A stretch of DNA of 64,000 nucleotides from Halorubrum lacusprofundi ATCC 49239 (GTDB lineage Archaea; Halobacteriota; Halobacteria; Halobacteriales; Haloferacaceae), in assembly GCF_000022205.1 (NCBI RefSeq), contig NC_012030.1, positions 124,001 through 188,000 of the forward strand. Direction: 5' to 3'. The position numbers and the translations under genes were made by a program. The notes under the pieces are model-generated. The model saw only the letters and a program-made list of their open reading frames with translations. It had not been told where the DNA came from and made no database searches. Position 1 is the stretch's first letter, and each line of letters opens with the position of its first letter. Of the stretch, positions 1-64,000 are shown one piece after another.

Positions 1-649
1 TATTCTACACAGTTTCACCTGTGGGCGAGAACCCCACCCGGGCCCCCGGGGTTGTCCGCAATTATCCGGCAAGCGGTAGGGGTGGGGAAGTCGGTTCAAC
101 TGGGTCGATTTCCAGAGAGATCATCGATTCAGCGTGACTACCGTGGTTGCTTGGTAACGTATATAATAAACCTTTTCATTAGAATAAGTAAGTAGTAGAT
201 AGAGGAGCTAATTCGGCATTTTCTATCGCTGACTACAAGTACTTAAGTACTACAGCTACTCTACCGCTTTAGTCTCCATACACCCCTACGATAGAATTGC
301 AGACATCCCCGGGGGCGGGGGTTGGAATAGCCGCCTCCTTCTCGTTGCTGGACTGAACGCACTCTATTAGACAACACCAACGCGGAAAGAGGTGACTAGA
401 GCATCCCAAAAGGTTGTTCTCGGTCATCGGCGGCTTGTTGCCAGTTTCGAGCAATTCCTGTCGACCACGTCGTTCGTGAGTCTTCTCCCCTACTCTACGT
501 TGATGAATTGCGGACAACCCCGGGGGTGGGGGTGCTGTCTAGTCGATCAGCTCGACTATCATTATCGGCAGTGTCCTAGTCGTCGACGCCCGACTCCAGA
601 AAGCTTCACTGAGCGGAGTCACGGCTCATCGGTACGAGAGACTTGTCCG

Positions 650-690
650 TTAACCAACGCAACTCCATGTACGAATTCTTTGTTGGTTAA
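650..690. repeat. 41-bp palindromic element, copy A
   Basis: Arms TTAACCAAC (650-658) and GTTGGTTAA (682-690) enclose 23 bases. The same arms with exactly the same 23-base centre occur at 42143-42183, 43945-43985 and 50699-50739. Here no intact gene is adjacent. It is probably a relic of the plasmid backbone also marked by the ArdC remnant nearby. Confidence 0.8.
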
Positions 691-777
691 GACTTGGCCG
701 ATCATTCTTCCTAACTCATTTGCTGGTCGAATTACGGACGACCCTGGGGGTCTCTTTACGGAGAATCGAGGAGAAAG

Positions 778-797
778 CCTCGCGCTTCAGCGCGGGG
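778..797. mobile_element. IS200/IS605-type end hairpin remnant
   Basis: CCTCGCGC-TTCA-GCGCGGGG forms a near-perfect 8-bp stem, resembling right-end hairpins of haloarchaeal TnpB-only elements. No intact tnpB is attached. It may belong to the same decayed element as the TnpB fragment at 930-1425. Confidence 0.5.
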
Positions 798-929
798 AGG
801 ATGTCAAGCCCGACGAGAGAGTAACCGATCGCAGACGAGATTACCGAGATACAGGCCCAACGACGTGGTTTGTCACTACGTCCCGTACAATTGCGGACAT
901 CCCCGGGGGTGGGGGACTGTCCAGATGAC

Positions 930-1425
930 GTCCTGTTCCACATCCTCGGACAGCACGTACCGTTCGTATGGTGTTAGGCTGTCTGCCGGTAGTTCAAAGT
1001 CGCCCTTGACGCGTCCGTTGACGGTCGAGAGGGACACGCGGTCGCGGTAAAAGGTCGCGCTCCGCTTGTCGTACAGCATACTCCGTGACGTGAACTCCGG
1101 TTGGCTCACTCGCTTGCCCTGTTTCCATCGTTCGACGCACCCTTTCGTGGCTTGGACGGCGCGTCGGATGGCTTCTTGAACGAGGTTCGCGATGAGGTCT
1201 GTTTCATCGCGGAGTTCGTCGTAGAGCGCGTCTCGTGCGGTTGAGTTGGCTGTGACGCACTCTGTGTATGAATCGTCGGACCAACAGAATTCGGCGGCGC
1301 GGTTCACACAGTCAAGAAACTGTCGGGCGGATTCGTGGAGGTAACTGTCGGGCGGATTCGTGGAGATTGTTGCGGCGCTCGTCGGGAACAATGCGTTTGA
1401 CCGGCGCGGTTCGACGAACCTCCAT
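930..1425 (-). pseudogene. TnpB N-terminal fragment, frameshifted
   Basis: This is the N-terminal third of an RNA-guided TnpB nuclease, close in sequence to the intact copy at 17719-18966 (shared CVERWK, RVSQP, SATFYR, YERYVLSE segments). The start codon is at 1425 (MEVRRT...). A 25-base tandem duplication (repeat units 1318-1340 and 1343-1365) shifts the frame after about residue 28, and similarity ends near base 930, next to a GC-rich repeat. The RuvC catalytic region and zinc ribbon are missing, so it cannot be an active nuclease. Confidence 0.85.
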
Positions 1426-1658
1426 GTTTCAGAGTACTATCTAACGGTACATGGACGGTACATGGACATTTGGGAGTCGGGTAACTACCGTCGTGCGGTT
1501 GTGTCGTCTTTTCTCAGTTTCCTCTCCGGCTACTCGCTTGCTTCTCCGAAGCTCGCTCCTTGAGGCCAGAGGCTCCACCTCGAATTATGCTGAATCGTCA
1601 TCGAACGTATTCAGGTAGCTACCTGGATCGGGTCCACCCGAGCGTGACACCAATCTCC

Positions 1659-1919
1659 CTACTCGTCCGCTGGGCAGGGAGCTTTATCATCTAGAACGTC
1701 GACACCCTCCGGTGTCACCGTGAGCCGGATTTCTTCTACCGCAAACTGTACTTCCACATTCCCATTCGACGAGTACAAAAGCTGTTCGAGTGCATCGACG
1801 TCGATGTAATCGTACAGTTGGGATTTCTCTCGATCCAGCCCCTGTGCTTCGAGCGTCTCGATGATATCGATCAAAAGATCAGACGATACTCCTGACTTAT
1901 TTCCTGATAAGCGACCCAT
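1659..1919 (-). CDS. HalOD1 output-domain protein
   Basis: An 86-residue acidic protein matching the HalOD1 domain of haloarchaea, a small alpha/beta domain found alone or at the end of signalling proteins. The family hallmarks visible are IDVDALEQLL near the middle and a C-terminal beta hairpin (EVQFAVEEIRLTVTPEG). Start taken at MGRLSG; an upstream ATG at 1934 is also possible. It stands alone, with an AT-rich stretch upstream (1940-1970) that could hold its promoter. Biochemical role is not established for the family. A second member lies at 6757-7059. Confidence 0.75.
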   Translation of the reverse strand: MGRLSGNKSGVSSDLLIDIIETLEAQGLDREKSQLYDYIDVDALEQLLYSSNGNVEVQFAVEEIRLTVTPEGVDVLDDKAPCPADE

Positions 1920-2029
1920 GGTAACATTTAGCATCTAGAACAGTTAGTATTTAATATAAATGGAATTACTTACAGTTATTTGAAGCGTCTACACGTCTTG
2001 TTTGTGCACGGAAGCAACCTCTTGTGAAG

Positions 2030-2082
2030 GCTGCCTCTCCCCATTTGCTCGCTTAGTTCGTTCCTTGAGGAAGGGGTCTTAG
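2030..2082. mobile_element. Decayed IS200/IS605 left-end hairpin
   Basis: On the minus strand the sequence runs CTAAGACCCCTTCCTCA, then a GAACGAA/GCGAG-rich loop, then GGGGAGAGGC. The same architecture is seen in the intact left end at 21942-22004 (GGCGCTAAGGCCCCTTCCT with a matching 3' arm). No transposase is attached here. Confidence 0.4.
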
Positions 2083-2112
2083 AACCCATTTTTATGTAGT
2101 GCACCCTGCTGG

Positions 2113-2330
2113 TCAGTCTTCGGGAACGCTAATGATCAATTTTGTCGTCCGACTGATTCGGCCAAGCCAGTCGCGAACGACCTCTGGGTCGTCTGTTTCC
2201 CACGCGGACAAGTAGAATACTGACACGGTAGTGTCGAGTCTGCAGTACCTGCCGACGACGTACGCGATGGCTTCGACCTCACGTTTCAAGTGCTCGGTGT
2301 CGTCATCGACGTCGAGTTTGACGGCTACGA
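2113..2330 (-). pseudogene. ArdC-like protein C-terminal remnant
   Basis: Translation of the minus strand gives a C-terminus clearly homologous to the intact gene at 40071-41000 (KREVEA, AYVVGR, LSAWE, LGRIS are shared in order). The N-terminal domain and the HExxH metallopeptidase motif are gone. Together with the fragment at 4291-4379 it brackets the dehydrogenase gene at 2560-4158 in the same order and orientation as their intact counterparts at 40-42.5 kb. Confidence 0.85.
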
Positions 2331-2559
2331 GGACGACGCGGCGTTCGTCTTTTCTCTCCTTCCCGAGGCCGACGTGTCGCTCGTTCCCGACTTGGTATTC
2401 GGTTCATCGAAGGTGGCGCGTTCGGATAACGTATCCCAACTCGACGGCGCGGGTCGAGGAGGCCTTCGACAGGATCGAGGAGTGGATCTGATTCCGACCG
2501 ACTGACCGCAGAATTCTGTTCGGCACAGTTATACCCCGCGCAGAACACATTGTGAGGTA

Positions 2560-4158
2560 ATGACACTCAGTCAATTCGAGAACGAACTTACGATTCACGA
2601 GCACACGCAGGCGGGGACGCTGGACGAGTTTCACCGTGCCTACGAGGCCGAAGTCGACGACATCCGCTCCGATTTCGGGGCGACTCACCCTCTCCGGATC
2701 GACGGCGACGCGGTCGAGACCGGAGAGACATTCACCGTCACGAATCCGGGAGACACGGACCAGGTCCTCGGGGAGTTCGCAGCGGGAGATGAGACGCACG
2801 TCGACGAGGCCGTCGCGGCCGCGAGCGACGCCTTCGACGAGTGGAAGGAGACGTCCTGGGAGGAGCGCGTCGCGATATTTCGCGACGCCGCGGACGTCAT
2901 CCAGGACCGCAAACTCGAGATCACAGCGTTGATGGCCTACGAAAATGCAAAAACACGGAACGAGGCGATTGCGGAGGTCGACGAGGCGATCGACTTCCTC
3001 CGGTACTACAGCAGTGAACTGGAACGGAACGAGGGATACACCGCCGACACACATGAGCCAACACCTGGCCAGCGCTGCGTCAGCGACCTCCAGCCGTACG
3101 GCGTCTTCGGCGTTGTGGCCCCGTTCAATTTTCCGTTCGCGATCACCGTCGGAATGACAACCGGCGCGCTGATCACCGGAAACACCGCAGTCGTGAAGCC
3201 GGCGAGCACCACGCCGCTGACGGCGCACGCGTTCTACGACGCCCTCGCGGAGGCGGGCATTCCGGACGGCGTCGTCAACCTGGTCACGGGTGGCGGGCGG
3301 GCGGTCGGTCAACCGATGATCGAACACGAGGACGTCGCCGGATTCGTGTTTACGGGCTCTCGCGAGGTCGGACTCGAGATCCAGCGGACCTTCGACGAGC
3401 TGGGCAAACGCGGGCCAGTCGTCGCGGAGCTCGGCGGGAAGAACCCGGTCATCGTCTCCGACAGCGCCGATGTCTCGAAGGCCGTCTCTGGCGTGAAGTT
3501 TGGTGCGTTTTCGTTCAGCGGTCAGAAGTGCTCTGCGACCTCCCGCGTATACGTCCACGAGGACATCGCCGACGAGTTCACGGAGCAACTCGTCGAGGAG
3601 ACGAACGACCTCTCCATCGGCAAGCCCGAGAACCGGGAGACGGTCGTCTCTCCCCTGATCGACGACAGCGCGATCGAGCGCTACGACGATATCTGTGAAA
3701 CGGCGGCCGCGGACGGCACGGTCCTGACCGGCGGGAGCCGCATCGACCGAGAAAACCTCCCGACCGGCCGGTACGTCGAGCCGACCGTGGTCACGGACAT
3801 TCCGCACGATCACGCGCTCGCGACGGACGAGCACTTCCTCCCGTTCGTTACTATCCACCCCGTCTCGAGCCTCGAGGAAGGGATTACGAAGGCCAACGAC
3901 AGCGATTACGGACTCTGTGCTGGCCTCTTCTCCGAGGACGAGGACGAGATCGACACGTGGTTCGACCGGATCGAGTCCGGGATGTGCTACGTGAACCGCG
4001 AGCAGAGCGCGACGACCGGTGCGCTCGTCGAGGCCCAACCGTTCGGCGGCTGGAAGTACTCCGGGACGACCGGGAAATTCGCGGGCGGTCCGTGGTACCT
4101 CCAGCAGTTCATGCGTCAGCAGAGTCGGACTGTGGTCGGCGACGTCGGACAGCCCTGA
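2560..4158 (+). CDS. Aldehyde dehydrogenase, probable P5C dehydrogenase
   Basis: A 532-residue NAD(P)+-dependent aldehyde dehydrogenase. Landmarks are PFNFP (188-192), Lys213 in VVKPAS, FTGS (264-267), catalytic base Glu290 in VAELGG and nucleophile Cys324 in SGQKCSA. GQKCSA, together with NR and TGALVEAQPFGG near the C-terminus, is typical of 1-pyrroline-5-carboxylate (L-glutamate gamma-semialdehyde) dehydrogenase, which completes proline to glutamate catabolism in the cytoplasm. The start is supported by GTGAGGT seven bases upstream. No proline dehydrogenase is nearby, so substrate is inferred. A long antisense ORF is a codon-bias shadow. The gene lies between two fragments of plasmid-backbone genes, so it appears to be an insertion. 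Confidence 0.88.
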   Translation: MTLSQFENELTIHEHTQAGTLDEFHRAYEAEVDDIRSDFGATHPLRIDGDAVETGETFTVTNPGDTDQVLGEFAAGDETHVDEAVAAASDAFDEWKETSWEERVAIFRDAADVIQDRKLEITALMAYENAKTRNEAIAEVDEAIDFLRYYSSELERNEGYTADTHEPTPGQRCVSDLQPYGVFGVVAPFNFPFAITVGMTTGALITGNTAVVKPASTTPLTAHAFYDALAEAGIPDGVVNLVTGGGRAVGQPMIEHEDVAGFVFTGSREVGLEIQRTFDELGKRGPVVAELGGKNPVIVSDSADVSKAVSGVKFGAFSFSGQKCSATSRVYVHEDIADEFTEQLVEETNDLSIGKPENRETVVSPLIDDSAIERYDDICETAAADGTVLTGGSRIDRENLPTGRYVEPTVVTDIPHDHALATDEHFLPFVTIHPVSSLEEGITKANDSDYGLCAGLFSEDEDEIDTWFDRIESGMCYVNREQSATTGALVEAQPFGGWKYSGTTGKFAGGPWYLQQFMRQQSRTVVGDVGQP

Positions 4159-4290
4159 GATCGCCACAGCAACCGCCGGACCGATCTCCGCCCCACCGTG
4201 AGACTGCGCAACATTCCCGACTGAACGCCGAGAAACTGTCTCTGATACTTCTCCGACTCGAGAACTCGATACCTCGTAGGAAACACACTC

Positions 4291-4379
4291 CTAAAGGGTC
4301 TCCATATCTGGAATCGTCGCAATACCGGCCTCGACCAATCGATAATTCGGTGCTTCGAGGCGCTTTTCGGGTGTGGATT
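4291..4379 (-). pseudogene. Remnant of small plasmid gene
   Basis: The encoded peptide (RLEAPNYRLVEAGIATIPDM and stop) matches the middle of the gene at 42221-42451 (RLESSNTRLVDAGIATIKDM). Only about 28 codons survive. The rest of 4159-4535 holds no recognisable gene. Confidence 0.8.
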
Positions 4380-4535
4380 TTTGCGGTGTGGTGACTACTC
4401 GCCCTTTGTGGGGGCGATAGCGTCCACAAGGACGATGTGGTGGGGAGATCGAGCGCCCGGTCCCCCATGTCTGGTTATGGTCGGAGATATTGGCCGGTTG
4501 GAATTCGAGAGGATCGCGGAAGACAGAATGAACGG

Positions 4536-5955
<1,420 letters not shown>

Positions 5956-6002
5956 TTGAATATCTATGACATCGAGAGACGTAGTGAAAGGAGCGGCAAC
6001 TC

Positions 6003-6206
6003 CTACGAGTGGCTCTGGTCGTTTTCACCCGAAACGACGTCATCGGTCCCCGTCGGTGCTTCGATACGAACGGCGTGACGTGTATGCCTCGCGTGAGTCT
6101 CTGCCCAGCGCCGTGCGGGTCGCTCTGAGAGAAACTGTTCGCCGTCCGGGCAGCGCTGGCACCGAACGATCCACGGACTTACAGATCGTCTCGTAACACT
6201 GGCCAA
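6003..6206 (-). CDS. Small zinc-finger-like protein
   Basis: A 67-residue ORF ending ...GENDQSHS. It contains WIVRCQRCPDG followed by RRWAETHARHTRHAV, a CxxC plus His-rich pattern seen in many haloarchaeal micro zinc-finger proteins. The start is uncertain; TTG at 6206 is used because no in-frame ATG fits before the IS end at 6280, so the gene may be 5'-truncated. It is the first of three small zinc-finger ORFs on this strand. Function unknown. Confidence 0.5.
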   Translation of the reverse strand: MASVTRRSVSPWIVRCQRCPDGEQFLSERPARRWAETHARHTRHAVRIEAPTGTDDVVSGENDQSHS

Positions 6207-6279
6207 ACGCGCTGTCTCTGGTGGTCCTTCACCAGCAGTCAAGAAGGGCAATGGTGGCTGTGCAGACTGGGTAATCATT

Positions 6280-6330
6280 GGCTCTGTTGAAATCCTCAGT
6301 GAGTGATATGTTCTCGTGGTCGTGCTGAAT
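6280..6330 (+). repeat. IS terminal repeat remnant (left)
   Basis: Begins GGCTCTGTTGAAATCCTC, the terminal repeat of an IS5-type haloarchaeal element. The first ~45 bases also resemble the stretch at 23494-23540. No transposase follows. An inverted copy of the terminal repeat lies at 8608-8625. Confidence 0.7.
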
Positions 6331-6407
6331 ATAGAGGATGTAACTCGCAATCGAAACTCACGGAAAATGATAGAGCGGACGTAGTTAACAATCGCATCAA
6401 CACGGAG

Positions 6408-6554
6408 TTACAGAGCATCAGTATCACCATTTGGGTCTCCAGTAGGAACTTCAAACTCATCGTGGCCGCAATCTGGACACCGCTCTTTGAAGGGACTGAT
6501 CTCACCGTTCTTCAATCGACCCACACGCGCCTTCTAGCAGTTCGAACAATACAT
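6408..6554 (-). pseudogene. Two-knuckle zinc-finger ORF with amber codon
   Basis: Reading from ATG at 6554 gives MYCSNC, a TAG stop (6534-6536), then KARVGRLKNGEISPFKERCP and DCGHDEFEVPTG to a TAA at 6408. The two CxxC knuckles, spaced as in a zinc ribbon, lie on either side of the in-frame stop, so the gene was once a 48-residue zinc-finger protein. Either it is a recent pseudogene by a single substitution, or translation restarts downstream and loses the first knuckle. Confidence 0.6.
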
Positions 6555-6598
6555 GGTATAGGGTATCATCGCGTTCCTGAACCCTTCCGGTCGGTGAG

Positions 6599-6721
6599 TC
6601 AGCTCTCCTTACACTCTTCATCGCAAAACGAATAGAGTCGACGGTCACAATCATCATCTCGCTCCACATGGACTGAATGAGATTCGCCCACATCTAACGG
6701 AGTTCCACAATAGGCACACAC
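6599..6721 (-). CDS. Micro zinc-finger protein (40 aa)
   Basis: A 40-residue protein with CAYCG near the start and FCDEEC near the end, giving a CxxC...CxxxC zinc-binding pattern. The start is GTG at 6721, with AAGGAGG about 14 bases upstream on the coding strand. The ORF ends in KES-stop. It lies between another zinc-finger ORF and the HalOD1 gene, all on the minus strand. Small proteins of this type are common in haloarchaea and are usually regulators or adaptors. Exact role unknown. Confidence 0.6.
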   Translation of the reverse strand: MCAYCGTPLDVGESHSVHVERDDDCDRRLYSFCDEECKES

Positions 6722-6756
6722 TTGGAATCACTCGGCCTCCTTGTCACCCATACTAC

Positions 6757-7059
6757 CTATCCAACGATGACTTCCCCGTACCCCGTGACCGTCACCGGCT
6801 GCTCCTCGTACTCGAACTCGACCTGGATACCCGCCTCCGTCCCCGAAGATAGGAGCGTATCAAGAGCATCCGGATCGATCACCGAGTGGAGGGGTTCCAT
6901 CTCCGTGGGTTCCTCACCGATTACCGCGGCAACCACCCCGACAACCGTTATCGAGAGCGGGCTATCGCTCGTCCAGTCGTACTGGGCGTGGTACGTCTCC
7001 GCGATCGTGTCGTAGCCGAAACGGTCCGTGCTGTCGGTCAGTATCGTACTCGAGGTCAT
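6757..7059 (-). CDS. HalOD1 output-domain protein
   Basis: A 100-residue acidic protein of the HalOD1 family. An N-terminal strand/helix (YDTIAETYHAQYDW) is followed by SITVVGVVAAV, IDPDALDTLL and a final hairpin (VEFEYEEQPVTVTGYGEV). The pattern IDPDAL + hairpin matches IDVDAL + hairpin in the homolog at 1659-1919. It lies 48 bases downstream of the BAT-type regulator on the same strand, an arrangement consistent with a shared transcript and a signalling link. Function inferred from family only. Confidence 0.78.
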   Translation of the reverse strand: MTSSTILTDSTDRFGYDTIAETYHAQYDWTSDSPLSITVVGVVAAVIGEEPTEMEPLHSVIDPDALDTLLSSGTEAGIQVEFEYEEQPVTVTGYGEVIVG

Positions 7060-7106
7060 TACTTCGGGACAGGAGCACCGACGGCCTAAGGAGTCGGGCT
7101 GACTGG

Positions 7107-8456
7107 TCAGCGTACGGCCTTTCCCGACCCCTCGAACAACTGCTCTAAGACGGTATTCTCGGCCAGTCGAAGGTGTCGATTGAAGGTTTGACGGGTGATC
7201 CCCAGCCGCTCGGCGAGTTCGTCACCGATGCTCTTCCGGGGCGTCTCGAAATACCCGCCATAATATGCCGTCTGCAATGACGTGAACTGCCGTTCGGTAA
7301 GCACGTCTTCGACGATGTCGTAGAGGAGCCGCGGCGAGTACTGGAGTTCCTGTGACTCTAATCGGATATCTGGATACACCTTCCGGACGGCCTGTACGGC
7401 CGTCCTCGCTTCCACATCTCCTGGCACTTCAGCCGTGAGGAGAGGGCCTGCGTCACCGTTGGTCTGAAACAAGGATTTCACCTGTCCCCCCAACTCTGCA
7501 AAGACTAGCGACACGGTCGGCGCCTCGACGTGGACCTCAACCCGGCACTTATCGGCGCTCGACTGAAGCAGCCGGGTATCGTCAACACCGTACGCCTGGT
7601 CGAACACGTCGATCAACTCTTTTGCCGAAATGCCCCTCCCGGTGATGTACTGGAGGACCGACCCGTCTTGGAGGCGAACGACTTCGTCAACGTCGATGCG
7701 CATGTCACCGTCAACTACGTCGAGCAGCGGGCTGAATAACTGCTTGGAATAGAGTTCGAGCACCCGGCGTTTATCGCTCGTCAGCTTGTCCTCGCGCTCT
7801 TTCAACCGGGTTGTATCTTCGAATCCCACGACAACATATTCAACTTCTTCATCTTCACTCAATACAGGTGCCGAATTGCTCGACAGCCAGCGTTCGGTTC
7901 CGTTCGGGAGGTCGATCCAGTGTTCGAAGCCGTAATCGGGTTCTTTTGTCTCCAGGACGCGAGTCACGGGGTGCTCGTCCTCGCTGACAGGCGTGCCGTC
8001 GTCGTAATAGATCTTCCACTCCGGTTGGCGGTAGGTTCGAGAGGTAATCTCGTCACGCTCCAGTTCAAGCATTTCTTCAGCCCGTTCGTTCGCGAGGGAG
8101 ATCTGCCCGGACGGCTCGACCACCACGATGCTGATCGGACTGGCTTCAAGGATTTTCTCGATGACCGTGCGCTCGGCGTTGCTCAGCGTCGGCGTCGCGT
8201 GGGTATTGGTCGCGTTTACGGACGATCCTTCATCCGGATGCGATCGCCACCAGACCCGGGCGTTGGCACCTACCTTCTTGGTTTTCAACTCACCACTGCT
8301 CGCCAGCTTCTCTAGACGTTTGTAGACGGTACGTCGAGCCGCGTCGAGCGAGTTTGCCACCTCTGGAGTTGTGAGTGGCTCAGAGGGGTCGTCGCGCCGG
8401 TCGAAGACGGCCAGCGTTTCGGCATAGACATCCCCCAAAGAACCCGATGATGACAT
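7107..8456 (-). CDS. BAT-type transcriptional regulator with PAS domain
   Basis: About 449 residues. An N-terminal winged helix (LTTPEVANSLDAARRTVYKR) is followed by a PAS domain (ISIVVVEPSGQISLANERAE), a middle bacterio-opsin-activator/GAF-like region, and a C-terminal HTH_10 domain (LTERQFTSLQTAYYGGYFET, then LAERLGITRQTFNRHLR). This architecture is typical of haloarchaeal bacterio-opsin activator homologs that sense redox or light-linked signals and act on promoters. Start taken at MSSSGSLGD (8456); a longer reading to 8531 lacks conserved character. It lies within the IS-repeat-bounded block 6280-8625. The target genes are unknown. Confidence 0.85.
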   Translation of the reverse strand: MSSSGSLGDVYAETLAVFDRRDDPSEPLTTPEVANSLDAARRTVYKRLEKLASSGELKTKKVGANARVWWRSHPDEGSSVNATNTHATPTLSNAERTVIEKILEASPISIVVVEPSGQISLANERAEEMLELERDEITSRTYRQPEWKIYYDDGTPVSEDEHPVTRVLETKEPDYGFEHWIDLPNGTERWLSSNSAPVLSEDEEVEYVVVGFEDTTRLKEREDKLTSDKRRVLELYSKQLFSPLLDVVDGDMRIDVDEVVRLQDGSVLQYITGRGISAKELIDVFDQAYGVDDTRLLQSSADKCRVEVHVEAPTVSLVFAELGGQVKSLFQTNGDAGPLLTAEVPGDVEARTAVQAVRKVYPDIRLESQELQYSPRLLYDIVEDVLTERQFTSLQTAYYGGYFETPRKSIGDELAERLGITRQTFNRHLRLAENTVLEQLFEGSGKAVR

Positions 8457-8607
8457 ACACGTCCTAAGGCAAGGCACGCGTATAGCGGTTCCGTCGATGG
8501 CACTACGGAACTGTAGCTTCACCCGGGTCACTCCCTAGAGAGTGTTGTCGATCTTCTTAATGGGAGATACGCGTGTTCTATTCAGCACCCAGCTCTTGTC
8601 AGGCTTG

Positions 8608-8625
8608 GAGGATTTCAACAGAGCC
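8608..8625 (-). repeat. IS terminal repeat remnant (right)
   Basis: GAGGATTTCAACAGAGCC is the exact inverse complement of the 18-base terminal repeat at 6280-6297. No transposase is adjacent. The two ends bound 2346 bases of cargo; no matching target duplication is visible. Confidence 0.7.
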
Positions 8626-8638
8626 TCTGGGTTCTATC

Positions 8639-9109
8639 TCAGTTGACGTCGATGATTTCGACGTCGAACGTCAGCGTTTCGCCGGCGAGACGAGGATTGA
8701 AATCCACCCGGACAACCTCCTCGTCGACGTGGATAACCTCGCCTTGGCTGCCGTTCTGGGCCTCAAGGTAAGACCCCTCTTCAGGCGTCTGGCCGCCGAG
8801 CATCTCTCGGAGCTCCTCGGTTTCGAACTCCTGAATATTCTCGTCGCTAGGCTCGCCGTAGGCCTTCTCCGGCGGGATCGTCAGGGTTTCCGTCTCCCCA
8901 GCCTCTAACCCGATCAGTCCCTCCTCCATCCCCTCGATAATCTGTTCGTCACCAATTTCGACCGTCAGCGGCGCGTACTCTCGGTCGGGCTGGGCCTCGG
9001 CGAGGCCCGTTTCTTCGGCGACGGATTTTCGGGACGTGTCGAACACTGTCTCATCGTCAAGTCGTCCCGTGTACTCAAGCGTCACAGAATCGCCAGTAGC
9101 TATCGTCAT
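8639..9109 (-). CDS. FKBP-type peptidyl-prolyl cis-trans isomerase
   Basis: A 156-residue SlyD-like FKBP that accelerates proline isomerisation during protein folding in the cytoplasm. Visible landmarks are LEYTGRLDDETVFDTS at the N-terminus, IIEGMEEGLIGLEAGE, the flap-containing IPPEKAYGEP and a C-terminal NPRLAGETLTFDVEI. The length fits archaeal long-type FKBPs with an inserted chaperone (IF) domain between the halves of the FKBP fold. The start MTIATGDSV at 9109 matches the family. It is transcribed divergently from the hydrolase at 9224. Looks like a housekeeping gene. Confidence 0.92.
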   Translation of the reverse strand: MTIATGDSVTLEYTGRLDDETVFDTSRKSVAEETGLAEAQPDREYAPLTVEIGDEQIIEGMEEGLIGLEAGETETLTIPPEKAYGEPSDENIQEFETEELREMLGGQTPEEGSYLEAQNGSQGEVIHVDEEVVRVDFNPRLAGETLTFDVEIIDVN

Positions 9110-9223
9110 ACGAATACAAAAAGTGCCACACGGAAAGTCTATTGCATCGAGAGAGGGCCATCGCCGCCGCGTCAGATATTTGATCGCTCGGGTCGATACT
9201 CCGATATCACATCGGATACCTCT

Positions 9224-10153
9224 GTGGACGACCCGGATGCACCGGACACCCCAAGGGGGGAAGCAGACGCGGACCACGCAAACGCCGCCTCCGACAGGCT
9301 CGTCACTCGCCGTCGACTCCTTCTCGGCGTCGCGGGCGGCGTCGGACTCCTCGGGGGCGGCGGGCTCTACGTCACACGATCGCTAAGCGGCGACTTCGGC
9401 GGGTATGACGCGCCGGAGACGCAGCCGATGGTGACGACGCGAGGGCGGCTCGACGCGAACAAGCCGCCGGAGCGATCGGGCTCCTGGGACTTCGACGGAG
9501 CCGACGCGGTGGTCCTGTTCGTCCACGGTCTCGGTGCGGACGCCGAGTCGGGCCGCGATCAGGCGTACACCGCCCGATTGGGGCTCGCAGCGGCGACAGA
9601 CGCCACCACGGAAACCGACGGCCCGCCGGTGATCGGCTACTCGTGGGCGTCGAACGTCGACTGGGGGCCGGCGAAGCAGACCGCGGACGCCAATGTCGCC
9701 CCACTCGCTGACTGGCTGTCGGCGTGGGCGGACGACGACGGGCGACCAGTCCACCTGTTCGCCCACTCGCTCGGCGCCCGCGTGACAGGAGCGACGCTCC
9801 GCGAGCTCGCTGACCGTGAGCGGACAGACGTCCTCGCCTCGGTGTCGCTGTTCGGCGGCGCGATTCCGAACGACAGCGTCGCGGCCGATGGGCGATACGG
9901 GCCGGCTATCGCGGCGGTCGATGCCCCCGTGTTTAACTTCCACAGTCGGACCGATCACGTCCTCGGCTGGGTGTATCGCGTCTCGGATCGGACTCGCGCA
10001 GTCGGTCACGGGGGGCTCGCGGCGTCATCGACTGCGCCGACCGGCTATGCGGATGTCGACGTTACCGACCTGGTCGCGGACCACTACTCGTACTTCCAGC
10101 CGGGAGAAGGGTGTCTACCGCGAGTGGTCGACCGAATTGGATGTTGTCGGTAA
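9224..10153 (+). CDS. Secreted alpha/beta hydrolase (Tat substrate)
   Basis: 309 residues. TRRRLLLGVAGGVGLLGGG near residues 27-45 is a twin-arginine signal followed by a hydrophobic stretch, so export is likely. The catalytic fold shows an oxyanion strand VVLFVHGLG, nucleophile serine in FAHSLGARV, acid in NFHSRTDHVLGW and histidine in ADHYSYF. Resembles serine esterases/lipase-like proteins; substrate unknown. The GTG start at 9224 is the only one that gives the full Tat leader. No operon partner. Confidence 0.82.
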   Translation: MDDPDAPDTPRGEADADHANAASDRLVTRRRLLLGVAGGVGLLGGGGLYVTRSLSGDFGGYDAPETQPMVTTRGRLDANKPPERSGSWDFDGADAVVLFVHGLGADAESGRDQAYTARLGLAAATDATTETDGPPVIGYSWASNVDWGPAKQTADANVAPLADWLSAWADDDGRPVHLFAHSLGARVTGATLRELADRERTDVLASVSLFGGAIPNDSVAADGRYGPAIAAVDAPVFNFHSRTDHVLGWVYRVSDRTRAVGHGGLAASSTAPTGYADVDVTDLVADHYSYFQPGEGCLPRVVDRIGCCR

Positions 10154-10179
10154 CGTGACCGAAGTGGTGTGCAGTCTTT

Positions 10180-10566
10180 TTAACAGAATTCGTCTCGGAG
10201 GCAGTAAGGCTCTCGATGAAATGATTAAAACGAACATAATGATGTGAACGAACTAAACGAACATAATGAGTGAAATGAGTGCGATGAACGCATTCGGAGG
10301 AACGAACTGATCGCTGCTGGATAGACTAGACCTGCGTTCGTTGAATGAAACGATAAAAACGAACATAACGAATACGATGATGAGAACGAGCGTGTTTACT
10401 TCAACGAATGGAACGCACAGTTGGTTTTAATATCGTACTACTCCTCTCGCCGAGTGAAGCAGCCTCACCGAACGCACCGAACGCACCGAACGCACCGAAC
10501 GCACCGAACCAAACGAACGACTCGAGCAAAACGAACAAAACGAATTAACTGAACGGAACGAAAGAT
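10180..10566 (+). repeat. CGAAC iteron region upstream of parA (candidate parS)
   Basis: Many copies of ACGAAC or close variants (often AAACGAAC followed by ATAA), plus five tandem 9-base units CACCGAACG at 10466-10510. The repeats run up to the ATG of the ParA gene. Iterated short repeats next to parA are the classic layout of a plasmid centromere that also serves as an operator. The same motif recurs inside the partner gene at about 11502-11564. Confidence 0.75.
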
Positions 10567-11385
10567 ATGACCGACACCAACACCGCACGAATCACCGTGG
10601 CGAATCAGAAGGGAGGAGCGGGGAAAACGACTGACGTCATTCATGCTGGCGGGGCGCTTGCTGCCCGGGGACACGATGTCCTTTTAGTTGACATCGACTA
10701 TCACGGAGGACTCACCTGCTCGCTCGGCTACGACGATCTGTATTACGACACTGACCGCACAACGCTGTTCGACGTGCTTGATTTCGATCAGATGGAGTCG
10801 GTGAACAACATCATCGTCGAGCACGAAGAGTTTGACATCCTCCCCGCGAGCGAGAAGCTTGCGAACAACAAGAATATCCAGACGCTGCTGGAAGCGCCAA
10901 AGAGCCGAGAGCGACTGGAGATGACTCTCGACGCACTTGACAGAGACTATGACTACATCATCGTCGACACGCCGCCTTCTCTAAACGTCCTCACCGATAA
11001 CGCTCTCGTCGCGACCGGCAACGTCGTTATCCCCGTTATTCCCGAGAAACTCAACGCTAACAGCCTCCAGATTTTCGCGAAGCAGCTGACCTCTCTCGAA
11101 CCGGCGTACGGTGACATCAACCGTCTCGCGATTATGTGTAACCGTGTTGAGCAGAACAGCGAGCACCGAGACACCATCGAGGAGATCAAATCGGCGTACT
11201 CGCTCCCCGTCTTCGAGATTCCGAAGCGCACCGATCTCTCACAGTCGATCGGGGAGGGCGTGTCCGTCTTCGGTTTCGGCAAGGAGAACAAGCGTGTCGA
11301 AGATGCTCGCAAGTTGTTTAACGAGATCGCCGACCTGTTCGACGAGACGTTTGAGAAGACAGCGCCGGAAGAGGTGGAAGCATGA
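10567..11385 (+). CDS. ParA-family partition ATPase
   Basis: 272 residues. The deviant Walker A motif KGGAGKTT spans residues 15-22, with a Walker A' strand (VLLVDID) and Walker B (YIIVDTPPS). ParA dimers bind DNA non-specifically and move plasmid copies by interacting with a centromere-bound partner. The iteron region ends immediately upstream and the following gene overlaps by four bases (ATGA), so the two form an operon that is probably autoregulated through the iterons. The residues after the Walker A' Asp are YHGG rather than the usual PQGN, a mild divergence. Confidence 0.93.
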   Translation: MTDTNTARITVANQKGGAGKTTDVIHAGGALAARGHDVLLVDIDYHGGLTCSLGYDDLYYDTDRTTLFDVLDFDQMESVNNIIVEHEEFDILPASEKLANNKNIQTLLEAPKSRERLEMTLDALDRDYDYIIVDTPPSLNVLTDNALVATGNVVIPVIPEKLNANSLQIFAKQLTSLEPAYGDINRLAIMCNRVEQNSEHRDTIEEIKSAYSLPVFEIPKRTDLSQSIGEGVSVFGFGKENKRVEDARKLFNEIADLFDETFEKTAPEEVEA

Positions 11386-11798
11386 CCGACGGCTGGGGAG
11401 ATGCCTCCGGTATTGAGGGGAACTACGAAGGCGAGGATAGCGAGATCGATTCCAGCGAAGTGAGCGAGATGGGCGAAACAGCGGAGCCAACTTCATCGAC
11501 TGGAACGCGCGAATCGAGTGGAACGAGCAAAACGAACCGAACGAGCAAAACGAACGAAACGAAGACAAATATCAAGGATGAATGGAACGGGCGGACGATC
11601 TACGTTCCAGACGGTATCCTCGATGATATGGAGGATACGTACCTTGAATCTCAACTGACGTTGCGAAAAGCGGGCCAGAACGAGTTCAAGAAGAATCGTC
11701 ATTTCTACCCGCTTCTCGTGCAGTTTGGGCTTGAGGCGCTCTCTGAGGCCGATGCTGGTGAAATCCAGACTCGACTTTCCAAACTCGGCGACGAGTAG
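11382..11798 (+). CDS. Centromere-binding partner of ParA (putative)
   Basis: 138 residues, with an acidic disordered N-terminus and a basic Ser/Thr/Asn-rich linker (TSKTNRTSKTNETKT). The conserved C-terminal domain (residues ~64-138) contains GRTIYVPDGILDDMEDTYLE and KNRHFYPLLVQFGLE. It overlaps parA by four bases. No canonical ParB domain is visible, but position and size match small ParB-like DNA-binding partners. The DNA coding for the linker is itself built of the ACGAAC/ACGAGC iterons found upstream of parA. Function by context. Confidence 0.72.
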   Translation: MTDGWGDASGIEGNYEGEDSEIDSSEVSEMGETAEPTSSTGTRESSGTSKTNRTSKTNETKTNIKDEWNGRTIYVPDGILDDMEDTYLESQLTLRKAGQNEFKKNRHFYPLLVQFGLEALSEADAGEIQTRLSKLGDE

Positions 11799-11828
11799 CG
11801 CGGTGAGCGCCGGGATTACGGTCATACG

Positions 11829-12000
11829 CTACGGCTCGTACTCCGTATAATAGCCCTCAGAGCCGCTCAACTCATTCTCCGAAACTGTGAATTCCCCCGA
11901 CTCACAGAAGTTGAGACCGGTCGTCCCAATGTGTACGGTTCTCGAACTCTTCGCGATGGACAGTGATTCGCCTTCAGTGTTTTCGTAGCTTTCACACCTA
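11829..12000 (-). pseudogene. Zinc-finger remnant, copy 1
   Basis: The minus strand encodes HIGTTGLNFCESGEFTVSEN and ends EYEP-stop. DNA at 11902-11936 is similar to 12821-12855, which encodes TGLNFCGNCG. The second cysteine pair is lost here, so it is probably a decayed zinc finger. The two copies flank the HTH/PemK pair. Confidence 0.4.
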
Positions 12001-12036
12001 ACACTCTTTACCGCAGATGAAGTACTCCTTTCAACG

Positions 12037-12408
12037 ATGTCCATCGATCGAGACACATTCAAGAACACGAGCGAGGACGAGCTCGCGGATCTTTCCGTCC
12101 CGGATCAGGTACTGGGGTATCTCGCCGTCAACGAGGATCGGGCGTTCAAGGCGCGCGAAATCGCGTCCCAGATCGGCGCCGACGAGGGCGCAGTCAGCAC
12201 CGCTCTCTCGCGATTGAAGGATCGTGACCTAGTTGAACACAAGGCGACATACTGGGCGATAACCGACGACGCCGAGCGACTCGACGGATACAGCGGCTAC
12301 GAGCGGGCAACCGCACTGTTCAACAACCAACTCGGTACAGAGGACAAGGAGGCGTGGCGCGAGTACGCCCCCGGGGAACCACACCCGAGTGTCGAGGACG
12401 AGCAGTGA
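12037..12408 (+). CDS. Winged-helix regulator / antitoxin
   Basis: 123 residues with a MarR/ArsR-like winged helix: VLGYLAVNEDRAFKAREIAS, then GADEGAVSTALSRLKDRDLV. The tail (GEPHPSVEDEQ) is acidic. Its stop overlaps the GTG start of the PemK-like gene, so the two are translationally coupled. In haloarchaea this HTH is the usual partner of PemK-like toxins and would act as antitoxin and autorepressor (inference from context). Confidence 0.8.
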   Translation: MSIDRDTFKNTSEDELADLSVPDQVLGYLAVNEDRAFKAREIASQIGADEGAVSTALSRLKDRDLVEHKATYWAITDDAERLDGYSGYERATALFNNQLGTEDKEAWREYAPGEPHPSVEDEQ

Positions 12409-12755
12409 CTGACGAAGAGACACCGATCTTCGAGCGTGGAGACGTCGTCTATGGAGATGACCCATTCAAAGGTGAGGAGGACGCTCGGCCCTGGCTCATT
12501 CTCTCGAATCACGAAGGCCATCCGTTCCACGGCGACCAGTATATCGCACTCACGTTGACCTCGAAATCCTGGATGGACGGCCTGATTGAGGCTCCGGAGG
12601 AGAGTTGGGTTCGTGGTGGGACTCCGGACAAGAGTCGGATCGTTCCTTGGGCCGTCCAGTCGATTGACCAGGAGGATATCGACTTCTGGCAAGGCCGTCT
12701 CGACAGAGATTTTGTTGACCAGGCGGTGGCTGCCCTCGTCAAAGAACTACAATAG
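12405..12755 (+). CDS. PemK/MazF-like toxin
   Basis: About 116 residues from GTG at 12405. The fold signature is visible: FERGDVVYGDDPF at the N-terminus, RPWLILSN, the strand QYIALTLTSK, and SRIVPWAVQSI followed by FWQGRL. PemK/MazF proteins are ribosome-independent endoribonucleases that stop growth when the antitoxin is lost. The gene overlaps the HTH antitoxin by four bases. A longer upstream reading would overlap the antitoxin heavily and is rejected. Likely role: post-segregational stabilisation of the replicon together with the ParA locus. Confidence 0.85.
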   Translation: MTDEETPIFERGDVVYGDDPFKGEEDARPWLILSNHEGHPFHGDQYIALTLTSKSWMDGLIEAPEESWVRGGTPDKSRIVPWAVQSIDQEDIDFWQGRLDRDFVDQAVAALVKELQ

Positions 12756-12870
12756 TTTCTCAGAGGTTTCGTTCAACAAGAGATTTAGTGAGACAGCTGT
12801 TAGATGGCAGCCACAGTTCCCACAGAAGTTGAGACCGGTGCTCTCAATGCATACGCTCTGAGCGACACAG
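12747..12870 (-). pseudogene. Zinc-finger remnant, copy 2
   Basis: The minus strand encodes CIESTGLNFCGNCGCHLTAV and continues to a TAG at 12747. The CxxCG knuckle is intact but no good start codon is in frame. It shares about 35 bases with 11902-11936. The rest of 12756-12996 shows nothing else. Confidence 0.45.
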
Positions 12871-12996
12871 TAGTTACCTGAAATTACTATTGTCTGTCAA
12901 TATCGGGCGTTCTGTATGAACTGGAATGAATTTGTGCCTAACCTGTGGCCGATTTCGGCAATCGACTAAGTCAGTTCCCTGGCCAGTACGATCTGT

Positions 12997-14043
12997 ATGT
13001 CATCAGGTATCTCTCGGAAAGCGTTTCTTCGTGCAACCGGAGTCGCACTTGCTGCGACCATTGCAGGGTGTAATAGCATAGCTGACAACGACGGATCGAA
13101 TACAGGTACACAGACCTCCCCTGAGGACTCTCAGCAATCCGAGCAGCAGAATAACGACTCTCCGACGTTCGGAAATTTCTACGTCGGCAACGCAAATATA
13201 AGCAGTAGTACAATCATCGACGGACGTGCTGAAGTCGTATATACACGGCCTGATACGGCTACCGACAAGTTACCCGTCGTAATGGTGCCCGGCCTCGGGT
13301 TGTCACCGTACATTTACCGGACGACACCTGACGGTCGACGGGGCTGGATGGAGTACTTCGCCGAAGCTGGCCATCCAGTGTATGTATTCAATCCCCCTCG
13401 GAACGTTGATTCAGGCGGGTTAGATACTGGTGCCCTCCAGAACTCTGACTCTGCGTCACTCTCGCGATGGTCTATTGATCGAGCATGGCCGACGTGGGGG
13501 TTCGGACCTGAAGTCGGTGACCCGTACGAGGACGTTCGATACCCGGTCGAATCGGTAGACCAACTCGTTGCGTCATTCCCTGCATACGTCAGCACCAGCG
13601 GAGGTGGCGGCGGGAGTCGGTTCGCATCACCGCAGGAGACTGCCGCTCTAGAGGCACTCTTCAATCGTATCGGTCCGTCAGTGTTGCTCGTCCATTCAGC
13701 AGGTGGTGGATCCGGATTCGCGGTCGCACAGACTGTGCCAGACCTCGTTGAACGGATCGTCGCAGTCGAGCCGGTCGGTGCGCCGACTGACCCGCCAACC
13801 GTGGCGGAGATGGGTGGTGATGCTCCGTTTATGGGTGTCTATGGCGATTACGTCGACGAGCGTGAACAGACTGGTCGCAAGGAGGCGACCCAGACAACTG
13901 CAGAGCTCGCAGGAGAGGCAAGTCCCGCATCGACGCTGCTTAGCCTCCCAGACGAAGGGATATCCGGAAATACACATCTCATGATGCAGGACGACAATAA
14001 CGGCGAAATCGCTGATCGAATTCTCACCTGGATTGGAGACTGA
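12997..14043 (+). CDS. Lipoprotein alpha/beta hydrolase
   Basis: 348 residues. The N-terminus RKAFLRATGVALAATIAGC carries a twin-arginine-like start and a lipobox (TIAGC), followed by a Ser/Gln/Asn-rich acidic spacer, typical of haloarchaeal surface lipoproteins. The hydrolase part has VVMVPGLGLS, a nucleophile serine in LLVHSAGGGSG, an acid in GVYGDYVD and a histidine in GNTHLMMQDDNN. The sequence suggests an esterase-like enzyme anchored outside the membrane. Substrate unknown. It stands alone, followed by an HTH gene 68 bases downstream. Confidence 0.8.
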   Translation: MSSGISRKAFLRATGVALAATIAGCNSIADNDGSNTGTQTSPEDSQQSEQQNNDSPTFGNFYVGNANISSSTIIDGRAEVVYTRPDTATDKLPVVMVPGLGLSPYIYRTTPDGRRGWMEYFAEAGHPVYVFNPPRNVDSGGLDTGALQNSDSASLSRWSIDRAWPTWGFGPEVGDPYEDVRYPVESVDQLVASFPAYVSTSGGGGGSRFASPQETAALEALFNRIGPSVLLVHSAGGGSGFAVAQTVPDLVERIVAVEPVGAPTDPPTVAEMGGDAPFMGVYGDYVDEREQTGRKEATQTTAELAGEASPASTLLSLPDEGISGNTHLMMQDDNNGEIADRILTWIGD

Positions 14044-14111
14044 TTCGGGGGAGTAGCATCGTTCGCACCGAGACAGAATGTATTTGGACCGACCAAATGA
14101 ATACTCGATAG

Positions 14112-14402
14112 ATGCGGCAGTTGCTTTGGTGGCTCATTGGTGGGTCTCGTGGAGGCCGCAATCGGCTTCGTATCCTCCGCGCACTCAACGACCAGCCACG
14201 AAACACCAATCAATTGTCGAATGACCTAGATTTGAACTACAAAACAGTGCAGCACCACCTCGAAGTCCTCGAAGAGAGCAATATCGTGACCACGGAGGGC
14301 GACAATTACGGGCAGATGTACTTCCTCTCAGACAGAATGATGAACAACCTCGATATCATGGAAGACGTGGCGGAACAGGCCGGAGTTGATGATGATTCGT
14401 AA
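14112..14402 (+). CDS. ArsR-type winged-helix regulator
   Basis: 96 residues: RLRILRALNDQPRNTNQLSN, then NYKTVQHHLEVLEESNIVTT and a wing. This is a standard ArsR/wHTH DNA-binding domain without visible metal-binding cysteines. Its stop codon overlaps the start of the membrane-protein gene that follows, so the two are one operon. A regulator coupled to a small membrane protein is a recurrent haloarchaeal arrangement of unknown function. Confidence 0.82.
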   Translation: MRQLLWWLIGGSRGGRNRLRILRALNDQPRNTNQLSNDLDLNYKTVQHHLEVLEESNIVTTEGDNYGQMYFLSDRMMNNLDIMEDVAEQAGVDDDS

Positions 14403-14817
14403 CTGGATCGAGAGTCCACTTGGAACGACAGTAGCGAGTGCGACCATCGCGAGTGGTATCGCACTCTTAGTCGCACTCTTCACATCAGTTCCGTCCCATG
14501 GCCCTCCGTCGAGGGCGCTGTCCTCACAGGTTGAACTGCTCATTCGGATGGAGGTTTTCTTTACAACCCTGAACCTCGTGTTGCTGGTGACACTCGCAGC
14601 CATCTACGTACAGCTTTATCGCGATCTTCCGAACAAGTACACAGCAAGCCTGCTTGTGCTAAGTCTCGCGCTGCTCCTATACGCGGGTACGTCAAATCCA
14701 GTAGTACACAACGTCTTCGGCTTCCACCCTCGCCCAAATATCGGCGCGTTCGTGTTTCTCCCGGACTTCTTCATCGGACTTGCCATCCTGGTTCTTCTCT
14801 ATCAGAGCCAGACCTGA
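14389..14817 (+). CDS. Four-helix membrane protein
   Basis: About 142 residues from ATG at 14389 (TTG at 14386 also in frame). Four hydrophobic segments are visible: VASATIASGIALLVALF, FFTTLNLVLLVTLAAIYV, ASLLVLSLALLLYAG and FLPDFFIGLAILVLLY. No catalytic motifs are seen. It overlaps the upstream HTH gene. Probably a membrane sensor or effector controlled by that regulator (inference). Confidence 0.75.
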   Translation: MMIRNWIESPLGTTVASATIASGIALLVALFTSVPSHGPPSRALSSQVELLIRMEVFFTTLNLVLLVTLAAIYVQLYRDLPNKYTASLLVLSLALLLYAGTSNPVVHNVFGFHPRPNIGAFVFLPDFFIGLAILVLLYQSQT

Positions 14818-14889
14818 GTTCGCATCATTTTTCAGATCTCTGAGAAGGATTTCATAGACTGATTTCGTTCACCGATTAGACGGACTCTT

Positions 14890-16588
14890 TTGCCTCTCCA
14901 GCTATCTCCTGATGTGGGTGTGACGCGTGAGTCACGCCGGACTGTCTTCCGTCGAATTGCTTGCCAACCGACTATCGAGTGGCCAGTCTATACTTCAAGC
15001 CCGCTGTATGACCGCGCTTCACTTGCGGGATTAGAGTCAGATATTCGCGGCGTCGCAGGAGCCTGGTTCAATCACGTCCACCACGAGTCAGTTGAGAAGT
15101 TCGTTTGCTCACTCCCGCTAGCGTATTTTCAGTTCAACGTACACGACTGCTACGAGGGACCCACTCGCTACGAGATTGACACACTATTTCGATTATTCGT
15201 CCTGAAGGAACTCCACGGATGGGAGCACGAAACAGCACTCTACGAGTACCTCGAAAGCCATCCGGAACTTTGCGAGCGGCTTGGGCTGGAGACAGTTCCT
15301 GAGCAATCGACACTCTGGCGCAGTTGGCACACACGCTTCACGAATACTCTTCGGAAGACGGTCAAGAAAGCAGCTCGAACGATTCTCATCAAAGCGCAGA
15401 ACGCCGACGTCACTGTCCCGCGCGAATCGGAGCAGATCCTCCCGGCTCGTGGCGATGACGTGGACGAATCGGTTCCAGACGACCGAGCCATTCTGGACAA
15501 CGCCGATAGAGTCACCGAGCACGTCAGCCGTGTCGTCTTTCCGGCGTTCTCTCTGGACCGTGGCGAGGGCTGTGAGATCCACGAGAACGCCTACTGGGGC
15601 CTGCAGACATATCTCGGACTTCGCGAGCGGCTGGCTGCAAACGAAGGTGCTCGTAGTTTCCTCTACGAGTCGACTCGGGATCGGACACCGCTGGGGCACG
15701 CCCATCGGGAGCAGATTCGAGACCTCTCGATTGAACAGGTTCGAGCGATGTACCAGCAGGCCACCACTCGGCTCCTAAACGAAGTTGCGGAGACAGAGCA
15801 GTTCTTTCGAGCCGGAATCCTCGCGATCGACATTACTGAAGCTGACCCATTCACCGGCGATAGAACCGGTCACGAGGACGAGATCATCGGAACAAAGGAG
15901 ACGACTGACGAGTACGCCTATCAGTGGGCGACGGTCCAGCTGGTCGGCAATGCCGTCCCGATCGTGCTGGACGCGCCCCGTCCGAAAGGGGGAGACACGA
16001 CTGGAAATCGTCGAGGACCTGCTCGATTCAGCTGAGGACCTCGTTCACGTCGATAACGTGCTGATGGACCGGGAGTTCGATAGCCAGCACGTCCTGGAGA
16101 TGATTAGCCAGCGTGGGCTCTCCTACGTCGTCCCGAAGCGGATGCAGACTAGCGAGAAAGCCCAGGCCAAGCGGTTGCTCCAGCGCGATCAAGACCGGTA
16201 CGAGACTAACCGCAAACTCCATCTCGGGAAGAACGAGTGGCACGAAACGACGCTGATCTATCGGCGGAAAGAGGACTCAGATCACGACGACCACCGACAG
16301 TACTCGGTGTTCATGACGAATTGCGGGAGTGGCCACCTCACGGAGTACGGGTATCGCTGGGAGATTGAGAGCGGCTACAAGTCGATCAAACGGTTCATGG
16401 CCGCCACGACCTCGAAGAATTTTGGACTGCGATTCTTTTACTTCGCGTTCGCATGCCTACTGTACTCAATCTGGCGAGCGGTCGATCTACTCGTACAGGT
16501 CGAATTGACCGGTGAGTACGAGCATTCGCCCATTGTGACAGCCGACAACACGCTGACGCTGTTGAAGAAGAAAACCGGAATCGGATAG
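14890..16588 (+). pseudogene. IS4-superfamily transposase, frameshifted
   Basis: Two overlapping frames together encode about 565 residues. Frame 1 covers 14890 to ~15985 and includes the N-terminal region (HGWEHETALYEYLESHPELC) and first catalytic Asp (GILAIDITEADPF). Frame 2 continues from ~15985 with VHVDNVLMDREFDS and the C-terminal YGYRWEIESGYKSIKRFMA. The last gives the Y-x2-R-x3-E-x6-K signature of IS4-type DDE transposases (YRWEIESGYKSIK region). The shift lies at the CCGAAAGGGGG run near 15980. Terminal repeats are not clear, so element ends are not given. Confidence 0.85.
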
Positions 16589-17113
16589 TAACAAAACTCA
16601 CCCCGTGGTAGAGCGGCGTTTGAGTGGCTACGCTGCCGGCAGTCGCCGAAAATCGCGTATATGATTGAAATCTCAACAAGAGTGGCGGTTTGGAGAGAAA
16701 TCTGAGTCAGCTTCCGCTCACTGAATCGGCCGAAGCCACGCATCACAGCCCCGCTATACCCGCTGTAGTCTCAACTTCCAACTTCCCAATTTTAGTATAG
16801 CGATATATAATATATAAATATATGTTCAGGGGTATCAACCCTTCTAACATACGAATTCTCCATTTCAGACAATATAGAACGTGGTACTGATTACCCCAAT
16901 AATCACGACCACTTTGAAGTACCCCGACGCCGTCGGTGAAGCACGAATGGTACAACCGGCTCAGAAAGACGCTTCCCCCGGGTAGAGCCGCCACGAACGG
17001 GGTTCGAGATTTCTCTGGGTCGCCTCAGCGGAGTCCGTGGAGATGGCGAGGACAGTCCTCGTGAGAGACTAGATGCCTGTGACCTATTTTATGGCACGCA
17101 CGAACGGTGTTCT
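16589..17113. other. Intergenic stretch, no gene seen
   Basis: 525 bases with no convincing ORF. It holds an AT-rich patch (16790-16850) and, near 16670, a short resemblance to IS ends (TTGAAATCTCAAC). Codon patterns of the small ORFs here do not look coding. Confidence 0.5.
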
Positions 17114-17353
17114 ATGACTGGAGGTGAATCGAGCTCCGAGGACCCGATAGAGAACGAGTTCGCTGTCGAGTCACCGAACCAACTTCGCGGGACGATTACT
17201 GACCAGGTACTCGACGTCACCGAAAAGGACTGTCGCCGAGAGATTGCGCGTGAGTGGGAACAGCTCCAGCGGCGAATCGAAATTGTGGGTTTTGCCATCC
17301 GAGAGTGGAACTTTCTAGCCCCCGCGACCGAACGTGGTGGGGCCCGGAAATGA
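17114..17353 (+). CDS. Small hypothetical acidic protein
   Basis: 79 residues with an acidic N-terminal half and a helical, Glu/Arg-rich segment (RREIAREWEQLQRRIEIVGF). No domain recognised. The ATG at 17114 follows an AT-rich region. It precedes the split nucleotidyltransferase gene. Coding character is moderate. Confidence 0.45.
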   Translation: MTGGESSSEDPIENEFAVESPNQLRGTITDQVLDVTEKDCRREIAREWEQLQRRIEIVGFAIREWNFLAPATERGGARK

Positions 17354-17410
17354 CGGACCTCGTTCTCCGCACGTCCGGTGCTAGCAGATGAATATTTATG
17401 CCTATTCCGA

Positions 17411-17420
17411 ATTATATATA
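17411..17420 (+). promoter_or_regulatory. TATA-like box of nucleotidyltransferase gene
   Basis: ATTATATATA lies 34-43 bases before the ATG at 17454, the distance expected for a haloarchaeal TATA box driving a nearly leaderless transcript. Confidence 0.5.
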
Positions 17421-17453
17421 TGGTTTTTATCGTAGTGATCCGTGATACGGCAT

Positions 17454-17576
17454 ATGAACCGCGAGACGGATAGTACGAATTCGTCTGAGACAGCGATTTC
17501 TGTTTTAATACCCCCTTCAGATCCGACTTTATTCAAACACAAGGCGACGAGCGACGTCCTTCTCTTTTTAACATTT
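17454..17576 (+). pseudogene. Nucleotidyltransferase gene, 5' part
   Basis: From ATG at 17454 the frame reads MNRETDS... then PPSDPTLFKHKATSDVLLFL and runs into the TnpB element. The DPTLF...ATSDVL segment is the usual beginning of haloarchaeal nucleotidyltransferases with an N-terminal winged helix. The rest of the winged helix and the enzyme lie at 19046-19608, on the other side of the element. Confidence 0.75.
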
Positions 17577-19045
17577 TCGAGGTGGAGCCCCCGACCTCAA
17601 GGAGCGAACGGAGTGAGCGAGTAGGTCGGGGAGGAAACCGACATGGGACGACACAACTGCCACACTGCGACCAACCGACTCTCAAGTCTATAAGTACCGT
17701 CGGGTACTCTCTGAAAACATGGATGTGCGTCGAACTGCCGTCGTGAAACTCACCGTTTCCGACGAGCAACGCGACGCACTCCACCGAACCGCCGAGCAAT
17801 ACCTGTACTGCGCGAACCGAACCGCTGATTACTGTTGGTCCGACACCTCTTACACCGAGTGTAAGACCAACAAGCGAGAGGTGCGTGACGCGCTCTACTC
17901 CAAACTTCGAGAGGAGACAGACCTACAGGCCCAGCTTGTTCAAGCCGCCATCAAACGCGCTGTTGAAGCTGTCAAAGCGTGTGTCGAACGATGGAAAAAT
18001 GGACAGCGCGTCTCTCAACCGACGTTCACCGCCGAAACGATGGACTACGACACGCGCAGCGCGACCTTCTACCGGAACAAGGTGTCGCTGGCAACTGTTG
18101 AGGGACGAGTCGAACCGTCGTTCGTTCTCCCGGCAGACAGTCCGACGCCCTACGAGCGGTACGTACTCTCTGAGAACTACGAGTTCCGCGAGAGTACGCT
18201 TCGGTACGACGCGGCCACTGACGAGTTCTATCTCAACATTTCGATGCGGCGGACAGACGGTGACGATGAGGTTTCGGAAGATACCGGGCACCCCGATCAA
18301 ACGGTCCTCGGTATCGACCTCGGCGTCAATAGCCTCGCTGTGTCCTCAACCGGGACGTTCTGGCAGGGAGACGACTACGACCACTGGTGTCGTGAGTTCG
18401 AGAAGAGGCGTGGTGAGATGCAACACTGTGGGACGCAAGCCGCACACAAGGCTCTGCTTCGCCTCGGGAAGCGTGAAGAAGCATGGCGGAAACAGTACAT
18501 CCACACGATCGCAAACGAACTCGTCTCGGAAGCCATCGAACACGACTGCGATGTGATCGCGTTCGAGGACTTGAATGACATTCGAGAGGGGCTTCCGCAA
18601 GCTAAATGGCACCACGTCTGGGCGTTCCGACGCCTGTTTGAGTATGTCTCGTACAAAGCCCCTGAACAGGGTGTCTCCGTGGAACAGGTCGAGCCGAACC
18701 ACACGTCCCAACGTTGTTCTCGGACAGACTGTGGGTTTACGCACCCGAACAACCGCCAGGGAGAACACTTTGAGTGCCAGAAGTGCGGGTACGAAGTGAA
18801 CGCGGATTACAACGCGGCGAAGAACATCGGGCTCCGGTACGCTCGAAAGCGGACACACAGACTCCGTTCCTCGCCCAAGTCGGGGAACGGAGACGCACAA
18901 GTAGACGTGCGTATAAATGGTGGAACGTTGAACGGCGGGAGTCACCAGCCTATTGCTGGCGACTGATTGCCGGGAGTCCACATCAAAGCCCTACCCTCAA
19001 CGAGCGAACCCCGTATGGGGTGAGCGAAGTAGGGTAGGGTAGTTT
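17577..19045 (+). mobile_element. IS200/IS605-type TnpB-only element 2
   Basis: Contains tnpB alone. The left end has a stem CCCCGACCT (17589-17597) pairing with AGGTCGGGG (17623-17631). The right end has CCCTACCCT (18989-18997) pairing with AGGGTAGGG (19031-19039). Loops of both hairpins carry GAGCGAAC-type sequence. The element lies inside the nucleotidyltransferase gene. End bases are approximate because IS605-type insertions leave no target duplication. Confidence 0.82.
17719..18966 (+). CDS. TnpB RNA-guided endonuclease
   Basis: 415 residues. The RuvC core has GIDLGVNSLAVSS (first Asp), IAFEDLNDIREGLP (Glu) and [12 protein letters not shown] (last Asp). The zinc ribbon is CSRTDCGFTH...CQKCG, with four residues between the first cysteine pair, as in other haloarchaeal TnpB. 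All catalytic residues are present. The first third is nearly collinear with the fragment at 930-1425. The gene ends shortly before the right-end hairpin from which omega RNA would derive. It sits within the split nucleotidyltransferase gene. Confidence 0.92.
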   Translation: MDVRRTAVVKLTVSDEQRDALHRTAEQYLYCANRTADYCWSDTSYTECKTNKREVRDALYSKLREETDLQAQLVQAAIKRAVEAVKACVERWKNGQRVSQPTFTAETMDYDTRSATFYRNKVSLATVEGRVEPSFVLPADSPTPYERYVLSENYEFRESTLRYDAATDEFYLNISMRRTDGDDEVSEDTGHPDQTVLGIDLGVNSLAVSSTGTFWQGDDYDHWCREFEKRRGEMQHCGTQAAHKALLRLGKREEAWRKQYIHTIANELVSEAIEHDCDVIAFEDLNDIREGLPQAKWHHVWAFRRLFEYVSYKAPEQGVSVEQVEPNHTSQRCSRTDCGFTHPNNRQGEHFECQKCGYEVNADYNAAKNIGLRYARKRTHRLRSSPKSGNGDAQVDVRINGGTLNGGSHQPIAGD

Positions 19046-19608
19046 ACTGACTTCTCACTGCGAGAACTCGCGACACAGATCGGTCACTCACACCAGTCCG
19101 TCCGGCGGCAGTGAACGTTCTCAGCGCGAACGACCTGGTCGTCGAATCACCCGAAAGCAACCGGCGACCCGTCCAGATCAACAGACAGCGCCTGTCGATT
19201 CCAGACGATCCGATCCTCCGGATCCCCCAACCAGAGTATCACCAACCCGTCAAAGCCGCGGTTTCGGAGCTCCGTGAGAACATCAACGACGTCGTGGGCA
19301 TCATTCTGTATGGGAGTGTGGCTCGGGGCGAGGCTGACCGACGGAGCGATATCGATCTCTGGGTGCTAACCCGGTCTGGGCGGACCGCAAGCCAACGAGA
19401 AGCGAACGCCATTGCCCGTGATCTCGAAGACACGGCGTTCGATGGTGACCGATACGCCTACGATATCGATGTCGAGGCTGTCCAGGCGATCCCGGCGTAC
19501 ACCGAAGACATCCGAGAGATCGTCGTTTCAGGGATTCCGATCCTCAAAACGAGTGACTTCGAAATCGTCGAGAACCTCCTCTTGGAGGAAGGAACTGCTG
19601 ATGAATAG
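19046..19608 (+). pseudogene. Nucleotidyltransferase gene, 3' part
   Basis: Starts with the second half of a winged helix (FTDFSLRELATQIGHSHQSV) and continues, after a one-base frameshift near 19098, into AVNVLSANDLVV and the enzyme. The catalytic signature GSVARGEADRRSDIDLWV is intact. This is the MNT/polymerase-beta-like nucleotidyltransferase family, which in prokaryotes often acts as an antitoxin that adenylylates a HEPN toxin. An ORF from GTG at 19111 could still yield the catalytic half. No HEPN gene is next to it. Interrupted by TnpB element 2. Confidence 0.8.
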
Positions 19609-19703
19609 CGACGTGTCGACAGCTACTGTGCCCGTGTAGATTTGTACCCCTGTGTTCACACATAGGGGAACAATTTATCAAACTGGGCTGTGTCTCTCCT
19701 GTT

Positions 19704-20015
19704 ATGAGTCAGGAATCGCTCGACGATACGATCAAATTCCGTGCTGGTCCGCTTAAAGAAGCGGCAACCGAACTGGATTCCGTCCATCTGGGTGGCATCA
19801 ATATCAGCGAACTCGCACGTGAGGGGCTTACGCAGATGCTTCAGCGATCGATGACAGACGACGACAAAATCGCGATTTACGAGCGCTATTCTGCAGGTGA
19901 CCTCTCGGAAGACGCTGCTCGAGTGCTTCTCGGTGACGAGCTCGACCTCCTCGAAGAGGATATTGACGCCTTCCGTGAGGCTGCCACAGACGACACCAGC
20001 GACTATCTCGTCTAA
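19704..20015 (+). CDS. Antitoxin-like protein
   Basis: 103 residues. An N-terminal DDTIKFRAGP...ISELAREGLTQML region suggests a ribbon-helix-helix or related DNA-binding fold. The C-terminal half (YERYSAGDLSEDAARVLLGD, then EEDIDAF) resembles UPF0175/VapB-type antitoxins. The stop is directly followed by the ATG of the next gene with no spacer. Acts most likely as antitoxin and autorepressor of the PIN-like protein. Confidence 0.7.
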   Translation: MSQESLDDTIKFRAGPLKEAATELDSVHLGGINISELAREGLTQMLQRSMTDDDKIAIYERYSAGDLSEDAARVLLGDELDLLEEDIDAFREAATDDTSDYLV

Positions 20016-20621
20016 ATGGCTAGCGCCGACACACGGTATCCAATCCTCGTCGATACGGACACGCTGATCGCTGTTGCGAATAGCTCCTTGTGGACCCGAA
20101 TAACGTCACACGTCGGTCTCACGACGACGAACGTCTGTAAACAGGAACTCAATCGGCACGTCGAAAACACGCGCGAGACTGCACCAGAGGGCAGCCGTCC
20201 ATACCGGCTTCATTACGGAAGCCGTACCGCGCTCGATGCGCTCGAGGATGACGAAACACCGCTTACCCAAGTGACGAGCGTCCCCCGGCCCCACGGAGCA
20301 GACGCCGGCGAGGAATCGCTCCGACAGGAAGTCGTACAGAATCCCGAGACTATCGACTACGTCGTCTTGATGGACGCAGCTGGCCGGCGTTCGATTCGCC
20401 GCGCTGTCGACGACCAAGACGGAGATATTCGTGTTGTAACACCGCCGTTTCTGTTCTATATCCTCTACGACAACGAGCTCATTTCGCGTCGTGAGTTCTG
20501 TGAAGCGTGCGGAGAGCTGTTGGAACGCGAGGGCTGGACCGGATACAGCGCCGTAAAGGCTGCGTGGGAGGGAATTCCGATTGATTGTAGCGATATTTTG
20601 GACGACCGCCTGCTCCCGTGA
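20016..20621 (+). CDS. PIN-like toxin (putative ribonuclease)
   Basis: 201 residues. A first acidic motif VDTDTLIAVANS follows the N-terminus, acidic residues occur in HGADAGEESL, and IDYVVLMDAAGRRSI carries another Asp pair, the spacing expected for a PIN-domain Mg-dependent RNase. Longer than typical VapC (about 130 residues), closer to DUF3368-like PIN proteins. Start directly abuts the antitoxin stop. The integrase gene begins ten bases downstream, so all three may be cotranscribed. Confidence 0.68.
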   Translation: MASADTRYPILVDTDTLIAVANSSLWTRITSHVGLTTTNVCKQELNRHVENTRETAPEGSRPYRLHYGSRTALDALEDDETPLTQVTSVPRPHGADAGEESLRQEVVQNPETIDYVVLMDAAGRRSIRRAVDDQDGDIRVVTPPFLFYILYDNELISRREFCEACGELLEREGWTGYSAVKAAWEGIPIDCSDILDDRLLP

Positions 20622-20630
20622 CGAACCCGT

Positions 20631-21881
20631 ATGAATCAGAACACCCCCTCGGCACGCGATGGTACGACACCGCTCACGAGTTCCTTCGACCGCTACCTAC
20701 AGGACAAGGGGAAAGGTCGCGGTGGCGACGGCGGAAATTACCGGCGCAACGCGGCGCGCGAGCTCGATTGGTTCGCCGAGTGGGCTGCTGGCGGCCGCGG
20801 CAACGACGGCTGGACCGGGATCGTCCCCGACGACGCCAACCGCGACCCCACCTTCGGGGACCTCGACGAACGTGTCTTCCGTGAGTACGCCCGGCATCTC
20901 GCTGGTGACCGTGGCCTCAAACAGAACACCGTCCAAACCTATTATCGCTATATCTCTGCGTGGTGTGGCTGGTGCGTCAATGAGGGGTATCTCGAAGCGC
21001 ACTACGCGCAGCGGGCGAGCGCGATGGCGCCGCTGCCGGAGGACGACGGCCGCAAGCCCGGCGACCAGCAGGCTTGGACGTCCGAACAACGCCATGCCCT
21101 CACCCGCCACGTCGACGAACGGGCTCGCGATGCCGTCGAAGCGTACACGACACTTCCGGTGGATACTGATCCCCTCGACAAGCAGCGAGCGCGCTATGCG
21201 GCGCTGAAGGCGGCTCGTGACCGGGCTTTGGTGTTCGTCCTCGCGTACACAGCTGTCCGTGTCGGGGAACTGCTCCGAGATCCGAACGACCCGCGCCGGC
21301 GCGGCGTCCGATGGGAGGAGATCTCTCTCGACGACGGGAGTATGGACGTTTACCGGAAGAAACAGCAGTGGGACGCCGCGAGTCTCCCTGATCCGGTGAT
21401 TTCTCCGCTGCGGAGCTACCGCCGGCTAATGGACCCACTAACGGAGCGGTGGCCAGTGTTTCCGACGTTCGACCACCGGACTCTGTCGGGGCTTGTGCGG
21501 GACGAACTGGCCGATCGAGGGGAACGCCCGGAGGCAATCAATGAGAAGCGTAGCGAGTACGCTCGCGACCTGTTGCTGGCGCTCGACGAAGACATTCGGC
21601 CGCCGTCGATCACGACAGATGGAGCACGATCGATTCTCCAGCGGCTCTCAGAGGCGGCGGAAATCGACATCGGCCATCCGAAACATGACTATCTCGCCCC
21701 CCACGGTGGCCGGCGTGGGATGGGGGAAGTCCTTGTCCGGGCGTTCGGATATACGGTTGCAGCCCGGTATCTCGATAACTCGGAGGAAATGGTTCGTGAA
21801 CGGTATTCGCATATTGAGGCCGGTGAATTGGGCGATGTCGCAACGGAAGCACTCAACGAGATTGATCCTATGAATCTGTAA
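20631..21881 (+). CDS. Tyrosine recombinase / integrase
   Basis: 416 residues. An N-terminal SAM-like DNA-binding domain (to about residue 150) precedes the catalytic domain. Catalytic Arg is in YTAVRVGELL, the HxxR box in PHGGRRGMGEVL, and the candidate nucleophile Tyr in RERYSHIEAG. Haloarchaeal plasmid and provirus integrases of this type catalyse site-specific insertion or resolve multimers. It follows the toxin-antitoxin pair closely. A truncated, diverged copy is at 32850-33776. No tRNA attachment site is visible in the window. Confidence 0.9.
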   Translation: MNQNTPSARDGTTPLTSSFDRYLQDKGKGRGGDGGNYRRNAARELDWFAEWAAGGRGNDGWTGIVPDDANRDPTFGDLDERVFREYARHLAGDRGLKQNTVQTYYRYISAWCGWCVNEGYLEAHYAQRASAMAPLPEDDGRKPGDQQAWTSEQRHALTRHVDERARDAVEAYTTLPVDTDPLDKQRARYAALKAARDRALVFVLAYTAVRVGELLRDPNDPRRRGVRWEEISLDDGSMDVYRKKQQWDAASLPDPVISPLRSYRRLMDPLTERWPVFPTFDHRTLSGLVRDELADRGERPEAINEKRSEYARDLLLALDEDIRPPSITTDGARSILQRLSEAAEIDIGHPKHDYLAPHGGRRGMGEVLVRAFGYTVAARYLDNSEEMVRERYSHIEAGELGDVATEALNEIDPMNL

Positions 21882-22092
21882 GCATACGAGCAGACCAGTC
21901 GAACTCGAATGAGTGACTGGCTTCCAGTTTACCTGAACTGAGGCGCTAAGGCCCCTTCCTCAACGAGCGACCGAAGGGAGCGAGTAGGGAGGGGCCTTAG
22001 CGCCGCACGAGTAACAAACACGTTTGACGCTCGGCCCACAGGCCCACGCAACCGCAACAACCATACGTATAAGTGCGCACAATGCGTACATA

Positions 22093-22212
22093 GTGAGACG
22101 GAAAAACATCACCATCCGCGAAGACCAAGCCGAGTGGATCGAGGAGAACCACCTCAACCTCTCGTCGTTCGTTCGCGGACAACTTGACGAACTCATCGAA
22201 GAACGCTCGTGA
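22093..22212 (+). CDS. Small ribbon-helix-helix protein in TnpB element
   Basis: 39 residues from GTG at 22093: RRKNITIREDQAEWIEENHL, then NLSSFVRGQLDELIEERS. This is a minimal ribbon-helix-helix fold (a strand, then two helices). Its stop overlaps the GTG start of tnpB by four bases, so the pair is translationally coupled. Such a protein could repress the element's promoter and thereby limit TnpB. That role is inferred. Confidence 0.72.
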   Translation: MRRKNITIREDQAEWIEENHLNLSSFVRGQLDELIEERS

Positions 22213-23432
22213 ACTACAACTACAGGTATCGACTCCGACCGTCCGACGCTCTCGAACAACAGTTAGCGTGGACTGTCGATACCTGTAGACAGGTATACAA
22301 CCACTTCCTCCACCGGCTCAACCGCACTGACGACACCTCGGCATACAGCGAGCAGAAACTCCTGCCGAGCCTCAAGAAGTGGTGGAACGACCTGAAACAC
22401 GTTCACTCGAAAGTCCTTCAGAAAGTCGTACAACGGCTGTACGACAACCTCTCAACGCTTCGTGGTCGTAAAGAGAATGGCTACCACGTCGGGACGCTCA
22501 AGTGGAAGGCACCGAGCGAGTACCGCAGTTTCACCTACGGTCAATCCGGCTTCAAGCTCAAGAACACGAGCGGTCGGACTCGGCTGTGGCTCTCGAAGCT
22601 CGGAGAAATCCCGCTCACCTTCCACCGCGCCCTCCCCGACGACGCCGAAATCAAGACGGTCACAGTCAAACAGGAACCGACCGGGAAGTGGTACGCCATC
22701 CTCGGCGTCGAAACCCCGGACGACCCGCCCGCGAAACCGGAGACTCCCGAGAAGTGCGTTGGCATCGACGTAGGGATTCTCAAGTACGCCCACGACACCG
22801 ACGGAACAGCTGTCGAATCGTTCGATCTATCCGATGAACGTGAGCGGTTGGAACGCGCCCAACGCGACCTCTCGCGGAAGGAACACGGTTCCACAAATTG
22901 GGAGAAACAGCGCCGTGTCGTGGCCGAGCGTCACGCCGAGTTGAAGAACAAGCGACGGGACTTCCTCCACAAGCTCTCGAACTACTACGCCCGCGAATAC
23001 GACTTCGTGGCCGTGGAGGACTTGGACGTAAAGGGCTTGATCGAACTGCCTGGCAACTCGCGGAACCGAGCGGGAGCGGCGTGGGGAACGTTCCTACGGA
23101 TGCTCGAATACAAGTGCGAACGGGAAGGAACGTATTTTATCGCGGTGAATCCTCGTGGGACGACGAAAGAGTGTGCGTCCTGCGACGCTTCGACGGAGAA
23201 GCCGCTGTGGGTGCGGGAGCATTCCTGTCCGGCGTGTGGTTTCGAGGCGGATAGAGACGCGAACGCGGCGTGGAACATTCTTTCTCGCGGTATCACAAAG
23301 CGGTTAGGAGCGGGACGCTCCGAATCAACGCCTGTGGAGACTGCGCTCCCTGTGGATACCTCGGTATCTGCAAAGCGCGTCGTGGAAACAGGAAGCCCCA
23401 CCCTCAAGCGCGAGCCGTCAGGCGAGCGGTAG
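22209..23432 (+). CDS. TnpB RNA-guided endonuclease (second type)
   Basis: 407 residues, from a different TnpB lineage than the other two copies. N-terminal YRYRLRPSDALEQQL is the usual start. RuvC Asp is in VGIDVGILKYA, Glu in VAVEDLDVKGL and the last Asp in EADRDANAAWNI. Zinc-ribbon cysteines are CASC and CPAC. All catalytic residues are present. It is coupled to the RHH protein upstream, and its last codons fall in the right-end hairpin, which likely forms part of the guide RNA. Confidence 0.92.
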   Translation: MNYNYRYRLRPSDALEQQLAWTVDTCRQVYNHFLHRLNRTDDTSAYSEQKLLPSLKKWWNDLKHVHSKVLQKVVQRLYDNLSTLRGRKENGYHVGTLKWKAPSEYRSFTYGQSGFKLKNTSGRTRLWLSKLGEIPLTFHRALPDDAEIKTVTVKQEPTGKWYAILGVETPDDPPAKPETPEKCVGIDVGILKYAHDTDGTAVESFDLSDERERLERAQRDLSRKEHGSTNWEKQRRVVAERHAELKNKRRDFLHKLSNYYAREYDFVAVEDLDVKGLIELPGNSRNRAGAAWGTFLRMLEYKCEREGTYFIAVNPRGTTKECASCDASTEKPLWVREHSCPACGFEADRDANAAWNILSRGITKRLGAGRSESTPVETALPVDTSVSAKRVVETGSPTLKREPSGER

Positions 23433-23493
23433 GGTGGGGTAGTTCACGGTGGAATCGAACTCGTGTGGTCACGGAGCGTAGTATCAGGTGTTT

Positions 23494-23540
23494 GGCTCTG
23501 TTGAAATCCTCAGCAAGTGATATATTTCGACGTAGTCGCG
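23494..23540 (+). repeat. IS terminal repeat remnant
   Basis: GGCTCTGTTGAAATCCTC begins a fragment resembling 6280-6330. It is 47 bases upstream of ISH3 copy A. No transposase follows, so it is an orphan end of an IS5-type element interrupted or deleted near the ISH3 insertion. Confidence 0.65.
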
Positions 23541-23587
23541 GTCAATACCGAACATCACCGGACTGGTCAATACAAGAGACCAAGACT

Positions 23588-24986
23588 CAGTACCTCACAA
23601 AGCATCCTCGGCTAGCTGTTTCTGCGGCCTGAGTTCTGTGTCGAAGCGGTTGTACTGACGGTCTCGACGAGAGAATTACGGACGGATCGACGGAGAGCTG
23701 TCGCTGTCGGCGGCGGTCAGCCGCCGACGCGACAGCGTCGCCACTCACTCCGCTGGCTTGCTCGGTCGGTGGTTAGCGGTGGAATCGGTCGTCAGGTGGC
23801 CGATTCGCGGGGACGGCCCGACGCACCGCGAGGGCCGTCCACGCAGCTCGTCGAATCATATTGACGAACTCCTTGTACGGCCACCACCAGAGGCGACGCC
23901 CGCCTCGGCGGGGCGTCGCCACATACTCGTAGTGAAGGTACCGCCAGACGTTCTGTAAGAGGAGACTCACCACCACGTACAGCAGCCGTACCGTTGGATC
24001 TCGTGTTGTCGTTGTCGCTATCGCTTGCTCAAACAAGCGATAGCTTGACTCGATACCGAAGCGTTTCGAGTAGTGGTATCGAGCGTCCCGTGGTGAGTCG
24101 ATGAACGGCGCGTCAGCGGCGTAGCCGTGACGCGCCACACCGTTCTCGTCATACTTCCCATTTAGGTACGTACAGTCGATGTAGACGGGAAAATCGACGG
24201 TCCAGCTGTGACCGTCGAGTTTCCCCGTCAGATCATGCTGAATGACGCGACTCCATCCTTCCGAGAGCTCTTGCTGAATCGCCTCACCCCACCGGATGAT
24301 CGGGATCACGTACGCGTAATTGTGCGCCTGAAGCAGCGTGAGACACTTACTGTCGTAGAATCCGCGATCAAGGTAGACGGCCTTGACCCCGGCGTCAAGG
24401 CCGTCGAGGACACCGAAGAACTCAGCGAGGACACTACTTGCGGTATCGCCGTCTTTGAGACGGCGTACCGCCAGCGTGTAGCGTTTGTTCTTCACACGCG
24501 CGTAGAGTGTGGCATAGGCGTGGAACGCAGTGGTTCCACGCTTCGCTACCGAGTGATAGAGGCCGTCTGTGTCGTCTTCGTCACCGTAGTAGGGCCGCAG
24601 GTGGAGGTCTGCGCAGACCTCCACCTGTTCGGGGAGCAATTCATCGAGATCCTTTCGCAGGAGCGTGTTAGCGACTCGTTCGAGCCGTTCCGGCTCGAAC
24701 TTCGTCCGAAGATGGTAGAGGACCGTGTTCCCAGCGGGTGAGTTCTGGCTCGACGCACAGAGCGTAGAGACAGAGGTCCCGTCGGCGCAAGCGCCGACGA
24801 GGACCTCATAGATGTCTTCAGCAGTGATTTCAGCGTTATTGGCTAACGAGAGCGAAACTTCCTCGTCAAGGCGGTTGACGAGAAAGTTAAGAAGCTGGTC
24901 CTCGTGGATCTCACCGTCTGCTTGTTTGGTTTTAGACACACCTTCAGCAAGCAGACGTTCTAACTAAGCGGCTTTGTGAAGTACTG
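23588..24986 (-). mobile_element. ISH3-type insertion sequence, copy A
   Basis: 1399 bases with terminal repeats starting CAGTAC, then T/C, TCACAAAGC. Flanked by a 5-base target duplication AGACT (23583-23587 and 24987-24991). It is in inverse orientation to the identical-length copy B at 54392-55790. The clean duplication shows a simple insertion at this site. It truncates the gene at 24960-25358. Confidence 0.93.
23773..24939 (-). CDS. ISH3-family transposase
   Basis: 388 residues, identical to the protein of copy B. DDE residues are Asp111 (VEVCADLHLRPYYGD), Asp191 (VYLDRGFYD) and Glu297 (RFGIESSYRL). Long conserved segments (GTTAFHAYATLYARVKNKRY and ARHGYAADAPFI) identify the ISH3 family, which is confined mostly to haloarchaea. 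All catalytic residues are present and the copy looks active. Confidence 0.95.
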   Translation of the reverse strand: MSKTKQADGEIHEDQLLNFLVNRLDEEVSLSLANNAEITAEDIYEVLVGACADGTSVSTLCASSQNSPAGNTVLYHLRTKFEPERLERVANTLLRKDLDELLPEQVEVCADLHLRPYYGDEDDTDGLYHSVAKRGTTAFHAYATLYARVKNKRYTLAVRRLKDGDTASSVLAEFFGVLDGLDAGVKAVYLDRGFYDSKCLTLLQAHNYAYVIPIIRWGEAIQQELSEGWSRVIQHDLTGKLDGHSWTVDFPVYIDCTYLNGKYDENGVARHGYAADAPFIDSPRDARYHYSKRFGIESSYRLFEQAIATTTTRDPTVRLLYVVVSLLLQNVWRYLHYEYVATPRRGGRRLWWWPYKEFVNMIRRAAWTALAVRRAVPANRPPDDRFHR

Positions 24987-25358
24987 AGACTGTGGTTGGT
25001 AATCGTTTGTCCAATACCGAACTTGGCTTGCAATAGCTGTGTTTGAAAAGCTGCTCACCGATAAACGAGAGCGACCTCTTGACGGATCCTCATATATGAA
25101 ATATTCCCCAAACTTTGTGTCTTTGAATTCAATATATTCTCCAGTTAATTCTGCACTATTTGGTTCGTGTAGGGGGATATGAAGTACGCCTCCAACAAGC
25201 AACTCGGCAGACATTGCGTTTGATTTCAACCAACTTATGTCTACGCCATGTTCCGTCTCCCAATTGTTTGTTTTCAATAATTTTTGTTGAGAGAATGTTG
25301 CAAGTTGAAAATCCGATGGTTGAAACTGTGTTACCGCCTGAGTTAGTAGATTATTCAT
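24960..25358 (-). pseudogene. Hypothetical gene truncated by ISH3 copy A
   Basis: 132-residue reading frame, low in GC compared with the rest of the window. The last eight residues (QYFTKPLS) and stop are read from the ISH3 end, so the native C-terminus is lost. The body (ELLVGGVLHIPLHEPNSAEL, then EYFIYEDPS) has no family I recognise. Codon usage is unlike neighbours on the left, consistent with recent transfer. Confidence 0.6.
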
Positions 25359-25461
25359 GAATCGGTCTTAGGTATCTAAATAATACATACTGTCGCTTAA
25401 ATGTTTGTCAGATACGTACACAAAGCATAAGTTAATACAGTTGAATTTGACATATCGTACA

Positions 25462-25572
25462 ATGAAAAAGACTTGTAAGTGCTGCGGCTCACGAATTGAT
25501 TCTGGAGGACATCTATGTGGTATGTGTGTAGAGGAAGGTTGCTCAGCTTTCCAGAAACGTTGTGTTGTCTGA
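25462..25572 (+). CDS. Micro zinc-finger protein (36 aa)
   Basis: 36 residues: KKTCKCCGSRID, then HLCGMCVEEGC. Two CxxC knuckles spaced by about 13 residues make a zinc ribbon. The ATG at 25462 follows a TATA-like AT-rich stretch. Such micro zinc-finger proteins are common in haloarchaea and act as small regulators or adaptors in the few studied cases. It stands alone. 25573-25839 holds nothing recognisable. Confidence 0.6.
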   Translation: MKKTCKCCGSRIDSGGHLCGMCVEEGCSAFQKRCVV

Positions 25573-25839
25573 CGATACTGAAATAATTGTTGCAGATCTA
25601 CCTATATACTAAGTGATTCTCAAGCACAAATCAACATCATTGGTGAGTTATAGATACAGCTGGCTATTTTTAATGTCACATTTGAGTCCGAGCCCGATGC
25701 GATCACCACTGACTTCAACAACGAAATATACGAAGTGTATGGTTACGATCAGACAGAGAACTCAAATAAGAACTGAATAAAGGTGTTATCTGTTTTGTTT
25801 CAAATAAAACTAAGACGGTCAAAGTAGAATTATAGTTCA

Positions 25840-26169
25840 ATGGCAGATGATCGGTGGCACATTGAGGGTTCGTTTCGTGACGGCTCGTATCGAGTGAGAG
25901 ATAATCAGGGGCAATACAAATCGTTGAGTGTCGCTATTTTAGAAGAAACTTCAGAAGTAGATTCTTTTAACGAGGATGAACTTGCAGAGATGTTTGATGT
26001 AGGCTCTGAAATCATACTTGAACACCTTGGACATCTCAGAAAAGAGGGGCTTATTAAAGGAGATTCTGGAAATTGGAAAAAAGAAAACGATTTCGACTCT
26101 TATGAACCGAAACGTCACTTCACAGAGGAACAAGAGTGGGTCCGTCAGGACGATGATTCTCTGTACTAG
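25840..26169 (+). CDS. Winged-helix-like hypothetical protein
   Basis: 109 residues, low GC. The middle part (NEDELAEMFDVGSEIILEHL, then GHLRKEGLIKG) fits a winged-helix recognition pattern, preceded by a short N-terminal strand-rich part (HIEGSFRDGSYRVRDNQG). The C-terminus is acidic and aromatic. Stands 130 bases upstream of the metallo-hydrolase gene and could regulate it (inference). Confidence 0.55.
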   Translation: MADDRWHIEGSFRDGSYRVRDNQGQYKSLSVAILEETSEVDSFNEDELAEMFDVGSEIILEHLGHLRKEGLIKGDSGNWKKENDFDSYEPKRHFTEEQEWVRQDDDSLY

Positions 26170-26301
26170 ATAGTGTACTCAAAGCTTGTCTATTCTTTTG
26201 AGCTACTGTGTGAATTTAGCAAGAAATCAATTTAGACATTTCAGGTGATACTGAACCTATCAACCAAAATTATATGACGCTTACTATCGTTTTGGTTATA
26301 C

Positions 26302-28677
26302 GTGCGTCTCTCGTTCAATCATGCCAATCCAAACAACGGTAATGAGTCATTCCTCCTTCGATTTGGGACTGGCGGCGCGGAGACGGCATGCATTCTCGTT
26401 GATGCTGGTGACGGTGTCGATCTTGATTCGTTGCTGAGTCCGAGTGATAAGTTGGTAGCGATTTGTCTCACTCATGCACACGTCGACCACTATGCGGAAT
26501 TAACCGCGGCACATCGTGGTGACGTCCCAATATACACGTCTCCGGCCACAGCGACCATCTTGGATGATGTGTTTGATGTTGCCACCAATAAATACGATAT
26601 CACTGCCTCTGAAGCGGTCACGTCTGCCATAACCCCAATTGATGACTGGACAGATGTTGTTCCCGACATCGAAATCCATCCAGTGCCAGCAGGTCATGTA
26701 CCGGGAGCAGTCGGGTTCTTGTTCCGAGTGACAGATGACGATGACACGCATCACATATTAGCTACGGGTGATTTCACGTCCCGTCGAGCGGGAGGATTCC
26801 CTGGCTTTGACTCAGACGGGTTCATCGACGTCGACGTACTCTTTTTAACGGGTGCGACGAACGACAAGTTCGAATCAGCCATTACAGAGGCGTTGGGGAC
26901 TGCCATTTCCCACGCCCATAGTGGCTCTCGGACCCTCGTAACTGCGAGCGGGCTTGTTGGCCCACAGATTGCGTATTTGCTCACAGCAATTACCGCTGAG
27001 TATGATCTGCACGTTCCGATTCGTGTTGTCGGCCAGGTAGCAAAACTCTATGACGAATTAGACTACGAGTGCGACCACGTAACCTCTATCCCTGAGTTCG
27101 GTCATACCGACGAGTGTTTAGAATCCGGCGTTATTACGATTGCTGGGCCAGATGTTCCCCGTGAACAGAGTAGTGGGCGGCTCTTCGGCGTGCTTCAGGA
27201 GGATCCGAACGCGTGTGTCGTCCAACTTATTGGATCGGGGAAAACACCGCGGACAACCGGTCAGTGTACGATTCATACGCATACGCTTTCGAATCACCCT
27301 ACGCGCGAGACGCTTGTTGAGGTGCATGAGGCGATTGATCCGACGGAGACGGTGATTACACACAGGCATCACGGCGCAAAAGAGGAGTTCAATGATCTGT
27401 CTGGTGTCGTATGGGGATCGGGGGATACTGATGAACACATTCTCTATGACGGCTCACAGTGGCGTTTCCCGCCGTGGATGGGTGGCGGTACTGTGCCTCG
27501 TGATGCGGGTCGTAATCTCCAGCAGTTCGCTGGGTCCGAGCTCATGTTGTCGTTTTCTGTGCCGTCACTTGATCGCCATTCGACTCCCGATCTTGACGCG
27601 GAGGGACTCATTGCAGATCGGTTAGCTTCGATGTTACACCAGAGTCAGGGGGCTGGCAGAGATTCGGACATCCTTGACACGGGTAGCACTGCCTCCGTTG
27701 GTGAACCAACGTACTCCACGACGCAAACAATGCCGAGTAACAATACGAACTCAGACGGCGCTGACGCATCGGAGACCCCTTCACACGGGTTGATACGTAC
27801 AACAGGTCCTGATGGTTTTGATGAAATTGATCCGCAGCTGCAGGCTGCTCTTGACGACGGTAGCCTGACGGAAGCTGAGATATCGAAAGTCATAGCTGCA
27901 CAAAAGCAAGCCGCTGAGAAAGCACAGGATACAGAGATACCGCCGACTGAAGCCGAATCTTCAACTGATGCGAAGACATCGTCTTCAGGTGAAGAAGAGA
28001 GCGGTGAGAGTGACACGGAGGTAGACGTCGACGACTCACCAGACGAAGTAGAATCATCTGCTGGGACGTCCACCACGACAACCGATGCCGAACATGCTGA
28101 CGGTAGATCAGAGGTTCAGGATGCAACTACTACGAACGATACTACTGATGAAGATCACGAGCAATCTCCACAGCAAAAAGCAAATGCCGAAGACACTGGT
28201 GAGTCAACTGTGAGTGGGCCTGAGGAAGCTAAGTCGCCAGCGATGGAGACGCTTCAGCTTAATCCAGCTGCTGTCGCGTTGGCTGACCAGGCTCTTGCGG
28301 CCGGTTCGGAGGCTGAAACGATCACGATGGTGATTTCAACGGCTGTCAGCGAGTATGTTGCTGCCCTCTTGGCTGGTGACGCTGCTGGTACCGAAGAGGA
28401 ACTGTTTGAAATTGATTTCCAGGGGAGCCCGGCAGCCGAAGGTGCTCTGAGAGCTGTCGTTGATGACGAGGTAGAGTCCCTATCAGCGCTTGCTGCCGAA
28501 GGGATTGCAGCTGCGATTTCAAGCGACAATTCGGTCTCCCGAGAGATTAACGTTTTAGAGAGTCACTATCGGTATCTGGATTCGATACTAGCTAATGACG
28601 ACTATGTCTTCGATAGCTACGAACCAGTCGTCGAAGCAGCTATTGCTTGGTACGTCTCTTCGAACAACGAGTCATAA
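26302..28677 (+). CDS. Beta-CASP-like metallo-hydrolase with long acidic linker
   Basis: 791 residues from GTG at 26302. The N-terminal metallo-beta-lactamase fold has THAHVDH (His58, His60, Asp62, His63), PAGHVPGAVG (His132), ATGDFT (Asp157) and a late THRHHGAKEEF. This order is like beta-CASP nucleases (RNase J/CPSF-type) that process RNA or DNA. Residues ~430-640 are a Ser/Thr/Glu/Asp-rich disordered linker. A C-terminal helical domain (residues ~650-791; LNPAAVALADQALAAGSEAE) resembles nothing I can name. The next gene on the opposite strand encodes a vWA protein. Substrate unknown. Confidence 0.75.
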   Translation: MRLSFNHANPNNGNESFLLRFGTGGAETACILVDAGDGVDLDSLLSPSDKLVAICLTHAHVDHYAELTAAHRGDVPIYTSPATATILDDVFDVATNKYDITASEAVTSAITPIDDWTDVVPDIEIHPVPAGHVPGAVGFLFRVTDDDDTHHILATGDFTSRRAGGFPGFDSDGFIDVDVLFLTGATNDKFESAITEALGTAISHAHSGSRTLVTASGLVGPQIAYLLTAITAEYDLHVPIRVVGQVAKLYDELDYECDHVTSIPEFGHTDECLESGVITIAGPDVPREQSSGRLFGVLQEDPNACVVQLIGSGKTPRTTGQCTIHTHTLSNHPTRETLVEVHEAIDPTETVITHRHHGAKEEFNDLSGVVWGSGDTDEHILYDGSQWRFPPWMGGGTVPRDAGRNLQQFAGSELMLSFSVPSLDRHSTPDLDAEGLIADRLASMLHQSQGAGRDSDILDTGSTASVGEPTYSTTQTMPSNNTNSDGADASETPSHGLIRTTGPDGFDEIDPQLQAALDDGSLTEAEISKVIAAQKQAAEKAQDTEIPPTEAESSTDAKTSSSGEEESGESDTEVDVDDSPDEVESSAGTSTTTTDAEHADGRSEVQDATTTNDTTDEDHEQSPQQKANAEDTGESTVSGPEEAKSPAMETLQLNPAAVALADQALAAGSEAETITMVISTAVSEYVAALLAGDAAGTEEELFEIDFQGSPAAEGALRAVVDDEVESLSALAAEGIAAAISSDNSVSREINVLESHYRYLDSILANDDYVFDSYEPVVEAAIAWYVSSNNES

Positions 28678-28763
28678 TCGGAGTCAACTCAATTACGATC
28701 AGTCATTGACGCACGATTAAGATCAGAAAAGCAGGTCTCTGTCCAGCGAGTTAGAAGCTGGCG

Positions 28764-29393
28764 TTAGGTGTCGCGTTCCTGTCGCTGGCGATCTTCGTCG
28801 TTATATCCGCTCATAGAGCCGTCTACACGGGCTTCACTGATGGTTTCGGATGTTGATTTGTAGGCGTCTCTGGTTCCCTCGCCGTCGTGAGCCATGGTTA
28901 GTGAGCGATCTTGTTCAATACCCATTCCTTCGGCGGTTAGCACTGCATCTTGATTCGCACCAATAAAGAGGAACTCCCAGCCATCGGCTTCTTGCCGGGT
29001 CTCTATACGGCCTCGTACAGCATCTTTGGGTGTCTCAGAAGCGTTTTCCTTGCCATCAGTCAACACGACGATGATAACGTTGTCAGGTTGTTCGGCTTGG
29101 TCAACTGCCGCAATGTCTTCGGCGGTTTCGTCGACTGCCCGAGCGATGGCGTCGTGCAACGCTGTCCGCCCGCGAGACTTGTAGTTCTCGTCGGTGAGCT
29201 CCGGGGCGTCGGCAACGGGATACGTTTCGTAGATTTGGTCGACGGTGGTGTTGAAGTCGTACAACGTGACCGTCGCTGTCCCTTCTTCGTTGCGCTGGTC
29301 TTTGAGAAACGTGTTGAATCCGCCTCTGGTGTCGTCAGCGATTGCGTCCATTGACCCTGAAGAGTCAAGCACGAAGGTGATGTGCGTATCCAT
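28764..29393 (-). CDS. von Willebrand factor A domain protein
   Basis: 209 residues. A complete MIDAS is visible: DSSGSM at residues 10-15, a Thr in SRGRTALHDA, and VVLTDGKENASE. It binds a divalent metal and mediates protein contacts. No signal peptide or membrane segment, so it acts in the cytoplasm. The tail (SGYNDEDRQRQERDT) is polar and disordered. Convergent with the metallo-hydrolase. vWA proteins often pair with AAA+ or nuclease partners; here the beta-CASP-like protein is the nearest candidate (inference). Confidence 0.85.
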   Translation of the reverse strand: MDTHITFVLDSSGSMDAIADDTRGGFNTFLKDQRNEEGTATVTLYDFNTTVDQIYETYPVADAPELTDENYKSRGRTALHDAIARAVDETAEDIAAVDQAEQPDNVIIVVLTDGKENASETPKDAVRGRIETRQEADGWEFLFIGANQDAVLTAEGMGIEQDRSLTMAHDGEGTRDAYKSTSETISEARVDGSMSGYNDEDRQRQERDT

Positions 29394-29558
29394 ACGTTAA
29401 TATAAAGACTAGTCAGCCTGATAACACTGTCTCAACCGTGACTGATATGGTCGATATAGATCCCGATGCTCGTTTGGAACGCAGCTGATTTGCTATATAT
29501 AGTTGTATTTTGCTTTCATTGATAGTTTTATTACCTGTTTAGAATATGTAGTGGATAC

Positions 29559-30032
29559 ATGAATTTTTGTGAGGAGTGTGGTGTTCTTGTAGTACCTGGT
29601 GCAGATGGTGAGCAGTGTACGGATTGCAACCCGACAGGCGGGGCACCAATTCTCTCTCGTCAAGCAGAGACGGTTGGAACCGAGCTTGAGAAACTCTCTT
29701 CGACGAAGAGCGGTGCTATCCGAAAAAAGAATGCAGTGAAGTGGCTTCGAAACTGTGAGAGGCCTAGCTCGTCAGAATTGAAGCGGTCGATGCTCCCGAA
29801 ACCGGCTAGGTTCGAAGGTAGCACGTTCGAAACAGACATTTCAAATATTCGTGTTACCGGTGATGCACAGTTCATTGAGACCATTGCAGGGCTTCTCAAA
29901 CCGATTCTTGATCTTGAAAACGATGAGACACGTGTTGAATTGAATCTTCAGCGAACAAAAATCCGAGATACAAAGCGGTATACTGGCAATTATGCATTGT
30001 ACCTCTCTGTAACTGAAAGAGGCGGTCAGTAA
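29559..30032 (+). CDS. Zinc-ribbon protein, conserved hypothetical
   Basis: 157 residues. The N-terminus MNFCEECGVLV...CTDCNP is a zinc ribbon. The remainder (KWLRNCERPSSSELKRSMLP, then FETDISNIRVTGDAQFIETI) is a mixed alpha/beta domain. No known catalytic motif. A TATA-like stretch (TTTATTACC) lies upstream near 29527. Divergent from the vWA gene. Function unknown. Confidence 0.6.
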   Translation: MNFCEECGVLVVPGADGEQCTDCNPTGGAPILSRQAETVGTELEKLSSTKSGAIRKKNAVKWLRNCERPSSSELKRSMLPKPARFEGSTFETDISNIRVTGDAQFIETIAGLLKPILDLENDETRVELNLQRTKIRDTKRYTGNYALYLSVTERGGQ

Positions 30033-30060
30033 CTCGCCACAATTAAGAGCTGAACAAGGA

Positions 30061-30195
30061 TTACGAGTAGAAAACAACAGGTCGTCGGTTGCCGCCGGAG
30101 TCGTCATCTGGAAGATGCTCTGAGAGGTCCTCGCGGTCAGCGTCACAGAGGAGTTGATCAAGAACGTCGTTATTCTCTCTGATCGAGGTTCGCAC
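30061..30195 (-). CDS. Small ORF downstream of truncated gene
   Basis: 44 codons from GTG at 30195 (RTSIRENNDVLDQLLCDADR, then EDLSEHLPDDD) to TAA at 30061. It begins three bases after the stop of the gene fragment at 30199-30430, so the two were an operon. The acidic C-terminus GNRRPVVFYS looks natural. It may be an antitoxin-like partner or a fragment. Not recognised. Confidence 0.45.
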   Translation of the reverse strand: MRTSIRENNDVLDQLLCDADREDLSEHLPDDDSGGNRRPVVFYS

Positions 30196-30198
30196 GAG

Positions 30199-30430
30199 TT
30201 AGTGTTTGCTTGTGAGAGTCGGAATATGGTCTTCAAATAGTCTATCAAGAGCAGTCCAAAGGATTTCGGTTGGGATCGACTTGTTGAATTGAGCGCGGTT
30301 GTACTCTCTTTTATTCACTCCGGGGTGCTTATATTGAAAATGGACGGGTCCTAGATCGGGATGATCGTCATCACGATGCCAGCCACAATTAAATCCCGTA
30401 TTTGGATCTGCGTAGTGAATACGATAATAT
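30199..30430 (-). pseudogene. Gene fragment truncated by IS5-type element
   Basis: The reading frame begins at the IS border and encodes YRIHYADPNTGFNCGWHRDD, then GPVHFQYKHPG and a C-terminus ILWTALDRLFEDHIPTLTSK. The HFQYKH segment recalls TumE/DUF6516-like toxin proteins of haloarchaea (weak similarity by eye). The 5' end is removed by the element at 30431. Confidence 0.55.
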
Positions 30431-30482
30431 GGCTCTGTTGAAATCCTTGAAGATTTACATGTTTGTCGTGTAATTCCATGAG

Positions 30483-31304
30483 ATGAAGACCCTCCCGAAG
30501 TCGCAGATTCTCCGTTTTACTGAGAAGGCGATCCACCTAGCACGCCGAGCAGTCTCTCGATACTCCTCGAAGTTTTCTAAACACCGCTATACACTCCCGC
30601 AGCACGTTGTTCTACTGTGTCTCAAAGTTCGGAAGAACACGACCTATCGTGGTCTGCTTGACGAACTGATCGAGATGCCACGCATTCGTCAAGCTCTTGG
30701 ATTAACTGAACTACCTACGCCATCAACGCTCTGTAAGGCGTTCAATCGGCTTGATATGGCTGTATGGCGTGTTGTATTGACTCTCTCAGCGACGCTACTT
30801 CCGACGAGTGGAATCGTTGGAGTTGATGCGTCAGGGTTCGACCGCAGTCACGCCTCAAAACATTACACGAAACGGGCTGAACTCACGATTCAGCAGCTCA
30901 AAGTGACGCTGTTGGTAGATACGAAAGTGAACGCAATTCTCGATCTGCACGTGACGACGACACGAAAACACGATAGTCAGATCGCTCCATCGTTGGTCAA
31001 ACGCAACCCCGAGACCATCGACATTCTGCTCGGTGACAAAGGCTACGACGACCAGAAGATCAGACGACTTGCCCGTCACCACGAGGTTCGGCCACTGATT
31101 AAGCATCGTGAGTTCACATCTCTCCACAAGGCATGGAACGCACGCTTAGACGCTGATCTCTACGGACAGAGAAGTCAATCAGAGACGGTCAACTCAACGC
31201 TCAAACGAAAGTACGGTGCCTTCGTTCGCTCCCGACAATGGTGGAAACAGTTCCGTGAACTCGTTCTTAGATGTCTTGTCCACAATATCGACCGAGCCCT
31301 CTAA
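30483..31304 (+). CDS. IS5-family transposase
   Basis: 273 residues. DDE residues are Asp115 (GVDASGFDRSH), Asp185 (LLGDKGYDD) and Glu234 (SQSETVNSTLKRKYG). An N-terminal helical DNA-binding part (YTLPQHVVLLCLKVRKNTTY) precedes the catalytic core. All residues are present and the frame is open, so the gene looks functional. Similar single-frame transposases are frequent in haloarchaeal IS5-type elements. Confidence 0.92.
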   Translation: MKTLPKSQILRFTEKAIHLARRAVSRYSSKFSKHRYTLPQHVVLLCLKVRKNTTYRGLLDELIEMPRIRQALGLTELPTPSTLCKAFNRLDMAVWRVVLTLSATLLPTSGIVGVDASGFDRSHASKHYTKRAELTIQQLKVTLLVDTKVNAILDLHVTTTRKHDSQIAPSLVKRNPETIDILLGDKGYDDQKIRRLARHHEVRPLIKHREFTSLHKAWNARLDADLYGQRSQSETVNSTLKRKYGAFVRSRQWWKQFRELVLRCLVHNIDRAL

Positions 31305-31363
31305 GATCAGTACAGAGCAAAGGTCCCACAATCGTTATCTCATCAGGCATTAACCCATTATGT

Positions 31364-31537
31364 ATGTCAAAAGTAATTTGGACACTTGCTGTAGCATATG
31401 GTCTCGTTGGACTCGGTCTATTCTACAGTTTAGCAGTAGATTCTAGTGAGCTATTTTTAGCCATGACTACCGTCATCTATGTTCTAATGCTTCCATTAGC
31501 ATATCTAGTCTATAAAAAACGGGTTGTAAGTGAGTAA
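31364..31537 (+). CDS. Small two-helix membrane protein inside IS
   Basis: 57 residues from ATG at 31364: WTLAVAYGLVGLGLFYSLAV, then AMTTVIYVLMLPLAYLVYK make two transmembrane helices with a short acidic loop. It lies after the transposase and before the right terminal repeat, making it a passenger gene. Function unknown. Confidence 0.6.
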   Translation: MSKVIWTLAVAYGLVGLGLFYSLAVDSSELFLAMTTVIYVLMLPLAYLVYKKRVVSE

Positions 31538-31661
31538 TCGCTCAAGAAACAGCCAATTCCCACATCTACGTAGCAGCTGTGTCACTGCTAAAAGTGTTAG
31601 TTCAATAGGATTTCAACAAAGCCTATGTACCTTAAACTGGCTATTTTGGATTGGTATACTA

Positions 31662-32730
31662 GAGGGTGTCATAGAAAGCGTCACACACGAAGACGCAGGA
31701 TGTTGGAACTGTGTCTACGAGCGCCAGCATCCTGCAAGAGGAGACTTCTATCGACGAGTTCTTCAATGTAATGGCGACCGAGACGCTCGCGTTGTTCGAG
31801 CATCTTGAGTTCGACTTTCTCGAAGAATTCGATGTGTTCGCCCCCGCTCGCCGGGGGCGAACACGAGATCATCACCCACCAGCACTCTTCCGAGCGTTCC
31901 TGCACTGCTACTACAAGAACGTCTACGGCATCCGTCCAGTCACGCGAGAACTCCAGAACACGGTCGTCTGGCTCAGCTGTGGCTTCGATCGACCGCCGTC
32001 GAGAGACGCGGTCGATCGCTTCCTCACCGACCTCGAACACGTCGTCGACGAGGTCTTCGACCGCCTCGTCGAGCAGGCCGCCTGCCGCGGCCTGCTCGAC
32101 TTGACCTACTCCATCGATTCCACCGACGTGAGGACGATGCCCGCCGACCAAGACGCGTCGAAAGGCTACGATCCAACCGCCGAAGAGTACTACCACGGCT
32201 ACGGCTGTACGATCGTCTCGACCGGGCAAAAGATCCCGATTGCCGCGGAGTTCACCGAGAGCAAGCAAGCGCCAGAGGAGACGGCGATGCGCGTCACGTG
32301 TGACGCGCTCGCCGTCGAGAAACCGATCTGGATGCTTGGAGACAGCGCCTACGACACGCTCGGCTGGCACGACCACCTGCTGGCCGCAGGGGTCGTGCCA
32401 GTCGCTCCGTACAACGCACGAAACACCGACGATCCGAAAGACATCGAGTACAGGGTCGAAGCCCGCATCGACGAACACAGCGAGGACGTTCAGCTGAAGC
32501 AATCGACGCTAGACGAGACGTACAACCGCCGGAGTGGAGTCGAACGAACCAACGACGCCGTCAAGGACTGCGGCCTCGGGCACGTTCGCGCCCGAGGCCG
32601 CGTCCACGCACGAGCACAAGTGTTCCTCGCGCTGTGCCTTCGTCTCGTTATTGCGATCACCAACGACGAACGCGGAGACAATCCAGGAAGCACCGTCATC
32701 ACGCTATGAGAACTATTCTATGACACCCTC
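31662..32730 (+). mobile_element. 1069-bp ISH element, copy 1
   Basis: Ends GAGGGTGTCATAGAA (31662-31676) and TTCTATGACACCCTC (32716-32730) are a 15-bp inverted repeat. It carries one transposase gene. Flanks are ATACTA on the left and GAGTAA on the right, so no target duplication is visible. Identical in length to copy 2 (42441-43509), in opposite orientation. Confidence 0.9.
31711..32709 (+). CDS. DDE transposase (IS4/IS5 superfamily)
   Basis: 332 residues from GTG at 31711; identical to the copy at 42462-43460. DDE residues are Asp139 (IDSTDVRTMP), Asp211 (LGDSAYDT) and Glu278 in YNRRSGVERTNDAVK, which matches the Y-x2-R-x3-E-x6-K signature. Active-looking. Long antisense frames across this gene are codon-bias shadows. 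Confidence 0.93.
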   Translation: MSTSASILQEETSIDEFFNVMATETLALFEHLEFDFLEEFDVFAPARRGRTRDHHPPALFRAFLHCYYKNVYGIRPVTRELQNTVVWLSCGFDRPPSRDAVDRFLTDLEHVVDEVFDRLVEQAACRGLLDLTYSIDSTDVRTMPADQDASKGYDPTAEEYYHGYGCTIVSTGQKIPIAAEFTESKQAPEETAMRVTCDALAVEKPIWMLGDSAYDTLGWHDHLLAAGVVPVAPYNARNTDDPKDIEYRVEARIDEHSEDVQLKQSTLDETYNRRSGVERTNDAVKDCGLGHVRARGRVHARAQVFLALCLRLVIAITNDERGDNPGSTVITL

Positions 32731-32849
32731 GAGTAAAACAATCAAACCCATCGAATAGGTCTAAGACAGTGTAACATCAGCTGAAAATTTGATACAGGAA
32801 TATACCGGGTGAAGAGAGGCCGTGAACGTTTTGTGTCGTTCGTAACTTG

Positions 32850-33776
32850 ACGTGGTGCGGCTGGTGTGTCAACGAAGGCTATCTTGAAGCACACTACGCC
32901 CAGCGGGCCAGTGCGACCGCGCCACTCCCTGATGACGACGGTCGCAAGCCCGGTGACCAGCAGGCTTGGACCTCCGAGCAGCGTCACGCACTTACCCGTC
33001 ACGTCGACGAACAAGCCCGTAATGCCATCGAGGCACTCACTACACTCTCAGAGGATGTCGACCCACGTGAGAAGCAACAAGCTAGATATACTGCCCTGAG
33101 AGCTGCCCGAGACCGAGCCTTGGTGTTCGTCCTAGCATACACCGCCGTTCGGGTCGGGGAACTTCTTCGGGACCCGAACGATCCGCGTCGACGTGGCGTC
33201 CGCTGGGAGGAACTTTCGCTCGACGACGGGAGTATGGACGTCTACCGGAAGAAACAGCAGTGGGACGCCGCGAGTCTCCCCGACCCGGTTATTACGCCGC
33301 TGCGGAGCTATCGCCAGCTGATGGACCCGCCGACAGAGCGTTGGCCGGTGTTTCCGACGTTCGACCAACGGACACTCGCAGGGCTCGTCCAGGATGAGCT
33401 AACTGACCGAGGGGAACGCTCGAAAGCAATTACTGAGTGTCGACAGAAGTACGCTCGCGACCTACTGCTGGCGCTCGATAATGATATTCGGCCACCGTCG
33501 ATCACGACTGACGGTGCACGGTCGATTCTTCAGCGGCTTTCAGAGGCTGCAAAGATTGATATCGACCATCCGAAACACGACTACCTCGCGCCCCACGGTG
33601 GCCGGCGTGGTATGGGTGAGGTCCTCGTTCGCACGTTCGGGTATACAGTCGCTGCCCGGTATCTCGACAATTCAGAGGAGATGGTCCGTGAGCGGTATTC
33701 ACATATTGAGGCTGGGGAGTTAGGTGATGTTGCTACAGAAGCCCTCAACGAGGTTGATTCTCTGAATCGTAGGTAA
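32850..33776 (+). pseudogene. Truncated integrase, second copy
   Basis: Very similar to residues ~110-414 of the integrase at 20631-21881, with many silent and a few amino-acid differences. It lacks the N-terminal DNA-binding domain; similarity begins abruptly at WCGWCVNEGYLEAHYAQR. Catalytic Arg, HGGRRGMG box and YSHIEAG remain. The break point lies ~120 bases after the 1069-bp IS. Without its N-terminal domain it is unlikely to be active. Confidence 0.88.
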
Positions 33777-33820
33777 AATCGATGAGGGCTATTGGGTAGG
33801 TCCAGTTAGCGCCCGAACAA

Positions 33821-34450
33821 TCAGTCAGCCAACGAGCGAGATTGTGGCCGGTCGGCCAACAGAACTGACGATTCGACGTCGTTGAGTACCTTGAAGGCCA
33901 GCGAGCCATGGACTAACCGCGAAAGTAGCCCCTCCTGTGCGGCCCCGATCATAACCATCGAGTGGTCCTCGGCATGGCGGGCAATTGCATCCTCGACATC
34001 GCCGGAATCATCGACGATCTGGCTTGCATCATCGAGATTATGATCTGCGGCCTACTCAGCGAGGAACGTTTCACCGTCTTCCCGCTCGGTAGGGGGTTGT
34101 CTACAAGATAGAGCAGCGACAAATTTGACCTACGATCAGCGTCGATCCGGTCGACATGTTCTGAACCTCCGTGAAGAGGCGTCTGGTCAGGCAATTGGAC
34201 GATGTGTGTGGCGACCACATTGCCGCCTTTAGCTTTCGCCAGCAGGCTCCCGAGTTTGATCAGGTTCTTCTCGGTCCGGGGGTTCGACAGCGGCAACATC
34301 ACCCGGTAATCGCTGTTATCCGGCTGGACGGTCGACGCGGCTGAGACGGTCGCATCCGGCATTTCCTCTGAACGGTCTAGGATGTACTGACCAAGATATC
34401 CCTGATGGTATGTCTCTCCGAGGGCGTAGATGAAGTACCACGTTATGATC
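33821..34450 (-). pseudogene. Permease/universal-stress-protein fusion remnant
   Basis: The minus strand first encodes the end of an amino-acid permease (ITWYFIYALGETYHQGYLGQ), then a UspA domain (DYRVMLPLSNPRTEKNLIKL, THIVQLPDQTPLHGG) and, after frameshift and in-frame stop, its second half (EDHSMVMIGAAQEGLLSRLV). This permease-plus-USP fusion is typical of haloarchaeal APC transporters. The membrane part is lost, so it is a decayed fragment. 34451-34577 holds nothing else. Confidence 0.8.
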
Positions 34451-34577
34451 TAGGATGTCATTGCCGACCATGACGCTACACTACGATCACACGAACTCTT
34501 AGCGGAGGGTGTCGGTCTCACTGGTCGACGAAAAGGGGTTTAGCGCCACTTTCAGCTAAATAGTCAACACGCACATC

Positions 34578-35039
34578 TCAGCAGACAATTTCTCCATACG
34601 TCATTATGTAGGTGCGATTGTTGTATCTCACATACGTCTCTTCCCTAAACCCAATGACTCCTTCCACTGTACCGTCCGAATACATTTCTTGGCTTGAGAC
34701 TCTCGCTACCCGTGCATCAGGATCTCGAAACGATTGATCATCAAGACCGTCATCAACTTCGCTATGATTTGTCTCATTTGAGGTATTGATACTAGTACTG
34801 ACACCTGCCATTTCTGGTTCATAATTTTCTTCGGCTTCTGAAAGTGCTTGAGAAAGATATTTAGAATCAACAAATTGCTCTGATGCTCCATCGAGAACGT
34901 CTACACCTTTTGGCACATCACCTGCAACAAATACTTCAATCTCACCGACCCCAGGGCAGCCACCAAGCACCTGAGACAGACATCCACTGAATCCAGTCGA
35001 GACCCCAACAGTGAGACCAACGAGAGTTCGTCTCTTCAT
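34578..35039 (-). CDS. Secreted lipoprotein, hypothetical
   Basis: 153 residues. MKRRTLVGLTVGVSTGFSGC is a Tat-like signal with lipobox. The C-terminal part ends VRYNNRTYIMTYGEIVC, which resembles the C-termini of the proteins at 35163 (VQYNGEWYRIQIGEW) and 36936 (LWYNDEFYRYGLYI). The three may share a small C-terminal beta-hairpin domain. The mature part is acidic. Function unknown. Confidence 0.65.
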   Translation of the reverse strand: MKRRTLVGLTVGVSTGFSGCLSQVLGGCPGVGEIEVFVAGDVPKGVDVLDGASEQFVDSKYLSQALSEAEENYEPEMAGVSTSINTSNETNHSEVDDGLDDQSFRDPDARVARVSSQEMYSDGTVEGVIGFREETYVRYNNRTYIMTYGEIVC

Positions 35040-35162
35040 GAAAATGAATTGATGTCCATGAGTATATATTTTCTCCTAAGATTGGAACTTTGTCGACTAC
35101 ATCCTCAAGGAGAACGGTGCTCGACTCCCGAACTTAGTGAGAACGCCACGAAACTCCTTTAG

Positions 35163-35366
35163 ATGACGAAAACAAACGGTGGTGAAACAGATATCTGTCT
35201 GAGTGGCTCAGATGAGAACGTTGCACCACCCCACCAGCGCACAGCAGTCGACGAACTCAGAACCACACTGTCTTTGCTTGAGACCAATACCTCCAGTGAT
35301 CAAGTAGAGTACGTCCAGTACAATGGTGAGTGGTACCGTATACAGATTGGGGAATGGGTCGTCTGA
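35163..35366 (+). CDS. Small protein with YN-x-(E/R)-(W/T)-Y C-terminus
   Basis: 67 residues: an acidic N-terminal half, then VDELRTTLSLLE and a final QYNGEWYRIQIGEW hairpin like that in the neighbouring lipoproteins. No signal peptide, so it could be a remnant of a longer lipoprotein. Divergent from the gene at 34578. Confidence 0.5.
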   Translation: MTKTNGGETDICLSGSDENVAPPHQRTAVDELRTTLSLLETNTSSDQVEYVQYNGEWYRIQIGEWVV

Positions 35367-35487
35367 AAAACACAGATGAGGCATTCGGGTAGATCCTGTA
35401 AGTAGAATTCTAAACTGAACTCAAGTGGCGATAGTCACTGTAATTATATCGACAAGGTAGAGACAACCGTGCCTAACCAACAGTGAA

Positions 35488-36765
35488 TTACGACTTTTCC
35501 AGTCGATTCAGCGAGCAGATCTCGTTGTCCGTCCCAACGAACACGTACTCCCCTATCGCAGAGACCCGATCAGGGGCGTTGACCGAGTGGCTCCACGTCT
35601 GCTCGCCGTCTGGGGTGAACGTTGCGAGCTGTGTCTCGCCCCCTTGAACGAACACGGTGTGATCGGCCTCAGCGCCGTTATTGATGACGGTCAGCGTTTT
35701 GATCGGCCCATCGCCGACTGACGCCTGCCAGAGTTCGTCTCCAGTTGTCGCGTCTATTGCACGGAGCGTCTCGCCACCGAGATAGGCGATGTCTCCGTAT
35801 ACAGTTGTCCTCGGAGTCCATTCAAAATCTGGTTGGACAATCGGTTGGATCGGCTCGGAGGTCCAGGATCGCTCGCCGGTTGCAACCTCGAAAGCCTGGA
35901 GTTGGTGGGCGTCTCCGTCATCACCGCTTGTAAAGACGAACACACGATCAGACGTGGTCCCGACAATACTCTCGCCTGTTTGTGCAGTAGTAGTGTCGAA
36001 TTCTGTGCGCCACTGCTCGGCACCGTCCGAACTCGCAGCGATCCGATCACTGGTCATAACGTAACTGATTCCGTCCGAGAGCTGAACTTCCCCTATCACT
36101 TGATCGCCGGTTTCGAACTCCCACCGCACGGTTCCCGCAGTCGGATCGAGTCCGAGGACTGTGTAGCCCGTTTCGACAACGACAGTGTCGGTGACGTCGA
36201 CGATTGTCGGCGACAATCTACTACCCTGTAGGTTGTACTCCCAGCGTAGATCTCCTGAAGCTACATCAAATGCGTACACCCGGCTGTCGGCGACGTAGAC
36301 TGTGTCGTTGGCTACACGTGGACGCTCGTAACCGACTGCAGTGTTCACGATCCAGCGCTTCGTGCCGTCCATATTGAGAGCAACCACTCCGTTGCCGTCT
36401 TGGGGGCCACCCCGGGTGAGGTATATTCCATCGTCAACTGTGACGGCAGTAAAGTGATCAACGTCTCGTTCGGTTTCATAGCTCCATGTAATCGATCCGG
36501 TCTCAGCACTCAGGGCGATAGCTTCCCTCGTCTCCGATCTGCGTTCGGTAATATCTCTCCGACCGAGTACTGTATCCCCTACCACACTGTCGACTTCCAG
36601 ATCTCCTGGAACACACCAATCGTACTTGGTTCGGTATAGGCTAGGAGCGTCTGTGTTGGAATCGTCGTCGGATCCCTGCAACATACCTAGGCATCCAGAC
36701 AGCAGTGATGATCCGATGACAGTGGCCCCTGCTGCCATTTTCGAAAGTTGTCGCCGTTTCATCAT
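35488..36765 (-). CDS. PQQ-type beta-propeller lipoprotein
   Basis: About 425 residues from ATG at 36765. The signal MMKRRQLSKMAAGATVIGSS ends in a lipobox (LLSGC). The mature protein is a series of beta-propeller blades with the PQQ-like repeat pattern (VYAFDVASGDLRWEYNL, LGLDPTAGTVRWEFETGD, RAIDATTGDELWQASVG). Such proteins are surface-anchored and act as scaffolds, like archaeal PQQ-binding-like proteins; enzyme activity is not evident. Divergent promoter region shared with the gene at 36936. A paralog is at 37931-39139. Confidence 0.85.
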   Translation of the reverse strand: MMKRRQLSKMAAGATVIGSSLLSGCLGMLQGSDDDSNTDAPSLYRTKYDWCVPGDLEVDSVVGDTVLGRRDITERRSETREAIALSAETGSITWSYETERDVDHFTAVTVDDGIYLTRGGPQDGNGVVALNMDGTKRWIVNTAVGYERPRVANDTVYVADSRVYAFDVASGDLRWEYNLQGSRLSPTIVDVTDTVVVETGYTVLGLDPTAGTVRWEFETGDQVIGEVQLSDGISYVMTSDRIAASSDGAEQWRTEFDTTTAQTGESIVGTTSDRVFVFTSGDDGDAHQLQAFEVATGERSWTSEPIQPIVQPDFEWTPRTTVYGDIAYLGGETLRAIDATTGDELWQASVGDGPIKTLTVINNGAEADHTVFVQGGETQLATFTPDGEQTWSHSVNAPDRVSAIGEYVFVGTDNEICSLNRLEKS

Positions 36766-36935
36766 AAACTGTCCCGAGTCATCATACAAGTAAGTACTCA
36801 ATCACATTGCAGCAAGAACACGGGTTCAACGCCGCGTCGACTGGTCGATATCCCAGCTTCAACGTCGACTCATACTTTAAAAATAAAACCCAACATTTCC
36901 AACAGAACAAAATAGCAGTCGCTGCTCGTTTTGGT

Positions 36936-37874
36936 ATGACTCTCACTCGTCGACGTACACTCCAAGCAACTGGGACTGTGGCTCTCACGACTCTCACAGG
37001 TTGTCTGAACGATACCAATTTTGGATCTCAAGGCACAACTAAGGAGTATACCCTCGATATTGATCGGATTGAGAGCTCACCTGTCGAGTATGCCCTCTAC
37101 GAACCAGATAATAGCTCCTTGTTCGGCGGGCCTGCACAAACTGCCCTTGAGAATATTCTCCCAGAGGGACGACACACGACGTATGGCTTTGAACCATTGC
37201 CGACCGACGCCTACGTAGAGTACGAGGGATCGTATTATCAGACCAAATACGTCGTCACTGGTCGACAGCAGATAGAGCGACAGATAGTTCGCGTTGAGAC
37301 CGTCCCACAAGAGCAGGTACCTGATGATTCGATTCTGGTTGAGACGCTAGACCGACCGAGTGCTCGAATCATAAAAATACTGCACTCATATACTGTGAGT
37401 GGTGGAGAATCAGGCACTGCAGAGTTGCTTCGAGACGACGGGTATGTGTTACGGTGGCCGAGCGAACGTGAGAGTCGACTCGCAAGCGGTGAATTAAATG
37501 AACAAGTCGTGACCATGACCGATAGCGGGGCGTGGGCCTACCGTGTCGACATCACGACGGAGCAACTCACAGAAACCGCTCATACCGCCTTTGCTGTTGA
37601 GGTGGCAAGCTCCCAGAGCGACTTCCGCAAGGTTGTCTTCGGCTCTCGGATCGATACGGAACTCTCTCCAGATGCGTTGCCAGCAGAACCACAAGAGATC
37701 CTCGAGCAGGCGATTGCCGAAGAGACCTACACAGAAGAGGCTCCAATAACTGAGGCATTTGAGAGGCTGCTTGATCTTCTCGGACTTGGAGCGGTCGACA
37801 CAGCAGAGAATGGCAAACAACTCTGGTACAACGACGAATTCTACCGGTATGGCCTGTACATCAATACCAACTAA
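36936..37874 (+). CDS. Secreted lipoprotein, hypothetical
   Basis: About 312 residues from ATG at 36936, where TLTRRRTLQATGTVALTTLT forms a Tat-like signal and LTGC a lipobox. A TATA-like TTTAAAAATA at 36875-36884 fits this start. Strand-rich body with repeated Tyr-rich segments (AYVEYEGSYYQTKYVVTGR) and a C-terminus LWYNDEFYRYGLYIN like its neighbours. No family recognised. Followed by the propeller gene 56 bases downstream, likely the same operon. Confidence 0.7.
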   Translation: MTLTRRRTLQATGTVALTTLTGCLNDTNFGSQGTTKEYTLDIDRIESSPVEYALYEPDNSSLFGGPAQTALENILPEGRHTTYGFEPLPTDAYVEYEGSYYQTKYVVTGRQQIERQIVRVETVPQEQVPDDSILVETLDRPSARIIKILHSYTVSGGESGTAELLRDDGYVLRWPSERESRLASGELNEQVVTMTDSGAWAYRVDITTEQLTETAHTAFAVEVASSQSDFRKVVFGSRIDTELSPDALPAEPQEILEQAIAEETYTEEAPITEAFERLLDLLGLGAVDTAENGKQLWYNDEFYRYGLYINTN

Positions 37875-37930
37875 GTGGAGCGATATGACCCTACAGAAGA
37901 CATTTACCACGTACAACAGTTTCTGAAGCT

Positions 37931-39139
37931 ATGAACAGACGGTCTGTCCTTGGAGTCCTCGCAAGCACCAGCCTCACTGGGATTGCGGGCTGTCTCGGGG
38001 ACAGCGGAAACGACGGAGCCAAACCCGCCACGACACCGATCATGAACCGTGAGGTTCCGATTGGTGGCGATATTGGCGGTGTGATTCCGCAATTTCAGGG
38101 CTCTCCCGAACATACAGGAAATCTCGATGCAACAGGGCCGACGGATGGAGTGACGACATACTGGCGTCGGACACCCCATCGATACGACCACTCCCAACCG
38201 GTCGTTGTTGATGACCGGGTGTATGTCTCCTTCGGGGGAAAACTCGTCCAACTTGACCGTGCGACAGGGCAGCGCCAATGGATCACTGATGTCGGCCACG
38301 ACGGTTCTTCGACACCAGCAGTGTACGACGGGACGGTTTACGTCACAGTTTGGAACGGCGGGGAGAACGAAGACCGGGGACTGGCGGCAGTCGACGCCGA
38401 CAGCGGTGATATCACATGGCGAGCCCTCACAGATGCCGACATAAACAGCTCACCAGCTGTGACCGAAGACGGTGTCTTGGTTGGTGGGGGCCTCGGGACC
38501 ACATCTGTGGCGGCGTTCGATCACGACGGTACTGAGCGATGGCGTCACACCCTTGGTGAGTACGCTTCGACGCCAGCGGTGACCGGTGAGACAGTCGTCT
38601 ACGGAGCGGGAACCCCTCAGGTCGTCAGCTACGACGCCGTTTCGGGCGAACGACTCTGGCAGTTCGATACCGATGGTGAGACGACAGCGGCACCTACTAT
38701 TGCGGACAATCGTGTTGTGGTCGGTACGCAGGCCGGAACGCTGTACTCGCTGGACCTACAGGATGGATCTAAAGACTGGAGTATTGACCTCCCGGGCTCT
38801 GTCCGTCGGTCAGTCGCTATGGCTGAAAATCGCATTATCGTGCCGACCGGTGAGGGACTTATCGCGGTCGACACTGCGGGAAACAGAGACTGGACTGTCG
38901 ACACGAGTACAAGGGCTACTGAACCGGTAATTGCTGGAGATGGTGTGTATTTCGGCGATAGACGGATATTGCGGGCACTTTCTCTGACTGATGGCACAGA
39001 GTGGTGGTCCTTTGAGACCCGTAATCGATCTTTCAGTGACTTCGGTCTCGGAGGCATCCAGAGAGCGCCAGCGATCACTAATGGCATCGTGATCGTTGCC
39101 ACCCAGGCTGGTGATGTGTATGCGCTGGGCGAAAAATAA
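37931..39139 (+). CDS. PQQ-type beta-propeller lipoprotein
   Basis: 402 residues. MNRRSVLGVLASTSLTGIAG and a following Cys make a lipoprotein signal. Seven or so blades with PQQ-like motifs are visible (KLVQLDRATGQRQWITDVG, AVDADSGDITWRALTD, SYDAVSGERLWQFDTDGE, YSLDLQDGSKDWSID). Cell-surface scaffold or binding protein by analogy; ligand unknown. It follows the lipoprotein gene at 36936 in the same direction and resembles the divergent gene at 35488. Confidence 0.85.
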   Translation: MNRRSVLGVLASTSLTGIAGCLGDSGNDGAKPATTPIMNREVPIGGDIGGVIPQFQGSPEHTGNLDATGPTDGVTTYWRRTPHRYDHSQPVVVDDRVYVSFGGKLVQLDRATGQRQWITDVGHDGSSTPAVYDGTVYVTVWNGGENEDRGLAAVDADSGDITWRALTDADINSSPAVTEDGVLVGGGLGTTSVAAFDHDGTERWRHTLGEYASTPAVTGETVVYGAGTPQVVSYDAVSGERLWQFDTDGETTAAPTIADNRVVVGTQAGTLYSLDLQDGSKDWSIDLPGSVRRSVAMAENRIIVPTGEGLIAVDTAGNRDWTVDTSTRATEPVIAGDGVYFGDRRILRALSLTDGTEWWSFETRNRSFSDFGLGGIQRAPAITNGIVIVATQAGDVYALGEK

Positions 39140-39274
39140 TCTCGAATATACAAAGCATATCGACAGACTCCTTAATCACGACTAAATTAGTGTCCTCCTC
39201 CAGATCAAGGTACGCTAACTTCCTAAGAGTGAGAATCCAATTAATCCAACCGAGGTCGACTGATTTTGTCCTCC

Positions 39275-39284
39275 CTTTATAATA
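39275..39284 (+). promoter_or_regulatory. TATA box of TBP gene
   Basis: CTTTATAATA ends 30 bases before the ATG at 39314, consistent with a short-leader or leaderless transcript. Confidence 0.6.
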
Positions 39285-39313
39285 CCATATCCGTAACTAG
39301 GTTACATTAATTT

Positions 39314-39874
39314 ATGACCGCACCTACAGAGACAATTGAAATTCAGAACGTTGTTGCATCAACTGGAATCGATCAGGAACTTGATCTCGAAACACTTGTC
39401 GACGATATTCCCGGTGCCGAATTCAACCCAGACAACTTTCCTGGACTCGTTGATCGGACACAAGATCCAAAAGCTGCAGCACTGATTTTTCGCTCCGGGA
39501 AAATCGTCTGTACCGGCGCTGCAAGTGTTGATGATGTCCACGAGGCCCTCGAGATAATTTTTGAGAAGCTTCGTGAGTTAGGTATCCCAGTCACTGACTC
39601 TCCAGAGATCACCGTCCAAAACATTGTTTCGAGTGCAGACCTCGGTTATGATCTTAATTTGAATGCACTCGCGATCGGGCTTGGGTTGGAGGATGTTGAG
39701 TATGAACCCGAACAGTTTCCTGGACTCGTCTACCGAATGGAAGATCCAGGGGTCGTAATCCTCCTCTTTGGGAGCGGTAAAATCGTAATTACGGGTGGTA
39801 AATTTGCTGAGGATGCGACTGCTGCTGTAGAGAATATTGTTGAGAAAATCGATGATCTCGGTCTACTGGGCTAA
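39314..39874 (+). CDS. TATA-box-binding protein (TBP)
   Basis: 186 residues forming two imperfect repeats (about 8-90 and 98-183). Each has the saddle strands ending in FPGL(V)..R...P.....F.SGKIV.TG (FPGLVDRTQDPKAAALIFRS and FPGLVYRMEDPGVVILLFGS). TBP binds the TATA element and recruits TFB and RNA polymerase. Haloarchaea often encode extra TBPs on plasmids. A TFB gene lies 5 kb downstream (45001-45930) on the opposite strand, so the replicon supplies both general factors. Length and motifs are normal for archaeal TBP. Confidence 0.95.
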   Translation: MTAPTETIEIQNVVASTGIDQELDLETLVDDIPGAEFNPDNFPGLVDRTQDPKAAALIFRSGKIVCTGAASVDDVHEALEIIFEKLRELGIPVTDSPEITVQNIVSSADLGYDLNLNALAIGLGLEDVEYEPEQFPGLVYRMEDPGVVILLFGSGKIVITGGKFAEDATAAVENIVEKIDDLGLLG

Positions 39875-40070
39875 GTTTCAGGGCTAGCCGTAGCAGCTGA
39901 TTCGCTCTAGTACGTTTGCGAATAGCGGGATCGACATTTAGTGACAATTCAAATTGGCTTAGATGGGTTATTTTTAGAAATGCCGACTAGCGGTACATTT
40001 GATGGCTGCAGTTGACGTACAATATATTCTAACGAACTGAAGCAGGATACCTAATTGAGTATATGTAGTT

Positions 40071-41000
40071 CTATATTTTTGAAACTGCCTCGATGATCTT
40101 CTGAGCAGTCGAACTAATCCGACCGAGACGGTCCTGGATCACCTCCGAATCCTCGTTTTCCCACGCCGCTAAGTAGAACGCAGACCCACTCGTATCCAAG
40201 TCAAAAAATCGACCGACGATGTACGCAACGGCCTCGGCTTCGACCTCACGTTTTGCCCGCTCGGGTTCACTGTCGACACCGAAGTGCAACAGTGCATGGG
40301 CATACTCATGAATCAACGTCACGGCGAGATCGGCCTGATTCGCACGAGCTTTTGCTTCAATAACGGGGTGAAACGAATGGATACATCGGTACTTGCAGAC
40401 ACCCATCGCCTCTCCGTACTCCCACTCCTCTCCCTCAACAATGCGAACGGTCACACCGAGGTCTTCAGCCACCCCCGTGAGCTTCACCACGAGATCACCA
40501 GCACTCCCAGTGGCCGCAGTCTCCAACTCGGGAAGGAGCTCACCCTCCGTCTGAGAGACATCGAAGACGGTTGTAGGTCTGAACCCCACTAGCCCTTTCG
40601 ACCACTCTCTTGGAGGTGTCTCGTCGTACTCACAGTCGACTTGGTCGTGATAGCTGGGTGCATTCTTGCACTTGGGACAGCGCTTGGCGATGATCGGAGC
40701 CCAGATCCAGATTGCCTGCTCGCCCTTCTGGACATGCCGGTCGAAGTCGGTTCGCCAGGTATGGTAGCCTGCAACCCTTGTTGCCTCGGGACACTGGAGC
40801 TTGATGAGCAGGGTATTTCGATGCGAGTAGTCATGGAAGCGACTCTGGACATCGAGCCACTCCTGAAACTCTTTGCTTTCCTGTGCATCATCGACGTGGT
40901 CGACGAGCTCATCAACCCATTGTTCGATCGTACTGTGCATCTCATCGTGTCGGGTATCGCTCTCCTCGAAGGAAACCGATGTCTCACTCGTTGTAGCCAT
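40071..41000 (-). CDS. ArdC-like protein with M78-type metallopeptidase motif
   Basis: About 309 residues from MATTSETSV at 41000. The N-terminal half (STIEQWVDELVDHVDDAQES, HRNTLLIKLQCPEATRVAGY) resembles the ArdC ssDNA-binding domain. A CPKC knuckle lies in the middle. The C-terminal part has the HExxH zinc-peptidase motif in TLIHEYAHALLHFG and a downstream Glu-rich EVEAEAVAYIVGR. ArdC proteins protect incoming plasmid DNA from restriction during transfer. Last gene of the minus-strand cluster, preceded by the conserved T-tract/hairpin leader. A remnant copy is at 2113-2330. Confidence 0.82.
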   Translation of the reverse strand: MATTSETSVSFEESDTRHDEMHSTIEQWVDELVDHVDDAQESKEFQEWLDVQSRFHDYSHRNTLLIKLQCPEATRVAGYHTWRTDFDRHVQKGEQAIWIWAPIIAKRCPKCKNAPSYHDQVDCEYDETPPREWSKGLVGFRPTTVFDVSQTEGELLPELETAATGSAGDLVVKLTGVAEDLGVTVRIVEGEEWEYGEAMGVCKYRCIHSFHPVIEAKARANQADLAVTLIHEYAHALLHFGVDSEPERAKREVEAEAVAYIVGRFFDLDTSGSAFYLAAWENEDSEVIQDRLGRISSTAQKIIEAVSKI

Positions 41001-41038
41001 GATTTTCACACGACGAGTTCTGCTTCTTCAGAACGCGC

Positions 41039-41063
41039 CGCACCCCTTGGGGCGCGAAAAAAT
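41039..41063 (-). promoter_or_regulatory. T-tract/hairpin leader M1
   Basis: On the minus strand ATTTTTT is followed by CGCG-CCCCAAGGGG-TGCGG, eight bases after the stop of the upstream gene and about 40 bases before the ATG at 41000. Almost identical to M5. Either a TATA-like element with a leader hairpin, or a terminator for the upstream gene. Confidence 0.6.
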
Positions 41064-41070
41064 ACTGCGG

Positions 41071-42072
41071 TTAGGCTGGTGGGAAGTAGACGCTCTGTTC
41101 GCCAGCTAGCTCTTCGAGCTGGTTCCGATGTCGGTGTGTAAAGTAACAGTCGTAGCTGCAGTACCCACAGAGGTCTCCGGTATCGTACTCAGCCACATAG
41201 GGTCCACGTTCGGTCGACCAAACGTTCATACTGCACTCAGAACACGCTGGGCTCTCTATATCGCTCGGTGAGGGCCCACGATACGCGTACTCGACACCGA
41301 CATCCTGGAGGGTCGACTCGGGCCAGACGCCGTGTGCTTGCCAGAACTCTCGAACCTGCCCGAGGCTATAGCGTACGATCTTCCGAACCGTCACGTGATC
41401 GGAATCACGACCACTGTCGTCCCAGCCACGATCGGTCCAGAATTCACCAAATTGAGCCCCTCGATGCAAGCCATTCCAGTCAAGGCCGACAATATCTGCA
41501 GGAGGATCACCCGTCAGCGTTGGACAGGTGAGCTGCTGGATCACCTTGAGTTGTTTCAATGGACTCCCTCCGAGAATATGGACACGTCGACCACGCCAAT
41601 CAGTCGGCTCCGAAAACTCGTGAGCTAGCTTGTCAGCGTATCCCCGTGAGTATCCCACGATGAGGTCCTCTGGTACTGCATGAATGGCTGCACGGCACTT
41701 CGGGACGATCACCAACTCTGATTCTGGATAGCTTGCTTGGATATCGCGAGCAGCAGCTACGTATTCCTCGACCTCGTCGACGCTGTAGGCATCACCGATC
41801 ACGCCGACCTGTGGTTCGTACCGAAAAAACCGCTCCACGTATCGAGTGAGATCGGGATTCCGGAAGTCGTTGTCAAGCATTCCAACTGGCAACTCCAAAT
41901 CCGTGTATTGGTTTTGCTGGTAAGTACAGTCTTCTCGAAAGCCGGTGAGAAAACCGAGGTTGAAGGCATCTAACGCGAAGGGAACGCGGTGGAGAAATGC
42001 GACGTAGTCGGTCTCTCGAGCTGCTACAATCTCGCTGGCTTTGCTACTGGTCGAACGTGCTGATAATGCCAT
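41071..42072 (-). CDS. TGT-like TIM-barrel protein (DUF6610-like)
   Basis: 333 residues. The sequence has features of tRNA-guanine transglycosylase-like TIM barrels: FLTGFREDC, MLDNDF, ELVIVPKC, GYSRGYADKLAHEF, GRRVHILGGSP and ADIVGLDWNGLHRGAQFGEF. The C-terminus has cysteine-rich pairs (CSECSMNVW, then CGYCSYDCYFTHRHR), likely zinc ligands. TGT homologs insert 7-deazaguanine bases, and DpdA relatives do so in DNA. Whether this protein is a base exchanger is inference. Preceded by leader M2 and the 41-bp palindrome B, so it probably starts a transcription unit. Confidence 0.65.
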   Translation of the reverse strand: MALSARSTSSKASEIVAARETDYVAFLHRVPFALDAFNLGFLTGFREDCTYQQNQYTDLELPVGMLDNDFRNPDLTRYVERFFRYEPQVGVIGDAYSVDEVEEYVAAARDIQASYPESELVIVPKCRAAIHAVPEDLIVGYSRGYADKLAHEFSEPTDWRGRRVHILGGSPLKQLKVIQQLTCPTLTGDPPADIVGLDWNGLHRGAQFGEFWTDRGWDDSGRDSDHVTVRKIVRYSLGQVREFWQAHGVWPESTLQDVGVEYAYRGPSPSDIESPACSECSMNVWSTERGPYVAEYDTGDLCGYCSYDCYFTHRHRNQLEELAGEQSVYFPPA

Positions 42073-42096
42073 TTTGAATCATTGCGAGAACTCGCT

Positions 42097-42125
42097 CCCC
42101 GCACACCTCTCGGGGAGAAAAAAAT
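42097..42125 (-). promoter_or_regulatory. T-tract/hairpin leader M2
   Basis: Minus strand: ATTTTTTT, CT, CCCCGAGAGGTGTGCGGGG, 24 bases before the ATG at 42072. Seventeen bases downstream of palindrome B. Same layout as M1, M3-M6. Confidence 0.6.
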
Positions 42126-42142
42126 CGTTATCAGTAGCAGTC

Positions 42143-42183
42143 TTAACCAACAAAATTCGTCGTTACGGCTGAGTGTTGGTTAA
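42143..42183. repeat. 41-bp palindromic element, copy B
   Basis: TTAACCAAC (42143-42151) and GTTGGTTAA (42175-42183) with a 23-base centre containing TTACGGCT. It lies about 71 bases upstream of the start of the gene at 41071-42072, just before its T-tract. Position suggests an operator or activator site. Confidence 0.85.
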
Positions 42184-42220
42184 CATCGCGTGGGCCCAGA
42201 ATGAGTCAGTGAGTGCTCTT

Positions 42221-42451
42221 CTATTCGACTTCGGCCCGGATCTCGTCAGCTCGTCGCTTGAGACGATGGAGAATCAGAACCCGGCGTTGGTTCGCATTTT
42301 CATAGGCGACACACGCCCGCAGCGTCTCCATATCCTTGATCGTCGCAATGCCTGCGTCGACGAGCCGAGTGTTCGACGATTCGAGACGCTGTTGTGGGGT
42401 GAGGCCACTCGATTCTGTGGACTGATCTGCTGAATTACTCGAGGGTGTCAT
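42221..42451 (-). CDS. Small plasmid protein, start donated by IS
   Basis: 76 residues as read now: MTPSSNSADQSTES, GLTPQQRLESSNTRLVDAGI, ATIKDMETLRACVAYENANQ and a basic tail. The native start was probably TTG at 43517 (MSNSADQ...), matching the MSNS start of the neighbouring gene at 43568-43846. IS copy 2 inserted at codons 2-3, and ATGACACCC in its terminal repeat provides a new in-frame start, leaving all residues after Met. The native promoter and leader M6 are now separated. A remnant homolog is at 4291-4379. Function unknown. Confidence 0.65.
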   Translation of the reverse strand: MTPSSNSADQSTESSGLTPQQRLESSNTRLVDAGIATIKDMETLRACVAYENANQRRVLILHRLKRRADEIRAEVE

Positions 42452-43509
42452 AGAATAGTTCTCATAGCGTGATGACGGTGCTTCCTGGATTGTCTCCGCG
42501 TTCGTCGTTGGTGATCGCAATAACGAGACGAAGGCACAGCGCGAGGAACACTTGTGCTCGTGCGTGGACGCGGCCTCGGGCGCGAACGTGCCCGAGGCCG
42601 CAGTCCTTGACGGCGTCGTTGGTTCGTTCGACTCCACTCCGGCGGTTGTACGTCTCGTCTAGCGTCGATTGCTTCAGCTGAACGTCCTCGCTGTGTTCGT
42701 CGATGCGGGCTTCGACCCTGTACTCGATGTCTTTCGGATCGTCGGTGTTTCGTGCGTTGTACGGAGCGACTGGCACGACCCCTGCGGCCAGCAGGTGGTC
42801 GTGCCAGCCGAGCGTGTCGTAGGCGCTGTCTCCAAGCATCCAGATCGGTTTCTCGACGGCGAGCGCGTCACACGTGACGCGCATCGCCGTCTCCTCTGGC
42901 GCTTGCTTGCTCTCGGTGAACTCCGCGGCAATCGGGATCTTTTGCCCGGTCGAGACGATCGTACAGCCGTAGCCGTGGTAGTACTCTTCGGCGGTTGGAT
43001 CGTAGCCTTTCGACGCGTCTTGGTCGGCGGGCATCGTCCTCACGTCGGTGGAATCGATGGAGTAGGTCAAGTCGAGCAGGCCGCGGCAGGCGGCCTGCTC
43101 GACGAGGCGGTCGAAGACCTCGTCGACGACGTGTTCGAGGTCGGTGAGGAAGCGATCGACCGCGTCTCTCGACGGCGGTCGATCGAAGCCACAGCTGAGC
43201 CAGACGACCGTGTTCTGGAGTTCTCGCGTGACTGGACGGATGCCGTAGACGTTCTTGTAGTAGCAGTGCAGGAACGCTCGGAAGAGTGCTGGTGGGTGAT
43301 GATCTCGTGTTCGCCCCCGGCGAGCGGGGGCGAACACATCGAATTCTTCGAGAAAGTCGAACTCAAGATGCTCGAACAACGCGAGCGTCTCGGTCGCCAT
43401 TACATTGAAGAACTCGTCGATAGAAGTCTCCTCTTGCAGGATGCTGGCGCTCGTAGACACAGTTCCAACATCCTGCGTCTTCGTGTGTGACGCTTTCTAT
43501 GACACCCTC
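42441..43509 (-). mobile_element. 1069-bp ISH element, copy 2
   Basis: Same element as copy 1 in opposite orientation. A perfect 6-base target duplication TTACTC flanks it (42435-42440 and 43510-43515), so this is a simple insertion. The terminal repeat provides the current start codon of the gene at 42221. Confidence 0.93.
42462..43460 (-). CDS. DDE transposase (IS4/IS5 superfamily)
   Basis: 332 residues, identical to the product at 31711-32709, including Asp139, Asp211 and Glu278 of the catalytic triad. Functional-looking copy; insertion splits the small plasmid gene at 42221 from its leader. Confidence 0.93.
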   Translation of the reverse strand: MSTSASILQEETSIDEFFNVMATETLALFEHLEFDFLEEFDVFAPARRGRTRDHHPPALFRAFLHCYYKNVYGIRPVTRELQNTVVWLSCGFDRPPSRDAVDRFLTDLEHVVDEVFDRLVEQAACRGLLDLTYSIDSTDVRTMPADQDASKGYDPTAEEYYHGYGCTIVSTGQKIPIAAEFTESKQAPEETAMRVTCDALAVEKPIWMLGDSAYDTLGWHDHLLAAGVVPVAPYNARNTDDPKDIEYRVEARIDEHSEDVQLKQSTLDETYNRRSGVERTNDAVKDCGLGHVRARGRVHARAQVFLALCLRLVIAITNDERGDNPGSTVITL

Positions 43510-43521
43510 TTACTCAATTAA

Positions 43522-43554
43522 ATCGCCTCTACCCTTGGTGAGGCGATGAAAAAA
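43522..43554 (-). promoter_or_regulatory. T-tract/hairpin leader M6
   Basis: Minus strand: ATTTTTTC, then a stem TCGCCTC pairing with GAGGCGA (43523-43529, 43540-43546). It begins 13 bases after the stop of the gene at 43568 and ends 5 bases before the original TTG start of the gene now cut by IS copy 2. Confidence 0.5.
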
Positions 43555-43567
43555 TCAGGTCGACTCG

Positions 43568-43846
43568 CTACTTGGGTACCTCTGCTGGTTGGATCTGGCG
43601 TGTCGACTCAGCAAGGTCGTCAATATATGCTCGAAGAGTCTCCATGTCGGTTCGAGCCTCCTCCAAGGTTTTCGCTTTCACCTTCGCTGTTATTTTGTCT
43701 TGATCCCGTGTCCCCGTCCCACGAGTGAGTTGCACAGTGAGTGAGACACCGACGTCGCTCCGCTCGACGTGCTCTATTTGGTCTGGCTGGGATTGGGTCG
43801 TCGACGATTTTGTGGAATCAGTTTCCGAGTGTTGCGAGTTGGACAT
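43568..43846 (-). CDS. Small acidic plasmid protein
   Basis: 92 residues starting MSNSQHSETDSTKSS, with VGVSLTVQLTRGTGT, a strand-rich part (DKITAKVKAKTLEEA) and TDMETLRAYIDDLAE. The DMETLRA segment is shared with the gene at 42221, so the two are distant paralogs. Preceded by leader M3 and palindrome C, so it starts a transcription unit that would have continued into 42221 before the IS inserted. Confidence 0.65.
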   Translation of the reverse strand: MSNSQHSETDSTKSSTTQSQPDQIEHVERSDVGVSLTVQLTRGTGTRDQDKITAKVKAKTLEEARTDMETLRAYIDDLAESTRQIQPAEVPK

Positions 43847-43878
43847 ACAATTTATACAAGGCTCTCTGATCGGCCTCG

Positions 43879-43900
43879 CACCCCTCAGAGGGTAATAAAA
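43879..43900 (-). promoter_or_regulatory. T-tract/hairpin leader M3
   Basis: Minus strand: TTTTATTA, CCCTCTGAGGGG, TGCGA, 32 bases before the ATG at 43846. The T-tract is interrupted by one A but the hairpin and GTGCG tail match M1/M5. Located 45 bases after palindrome C. Confidence 0.55.
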
Positions 43901-43944
43901 CTCGCAGGCGGCTCGGTAAGTCTCTCAGTGGTTGTTCTACTATC

Positions 43945-43985
43945 TTAACCAACAACGTTGAGAAGAGACGGCTATTGTAGGTTAA
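43945..43985. repeat. 41-bp palindromic element, copy C
   Basis: TTAACCAAC (43945-43953) and GTAGGTTAA (43977-43985, one mismatch) with a 23-base centre containing GACGGCT. About 100 bases upstream of the start of 43568-43846. Confidence 0.78.
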
Positions 43986-44005
43986 GATTGGGCCAGTCGA
44001 GTGTT

Positions 44006-44359
44006 CTATTCTGGCTGTGGTCCGTAGCGAGGTTTACCACATACTCGACACTCCCAGATCGGTTGGCCACTCCAGTCCTCAGAGGGTAGGGACTCGATCT
44101 CGTTGAAGAGGTGTTCAGTCACTCGATCACACTCCCAGCACTCCATACGGTGTTTCGTTGGGACACTCGGTTGGTGGCTCTCTGCGTGAGTGTCGTCGAC
44201 AGAGTCCTGAAGGGCAATTGCGGGGACTAACCAAAGATCGTCTGGATCCTCTAGCTTACTCGTGAGCTGGCTTGTCTCGGTGATCGCATATCCAGCCTCA
44301 TCGTACAGAAACGTCCCATGTCGGTCCTCACGAGGCGACTGTGGTTCATTTGTCCACAT
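44006..44359 (-). CDS. Zinc-finger protein, hypothetical
   Basis: About 117 residues from MWTNEPQSP at 44359. It carries two CxxC knuckles, MECWECDRVTEHLF and WECRVCGKPRYG, with a Trp-rich region between. A preceding segment (FLYDEAGYAITETSQLTSKL) is unrecognised. It follows the gene at 44411 by 51 bases on the same strand. Palindrome C lies just downstream. Confidence 0.62.
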   Translation of the reverse strand: MWTNEPQSPREDRHGTFLYDEAGYAITETSQLTSKLEDPDDLWLVPAIALQDSVDDTHAESHQPSVPTKHRMECWECDRVTEHLFNEIESLPSEDWSGQPIWECRVCGKPRYGPQPE

Positions 44360-44410
44360 GGTCCGATCACGAGCAGCAGCGAGCAACTGTTGGCCCTGTT
44401 TAGACGTGAT

Positions 44411-44884
44411 TCATACTGCCTCGGGAAGTGAGGGCCAGCGGTCAGCTATCTGTACCGCAGGTGCTTCATCGAGATCGTAGATCATTTCGCAATCGTCGAC
44501 TGCGGGGTCTTTGTCAGGCTTGGAAAGCAGCGTTGCTGCTGCAGATCCCTTTGCCACCGCAGCATAGAACGTTGAGGCCTCGACGAGCAGATGGACCACG
44601 TGGAGGAGTGTCGACTCTTCTGTTGAGCGGTTCTGCTCGTCATCAGATCCATCGAGGTGATAGGTGAGACAGAATTCGCACTTCGTTTGCGTAGCGGGGG
44701 TCGAGGTTCCACAAGAAGCACATTCACACTCGGTTGGAGCGATCTCGTCTGGGTATCCTGGAGGGTATTCGGTAGTAGAATCGTCGACCTCATTGTCGAC
44801 ACGCTCTGCCAGTTCAGCATCAGGAGTCGACGTCGATTCGCCAAGCGGTCGGAGCTCCTCAAAATCAGATTGATGATCCTTCAT
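44411..44884 (-). CDS. Zinc-ribbon protein, hypothetical
   Basis: About 157 residues from MKDHQSDFEELRPLG at 44884. The middle has CECASCGTSTPATQTKCEFC, a compact zinc ribbon, then a helical region (LLHVVHLLVEASTFYAAVAK, GSAAATLLSKPDK) and an acidic end. Same strand and spacing as neighbours, so part of the cluster. Function unknown. Confidence 0.6.
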   Translation of the reverse strand: MKDHQSDFEELRPLGESTSTPDAELAERVDNEVDDSTTEYPPGYPDEIAPTECECASCGTSTPATQTKCEFCLTYHLDGSDDEQNRSTEESTLLHVVHLLVEASTFYAAVAKGSAAATLLSKPDKDPAVDDCEMIYDLDEAPAVQIADRWPSLPEAV

Positions 44885-45000
44885 ACGTAGTCTGACAGTG
44901 GTTGGTCCGTCTTCGCGTATATACTTGAGACTCAAACCCATTCATTGTAGCCGAATACATCGCATAGAAGTGAATCAGTTTCGCACTCTCAGAAACTCGT

Positions 45001-45930
45001 TCAGAGAGGTAGTCCTTCAATCGTATCTCGATGTGCTCGGACAGTTGTTGGCGTCACATTTGCAGCATCGGCGGCTGACCGTTGTGTGAGCGGATGTCCG
45101 TATTCCTGACTAGCACAGTAGAGACACGCTGCTGCGAACCCAGAAGGACGGACACCCACAGTCTTGTCGACTGTCTCCGAGTGTTCTGCCAACCGCTGGG
45201 CTCGATGTCGAACCTGATCCGAAACGCCGAGTTCGGATGCAAGCCGTGGGACGAACCCACTTGGCCGAATGGGTTGGGTGGGCAGTCCGAGTTCCTGGTT
45301 CAGTACTTTGTACGCGTTCATCACTCGCTGCTGATTCACTCGGGCCAACGCCGCGATCTCGTCGATTGTTCGTCCGAGCCCGTTGCACCGGCAAGCACTA
45401 TACACACTTCCTGCGGCTATCGCTTCGATTGACCGACCGCGAAGGAGATCCTCGTTTTGAGCACTTCGGAAGAGCTGACAGGCTTGGTTACGGATCGACT
45501 CAGCGAGATCAAGGACACTCGTGATTCGACGGACCTCACCGAGCCCGTGTGCAAGGTTCCGTTCTGATTTCGACCCGAATCGGCCACGGCTGTGCTCCCG
45601 GCGCATCCTGGAGAGTCGACTGCGCTTCGATCCAGCGAGCTGGTTACCGTTTCCATCTCTCCATCGGCCAATCTCGGTCGACAAGCCGTTGTCGTGACGC
45701 GCCACTGTACGCGGTGGCCCCACTCGACTTTGTGAGTCTGTCTTCTCGTTGTAGCTCCGCCAGTCTGGGCCGTGGTCAATCCGCTGTTCATCGATAATGA
45801 GGCCACAGTCCTCGCAGGCCGTTTCAATGCTGTTTGTGCGTATCTGACCACCGCATTCAACACAGGTAGCAGATTGATCACTCGATACATCCTCATCGAA
45901 CGTTTGTCCGTAGATTTCTCTGGTAGCCAT
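45001..45930 (-). CDS. Transcription initiation factor TFB
   Basis: 309 residues from MATREIYGQ at 45930. N-terminal zinc ribbon with Cys23, 26, 39 and 42 (CVECG...CEDCG), a B-finger/linker rich in Arg and Gln (RSYNEKTDSQSRVGPP), then two cyclin repeats (RNLAHGLGEVRRITSVLDLA, SIEAIAAGSVYSACR; and TVGVRPSGFAAACLYCASQE). TFB joins TBP at the promoter and recruits RNA polymerase; it contacts the BRE. Multiple TFBs in haloarchaea have distinct regulons. Preceded by leader M4. Together with TBP at 39314 it makes the replicon self-sufficient in general factors. Confidence 0.95.
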   Translation of the reverse strand: MATREIYGQTFDEDVSSDQSATCVECGGQIRTNSIETACEDCGLIIDEQRIDHGPDWRSYNEKTDSQSRVGPPRTVARHDNGLSTEIGRWRDGNGNQLAGSKRSRLSRMRREHSRGRFGSKSERNLAHGLGEVRRITSVLDLAESIRNQACQLFRSAQNEDLLRGRSIEAIAAGSVYSACRCNGLGRTIDEIAALARVNQQRVMNAYKVLNQELGLPTQPIRPSGFVPRLASELGVSDQVRHRAQRLAEHSETVDKTVGVRPSGFAAACLYCASQEYGHPLTQRSAADAANVTPTTVRAHRDTIEGLPL

Positions 45931-45957
45931 CCTAAACACGCGAAGTGCTTTCTGCAC

Positions 45958-45986
45958 ACCCCGCACACCTCAGGGGGTGAAAAAAT
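45958..45986 (-). promoter_or_regulatory. T-tract/hairpin leader M4
   Basis: Minus strand: TATTTTTTCA, CCCCCTGAGG, TGTGCGGGG, 27 bases before the TFB start and about 14 bases after the SWIM-protein stop. T-tract plus CCCC/GGG hairpin and TGCGG tail are shared with M1, M2, M5. Confidence 0.6.
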
Positions 45987-45998
45987 ACGCGGGGCGGT

Positions 45999-46442
45999 CT
46001 ACTCAGGAAGTTCGCGTCGACCAGTCTTCACACAGTCCCAACACGGAAAGTCGTCGTTGAGGTACTGGCAGTCGCACTCCTGGAGTTCAGTGTCGTCTTC
46101 TGGTTCGAGTGGTGCCTTCTTGGTAGTCACCCCGCCGTCTGCGACCAACTGCATCTGGGTAGCCACATCCAGGATGGTTGGTCGGATCGCGATTGCTGTT
46201 CGGTGCTTGCACGGGCCTTCAAATCGCTTGTCTGCAGGGCATTCGCAGGTCGTTGGTATCCCGTCGACGATGGTGACACGGTATTCGTGATCCGCAGGGT
46301 TGAGATGGCTCTCATTACGAATGAGGACATCACCGTCGTACAGCGAGAACGCGAAGGCTTCGTACTGGGCTCGTTTGAGGACGCGATTCGTTGGACTGAG
46401 TCTCTCAAGTGCGGTTTGAGTCATTTGGGATGGGACACTCAT
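45999..46442 (-). CDS. SWIM zinc-finger protein
   Basis: 147 residues from MSVPSQMTQ at 46442. A SWIM-type pattern is visible: YRVTIVDGIPTTCECPADKR, then GPCKHRTAIAI (CxC...CxH). The tail has another cysteine cluster (ECDCQYLNDDFPCWDC). SWIM fingers mediate nucleic-acid or protein binding. Its start overlaps the end of the small gene at 46405 and follows leader M5. It precedes TFB on the same strand. Confidence 0.75.
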   Translation of the reverse strand: MSVPSQMTQTALERLSPTNRVLKRAQYEAFAFSLYDGDVLIRNESHLNPADHEYRVTIVDGIPTTCECPADKRFEGPCKHRTAIAIRPTILDVATQMQLVADGGVTTKKAPLEPEDDTELQECDCQYLNDDFPCWDCVKTGRRELPE

Positions 46443-46647
46443 GATGAGTGTCCGCACCCCTTGGGGCACGAAAAAATTCTCTGGCGGTAGATAAATCGTG
46501 GTCGACGATCCGTGCTGGGAGACCCACACGCCCACACACGGGACACTCCAACAGGTCTGGTCCCGAGAGGTCCTCAACCAGTGTGATCGCTGTCTCGATA
46601 TGCTCACGCGTAGCAGCGTCGACGGCACTGGTTGCGGCGACGGACAA
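46405..46647 (-). CDS. Small zinc-finger protein
   Basis: 80 residues from TTG at 46647: ATREHIETAITLVEDLSGPD, LLECPVCGRVGLPARIVDHD. Closely parallels the gene at 47942 (VDQAIALINELSGPELLECL). The CPVCG knuckle plus a His-Asp motif suggest zinc binding. The last 25 codons run through leader M5 (the FF is the T-tract), so the native C-terminus may be elsewhere or the overlap is real. It follows the nuclease gene. Confidence 0.5.
   Translation of the reverse strand: MSVAATSAVDAATREHIETAITLVEDLSGPDLLECPVCGRVGLPARIVDHDLSTAREFFRAPRGADTHHECPIPNDSNRT
46453..46477 (-). promoter_or_regulatory. T-tract/hairpin leader M5
   Basis: Minus strand: ATTTTTT, CGTG, CCCCAAGGGG, TGCGG, ten bases before the SWIM-protein ATG at 46442. 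Nearly identical to M1, including the bases outside the stem. Confidence 0.6.
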
Positions 46648-46673
46648 CCGATCACGCAGTTCGTCGACGGGTC

Positions 46674-47945
46674 CTAGTGGGTGCTATTCTGATGTTCTTG
46701 CACGATTCCGTCGATATATGGCTCAACGATTGCACGGAGACCATTGAGTTCTTGGATAGTACGACGAATTGAGTCCGCTGGATGTTCCGTATCGAACGGA
46801 ACTGATTTTGCGAGATACGCGTAGCTACCATCAACGACTTCCCAGTCGGCGTCTTCTAATGCTTCCCAGTCTTCCTGACCTAGTTTCTCGCTGAACTCTT
46901 CTCTTATTTGCTGATTTCCTGAATTTTCGATATCGAGGCGGAGCCGAATTTCTGGATGATCGCGGTTGAGATGGACATGGGGTTCATATTCGATTCGGAC
47001 ATTACCCGCCACGTTCTCCCAGTTTATTTTGGCGAAGTTGATGTACGTCTTCGGTCGATTGTTTACTGTCCAGTCTTTTTTGGGGCCGTCTAGTGCATCG
47101 AGAAAAGCCGTCTGAAGGTGATTGAAAATCTTGGCTTTATCGTTTTTGTAGGCCTTAACGAGTCGATCAATCGTATCGGAGTATTCGGTGTACAGTTTCG
47201 TCTCTTCTGAGATGGTGGTGAAATCGTCCATATTGAGTGTCTGTCTTATTGTGTCGAGGTAATCAGCGAGCTGGGCGTGACTTTTCGATGGATATTGGCC
47301 ATGACTTGTCGTCAGTACATCTTCGAGATAGGGGACGATGTGCTCCCATGATACATCGACGAATGTCTCAGATGTCGATGCACCTGCACTTCGGGGGGCG
47401 AGGTAAACGTACTCACTCGTCCCATCGTGTCGGCTCACGTTGAGGTCGCCCAGCTTTGAGGCCTGGGCATATCGTTTTGTTTGAGTTCTCGTTTCAGCTG
47501 CAGCGACTTTCAACTCGATAACGACGTACCAGGCATCTTTGCTCCACAAGAAGATATCAAAAGGCCCCTTGCCGGTAGGAACCTGCGATTGAACCTTGAC
47601 CTCTCCGAGCTTGGACTGTTGAAGTGGAAGCACAGTCTCCTCGTGTTCAGCAAGTGCTTGTAGGAATACTCTAAGAACATCTGTTCCGAATCCATGAGGG
47701 TTTTCGGGGTCAAGAAAATAGACAAGCAGGTTCTCCCAGTATCGTTCGCGTTTGGCTTCCCCAAGAATGTCTAATGTGGTTGCTGGTGGTCGGTTAACAT
47801 CAGCCAGTCGCTCCTCAATTTCTTGCAGGTGGGCCTCTATTGTGGTCTCAGGCACAGTGTTGTCGAATACTGTAACATACAAAGTACTGGGGCTGTAGGC
47901 AGAGAACGACTGAATCGCTTTGCCATCTATTTCTGAGGGGTTCAC
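46674..47945 (-). CDS. PD-(D/E)XK nuclease family protein
   Basis: 423 residues. The nuclease core is visible at GPFDIFLWSKDAWYVVIELK, giving the D...ExK motif, preceded by RYWENLLVYFLDPENPHGFG, a pattern of PD-(D/E)XK superfamily proteins (PDDEXK_9-type). A C-terminal region (residues ~255-415) is probably substrate-specific. Its start overlaps the stop of the small gene at 47942, so they are coupled. Often found as restriction-like or defence nucleases on plasmids. Target unknown. Confidence 0.78.
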   Translation of the reverse strand: MNPSEIDGKAIQSFSAYSPSTLYVTVFDNTVPETTIEAHLQEIEERLADVNRPPATTLDILGEAKRERYWENLLVYFLDPENPHGFGTDVLRVFLQALAEHEETVLPLQQSKLGEVKVQSQVPTGKGPFDIFLWSKDAWYVVIELKVAAAETRTQTKRYAQASKLGDLNVSRHDGTSEYVYLAPRSAGASTSETFVDVSWEHIVPYLEDVLTTSHGQYPSKSHAQLADYLDTIRQTLNMDDFTTISEETKLYTEYSDTIDRLVKAYKNDKAKIFNHLQTAFLDALDGPKKDWTVNNRPKTYINFAKINWENVAGNVRIEYEPHVHLNRDHPEIRLRLDIENSGNQQIREEFSEKLGQEDWEALEDADWEVVDGSYAYLAKSVPFDTEHPADSIRRTIQELNGLRAIVEPYIDGIVQEHQNSTH

Positions 47946-48187
47946 AGAGCCTGCAAATCGTCGTCTGGATATCGTGCAGTCGACTCAGGTGACCCACGCC
48001 GGCAATCGTGGTCGAGATTCCGCTCTGGCAGCCCCGTGCACCCATACACTAGACACTCCAGCAATTCGGGCCCAGAGAGTTCATTGATCAAAGCAATCGC
48101 TTGGTCGACCTGCTGTCGCCCTTCCTTATCAACGACCTGCCTCAAGACACTCGCCAGACAGTCACGGAGTTTGTCGACGGATGTCAT
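47942..48187 (-). CDS. Small zinc-finger-like protein
   Basis: 81 residues: VDKLRDCLASVLRQVVDKEG, RQQVDQAIALINELSGPE, LLECLVYGCTGLPERNLDHD. A paralog of 46405 but one cysteine of the knuckle is replaced (LVYGC instead of PVCG), so zinc binding may be weakened. The final codons overlap the nuclease start (ATGA-type overlap). The pair of small genes brackets the nuclease on both sides. Confidence 0.58.
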   Translation of the reverse strand: MTSVDKLRDCLASVLRQVVDKEGRQQVDQAIALINELSGPELLECLVYGCTGLPERNLDHDCRRGSPESTARYPDDDLQAL

Positions 48188-48217
48188 CGGGGATTCCGTT
48201 GAAAATAGAGTGATTGG

Positions 48218-48811
48218 TTACTCTGCAACGTGTCGGTACACTCGCCGAATGGTTGGCCAGCCTGCATCCTCATTCTCCACGAGTAGAGATGTCTGGAGGC
48301 CAATGTAGAATACTACCCCCATGAGTGCGAACGCAAGGAGTGCCATTAGATCCCAGTTCAACGTAACCTCGAATATGCCATCAGTGACTGCAAGTCCACT
48401 CAGCCACTCAAGAACATAGAGACTGGCGAATGTGACGGCGTACAACATTGCGAACGTCGACAAACGGTTGATTCGAACGATAGTCTGAGCCAGCGAATCG
48501 TTACTATCAGATCCGGCGGGCTCGATATCATTTGGGACTGGCCACCGGGATCGTGGATCGTTGAGCCAGTAGATTTTGGTCTGCTTTCCGGCTTCTGCGC
48601 TCAACAAGATGCCTCGGTCGACGAGTGAATTTAATCGGTTTCGAGTCGCCTCACCGCTAAGTCCAGTCACCTCTGCGACGGCCGATTTAGAGAGGAACGG
48701 TTTTTTCGCCTGTACGAAACACTTCAGGAATGCCTGATCGGGAACTTCGACGTCTTTCATGTCGACTAAGAGATCTTGTTCTATGAACTCGGGGAGTTCT
48801 GTATCGGTCAT
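48218..48811 (-). CDS. Winged-helix membrane protein
   Basis: 197 residues. N-terminal winged helix (FLSKSAVAEVTGLSGEATRN, RLNSLVDRGILLSAE), then two transmembrane helices (FAMLYAVTFASLYVLEWLS and LMALLAFALMGVVFYIGLQ). Such one-component regulators sense a membrane or envelope signal and bind DNA. AT-rich TTAATATTATATC upstream (48836-48848) may be its promoter. First gene of the minus-strand cluster. Confidence 0.75.
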   Translation of the reverse strand: MTDTELPEFIEQDLLVDMKDVEVPDQAFLKCFVQAKKPFLSKSAVAEVTGLSGEATRNRLNSLVDRGILLSAEAGKQTKIYWLNDPRSRWPVPNDIEPAGSDSNDSLAQTIVRINRLSTFAMLYAVTFASLYVLEWLSGLAVTDGIFEVTLNWDLMALLAFALMGVVFYIGLQTSLLVENEDAGWPTIRRVYRHVAE

Positions 48812-48944
48812 ATGTCATTCTTCACCAGAACTGATATAATATTAAATATCTCTTTGAGTGGTCGGCTGCCAACCCTGGCTTGGCGGTTCCCAACCGGCCA
48901 CTGAGCGACGGGTATAGTTGTTAAAACGGTGATGTAGGGTGTAT

Positions 48945-49457
48945 ATGAAACTCACCGAAATTCACCAGCGAATCGAAGCGAGCACCCACAAACCATGGCA
49001 GATATATTTCCTCACCGTAGCCGTTGGCTCCGGGCTTGGGCTCTACCTCGACAGTACAATCGTAACCTCGGCGTTTCGATTGATCGAGGGAATATTTTCA
49101 GGATGGAGCTGGATCGTGATGCTCGGAATCCAGGGTGTGCTGATTGGGTTTGTAGCCGAAATACTCTACGAGCAGGGCGACGGGTATGCCAAGTCTGGGA
49201 GCTACCGGTTTGGATCGAAAGATCGGATTCTCGTGTTCCGGATCGGTGTGATGACCGTGGTTTCGGGACTTATTACGAAAGTTGTGCCTGTTGTTGTGGA
49301 AAGCATGACTGAGTTCCTGGTCGTCCAGACTACAGGCGCGGTGATTGCCTTGGGAATTCTGTTAGTCCATACCGGATCACGGGATTGGAATTCCGGTACT
49401 GAGTGGCCGGCAATTGTCGCAGGGGTTATATTGGCGGTTGTGCCGAGTGTATTTTGA
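48945..49457 (+). CDS. Membrane protein, hypothetical
   Basis: 170 residues from ATG at 48945 (GTG at 48939 also in frame). Four hydrophobic stretches are visible (IYFLTVAVGSGLGLYL, WSWIVMLGIQGVLIGFVAEI, VFRIGVMTVVSGLITKVVPV, WPAIVAGVILAVVPSVF). No catalytic motif. Divergent from the winged-helix membrane protein gene, so the two may share a regulatory region. Confidence 0.68.
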   Translation: MKLTEIHQRIEASTHKPWQIYFLTVAVGSGLGLYLDSTIVTSAFRLIEGIFSGWSWIVMLGIQGVLIGFVAEILYEQGDGYAKSGSYRFGSKDRILVFRIGVMTVVSGLITKVVPVVVESMTEFLVVQTTGAVIALGILLVHTGSRDWNSGTEWPAIVAGVILAVVPSVF

Positions 49458-49645
49458 GGATTAAATCTCACAAGAGTAATCCACTGCAGCCAGAACTGCT
49501 ATTATTAGACCTGCTCCCGAGTGATCGGGTGCAATAGACCTTCTCACTACAAACTAATTAAACATAGCTCACACATCTGTCTTGGCGCTATTTGCTCAAA
49601 GCTTTATCACCGCATCCAGTGTAATTTCACGCAGTCCCGATTTGT

Positions 49646-50458
49646 ATGGTAGAGCCCGATATCGAAGATCTCGCTGAAGAAACCAGAAAGGAACTTGAAG
49701 AGCGCGATATAGATGTTTCTAATCCTCTTGAACCATCCGACGAACCTCTATTCGACGTTGGTGAATTCCTTATTGATAACTACCAACTATTCGCTGTAAT
49801 GGGTGTCTTCGGAGCTATTTCGATATATTTGACCACATTTAGATTAAACTTTCAAGGAGTAGATGAAAATTACATTAATGTAGGCGTTGTAGCCAGCCTT
49901 TCAATATTCCTTCTCGTTGCCATCCAGATCCTGAAACGGGTGTATGAAGATGCAGAATTTTCGAAACTCCATTTTACAGACTCTACTGGGTATCGTCACT
50001 TCGAACTCGTTCTTTTTTCAACATCTTTGATACTCCTCACTGCAGTAATTTCTTATATCACCTTATCACTCCCCCGGGCACTCACCTTGCTCCTATCTCT
50101 TTTATCAGCTGTAGCCGGCTGGCAGTTTTTTGGAGTTATAATGGACCGAATTCCGACACGGGATTATACGAATGGTCATCCGATTCAAACCTTCATCAGC
50201 ACGTTCCTGAGTTACATATTCCGGCTAGCAGTAGTCTCGATTGTAGGATCTATTCTTTTGATTCTCTTTCTCGCGTTTATAGTGGTGGACTACGGTTCCG
50301 CTAATATTCCGTTATTCTTGTATGAGTATATATTCGTCAAAGGTCAGGGCCTTCTACCGCTCACACTTTCTTTCCTCATTGGTTTTGGGATCGCTTCGAC
50401 GTTAAGTTTATTTTCTATTTATAGCCTTTACAATGATCTCAAAAATCTGGGAGATTGA
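49646..50458 (+). CDS. Six-helix membrane protein, low GC
   Basis: 270 residues with an acidic N-terminus and about six hydrophobic segments (YQLFAVMGVFGAISIYLTT, VGVVASLSIFLLVAIQ, VLFSTSLILLTAVISYITL, LTLLLSLLSAVAGWQFFG, LAVVSIVGSILLILFLAFIV, LTLSFLIGFGIASTLSLF). GC content and codon use differ from neighbours, suggesting recent transfer. Convergent with the two-gene nuclease module; a functional link is possible. No family recognised. Confidence 0.7.
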   Translation: MVEPDIEDLAEETRKELEERDIDVSNPLEPSDEPLFDVGEFLIDNYQLFAVMGVFGAISIYLTTFRLNFQGVDENYINVGVVASLSIFLLVAIQILKRVYEDAEFSKLHFTDSTGYRHFELVLFSTSLILLTAVISYITLSLPRALTLLLSLLSAVAGWQFFGVIMDRIPTRDYTNGHPIQTFISTFLSYIFRLAVVSIVGSILLILFLAFIVVDYGSANIPLFLYEYIFVKGQGLLPLTLSFLIGFGIASTLSLFSIYSLYNDLKNLGD

Positions 50459-50698
50459 TATCGAAATAAAATTTCAAAAATACTCTCTAATCGTGATTAG
50501 TAGAACTGATGTTTCTGTTATTTTAAATATCTTAATTAACTGGATCGAGACCATCACCAATTTACGGAACTGGTTGGTCCAGCCACGGACCAAGATCGGT
50601 AAGCTCACCTTCGACCAAGGGACGAACCAACCACGCGCCTTCGTCGACCCTCCCTCTGAAGGACCGACCGTAGACGCGTAGACTACGATGGTGATGAC

Positions 50699-50739
50699 TT
50701 AACCAACAGAGACCGTACGCAGAGTTCTGTGTTGGTTAA
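50699..50739. repeat. 41-bp palindromic element, copy D
   Basis: TTAACCAAC (50699-50707) and GTTGGTTAA (50731-50739) with a 23-base centre. It lies in the 322-base gap between the convergent genes 49646 and 50781, which otherwise holds a 5-bp-stem hairpin CGTAG...CTACG (50669-50687) and nothing gene-like. Confidence 0.82.
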
Positions 50740-50780
50740 CCTGTCACAGTTCTCTTTGCTCTCGTCGTCTCTATCCCTTC

Positions 50781-51866
50781 TCAGTAATCACCAAGCCGGG
50801 TCTGCCGGTCCATTTCGGCAAGTACACGTTCTTCGCATTCCGTTCTTTTTTTGTCGACCATTCTTTTGATTCGCCAATCAACCCACTTGTCTTCTAATAC
50901 TTGCTCAAGATCGTCTTTGGCCGTATAATTAGATACGATCTTGAAATCTGCACGATCATCATCCCAGTCACTCAGGAAGTTGATTCGCTTCCCTGCCTCT
51001 ATGAGATCGTCGACAATCCCCTGAATTCTCTCTTCAGAGTAATTTAATGCACTATTAGAAACGTAATCTACGACGTCCCCGCGGTCGACACATGGGTATC
51101 GATCTTCCACTCGCCGGGACTGTACAACCACACGAAGTCGGTCGACGATAATCGATGTTGGTAGGACATCTGCTTGTCCGAAGCTTGTTGTAATCCTATC
51201 TAATTCTCCGTTTAACGACGACACGTCGTGTGAGTATCGCCGATCAAGCTCTTCAAGCATCGCGTCTGGTTCCTCAGCTTCCAGGTTATCCGGGAAAGAA
51301 GAGGGCCTCACATGACGAATACCTAGTGTATCTGAGTGTGCGTCTACAACCCACGTGATAAATTCAGCGCCGGTCTCAATGATTTCTTTAGCGATCTTGT
51401 CGCCATGATTAATGTACGTCGCGATCACAAATTCCATGTGGTTAATTTCGCTGCCAAGGTACTCTTTTTCGATATACTCTTTTTTGTCCTTGGCTACCTT
51501 CTTGCGTTCTTGGAGTTGATTCACTACAGTTTGTGCGTTGGACGGTATCGACGATTTTGCTTCACCAAATATCACGCTTCCATCGAGATTCCAAAGTAAA
51601 AAATCGAAGTTCGGAACGTCCAACTCCTCAAGCGGTTCTGCGGTGATGAATTTGTAGTCAGCAGGATTTCCCTGTGCGAATGGGAAGATTGAGTAACTGA
51701 TTAGTTTGCGATGATTGCGTTGAACATCAATTTCATCGCGAAGATTCTCTCGTTTTGCTTGCTCCGAGAATTTCTGGAGCTTGTTTTTGACGCACTTCCC
51801 GTACAACCCACGGTATTTTGTCTTTTGACCCTCCGGTACCGATTCAGGAGGATCTACGTTTGTCAT
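50781..51866 (-). CDS. Putative PD-(D/E)XK nuclease
   Basis: 361 residues. The first half contains NFDFLLWNLDGSVIFGEAKS, which fits a D...(E)AK nuclease core. The second half has a winged-helix-like part (DVVDYVSNSALNYSEERIQG, IVDDLIEAGKRI). The start lies one base after the stop of the upstream gene (51868), so the two are strictly coupled. No close family known to me. Likely nucleic-acid cleavage in a defence context (inference). Confidence 0.62.
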   Translation of the reverse strand: MTNVDPPESVPEGQKTKYRGLYGKCVKNKLQKFSEQAKRENLRDEIDVQRNHRKLISYSIFPFAQGNPADYKFITAEPLEELDVPNFDFLLWNLDGSVIFGEAKSSIPSNAQTVVNQLQERKKVAKDKKEYIEKEYLGSEINHMEFVIATYINHGDKIAKEIIETGAEFITWVVDAHSDTLGIRHVRPSSFPDNLEAEEPDAMLEELDRRYSHDVSSLNGELDRITTSFGQADVLPTSIIVDRLRVVVQSRRVEDRYPCVDRGDVVDYVSNSALNYSEERIQGIVDDLIEAGKRINFLSDWDDDRADFKIVSNYTAKDDLEQVLEDKWVDWRIKRMVDKKRTECEERVLAEMDRQTRLGDY

Positions 51867-51867
51867 A

Positions 51868-53028
51868 TTAAGCTGCGGTCTGAGATTCGTAGAGCTTCAT
51901 CTTCGCCCCACCATCCAGCATTTGAATCACAGCCAGATAGAACTCAACGAGAGAGGGAAACGAACAATTGTGTTTCGGGACGATTCGCATCGATTCTTCA
52001 GTTGCACTGACGTTGAACAGTGACCCTCTGTTTTCGTCGGTTACCTGCGCAGAAAAATCGAGTGATCCAGCTTGTTTTGTGACATCGCTAAAACTGAAGT
52101 TTAGGTCATCACTTTCCTTCGTACCGTTGATGAAACTCTCCGCCTGCATCAACGTCACTGGGTGATCAAAATCTATCTCACCAGAACTGACGTCCGGCAC
52201 TTGGATTTTCAAGTTTCCCGGCTCCACCTCCCGTTTCTCGAATTTGATCTGGTTGGCTACATCAAGCAACTCGAGAACATTCACGACGACCTCATTTAGC
52301 AGGTCAAACAGGATATTGAAGCTCTCTTGGTTGACAGTCTCCAAGGTGAACTTGCCAGAGGTGTCGATTCTGATCGATACGTTCTCGTGTTCGTACTGGA
52401 TGCGAGTTGGGACAACACCGTACTCATTGCGGAAATCTTCAAGCCGGTCTCGACCGTCGATGCCTTTGTATTCGATCTCACGTTCGACGTCCGGCCGAGT
52501 ACGAGCGTCCGCAAGACTTGGTACCCGCTTCGATTTGAACTCAGATATTTGCATATTCTCATACGTACTAAGGACAATTTCGTTCATCGTTTGGAAGTCC
52601 TCAGTCATAATCGGCATTGGAGACAGGCAGTCACTGTGCTCTGAAACTGGACGCAGGGCTTGGCGAATAGCCTCCTCTGTTTCAGCTGTGAGGACCATCT
52701 GAAGATCGTCTTTGTATTCGCCGACGTAGAATTTGGCTGGTTGCTCAGCACCCTTTCTGTTTCTGTACTCACCGACAAACTTCGTGATCTCTCCGAAGTC
52801 CTCGGTTTCGTAGTGTTCATCAAGGTAGTCCCGCCAGCCGTCATCAGAGAGATAAAGAAATGCTTTGATACGTTGTCCGTGGTACCCTTTTAGCACAGGC
52901 TCAGGCGAGTCAAAGATGACTCGACAGAATTCTTTGAGCGTATATTTTTCTTTAGGGATGTGCATTGGGTGCCTCAGGCGGTGGTCTTCATTATAAGTAT
53001 AATATTGTGACGTATAGTAGTTCCCCAT
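51868..53028 (-). CDS. Hypothetical partner of nuclease module
   Basis: 386 residues from ATG at 53028. No domain recognised. Conserved-looking parts are RLRHPMHIPKEKYTLKEFCR, KGYHGQRIKAFLYLSDDGWR and a strand-rich C-terminal half (FDHPVTLMQAESFINGTKES, SLFNVSATEESMRIVPKHNC). No signal or membrane segment. Tight operon with the putative nuclease, so it is probably its recognition or regulatory subunit. Confidence 0.6.
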   Translation of the reverse strand: MGNYYTSQYYTYNEDHRLRHPMHIPKEKYTLKEFCRVIFDSPEPVLKGYHGQRIKAFLYLSDDGWRDYLDEHYETEDFGEITKFVGEYRNRKGAEQPAKFYVGEYKDDLQMVLTAETEEAIRQALRPVSEHSDCLSPMPIMTEDFQTMNEIVLSTYENMQISEFKSKRVPSLADARTRPDVEREIEYKGIDGRDRLEDFRNEYGVVPTRIQYEHENVSIRIDTSGKFTLETVNQESFNILFDLLNEVVVNVLELLDVANQIKFEKREVEPGNLKIQVPDVSSGEIDFDHPVTLMQAESFINGTKESDDLNFSFSDVTKQAGSLDFSAQVTDENRGSLFNVSATEESMRIVPKHNCSFPSLVEFYLAVIQMLDGGAKMKLYESQTAA

Positions 53029-53205
53029 TTTGATCAAAGTGAAATTGCCTGGTTAGAATCGTTGGATGGATTTTACCGAGTCGACTCTATTAGGATTGAT
53101 TCGCACAGAGAGAATCACGGAAACAGGAATCTGTTCAAGTAGATATGGCTCCTCTTAGTTCTGAGTCTGGCGGTGGTTTCAAGATAGTGAACTGATTTGA
53201 TATCG

Positions 53206-54414
53206 GTGACTGTGCCATTTCGAGCCCTCGTCGACGGCCAAATTGTCACCCCTTCACAGGTTGGGGATAATCAGATAGTCAAGTGTCCGGACTGTGGTGG
53301 CGATCTCTATCCAAGAGACGGCGATTTCCGGGCCCGGCATTTTTGTCATGCTGTCGACAGGGACGCTGATTCCTGCTCAACGGCCCTTGGCGGTGAATCT
53401 GAGACACATGCACGATCTGTGGCGCTAGCGGTTGCCGAACTCGCTGATCGGTTCCCAGATGCTGATCGGGTCGGAGCCGAGATCTCCATCAACGTCACGG
53501 GAACAAATACTATCCCTGATACCCGGCGAGCCGATGCACTCGTTGAATTTCAGGACGTAAATCCATACTTCGGGCAGGGGCTTGTCGTTGAAATTCAGCA
53601 CAAACATCACAGTAAGGATATCCAAGGGACAACTCATGACTACCTCTCGGCTGATTTCTCCGTGGTCTGGTTGACACCTGACGATTTTGACGACAATATT
53701 TTAGACTCCACTGTCATCGACGAGGCGTTTCAGGATGACAACCAGCGAGCCTACAACGCTCCAGCGTACGACCCCTGGGAGTTCGAAAAACGAGTCGATG
53801 TGGAATTGGATTGGGAACTGTTGTCTTCGGGGTGTGCTAATTACGACGAAACAGGAGATCACCGCTGGGAGAGAATACCCGGGTATGCACATCCGAATGG
53901 GTATGAATATGAGTTCTGTCCCTACTGTGGAAGTCGACGGCGGTACGGTAATCAGATTGGGCGATTCGTCTATGATAATGAGGGGATACTCGCTCCAGAA
54001 ATCCCAGTTTCCGAACTCCGGGATGCGGTGATCCCGTATCCGGATGTTGCTGATGATTTCGATGAATGGATAACTGAAGTCGACTGGGAGAATGCATTTG
54101 AAAGATGCTTGGCCTCGAAGCCATCCATTGAGCCTTGTCGGGGTCCGCTGGGGATTCACGAGTGGGATCAAAAAGAAGTGATCGAACGGAGAAGTTTCGA
54201 CGATCGCGTTAGTGTTGTTCTATGGGTCTGTCAACACTGCCCAGTACACCTACTCACCAATTTTGAACCTAATGGGGAAGCGGTTCCATACATCTTATTT
54301 GGGAAAGAACCCGACCCGGAGTGGGGACTCTCGCACCTAAGTGGAAACCCTAGGTCGTGCCAATTTCGCGCTCACAAGGATGCCCAAGATTCAGTACTTC
54401 ACAAAGCCGCTTAG
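53206..54414 (+). CDS. CoiA-like nuclease-domain protein, C-terminus altered by ISH3
   Basis: About 402 residues from GTG at 53206. An N-terminal zinc finger (VKCPDCGGDLYPRDGDFRAR, HFCHA) precedes ETHARSVALAVAELADRF and RRADALVEF, VVEIQHKHHSKDIQ, an E-x-Q nuclease core like CoiA proteins involved in DNA uptake or processing. Two more zinc knuckles (FCPYCGSRRRYG and VCQHCPVHL) follow. The final codons (SVLHKAA) and stop come from the ISH3 copy B end, so the native C-terminus is lost. Confidence 0.75.
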   Translation: MTVPFRALVDGQIVTPSQVGDNQIVKCPDCGGDLYPRDGDFRARHFCHAVDRDADSCSTALGGESETHARSVALAVAELADRFPDADRVGAEISINVTGTNTIPDTRRADALVEFQDVNPYFGQGLVVEIQHKHHSKDIQGTTHDYLSADFSVVWLTPDDFDDNILDSTVIDEAFQDDNQRAYNAPAYDPWEFEKRVDVELDWELLSSGCANYDETGDHRWERIPGYAHPNGYEYEFCPYCGSRRRYGNQIGRFVYDNEGILAPEIPVSELRDAVIPYPDVADDFDEWITEVDWENAFERCLASKPSIEPCRGPLGIHEWDQKEVIERRSFDDRVSVVLWVCQHCPVHLLTNFEPNGEAVPYILFGKEPDPEWGLSHLSGNPRSCQFRAHKDAQDSVLHKAA

Positions 54415-55790
54415 TTAGAACGTCTGCTTGCTGAAGGTGTGTCTAAAACCAAACAAGCAGACGGTGAGATCCACGAGGACCAGCTTCTTAACTTTCTCGT
54501 CAACCGCCTTGACGAGGAAGTTTCGCTCTCGTTAGCCAATAACGCTGAAATCACTGCTGAAGACATCTATGAGGTCCTCGTCGGCGCTTGCGCCGACGGG
54601 ACCTCTGTCTCTACGCTCTGTGCGTCGAGCCAGAACTCACCCGCTGGGAACACGGTCCTCTACCATCTTCGGACGAAGTTCGAGCCGGAACGGCTCGAAC
54701 GAGTCGCTAACACGCTCCTGCGAAAGGATCTCGATGAATTGCTCCCCGAACAGGTGGAGGTCTGCGCAGACCTCCACCTGCGGCCCTACTACGGTGACGA
54801 AGACGACACAGACGGCCTCTATCACTCGGTAGCGAAGCGTGGAACCACTGCGTTCCACGCCTATGCCACACTCTACGCGCGTGTGAAGAACAAACGCTAC
54901 ACGCTGGCGGTACGCCGTCTCAAAGACGGCGATACCGCAAGTAGTGTCCTCGCTGAGTTCTTCGGTGTCCTCGACGGCCTTGACGCCGGGGTCAAGGCCG
55001 TCTACCTTGATCGCGGATTCTACGACAGTAAGTGTCTCACGCTGCTTCAGGCGCACAATTACGCGTACGTGATCCCGATCATCCGGTGGGGTGAGGCGAT
55101 TCAGCAAGAGCTCTCGGAAGGATGGAGTCGCGTCATTCAGCATGATCTGACGGGGAAACTCGACGGTCACAGCTGGACCGTCGATTTTCCCGTCTACATC
55201 GACTGTACGTACCTAAATGGGAAGTATGACGAGAACGGTGTGGCGCGTCACGGCTACGCCGCTGACGCGCCGTTCATCGACTCACCACGGGACGCTCGAT
55301 ACCACTACTCGAAACGCTTCGGTATCGAGTCAAGCTATCGCTTGTTTGAGCAAGCGATAGCGACAACGACAACACGAGATCCAACGGTACGGCTGCTGTA
55401 CGTGGTGGTGAGTCTCCTCTTACAGAACGTCTGGCGGTACCTTCACTACGAGTATGTGGCGACGCCCCGCCGAGGCGGGCGTCGCCTCTGGTGGTGGCCG
55501 TACAAGGAGTTCGTCAATATGATTCGACGAGCTGCGTGGACGGCCCTCGCGGTGCGTCGGGCCGTCCCCGCGAATCGGCCACCTGACGACCGATTCCACC
55601 GCTAACCACCGACCGAGCAAGCCAGCGGAGTGAGTGGCGACGCTGTCGCGTCGGCGGCTGACCGCCGCCGACAGCGACAGCTCTCCGTCGATCCGTCCGT
55701 AATTCTCTCGTCGAGACCGTCAGTACAACCGCTTCGACACAGAACTCAGGCCGCAGAAACAGCTAGCCGAGGATGCTTTGTGAGGTACTG
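54392..55790 (+). mobile_element. ISH3-type insertion sequence, copy B
   Basis: 1399 bases, same ends (CAGTAC...GTACTG) as copy A in inverse orientation. Flanks AGATT and ATACT do not match, so the target duplication is lost, implying a deletion or rearrangement at one end. It cuts off the CoiA-like gene on its left and a gene remnant on its right. Confidence 0.92.
54439..55605 (+). CDS. ISH3-family transposase
   Basis: 388 residues, identical in sequence to the product at 23773-24939, with Asp111, Asp191 and Glu297 intact. Start is a GTG-type codon at 54439. Looks functional. Confidence 0.95.
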   Translation: MSKTKQADGEIHEDQLLNFLVNRLDEEVSLSLANNAEITAEDIYEVLVGACADGTSVSTLCASSQNSPAGNTVLYHLRTKFEPERLERVANTLLRKDLDELLPEQVEVCADLHLRPYYGDEDDTDGLYHSVAKRGTTAFHAYATLYARVKNKRYTLAVRRLKDGDTASSVLAEFFGVLDGLDAGVKAVYLDRGFYDSKCLTLLQAHNYAYVIPIIRWGEAIQQELSEGWSRVIQHDLTGKLDGHSWTVDFPVYIDCTYLNGKYDENGVARHGYAADAPFIDSPRDARYHYSKRFGIESSYRLFEQAIATTTTRDPTVRLLYVVVSLLLQNVWRYLHYEYVATPRRGGRRLWWWPYKEFVNMIRRAAWTALAVRRAVPANRPPDDRFHR

Positions 55791-55998
55791 ATACTACGTT
55801 CTCTGTTTTCACGAGAAGGTGTTCCAGACGTTGTTGGAGTACTGTGGTTCGAGACCACGAGAACTCGAACATGACATTAGAGCTTTTCGAGGCGTCCAAA
55901 ACGAAGTCCAGCTGGAGTGCTATCGGGTCTGGTTCCACGCCAACTGGGGAGCGAACCGTGACAAAATCCCCGCGTTACGGGAGCAACTGCGTTTTTGA
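55791..55998 (+). pseudogene. C-terminal gene remnant after ISH3 copy B
   Basis: Frame ending at TGA 55996-55998 encodes KVFQTLLEYCGSRPRELEHD, IRAFRGVQNEVQLECYRVWF, HANWGANRDKIPALREQLRF. The start is missing because of the IS. Family unknown. 55999-56088 is non-coding. Confidence 0.45.
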
Positions 55999-56088
55999 GC
56001 TCCGAAATCATTGGTGGGGAACTCACAGATCTCTCGCAGTGGATCGATTGATCACCAGAAAATAGTGTGATTCACTGGTCGTCTGATG

Positions 56089-56430
56089 CTACGGACGCGT
56101 CCACTCGGGAAGTTCACTGATTGGAATCCACTCTCTATCCTCGGTCTGGTATTCCCACCAGTCCCATCCGCTGTAGCCATACGGGTCATCACGAGCGTCC
56201 ACACCTCTGTGTCGCCGGTCAGCTTTTCGGGCGGCACCTGACGGTGTCCGCGTCGTGTAGTCAGAATTGTCTGGACCAGTATCTCCAGAGATGTTAATCC
56301 GCTCACCTTGTACATGGGCGGTCACAACGTCGCCCTCGTACTCGCCTCTCTTGTAGACGTGGCGGAGCGTCGTTCCGTTATCCCGTTGCCCGAGCTTCGG
56401 ATTCAGCCACCGGGGCATTTTTTCTCCCAT
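56089..56430 (-). CDS. RAMA-domain protein 2
   Basis: 113 residues from MGEKMPRWL at 56430. A RAMA-like fold is visible: HVYKRGEYEGDVVTAHVQGE, then TRTPSGAARKADRRHRG and GYSGWDWWEYQ. RAMA (restriction enzyme and adenine methylase associated) domains are linked to restriction and methylase systems, probably reading DNA modification. It begins two bases after the stop of RAMA protein 1, so the two form an operon and are paralogs. Lies downstream of the helicase gene. Confidence 0.72.
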   Translation of the reverse strand: MGEKMPRWLNPKLGQRDNGTTLRHVYKRGEYEGDVVTAHVQGERINISGDTGPDNSDYTTRTPSGAARKADRRHRGVDARDDPYGYSGWDWWEYQTEDREWIPISELPEWTRP

Positions 56431-56432
56431 TG

Positions 56433-56894
56433 TTATCCCTCCGCGAGTTCTGTGATCGGTTCCCAGTCGCCATCCTCGGTTTCGTACTCCCACCACGTCC
56501 AGCCGTTATATCCTTCGCCGCGAGCGTCATCACCGCGAAGCTGTTTGTCGGCTACCCGAGCAGCTCCCGTGGGACTCCGCGTTTCTTGGGTATCGTCTTC
56601 AACGGAGAGCCGACCCCCTTGTATGGTAGCTTCAACCGTTTCACCGCCGTAGTCGCCACGCTGGTAGCGATGTCGAACTATGGTTCCATCCGGCAACTCA
56701 CTTAGTTCAGAGTCCTCTGCTTCCGCTCCTTGACTATTATACGTCGTCGCACGGTTGTTACGGTCTTCGAGTGCCGCATCCTCATCTACGTGTACGAGAA
56801 CGCGAGCAAGCACATCGTTCCATGATTCGTCTCTGTTCCCGAAGTCACCGAGTTCTTGGTACAGATCATCAGCCAGCTTGATACTTCGCGCCAT
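56433..56894 (-). CDS. RAMA-domain protein 1 with RHH-like N-terminus
   Basis: 153 residues. N-terminal IKLADDLYQELGDFGNRDES, WNDVLARVLVHVDED is a small ribbon-helix-helix/VapB-like region. The C-terminal RAMA part is RHRYQRGDYGGETVEATIQG, TRSPTGAARVADKQLRGD, YNGWTWWEYE. RHH plus RAMA suggests a DNA-binding protein that may sense modified bases. Same strand as the helicase/methyltransferase pair 218 bases upstream. Confidence 0.75.
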   Translation of the reverse strand: MARSIKLADDLYQELGDFGNRDESWNDVLARVLVHVDEDAALEDRNNRATTYNSQGAEAEDSELSELPDGTIVRHRYQRGDYGGETVEATIQGGRLSVEDDTQETRSPTGAARVADKQLRGDDARGEGYNGWTWWEYETEDGDWEPITELAEG

Positions 56895-57112
56895 ATCACA
56901 CTATCTTTCTTTTGGACAGATAAACTTATTCTTTTCTTAGTAACTAAGTAAAGTCTAATCTCTTTGAGTTAGTTCAGGTGATGGACTATAGTAAGCCCGA
57001 CCAGAGGTTTCATCTCGTCTGTGAGTAACACGCAGATATAGAAATCGTTCTCAGCAACAAGTTAGTGAATTCGACCTATAGAACATCAATCAGCAATTCG
57101 GGGAAAAACCCG

Positions 57113-60100
57113 TTAGCTGAATGTCACTTGGCTCATAAGTTTCGGCCGATCATCTTCTTCATTCCCTTCCTCTGGTGAGACAACCATCCAGCAGATCAAC
57201 TTGACCTCATCCTCTTGGATTGGTGGGAGTGGGTCCGGGGCCTCGAACGGCTGGAGACCAAGATCGCTGACCTTCTCGACGAGCTGTCGAGATTTCTCCA
57301 CAGGGCCGAGTGATTCATTTTCGTAGATATCACGAAGTTCTCGTTCATACCGTCTACCCCATGGGGCTTCGACGGCCTCAACAGTCTCTTCCATCGCTTG
57401 CTGAGTCATCTCGTCAGGCCAGTTGTCTCGAAGGTGTTGGCCTACCTCACGGAATAGTTTCCTAATATCCGGCTGTACGTTGAGTGGGTCTGTTTGCTCT
57501 TGCCACTGACGGTAGATGTCTTCCTGAGCCACCTCCCAGGCATCATAAATTTGCTCACGCATTTCCTCGGGTAGAGCCCGATCAGTTTCCTTCGCACATT
57601 CGATTCGCTTGAGACAGGAGAGCGTGTCCTGCACAATCTCGTCTTCTTCCTCGTCTATTTCCTCGTCTATTTCATCAGGAAGGAATCGCATGAATACCTC
57701 GTCTCCGATACGGGCGCAGAAGAAGTATCCCGGCTTTTTACCTTTGAATCCTGAACCCGCCGCCCATGGGAGTGATGTGATCTGGTCTTCACGTGTCTCC
57801 AGTCCTTTCCGGAGTTCCTGACGATACTCTTCACCAGAGTAGGCGGCCGCCGTTCCGCCACCTTTCTCGTAGAACTCCGTATCTTCCTCTTGGATTGAAC
57901 CGATGTCTTCAACCTTCTCAGCAAAGTTCTGATTCAGGGTATCCATGTCTGGCATGACACCATCGCTGACTCCGATCGAACGCGAGGCTTGGGTAAGTTT
58001 TTCTCGGACTCGATGTTCAAGTTCCAGTAGATCATCAAGTCGGTCCTCGGGGAAGAAGGTAATCGGATATATTTTCGAATGTGGCGAGTTCACACGGTCA
58101 ATACGTCCGTTGCGCTGGACAACACGCATTGGGTTCCACGGAAGATCGTAGTTGATGACTGTGCGGGCTTCCTGAAGATTGACTCCCTGAGCGAGCACGT
58201 CCGTTGAAATTAGGATATCAAAGTCATCAGTTGCATCTGGCGGTGCATCGCCGGAGTTCGGCGCAAAGCCGTGAACAGCCCGTTCTCGCGTAACACGGTA
58301 CTTTGATCCATCACCGCTGACCGCCGCGATTCGACCCTCGTAACAGGACAGTTCATCATCTTCAGAGATGATCTCTTCCAGATACTCATAGATCCAGTCG
58401 ACCGTATCTTCGTAATATGAGAACAGCAGTACTTTCCTATTTTGACGGAAAGATGCTTCAGTAGATTTGTCAGAAACTTCACCTGCTTCTGCGTCTTCAC
58501 GCGCCGCCTCAACGACGTCGTGTAAGGTATCACGCAATGCATGGAGCTTCTCATCATCTTCGCGGTCGACTTCACTTGCGCCATCACGCCATCGCTCAAG
58601 AAGTTCAACATCGTTTTCTAAATCTGCTTGCAGCTGTCCAGGATCGGCGTCAGCACTACTAAGCGGAATATGCCCGTTAGAAACATCACCCAACGTTTCG
58701 TCGAAAGCTTCGTCGTTATCCATCTCCACCCACTCATCGATCGCATCCGGATCTGGGAAGTAGCCTTCTTCCATAAGCCGAAGGGCGGCGCGGTTTTGCC
58801 TCACCATTCGACTGAGGGTGTTGGCGAATGCGTGGCTTGATGACTCGAATCGCTTGAGGAGACCGGTCCTAAGCAGGCCCACAAGAGAGGCTTCAGACGC
58901 GTCTTCCTCGCCCTCCAGGTAGAAAGATGGCCGATACCGTGCCAACGTAAGCTCACCCTCGTCACGGTCGCCAGCAGCCAATCCTCGCGCTACGTCCTCA
59001 AAATAGGCATCACCAAACGTCTCCGAGAATGTATAGTCGACACGCTTTGGGTTGGGATCTGGGAAGTTGACCCGAACTGATCCTCCTTCACCATCGGGCA
59101 TCGTCGCGTTCTCGTAGTGATTTTTGATGAACCGCCGAGTCCGTCGGACGGTTGTTTCGTCGAGCACATCGAACAACATATCCGGGCTCAGATCAGCCGG
59201 ATCCTCTGACTGCGCTGTCTTGAATCGTTCACGAAGCGAGCGAATACCCTCGTTGGCGAACGCTGCGTCGTTCTTGATGAAATAGTTGAGCAGGTAGTAC
59301 AAATCCCATAGCGAGTTGTTCACGGGTGTCGCTGTGAGCATCACCACGTCTTTGGGTGGATCCCCACGGAGGAGCGTGCGGAGAGCGTGAGACTGTTGTG
59401 TACCAGGATTCCGGAACGCATGGGCCTCGTCGATTACGACCAGTTGGTACTCGTCGACTTCAAGATTTAGGACGTTCAGGTCACCGCCGAGTTGAGTATC
59501 TCGCCGAAGCTCTGCATATGACACCGTCTCGTACTGGACTCCCCATTCAGACTCTTTCTGTGTCCACATCCCATCACGAAGATAGGCTGGTGCCACCACA
59601 AGCGCACGCTGACGGTTCTGCTGAACGTACTGACGCAGGAGCTCGCCCGCAATGTATGTCTTGCCAAGGCCGACCTCGTCGCCAACAATTACACCGCCGT
59701 GTTTATCGAGGAAACGGTTTGCTCGCCTCACAGCGTCTTGCTGGAAGTTAGTGAGGTTGATGCCACCGTCTTCCTCCTTCTCTTCTTCCAGTTCGTCGCC
59801 GTATCGCTCATAGAGGACGCGTAGATAGATCAGGTACGGATCATAGGGCTCGAATCGTTCCTCGTACAGCGCGGCCAGATCAAATTGCTCGCTCTCAGCC
59901 CACAAATCGTCGAACCAATCCTGTACTTGACCTGTGACGTGAGGATTGTACGCACCGATGTTCAACTCCAGATTCGAATTCAGCCCTGCACCTGTGAAGT
60001 TCGATGAGCCTGCGATGACCCCTTGGCGGTCAGAGAAGAGATACGCCTTCCCGTGAATGAACTGATCTTCGTGTCGACGGACTTCAACACGATCGCTACG

Positions 60101-60487
60101 GAAGAAGTCGACCAGCTCCTGAAGATTCTCGTCAACCTCACGGGAGAACCCGAGTAAATCCCGATCGCGCTTGAGGTTGAAGTCGAATGTCTGGAGTGAT
60201 TCATTGATTCGTTTTTGATTGTACTCCTCGTCCCGAGGATCTCCCGGTTGCCGCCAGCGTTCCGTACCCTCGTTGCTCGGTTCTGCACCGACGAGAAGAC
60301 GGACCTGATCAACGTGATCAAGCCCATCGGAGATTGAAAAGTAGCCTCTTGGATTGAAGTACCCCGTAACGATGTCAAGATCAGGGTCGGCGGCGAGCGT
60401 ATCGTCAAGATCCGCGAGGTAGGCATTGATTGCCGCCGATAGTGTGTTGCCATTACGGTTGTCGACGAACTGCGGTTGCTCAGTCAT
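57113..60487 (-). CDS. PLD-like + SNF2 helicase
   Basis: 1124 residues. The N-terminus (1-230) is phospholipase-D-like with DLDIVTGYFNPRGYFSISDG and an HxK-type motif FIHGKAYLFSDR plus GSSNFT. The helicase has Walker A (GDEVGLGKTY), DEAH box (VVIDEAHAFRNP), TATPVNNSLWDLYYLL and a C-terminal domain with DVLAQGVNLQEA and QRNGRIDR. PLD domains can be nucleases. Partner of the methyltransferase directly upstream. Such a SNF2 helicase and large adenine MTase pair occurs in class 1 DISARM and type 3/5 BREX. Start at 60487 inside a 32-base direct repeat. Confidence 0.88.
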   Translation of the reverse strand: MTEQPQFVDNRNGNTLSAAINAYLADLDDTLAADPDLDIVTGYFNPRGYFSISDGLDHVDQVRLLVGAEPSNEGTERWRQPGDPRDEEYNQKRINESLQTFDFNLKRDRDLLGFSREVDENLQELVDFFRSDRVEVRRHEDQFIHGKAYLFSDRQGVIAGSSNFTGAGLNSNLELNIGAYNPHVTGQVQDWFDDLWAESEQFDLAALYEERFEPYDPYLIYLRVLYERYGDELEEEKEEDGGINLTNFQQDAVRRANRFLDKHGGVIVGDEVGLGKTYIAGELLRQYVQQNRQRALVVAPAYLRDGMWTQKESEWGVQYETVSYAELRRDTQLGGDLNVLNLEVDEYQLVVIDEAHAFRNPGTQQSHALRTLLRGDPPKDVVMLTATPVNNSLWDLYYLLNYFIKNDAAFANEGIRSLRERFKTAQSEDPADLSPDMLFDVLDETTVRRTRRFIKNHYENATMPDGEGGSVRVNFPDPNPKRVDYTFSETFGDAYFEDVARGLAAGDRDEGELTLARYRPSFYLEGEEDASEASLVGLLRTGLLKRFESSSHAFANTLSRMVRQNRAALRLMEEGYFPDPDAIDEWVEMDNDEAFDETLGDVSNGHIPLSSADADPGQLQADLENDVELLERWRDGASEVDREDDEKLHALRDTLHDVVEAAREDAEAGEVSDKSTEASFRQNRKVLLFSYYEDTVDWIYEYLEEIISEDDELSCYEGRIAAVSGDGSKYRVTRERAVHGFAPNSGDAPPDATDDFDILISTDVLAQGVNLQEARTVINYDLPWNPMRVVQRNGRIDRVNSPHSKIYPITFFPEDRLDDLLELEHRVREKLTQASRSIGVSDGVMPDMDTLNQNFAEKVEDIGSIQEEDTEFYEKGGGTAAAYSGEEYRQELRKGLETREDQITSLPWAAGSGFKGKKPGYFFCARIGDEVFMRFLPDEIDEEIDEEEDEIVQDTLSCLKRIECAKETDRALPEEMREQIYDAWEVAQEDIYRQWQEQTDPLNVQPDIRKLFREVGQHLRDNWPDEMTQQAMEETVEAVEAPWGRRYERELRDIYENESLGPVEKSRQLVEKVSDLGLQPFEAPDPLPPIQEDEVKLICWMVVSPEEGNEEDDRPKLMSQVTFS

Positions 60488-60552
60488 CCAAGCGTCACCT
60501 GCGCCCGGTCACTGGTATCGGGTTGTCGACGAACTGCGGTTGCTCAGTCATC
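60457..60552. repeat. 32-bp direct repeat at helicase start
   Basis: Identical 32-base units at 60457-60488 and 60521-60552 contain the first ten codons of the helicase. The upstream copy places an ATG at the methyltransferase stop (ATGACTGA) but runs into a stop after 17 codons. The downstream copy is the working start. Confidence 0.85.
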
Positions 60553-63500
60553 GTTGCGTGTCCCCCCCTGTCTATCTTCTTCACGATTCGCGTGGTCAAG
60601 ATCAAGCTTGTCGGCCCAGCTCACGTAGTAATCAAGGACCCGATCTAAACGTTCTTGATGATCCCAGCCAACGTGGAACGTCTCGAAGATGACCTCGACG
60701 TGTTCGCGGGAGAGGCCGTAGAGATGAGCAACAACGGCATCAAGTTCATAGATCTTGTCCTGTTGTACCTCCTCGTCAAGCGAACCAACTTCCACATCGT
60801 TCTCATCCGCCCAGTCCGCATAACGTTCATCGACAGCCGCGAGACGACCAGAGAGTTCAACGACACGTTCCCGAAGTGGATCATCACGCCCAGGTCGAGG
60901 AATCGGGAAAGTCTTGATAACCTGAAAAGTAAGATGAGTCTCAACGAAACGCCGAGCATACCAGTCTGCTAAGATTGTGTTTAGTACACCCAGAAGGTAT
61001 GCTTCATCTTCTGGTTCTCCTTCTGGCCAGAGGAAGTATATGAGAGTGTTATTCAAGAAAACTTGTGGTGGAATCAAAGCTGGACGTAAAGTCCGTTGAT
61101 CGTCGTTCCTGGCAACTTTTCGTACCGCTACTCGTGGGAAAAGGCATGGGAGTGTGCTTTTATCCATTACCCATTTCTCTGGCATTTCTGACATCGGAGA
61201 GTTAGAGTAGGGATATGCATTCTCGCGTTTCTGTTGCAGGTGGCTCTTTCCCGCTTCGGAATCTACCCACGCGTAGCGTTTACCTGTATCATTCACCCAA
61301 AGTTCCTGATTCGGGGGGTTAATCGAAGCTCCCTTAAATACAGGCCAGAAGCTGTCGGGAACCTCTTCTGGGTCTGTTTCTACATCCTCTCCAGATGGTT
61401 TCTTATGTGCAATATCTTCTCGATAGGGAACTCCTCGCCAGGATTCTTGTTCCGAAGATAACCCTGGTGCAGTAGTGAGCTGTTTAAATGCTGGTCCAGA
61501 GTACTTTGCTGGAGGTAACAGAGGGAACTTGGCGCTCCCGGCCCAAGCCTTTGCTTCCTCTCTGGGGAACCAGGTTGGACCTTCTTTCAACCCTTCATTA
61601 TAGCTTTCTGGGTCGGTATAGGGACCACGTATCGGAACTTCACCATCAGTAATCTGTTCTTTTTGAAGAGTAAACAGAGCTACCGTATATCGTGGTTCAA
61701 CGTTGTCAAAAACCCACTCACGTTCGTTTTTCAAGAAAGTCAGGTCTGTGACATTCCCTTTTTCAAGAATCTCATATCTCAATGTCTCCGCACCAGGGCT
61801 GATAAACGCGGCTCGGGGGAGAACAACACCAAGGTAACCAGAATCACTGATAAGTCTCCAAAAGCGCCAACTGAAGCCCTGATATAGATCTGGATCCCCA
61901 CGACCCATATCAGGATACGGACCGTTGGTTAAAATCTGGCTTCGTTGCCGTTGTGCTCGTCGTTCTTCCTCCAGTTGTAGCGCCAGATCTGGTCTTTTAG
62001 TCTCAAGCTCTGTTATCTTCTCTTCACGTTCGTTTTTGTCCAGTCCACTCAGACCTGGGTAGTGTCTTCGCCAAAACTCGTCACGTTCGATCTTTGCTTG
62101 TTCCCAAGGCGGATTTCCAACGATCACATCGAATCCGCTGTCATCACCATCGAAGACTTCTGGAAATGATGCGGGGAAATGGAGAGGATTCGTAGACTCC
62201 AGAACGTCCTTTGCTCGTTCATAGCTCTCGTGATCTCTCACGTCGATGCCAGTGTCAGACACTGGGTCGGTATTTATCTCGTCATCTATACGGGACGCAG
62301 CTAAGATATCAAATCTCGCTCGAACTTGGCCAAGGTTCTTTTCTATTTCTACACGAGTTTTGCGTGCTTCTTGTACCTGTTCAGCACTGGCATCGGCGAA
62401 GCTCCCCAACTGTTCAATATCATCTCGAATATCGTTCATTATGCTCTGACCGCCAGCAAACATCCCTAATGATGACTGCTCGATATCAAGTATATCCGTC
62501 ACTTCGTCGAGCGTTCCGATTCCAGCCAGCGAGTCGCCAGTCACGAGATTGTAATCAAGGAACGTTAACGGGAGACCGGGAACAAACGTATGTACCCAAA
62601 TCGATAGCCGTGCAAGTTCGGTCGAAAGTGGGTTTATGTCAACTCCGTAGATACAGCGACGGGCAACTTGACGACGCAGGAGCTGTCCACGTTCGACCGG
62701 TGGTGCGTACTCTTCGTCTTCGAAGGCATCTAATGCCGCGTCTTCGAGGTTGTCGAGTTCGTCCTCGACGGGCGACAGCGGTTTCTCGGTCAGATACGCA
62801 TAGAGTCGAGATTCGATGCGGTCGACAGCCCCGACAAGGAAGTGACCAGATCCCATCGCAATATCCGACACCCGAAGGTCGAAGAACGCATCCGCAGCGG
62901 CGTGTTCGCCCTCTTCCTCACGGAGCCAGTCGATACGTTCGAGATGGTCATCCAGTGCGGGTTCCAGTGAGTGATCAAGAAGATGCTCAACGAACCGAGA
63001 TTTCGTATAGTACGTCCCCGTCGCTTTTCGCTCTCCGGACTGACCATGAAGATAGACCTCTCCTTCTTCAACAACTATGTCCTCGTGATCATCACCGAGT
63101 GTCTGTTGACCATCTATATCGACTGGGACATAGTGTCCTTCGTTGTCAATTGTAAGCGGCTGTTCGGCCAGCGACAACTCAGACTCCAGCAGACCCTCGT
63201 ATACGACCCCGAAATCTCGGACACCGATATTCCTGAAGTCGACAGGCCCCTGATAGCCGTCCCCTGTTTCGTCGATCAGGAGGTTCGCCAATACAGGTCC
63301 GAAATCGGCATTATCAAGTCGAATATCCGCCAGCTTCGCACCGGCTTGAGAGATATCCGGATCTTCAGAGAGTAAGGTCCCCTCGTAAGCGGGAAGTCCT
63401 AACTCGTCGTGTCCGCGGTGGACGGCCCGCGAAAGATGCATCACGTCGTCCCAGTGGTCGTAGAATCCGGCGTCGAAGTCACCGTCGTCCTCAATGAAGT

Positions 63501-64000
63501 CGTGGAGGTCGTGCGCCTTCTGTTTGAGAGAATTCCGGTCGTACCGCTCGTTACGCCGTCGCGGGAGGAACTCTTCGTCTTCAGCGTAAGCGATGAACAG
63601 CAACCGGTAGAGGAGCACCAACGTCATCTCATAGGTCTCGTCCAACTGTTCCTTCGTCGGATCGTCGATATCACGTGCACGGGCGATCGCTTCCGCCAGA
63701 TCTGGCACAACATCGTCGTAAATCCGTTCACGGAGTCGTTCTCCAAGAGCCGCTGCGTAGTCTTTCGATCGCTCCATAATGTCATGGAGCGTCCCGTCTT
63801 CTCGGAGCGCGTTGGCGGAGAATAGCAGCCAGAGATACGCCGCCTTTTCGTCTGCAAGGAGACTTGTGTTAACCTCAACGTAGGTATCTGTTCGACCGCG
63901 TGAGCCAAACCCTGCATCGGGATTCGTTGTGTACAGTCGTAGCGTATCACCACTACTTCCGATGACGTATTCGAGATTTCGTTTGTCGGCTTCGTTGAGC
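60544..64000 (-). CDS. Large adenine-specific DNA methyltransferase (partial, 5' end outside window)
   Basis: At least 1151 residues; the frame is open to the right edge and continues (LNEADKRNLEYVIGSSGDTL at the edge), so the start lies outside the window. SAM motif I is DIAMGSGHFLVGAV, catalytic motif IV is VIVGNPPWEQ, followed by a long target-recognition region. This is the COG1002/Eco57I-type architecture, as in type IIG enzymes, DISARM DrmMI and BREX PglX. The stop overlaps an ATG of the helicase-start repeat. It would methylate adenine in host DNA to mark self. Confidence 0.9.
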   Translation of the reverse strand, partial: LNEADKRNLEYVIGSSGDTLRLYTTNPDAGFGSRGRTDTYVEVNTSLLADEKAAYLWLLFSANALREDGTLHDIMERSKDYAAALGERLRERIYDDVVPDLAEAIARARDIDDPTKEQLDETYEMTLVLLYRLLFIAYAEDEEFLPRRRNERYDRNSLKQKAHDLHDFIEDDGDFDAGFYDHWDDVMHLSRAVHRGHDELGLPAYEGTLLSEDPDISQAGAKLADIRLDNADFGPVLANLLIDETGDGYQGPVDFRNIGVRDFGVVYEGLLESELSLAEQPLTIDNEGHYVPVDIDGQQTLGDDHEDIVVEEGEVYLHGQSGERKATGTYYTKSRFVEHLLDHSLEPALDDHLERIDWLREEEGEHAAADAFFDLRVSDIAMGSGHFLVGAVDRIESRLYAYLTEKPLSPVEDELDNLEDAALDAFEDEEYAPPVERGQLLRRQVARRCIYGVDINPLSTELARLSIWVHTFVPGLPLTFLDYNLVTGDSLAGIGTLDEVTDILDIEQSSLGMFAGGQSIMNDIRDDIEQLGSFADASAEQVQEARKTRVEIEKNLGQVRARFDILAASRIDDEINTDPVSDTGIDVRDHESYERAKDVLESTNPLHFPASFPEVFDGDDSGFDVIVGNPPWEQAKIERDEFWRRHYPGLSGLDKNEREEKITELETKRPDLALQLEEERRAQRQRSQILTNGPYPDMGRGDPDLYQGFSWRFWRLISDSGYLGVVLPRAAFISPGAETLRYEILEKGNVTDLTFLKNEREWVFDNVEPRYTVALFTLQKEQITDGEVPIRGPYTDPESYNEGLKEGPTWFPREEAKAWAGSAKFPLLPPAKYSGPAFKQLTTAPGLSSEQESWRGVPYREDIAHKKPSGEDVETDPEEVPDSFWPVFKGASINPPNQELWVNDTGKRYAWVDSEAGKSHLQQKRENAYPYSNSPMSEMPEKWVMDKSTLPCLFPRVAVRKVARNDDQRTLRPALIPPQVFLNNTLIYFLWPEGEPEDEAYLLGVLNTILADWYARRFVETHLTFQVIKTFPIPRPGRDDPLRERVVELSGRLAAVDERYADWADENDVEVGSLDEEVQQDKIYELDAVVAHLYGLSREHVEVIFETFHVGWDHQERLDRVLDYYVSWADKLDLDHANREEDRQGGTRNDD

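What the first reader, a model, noticed from the sequence alone, without database searches (positions are those of the whole stretch)
56089..64000. Methyltransferase, PLD-SNF2 helicase and two RAMA proteins in one direction
A large adenine methyltransferase and a helicase with a built-in PLD domain are followed by two tandem RAMA-domain proteins, one with an RHH-like N-terminus. MTase plus SNF2 helicase is the accessory pair of class 1 DISARM and type 3/5 BREX, but here PLD is fused to the helicase and RAMA readers are attached. This could be a self-contained restriction variant in which RAMA proteins sense modification state.
Basis: partly seen in the sequence, partly recalled or inferred. 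Interest (0 to 1): 0.7.

Follow-up and report, generated by a model that had tools for sequence, protein, structure and literature searches.

The report
Two-gene restriction module beside RAMA proteins
In a salt-loving archaeon (Halorubrum) a large DNA-adenine methyltransferase and a nuclease-helicase fusion form a conserved two-gene restriction-type defence pair that recurs in other archaea and in bacteria, while the two small RAMA (predicted DNA-mark reader) proteins beside it are a separate module that is rarely next to this pair but repeatedly sits beside other methyltransferase defence systems.

Summary
The window (Halorubrum) carries an Eco57I-type adenine methyltransferase (cut by the window edge; full length 1375 aa), a PLD-SNF2 helicase (1124 aa), and two tandem RAMA proteins, the first with an RHH/VapB-like N-terminus. 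The RAMA fold is supported by structure: Z 8.6 to CcrM's RAMA domain and 8.2 to MPND, next hit 3.7. Methyltransferase plus PLD-helicase is a self-contained two-gene unit: 17 of 18 relatives carry methyltransferase sequence upstream, three actinobacterial plasmids have the same pair, and no DISARM, BREX or DUF499 genes lie nearby. Catalytic motifs are invariant, and only the methyltransferase's presumed target-recognition region is hypervariable, as expected of restriction-modification. The RAMA genes are not part of that unit: they flank it in 2 of 19 genomes, have their own conserved upstream block, and their closest copy lies in a genome without the pair. Yet haloarchaeal RAMA loci lie within 8 kb of an Eco57I methyltransferase 8 times in 16 (0.19 expected), beside at least four different methyltransferase systems. 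They look like an exchangeable accessory module. Whether they read adenine methylation is untested; published MPND data show no 6mA preference.

The parts
60544..64000 (-). Eco57I/type IIG-like N6-adenine DNA methyltransferase, 1375 aa; the gene continues to position 64671, outside the window. Motif I DIAMGSGHF at aa 603, motif IV NPPW at aa 853, hypervariable presumed target-recognition region aa ~900-1250
57113..60487 (-). PLD-SNF2 helicase, 1124 aa: single PLD nuclease domain (HxK at aa 145-147, then GSSN) fused to a SNF2 translocase (GDEVGLGKT at aa 269, DEAH at 353, RNGRIDR at 792)
56433..56894 (-). RHH/VapB-like N-terminus plus RAMA domain, 153 aa
56089..56430 (-). second RAMA protein without RHH, 113 aa (ATG at 56430; the ORF is open from GTG 56496)
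56895..56985 (-). upstream region of RHH-RAMA: ACTAAGTACAGGATAAGTTTTA-like block, conserved in five RHH-RAMA loci with otherwise different upstream genes; contains CTTAGT-N-ACTAAG about 41-43 nt before the ATG. Own promoter/operator inferred
   Evidence: the palindrome alone is not significant against shuffles
60457..60551 (-). 31-bp direct repeat, copies 64 bp apart, duplicating the helicase start codon region at the MTase-helicase junction (in relatives the two genes overlap)
54439..55605 (+). DDE transposase-like gene on the left flank (two more transposase-like genes lie just beyond the right window edge, L006 2220-3392 and 3512-4447)

Best explanation
The MTase and the PLD-SNF2 helicase are the two subunits of an ATP-dependent restriction-modification system. 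The MTase recognises a site through its variable C-terminal region and methylates adenine to mark self. On unmethylated DNA the helicase subunit is recruited, translocates by its SNF2 motor and cuts with its PLD nuclease. The tandem RHH-RAMA and RAMA genes are a separately transcribed, exchangeable accessory module found beside several kinds of large adenine MTase. Most likely they are DNA-binding control proteins: the RHH part is autoregulatory and the RAMA part binds, and may read, DNA. Shown here: gene anatomy, intact catalytic motifs, conservation of the pair, hypervariability confined to the MTase C-terminal region, RAMA fold, non-conservation of RAMA with this pair, and enrichment of RAMA near MTases. 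Inferred: restriction activity, physical complex, target-recognition role of the variable region, separate transcription, and every function of the RAMA proteins.
For: Pair: MTase sequence adjacent to the helicase in 17 of 18 relatives, usually with short gene overlaps; in one of these only a C-terminal remnant, and in the 18th the contig starts at the helicase. Full-length pair at 40-43% identity in Euzebya, Rhodococcus and Mycobacterium plasmids, none with a recognised RAMA gene. HxK...GSSN and SNF2 motifs kept in 14 of 14 helicases; MTase motif I (AMGSGHF) and NPPW kept in all 12 full-length MTases compared. In six close relatives MTase identity is mostly 0.74-0.94 up to aa 800 and falls to 0.32-0.6 at aa ~900-1250, while the helicase stays at 0.69-0.97 throughout. 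Published precedents: HKD-SNF2 plus N6-MTase read as RM-like (PMC12839542); SauUSI, an ATP-dependent PLD-helicase nuclease (PMC12707154). RAMA: fold; near Eco57I MTases in 8 of 16 loci, 0.19 expected, P about 1e-12; conserved own upstream block; closest RHH-RAMA (89%) is in G232, which lacks the pair.
Against: No activity, interaction or methylome data. The MTase N-terminal 330 aa folded poorly (pLDDT 59) with no significant structural match, so a nuclease there, which would make the MTase itself a type IIG enzyme, is not excluded. The enrichment of RAMA near MTases could reflect shared defence islands rather than function; three RAMA genomes have no Eco57I MTase hit at all. The RHH assignment is weak (VAPB_antitox 0.016; low pLDDT).
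Confidence: 0.62

Rival explanations
1. RAMA proteins are functional subunits or modification sensors of this restriction system: they read the methylation state of incoming or self DNA and license the PLD-helicase.
For: Same direction and immediate neighbourhood in the window. RHH-RAMA directly downstream of another MTase-helicase pair in G060 and G194, and RAMA beside other large MTases. RAMA fused to DUF3780 in some Type-2 BR systems, which also have an HKD-SNF2 helicase (PMC12839542).
Against: Absent next to 17 of 18 relatives of the pair; not seen at the actinobacterial pairs; own conserved upstream block; MPND RAMA does not discriminate 6mA (PMC9963953); present in genomes without any Eco57I MTase hit.
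Confidence: 0.2
2. A remnant or variant of a known multi-gene system (DISARM, BREX type 3/5, or Type-2 BREX-related DUF499/Hma) that has lost its other genes.
For: The helicase scores against DrmD (147 bits NCBIfam) and HKD+Snf2 (187 bits PADLOC); the MTase scores against DrmMI (237 bits PADLOC). The HKD-SNF2 plus N6-MTase logic is that of Type-2 BR (PMC12839542).
Against: NCBIfam curated cut-offs far from met (DrmD 147 of 610; PglX 24 of 500). DUF499 absent from 13 of 19 pair-bearing genomes and never near the pair. PglZ and MZB hits lie elsewhere in the genomes. The pair alone is conserved over archaea and actinobacteria, not a decayed scrap.
Confidence: 0.12
3. The MTase is itself a type IIG restriction-methyltransferase and the PLD-helicase an auxiliary; the RAMA genes are incidental island neighbours.
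For: PADLOC names the best model REase_MTase_IIG (734 bits). Conserved ~330-aa N-terminal region of unknown fold.
Against: No nuclease domain recognised in the N-terminus by Pfam (aa 225 onwards scanned) or by structure. An intact PLD nuclease is encoded next door.
Confidence: 0.1

Closest known systems
Type-2 DUF499-centred BREX-related (BR/Hma-like) systems (PMC12839542)
   Same: N6-MTase plus SWI2/SNF2 helicase with an N-terminal HKD/PLD nuclease; RAMA sometimes fused to their DUF3780
   Different: No DUF499 ATPase at the locus here; the MTase matches Eco57I in Pfam and no other family above cut-off; RAMA is on separate small proteins
SauUSI, PLD-helicase-SRA modification-dependent nuclease (PMC12707154)
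   Same: PLD nuclease fused to an ATP-driven helicase
   Different: SauUSI has its own SRA reader and cuts modified DNA; here target choice would come from a partner MTase and unmodified DNA would be cut
DISARM class 1 (DrmMI plus DrmD) and BREX (PglX, BrxHII)
   Same: Large adenine MTase and SNF2 helicase of related superfamilies
   Different: Curated cut-offs not met; no drmA/drmB or pglZ at the locus; PLD fused to the helicase, not a separate DrmC
CcrM C-terminal domain and MPND RAMA domain (6pbd, 7ydw)
   Same: RAMA fold, Z 8.6 and 8.2
   Different: Here the domain stands alone or behind an RHH-like N-terminus, not on an MTase or a peptidase
C (controller) proteins of type II RM systems (PMC12707154)
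   Same: Small separately encoded DNA-binding protein next to RM genes with its own upstream operator-like sequence
   Different: C proteins are HTH; here RHH-like plus RAMA, and no regulation has been tested

Membership tests
DISARM | DrmD/DrmC equivalogs at curated cut-off | tested here: not met
   DrmD 147.5 bits of 610 required; DrmC 18.9 of 133
DISARM | drmA/drmB (MZB/DUF1998) at the locus | tested here: not met
   MZB hits only elsewhere in the genomes; no such gene among the ORFs of 32 kb to the right
BREX | PglZ at the locus | tested here: not met
   PglZ in 6 of 19 pair-bearing genomes, never near the pair; own copy at C1:425 kb
BREX | PglX at curated cut-off | tested here: not met
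   The MTase of relative L040 scores 24 bits of 500
Type-2 BREX-related (DUF499) systems | DUF499 ATPase in the operon | tested here: not met
   Absent from 13 of 19 genomes and never near the pair
Type-2 BREX-related (DUF499) systems | N-terminal HKD nuclease fused to SNF2 helicase | tested here: met
   PLDc_2 at 121-196, SNF2 at 262-452, Helicase_C at 681-799; HxK invariant
Type-2 BREX-related (DUF499) systems | DUF3780 protein in the locus | not tested
   No DUF3780 seen among the neighbours scanned with Pfam, but no dedicated search was made
ATP-dependent restriction-modification (type I/III-like logic) | Intact adenine MTase, motor and nuclease with a variable target-recognition region | tested here: met
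   Motifs; variability profile
ATP-dependent restriction-modification (type I/III-like logic) | Methylation-dependent restriction in cells | not testable with these tools
   needs experiment
RAMA domain (PF18755) | Profile match above gathering score | tested here: not met
   20.8 bits of 35.2; 5 of 19 family members match at E <= 0.01
RAMA domain (PF18755) | RAMA fold | tested here: met
   Z 8.6 to CcrM and 8.2 to MPND, next 3.7, on a model with pLDDT 71-88 over most of the domain. A shared fold is weaker than a profile match above cut-off, so 'RAMA' is a fold-level call
RHH/VapB antitoxin-like | RHH fold in the N-terminus | tested here: inconclusive
   VAPB_antitox matched by 6 of 19 members (best 0.001), DUF7557 by 4 (best 4e-6); pLDDT about 45-63 there

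The most novel reading that the evidence does not exclude
RHH-RAMA/RAMA genes are a portable modification-state sensor or controller that plugs into unrelated adenine-MTase defence systems in haloarchaea (IIG-like MTase plus PLD-SNF2, DrmMI-like MTase plus BrxHII-like helicase, DrmD/DrmMI/DruE-like), setting their expression or activity according to the methylation state of DNA.
Probability: 0.22. Interest if true: 0.65.

Novelty: new variant of a known kind. Interest (0 to 1): 0.42.

Why it matters
It isolates a minimal two-gene PLD-SNF2 restriction unit shared by archaea and bacteria that fails the tests for DISARM, BREX and DUF499/Hma. It also offers small RAMA proteins, linked by position to adenine methyltransferases, as simple test cases for the open question of whether RAMA domains read N6-methyladenine at all.

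Tried and rejected
DISARM/BREX extension to the right: transposases, a Fic protein, arsenic and cobalamin-type genes and no defence core in 32 kb. RAMA relatives in viral contigs: none found. The RAMA profile over 391 haloarchaeal genomes gave the same 15 genomes as the single sequence. Foldseek alone gave no significant match for the RAMA model; only the second-look aligner did. Foldseek on the MTase N-terminal model: nothing usable. The inverted repeat upstream of RHH-RAMA is no better than shuffles in any single genome, so the operator rests on its near-constant position only. The sigma-70 promoter scan is not applicable to archaea. A NucS-like nuclease upstream of the pair in 5 relatives was considered as a third subunit and rejected: two different subfamilies, both orientations, not in most relatives.

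Full report
What is there. The window is G000:C3:124001-188000 of a 3.69-Mb three-contig genome; the genus is inferred to be Halorubrum, since the same-genus genome G259 carries the contig that is Halorubrum alkaliphilum. Four minus-strand genes match the description. The MTase is cut by the window edge and is complete at 60544..64671, 1375 aa. Pfam sees Eco57I in it; PADLOC's best model is REase_MTase_IIG with 734 bits. The helicase (57113..60487) carries PLDc_2, SNF2 and Helicase_C domains. Two small genes follow after 218 bp: 56433..56894 and 56089..56430.

RAMA identity. By sequence the RAMA call is weak (20.8 bits against a cut-off of 35.2; 5 of 19 family members). The AF2 model of the first protein, aligned by VIA-align, gives Z 8.6 to residues 269-352 of CcrM (6pbd) and 8.2 to MPND bound to DNA (7ydw); the next row is 3.7. 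These are the RAMA structures discussed in PMC9963953, so the fold call is good although Foldseek alone was silent. The second small protein aligns with the first at 48% identity. The N-terminus of the first is RHH/VapB-like only by weak profile matches.

The pair is the unit. A search of 391 genomes of the class found 18 close relatives of the helicase (58-88% identity). In 17 of them MTase sequence lies directly upstream, in 15 as a full-length or near full-length gene; in G259 it is cut by the contig end, G052 keeps only a C-terminal remnant, and in G345 the contig begins at the helicase. The same two genes occur side by side in three actinobacterial plasmids at 40-43% identity, with 4-nt overlaps in Euzebya and Mycobacterium. 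PLD HxK...GSSN, Walker A, the DEAH-type box and the SNF2 RxGRIDR motif are kept in all 14 helicases compared; MTase motif I and NPPW are kept in the 12 full-length MTases. Pairwise identity among six close relatives drops to 0.32-0.6 in MTase residues ~900-1250, while the helicase shows no such region. That pattern, one variable specificity region in an otherwise conserved MTase and nuclease-motor, is what restriction-modification evolution predicts. In the window the start of the helicase gene is duplicated as a 31-bp direct repeat, copies 64 bp apart, so the two genes no longer overlap.

It is not DISARM, BREX or DUF499/Hma by the features tested. NCBIfam equivalog cut-offs are missed by a wide margin. 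DUF499 and PglZ are absent from most of the genomes, and DUF499, PglZ and MZB hits never lie at the pair. The nearest published logic is the Type-2 BREX-related system, HKD-SNF2 helicase plus N6-MTase plus DUF499 plus DUF3780 (PMC12839542). The nearest tested enzyme with a PLD-helicase fusion is SauUSI (PMC12707154).

RAMA genes are a separate module. Near this pair they occur only in the window and, 2 kb away beyond two opposite-strand genes, in G118. RHH-RAMA occurs in G232, G289 and G280 without the pair, and the closest RHH-RAMA to the window's (89%) is that of G232. Starting roughly 45 bp before the RHH-RAMA start codon a block is conserved in five genomes although the DNA further upstream differs, which suggests its own promoter; an imperfect palindrome at near-constant position may be an RHH operator, but single-genome statistics do not support it. 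Elsewhere RHH-RAMA follows a DrmMI-like MTase plus BrxHII-like helicase (G060, which matches the Halalkalicoccus jeotgali B3 plasmids, and G194), and RAMA proteins lie by other MTases (G280, G232), by a DrmD/DrmMI/DruE-like cluster (G024) and near a IIG MTase (G289). Of 16 RAMA loci, 8 are within 8 kb of an Eco57I domain, against 0.19 expected at random positions. Defence-island clustering inflates this and the loci are not all independent, but about four different MTase systems are involved.

What the RAMA proteins do is open. The literature calls RAMA a candidate 6mA reader, but in the MPND study 6mA did not change binding, and CcrM's domain contacts only the DNA backbone (PMC9963953). Together with the RHH-like part and the inferred separate promoter, a control protein analogous to C proteins (PMC12707154) is the most economical reading; a sensor subunit remains possible.

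Also seen: 5 of 18 relatives have a NucS-like nuclease upstream, two with a weakly RAMA-like C-terminus; DUF6884 plus a PADLOC candidate (PDC-M57A/B) travel with the pair or with RAMA in several loci. The picture is of a conserved two-gene core with interchangeable accessory genes.

Noticed in passing
L133 (G000:C3:312000-331900), positions 6362-9871: A 99.3% identical 3.5-kb copy of the MTase 5' part (aa 1-1017 plus upstream DNA) sits truncated next to a transposase-like gene and near Cas3-like and other apparent CRISPR-Cas genes: a recent partial duplication without helicase or the C-terminal part of the MTase.
   Followed up: partly
L134 (G000:C3:18000-32000), 3110-10913: A second MTase (1432 aa) plus BrxHII/DrmD-like helicase (988 aa) pair in the same genome, followed directly by a TATA-binding-protein homologue (PF00352, 6.5e-42).
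   Followed up: partly
L095 10183-10746; L098 1424-2050; L134 10368-10913: TBP homologues recur beside or near haloarchaeal MTase/helicase defence loci, reminiscent of TOTE/TALON systems that carry TBP (PMC12458937).
   Followed up: partly
L041 4986-6224; L088 10554-11704; L089 10566-11701; also L042 and L044: DUF6884 plus a ~237-aa partner (PADLOC candidate PDC-M57A/B) recurs next to RHH-RAMA tandems and next to the MTase/PLD-helicase pair.
   Followed up: partly
L040 1452-2522; L046 3114-4202: NucS-type nuclease-like protein with a weak RAMA-like C-terminus (PADLOC candidate PDC-S11) upstream of, and on the opposite strand to, the MTase/PLD-helicase pair.
   Followed up: partly
L128 12387-13235 (Euzebya pacifica plasmid): The MTase/PLD-helicase pair is followed, overlapping by 4 nt, by an annotated phosphorothioated-DNA-binding restriction endonuclease: another modification-reading neighbour of the pair.
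   Followed up: no
window 60457-60551: 31-bp direct repeat, copies 64 bp apart, at the MTase-helicase junction; the first copy reads a short peptide ending in TGA shortly before the helicase start.
   Followed up: partly
window 46674-47945 (-): PDDEXK_4 nuclease family protein (423 aa), a possible further defence gene.
   Followed up: no
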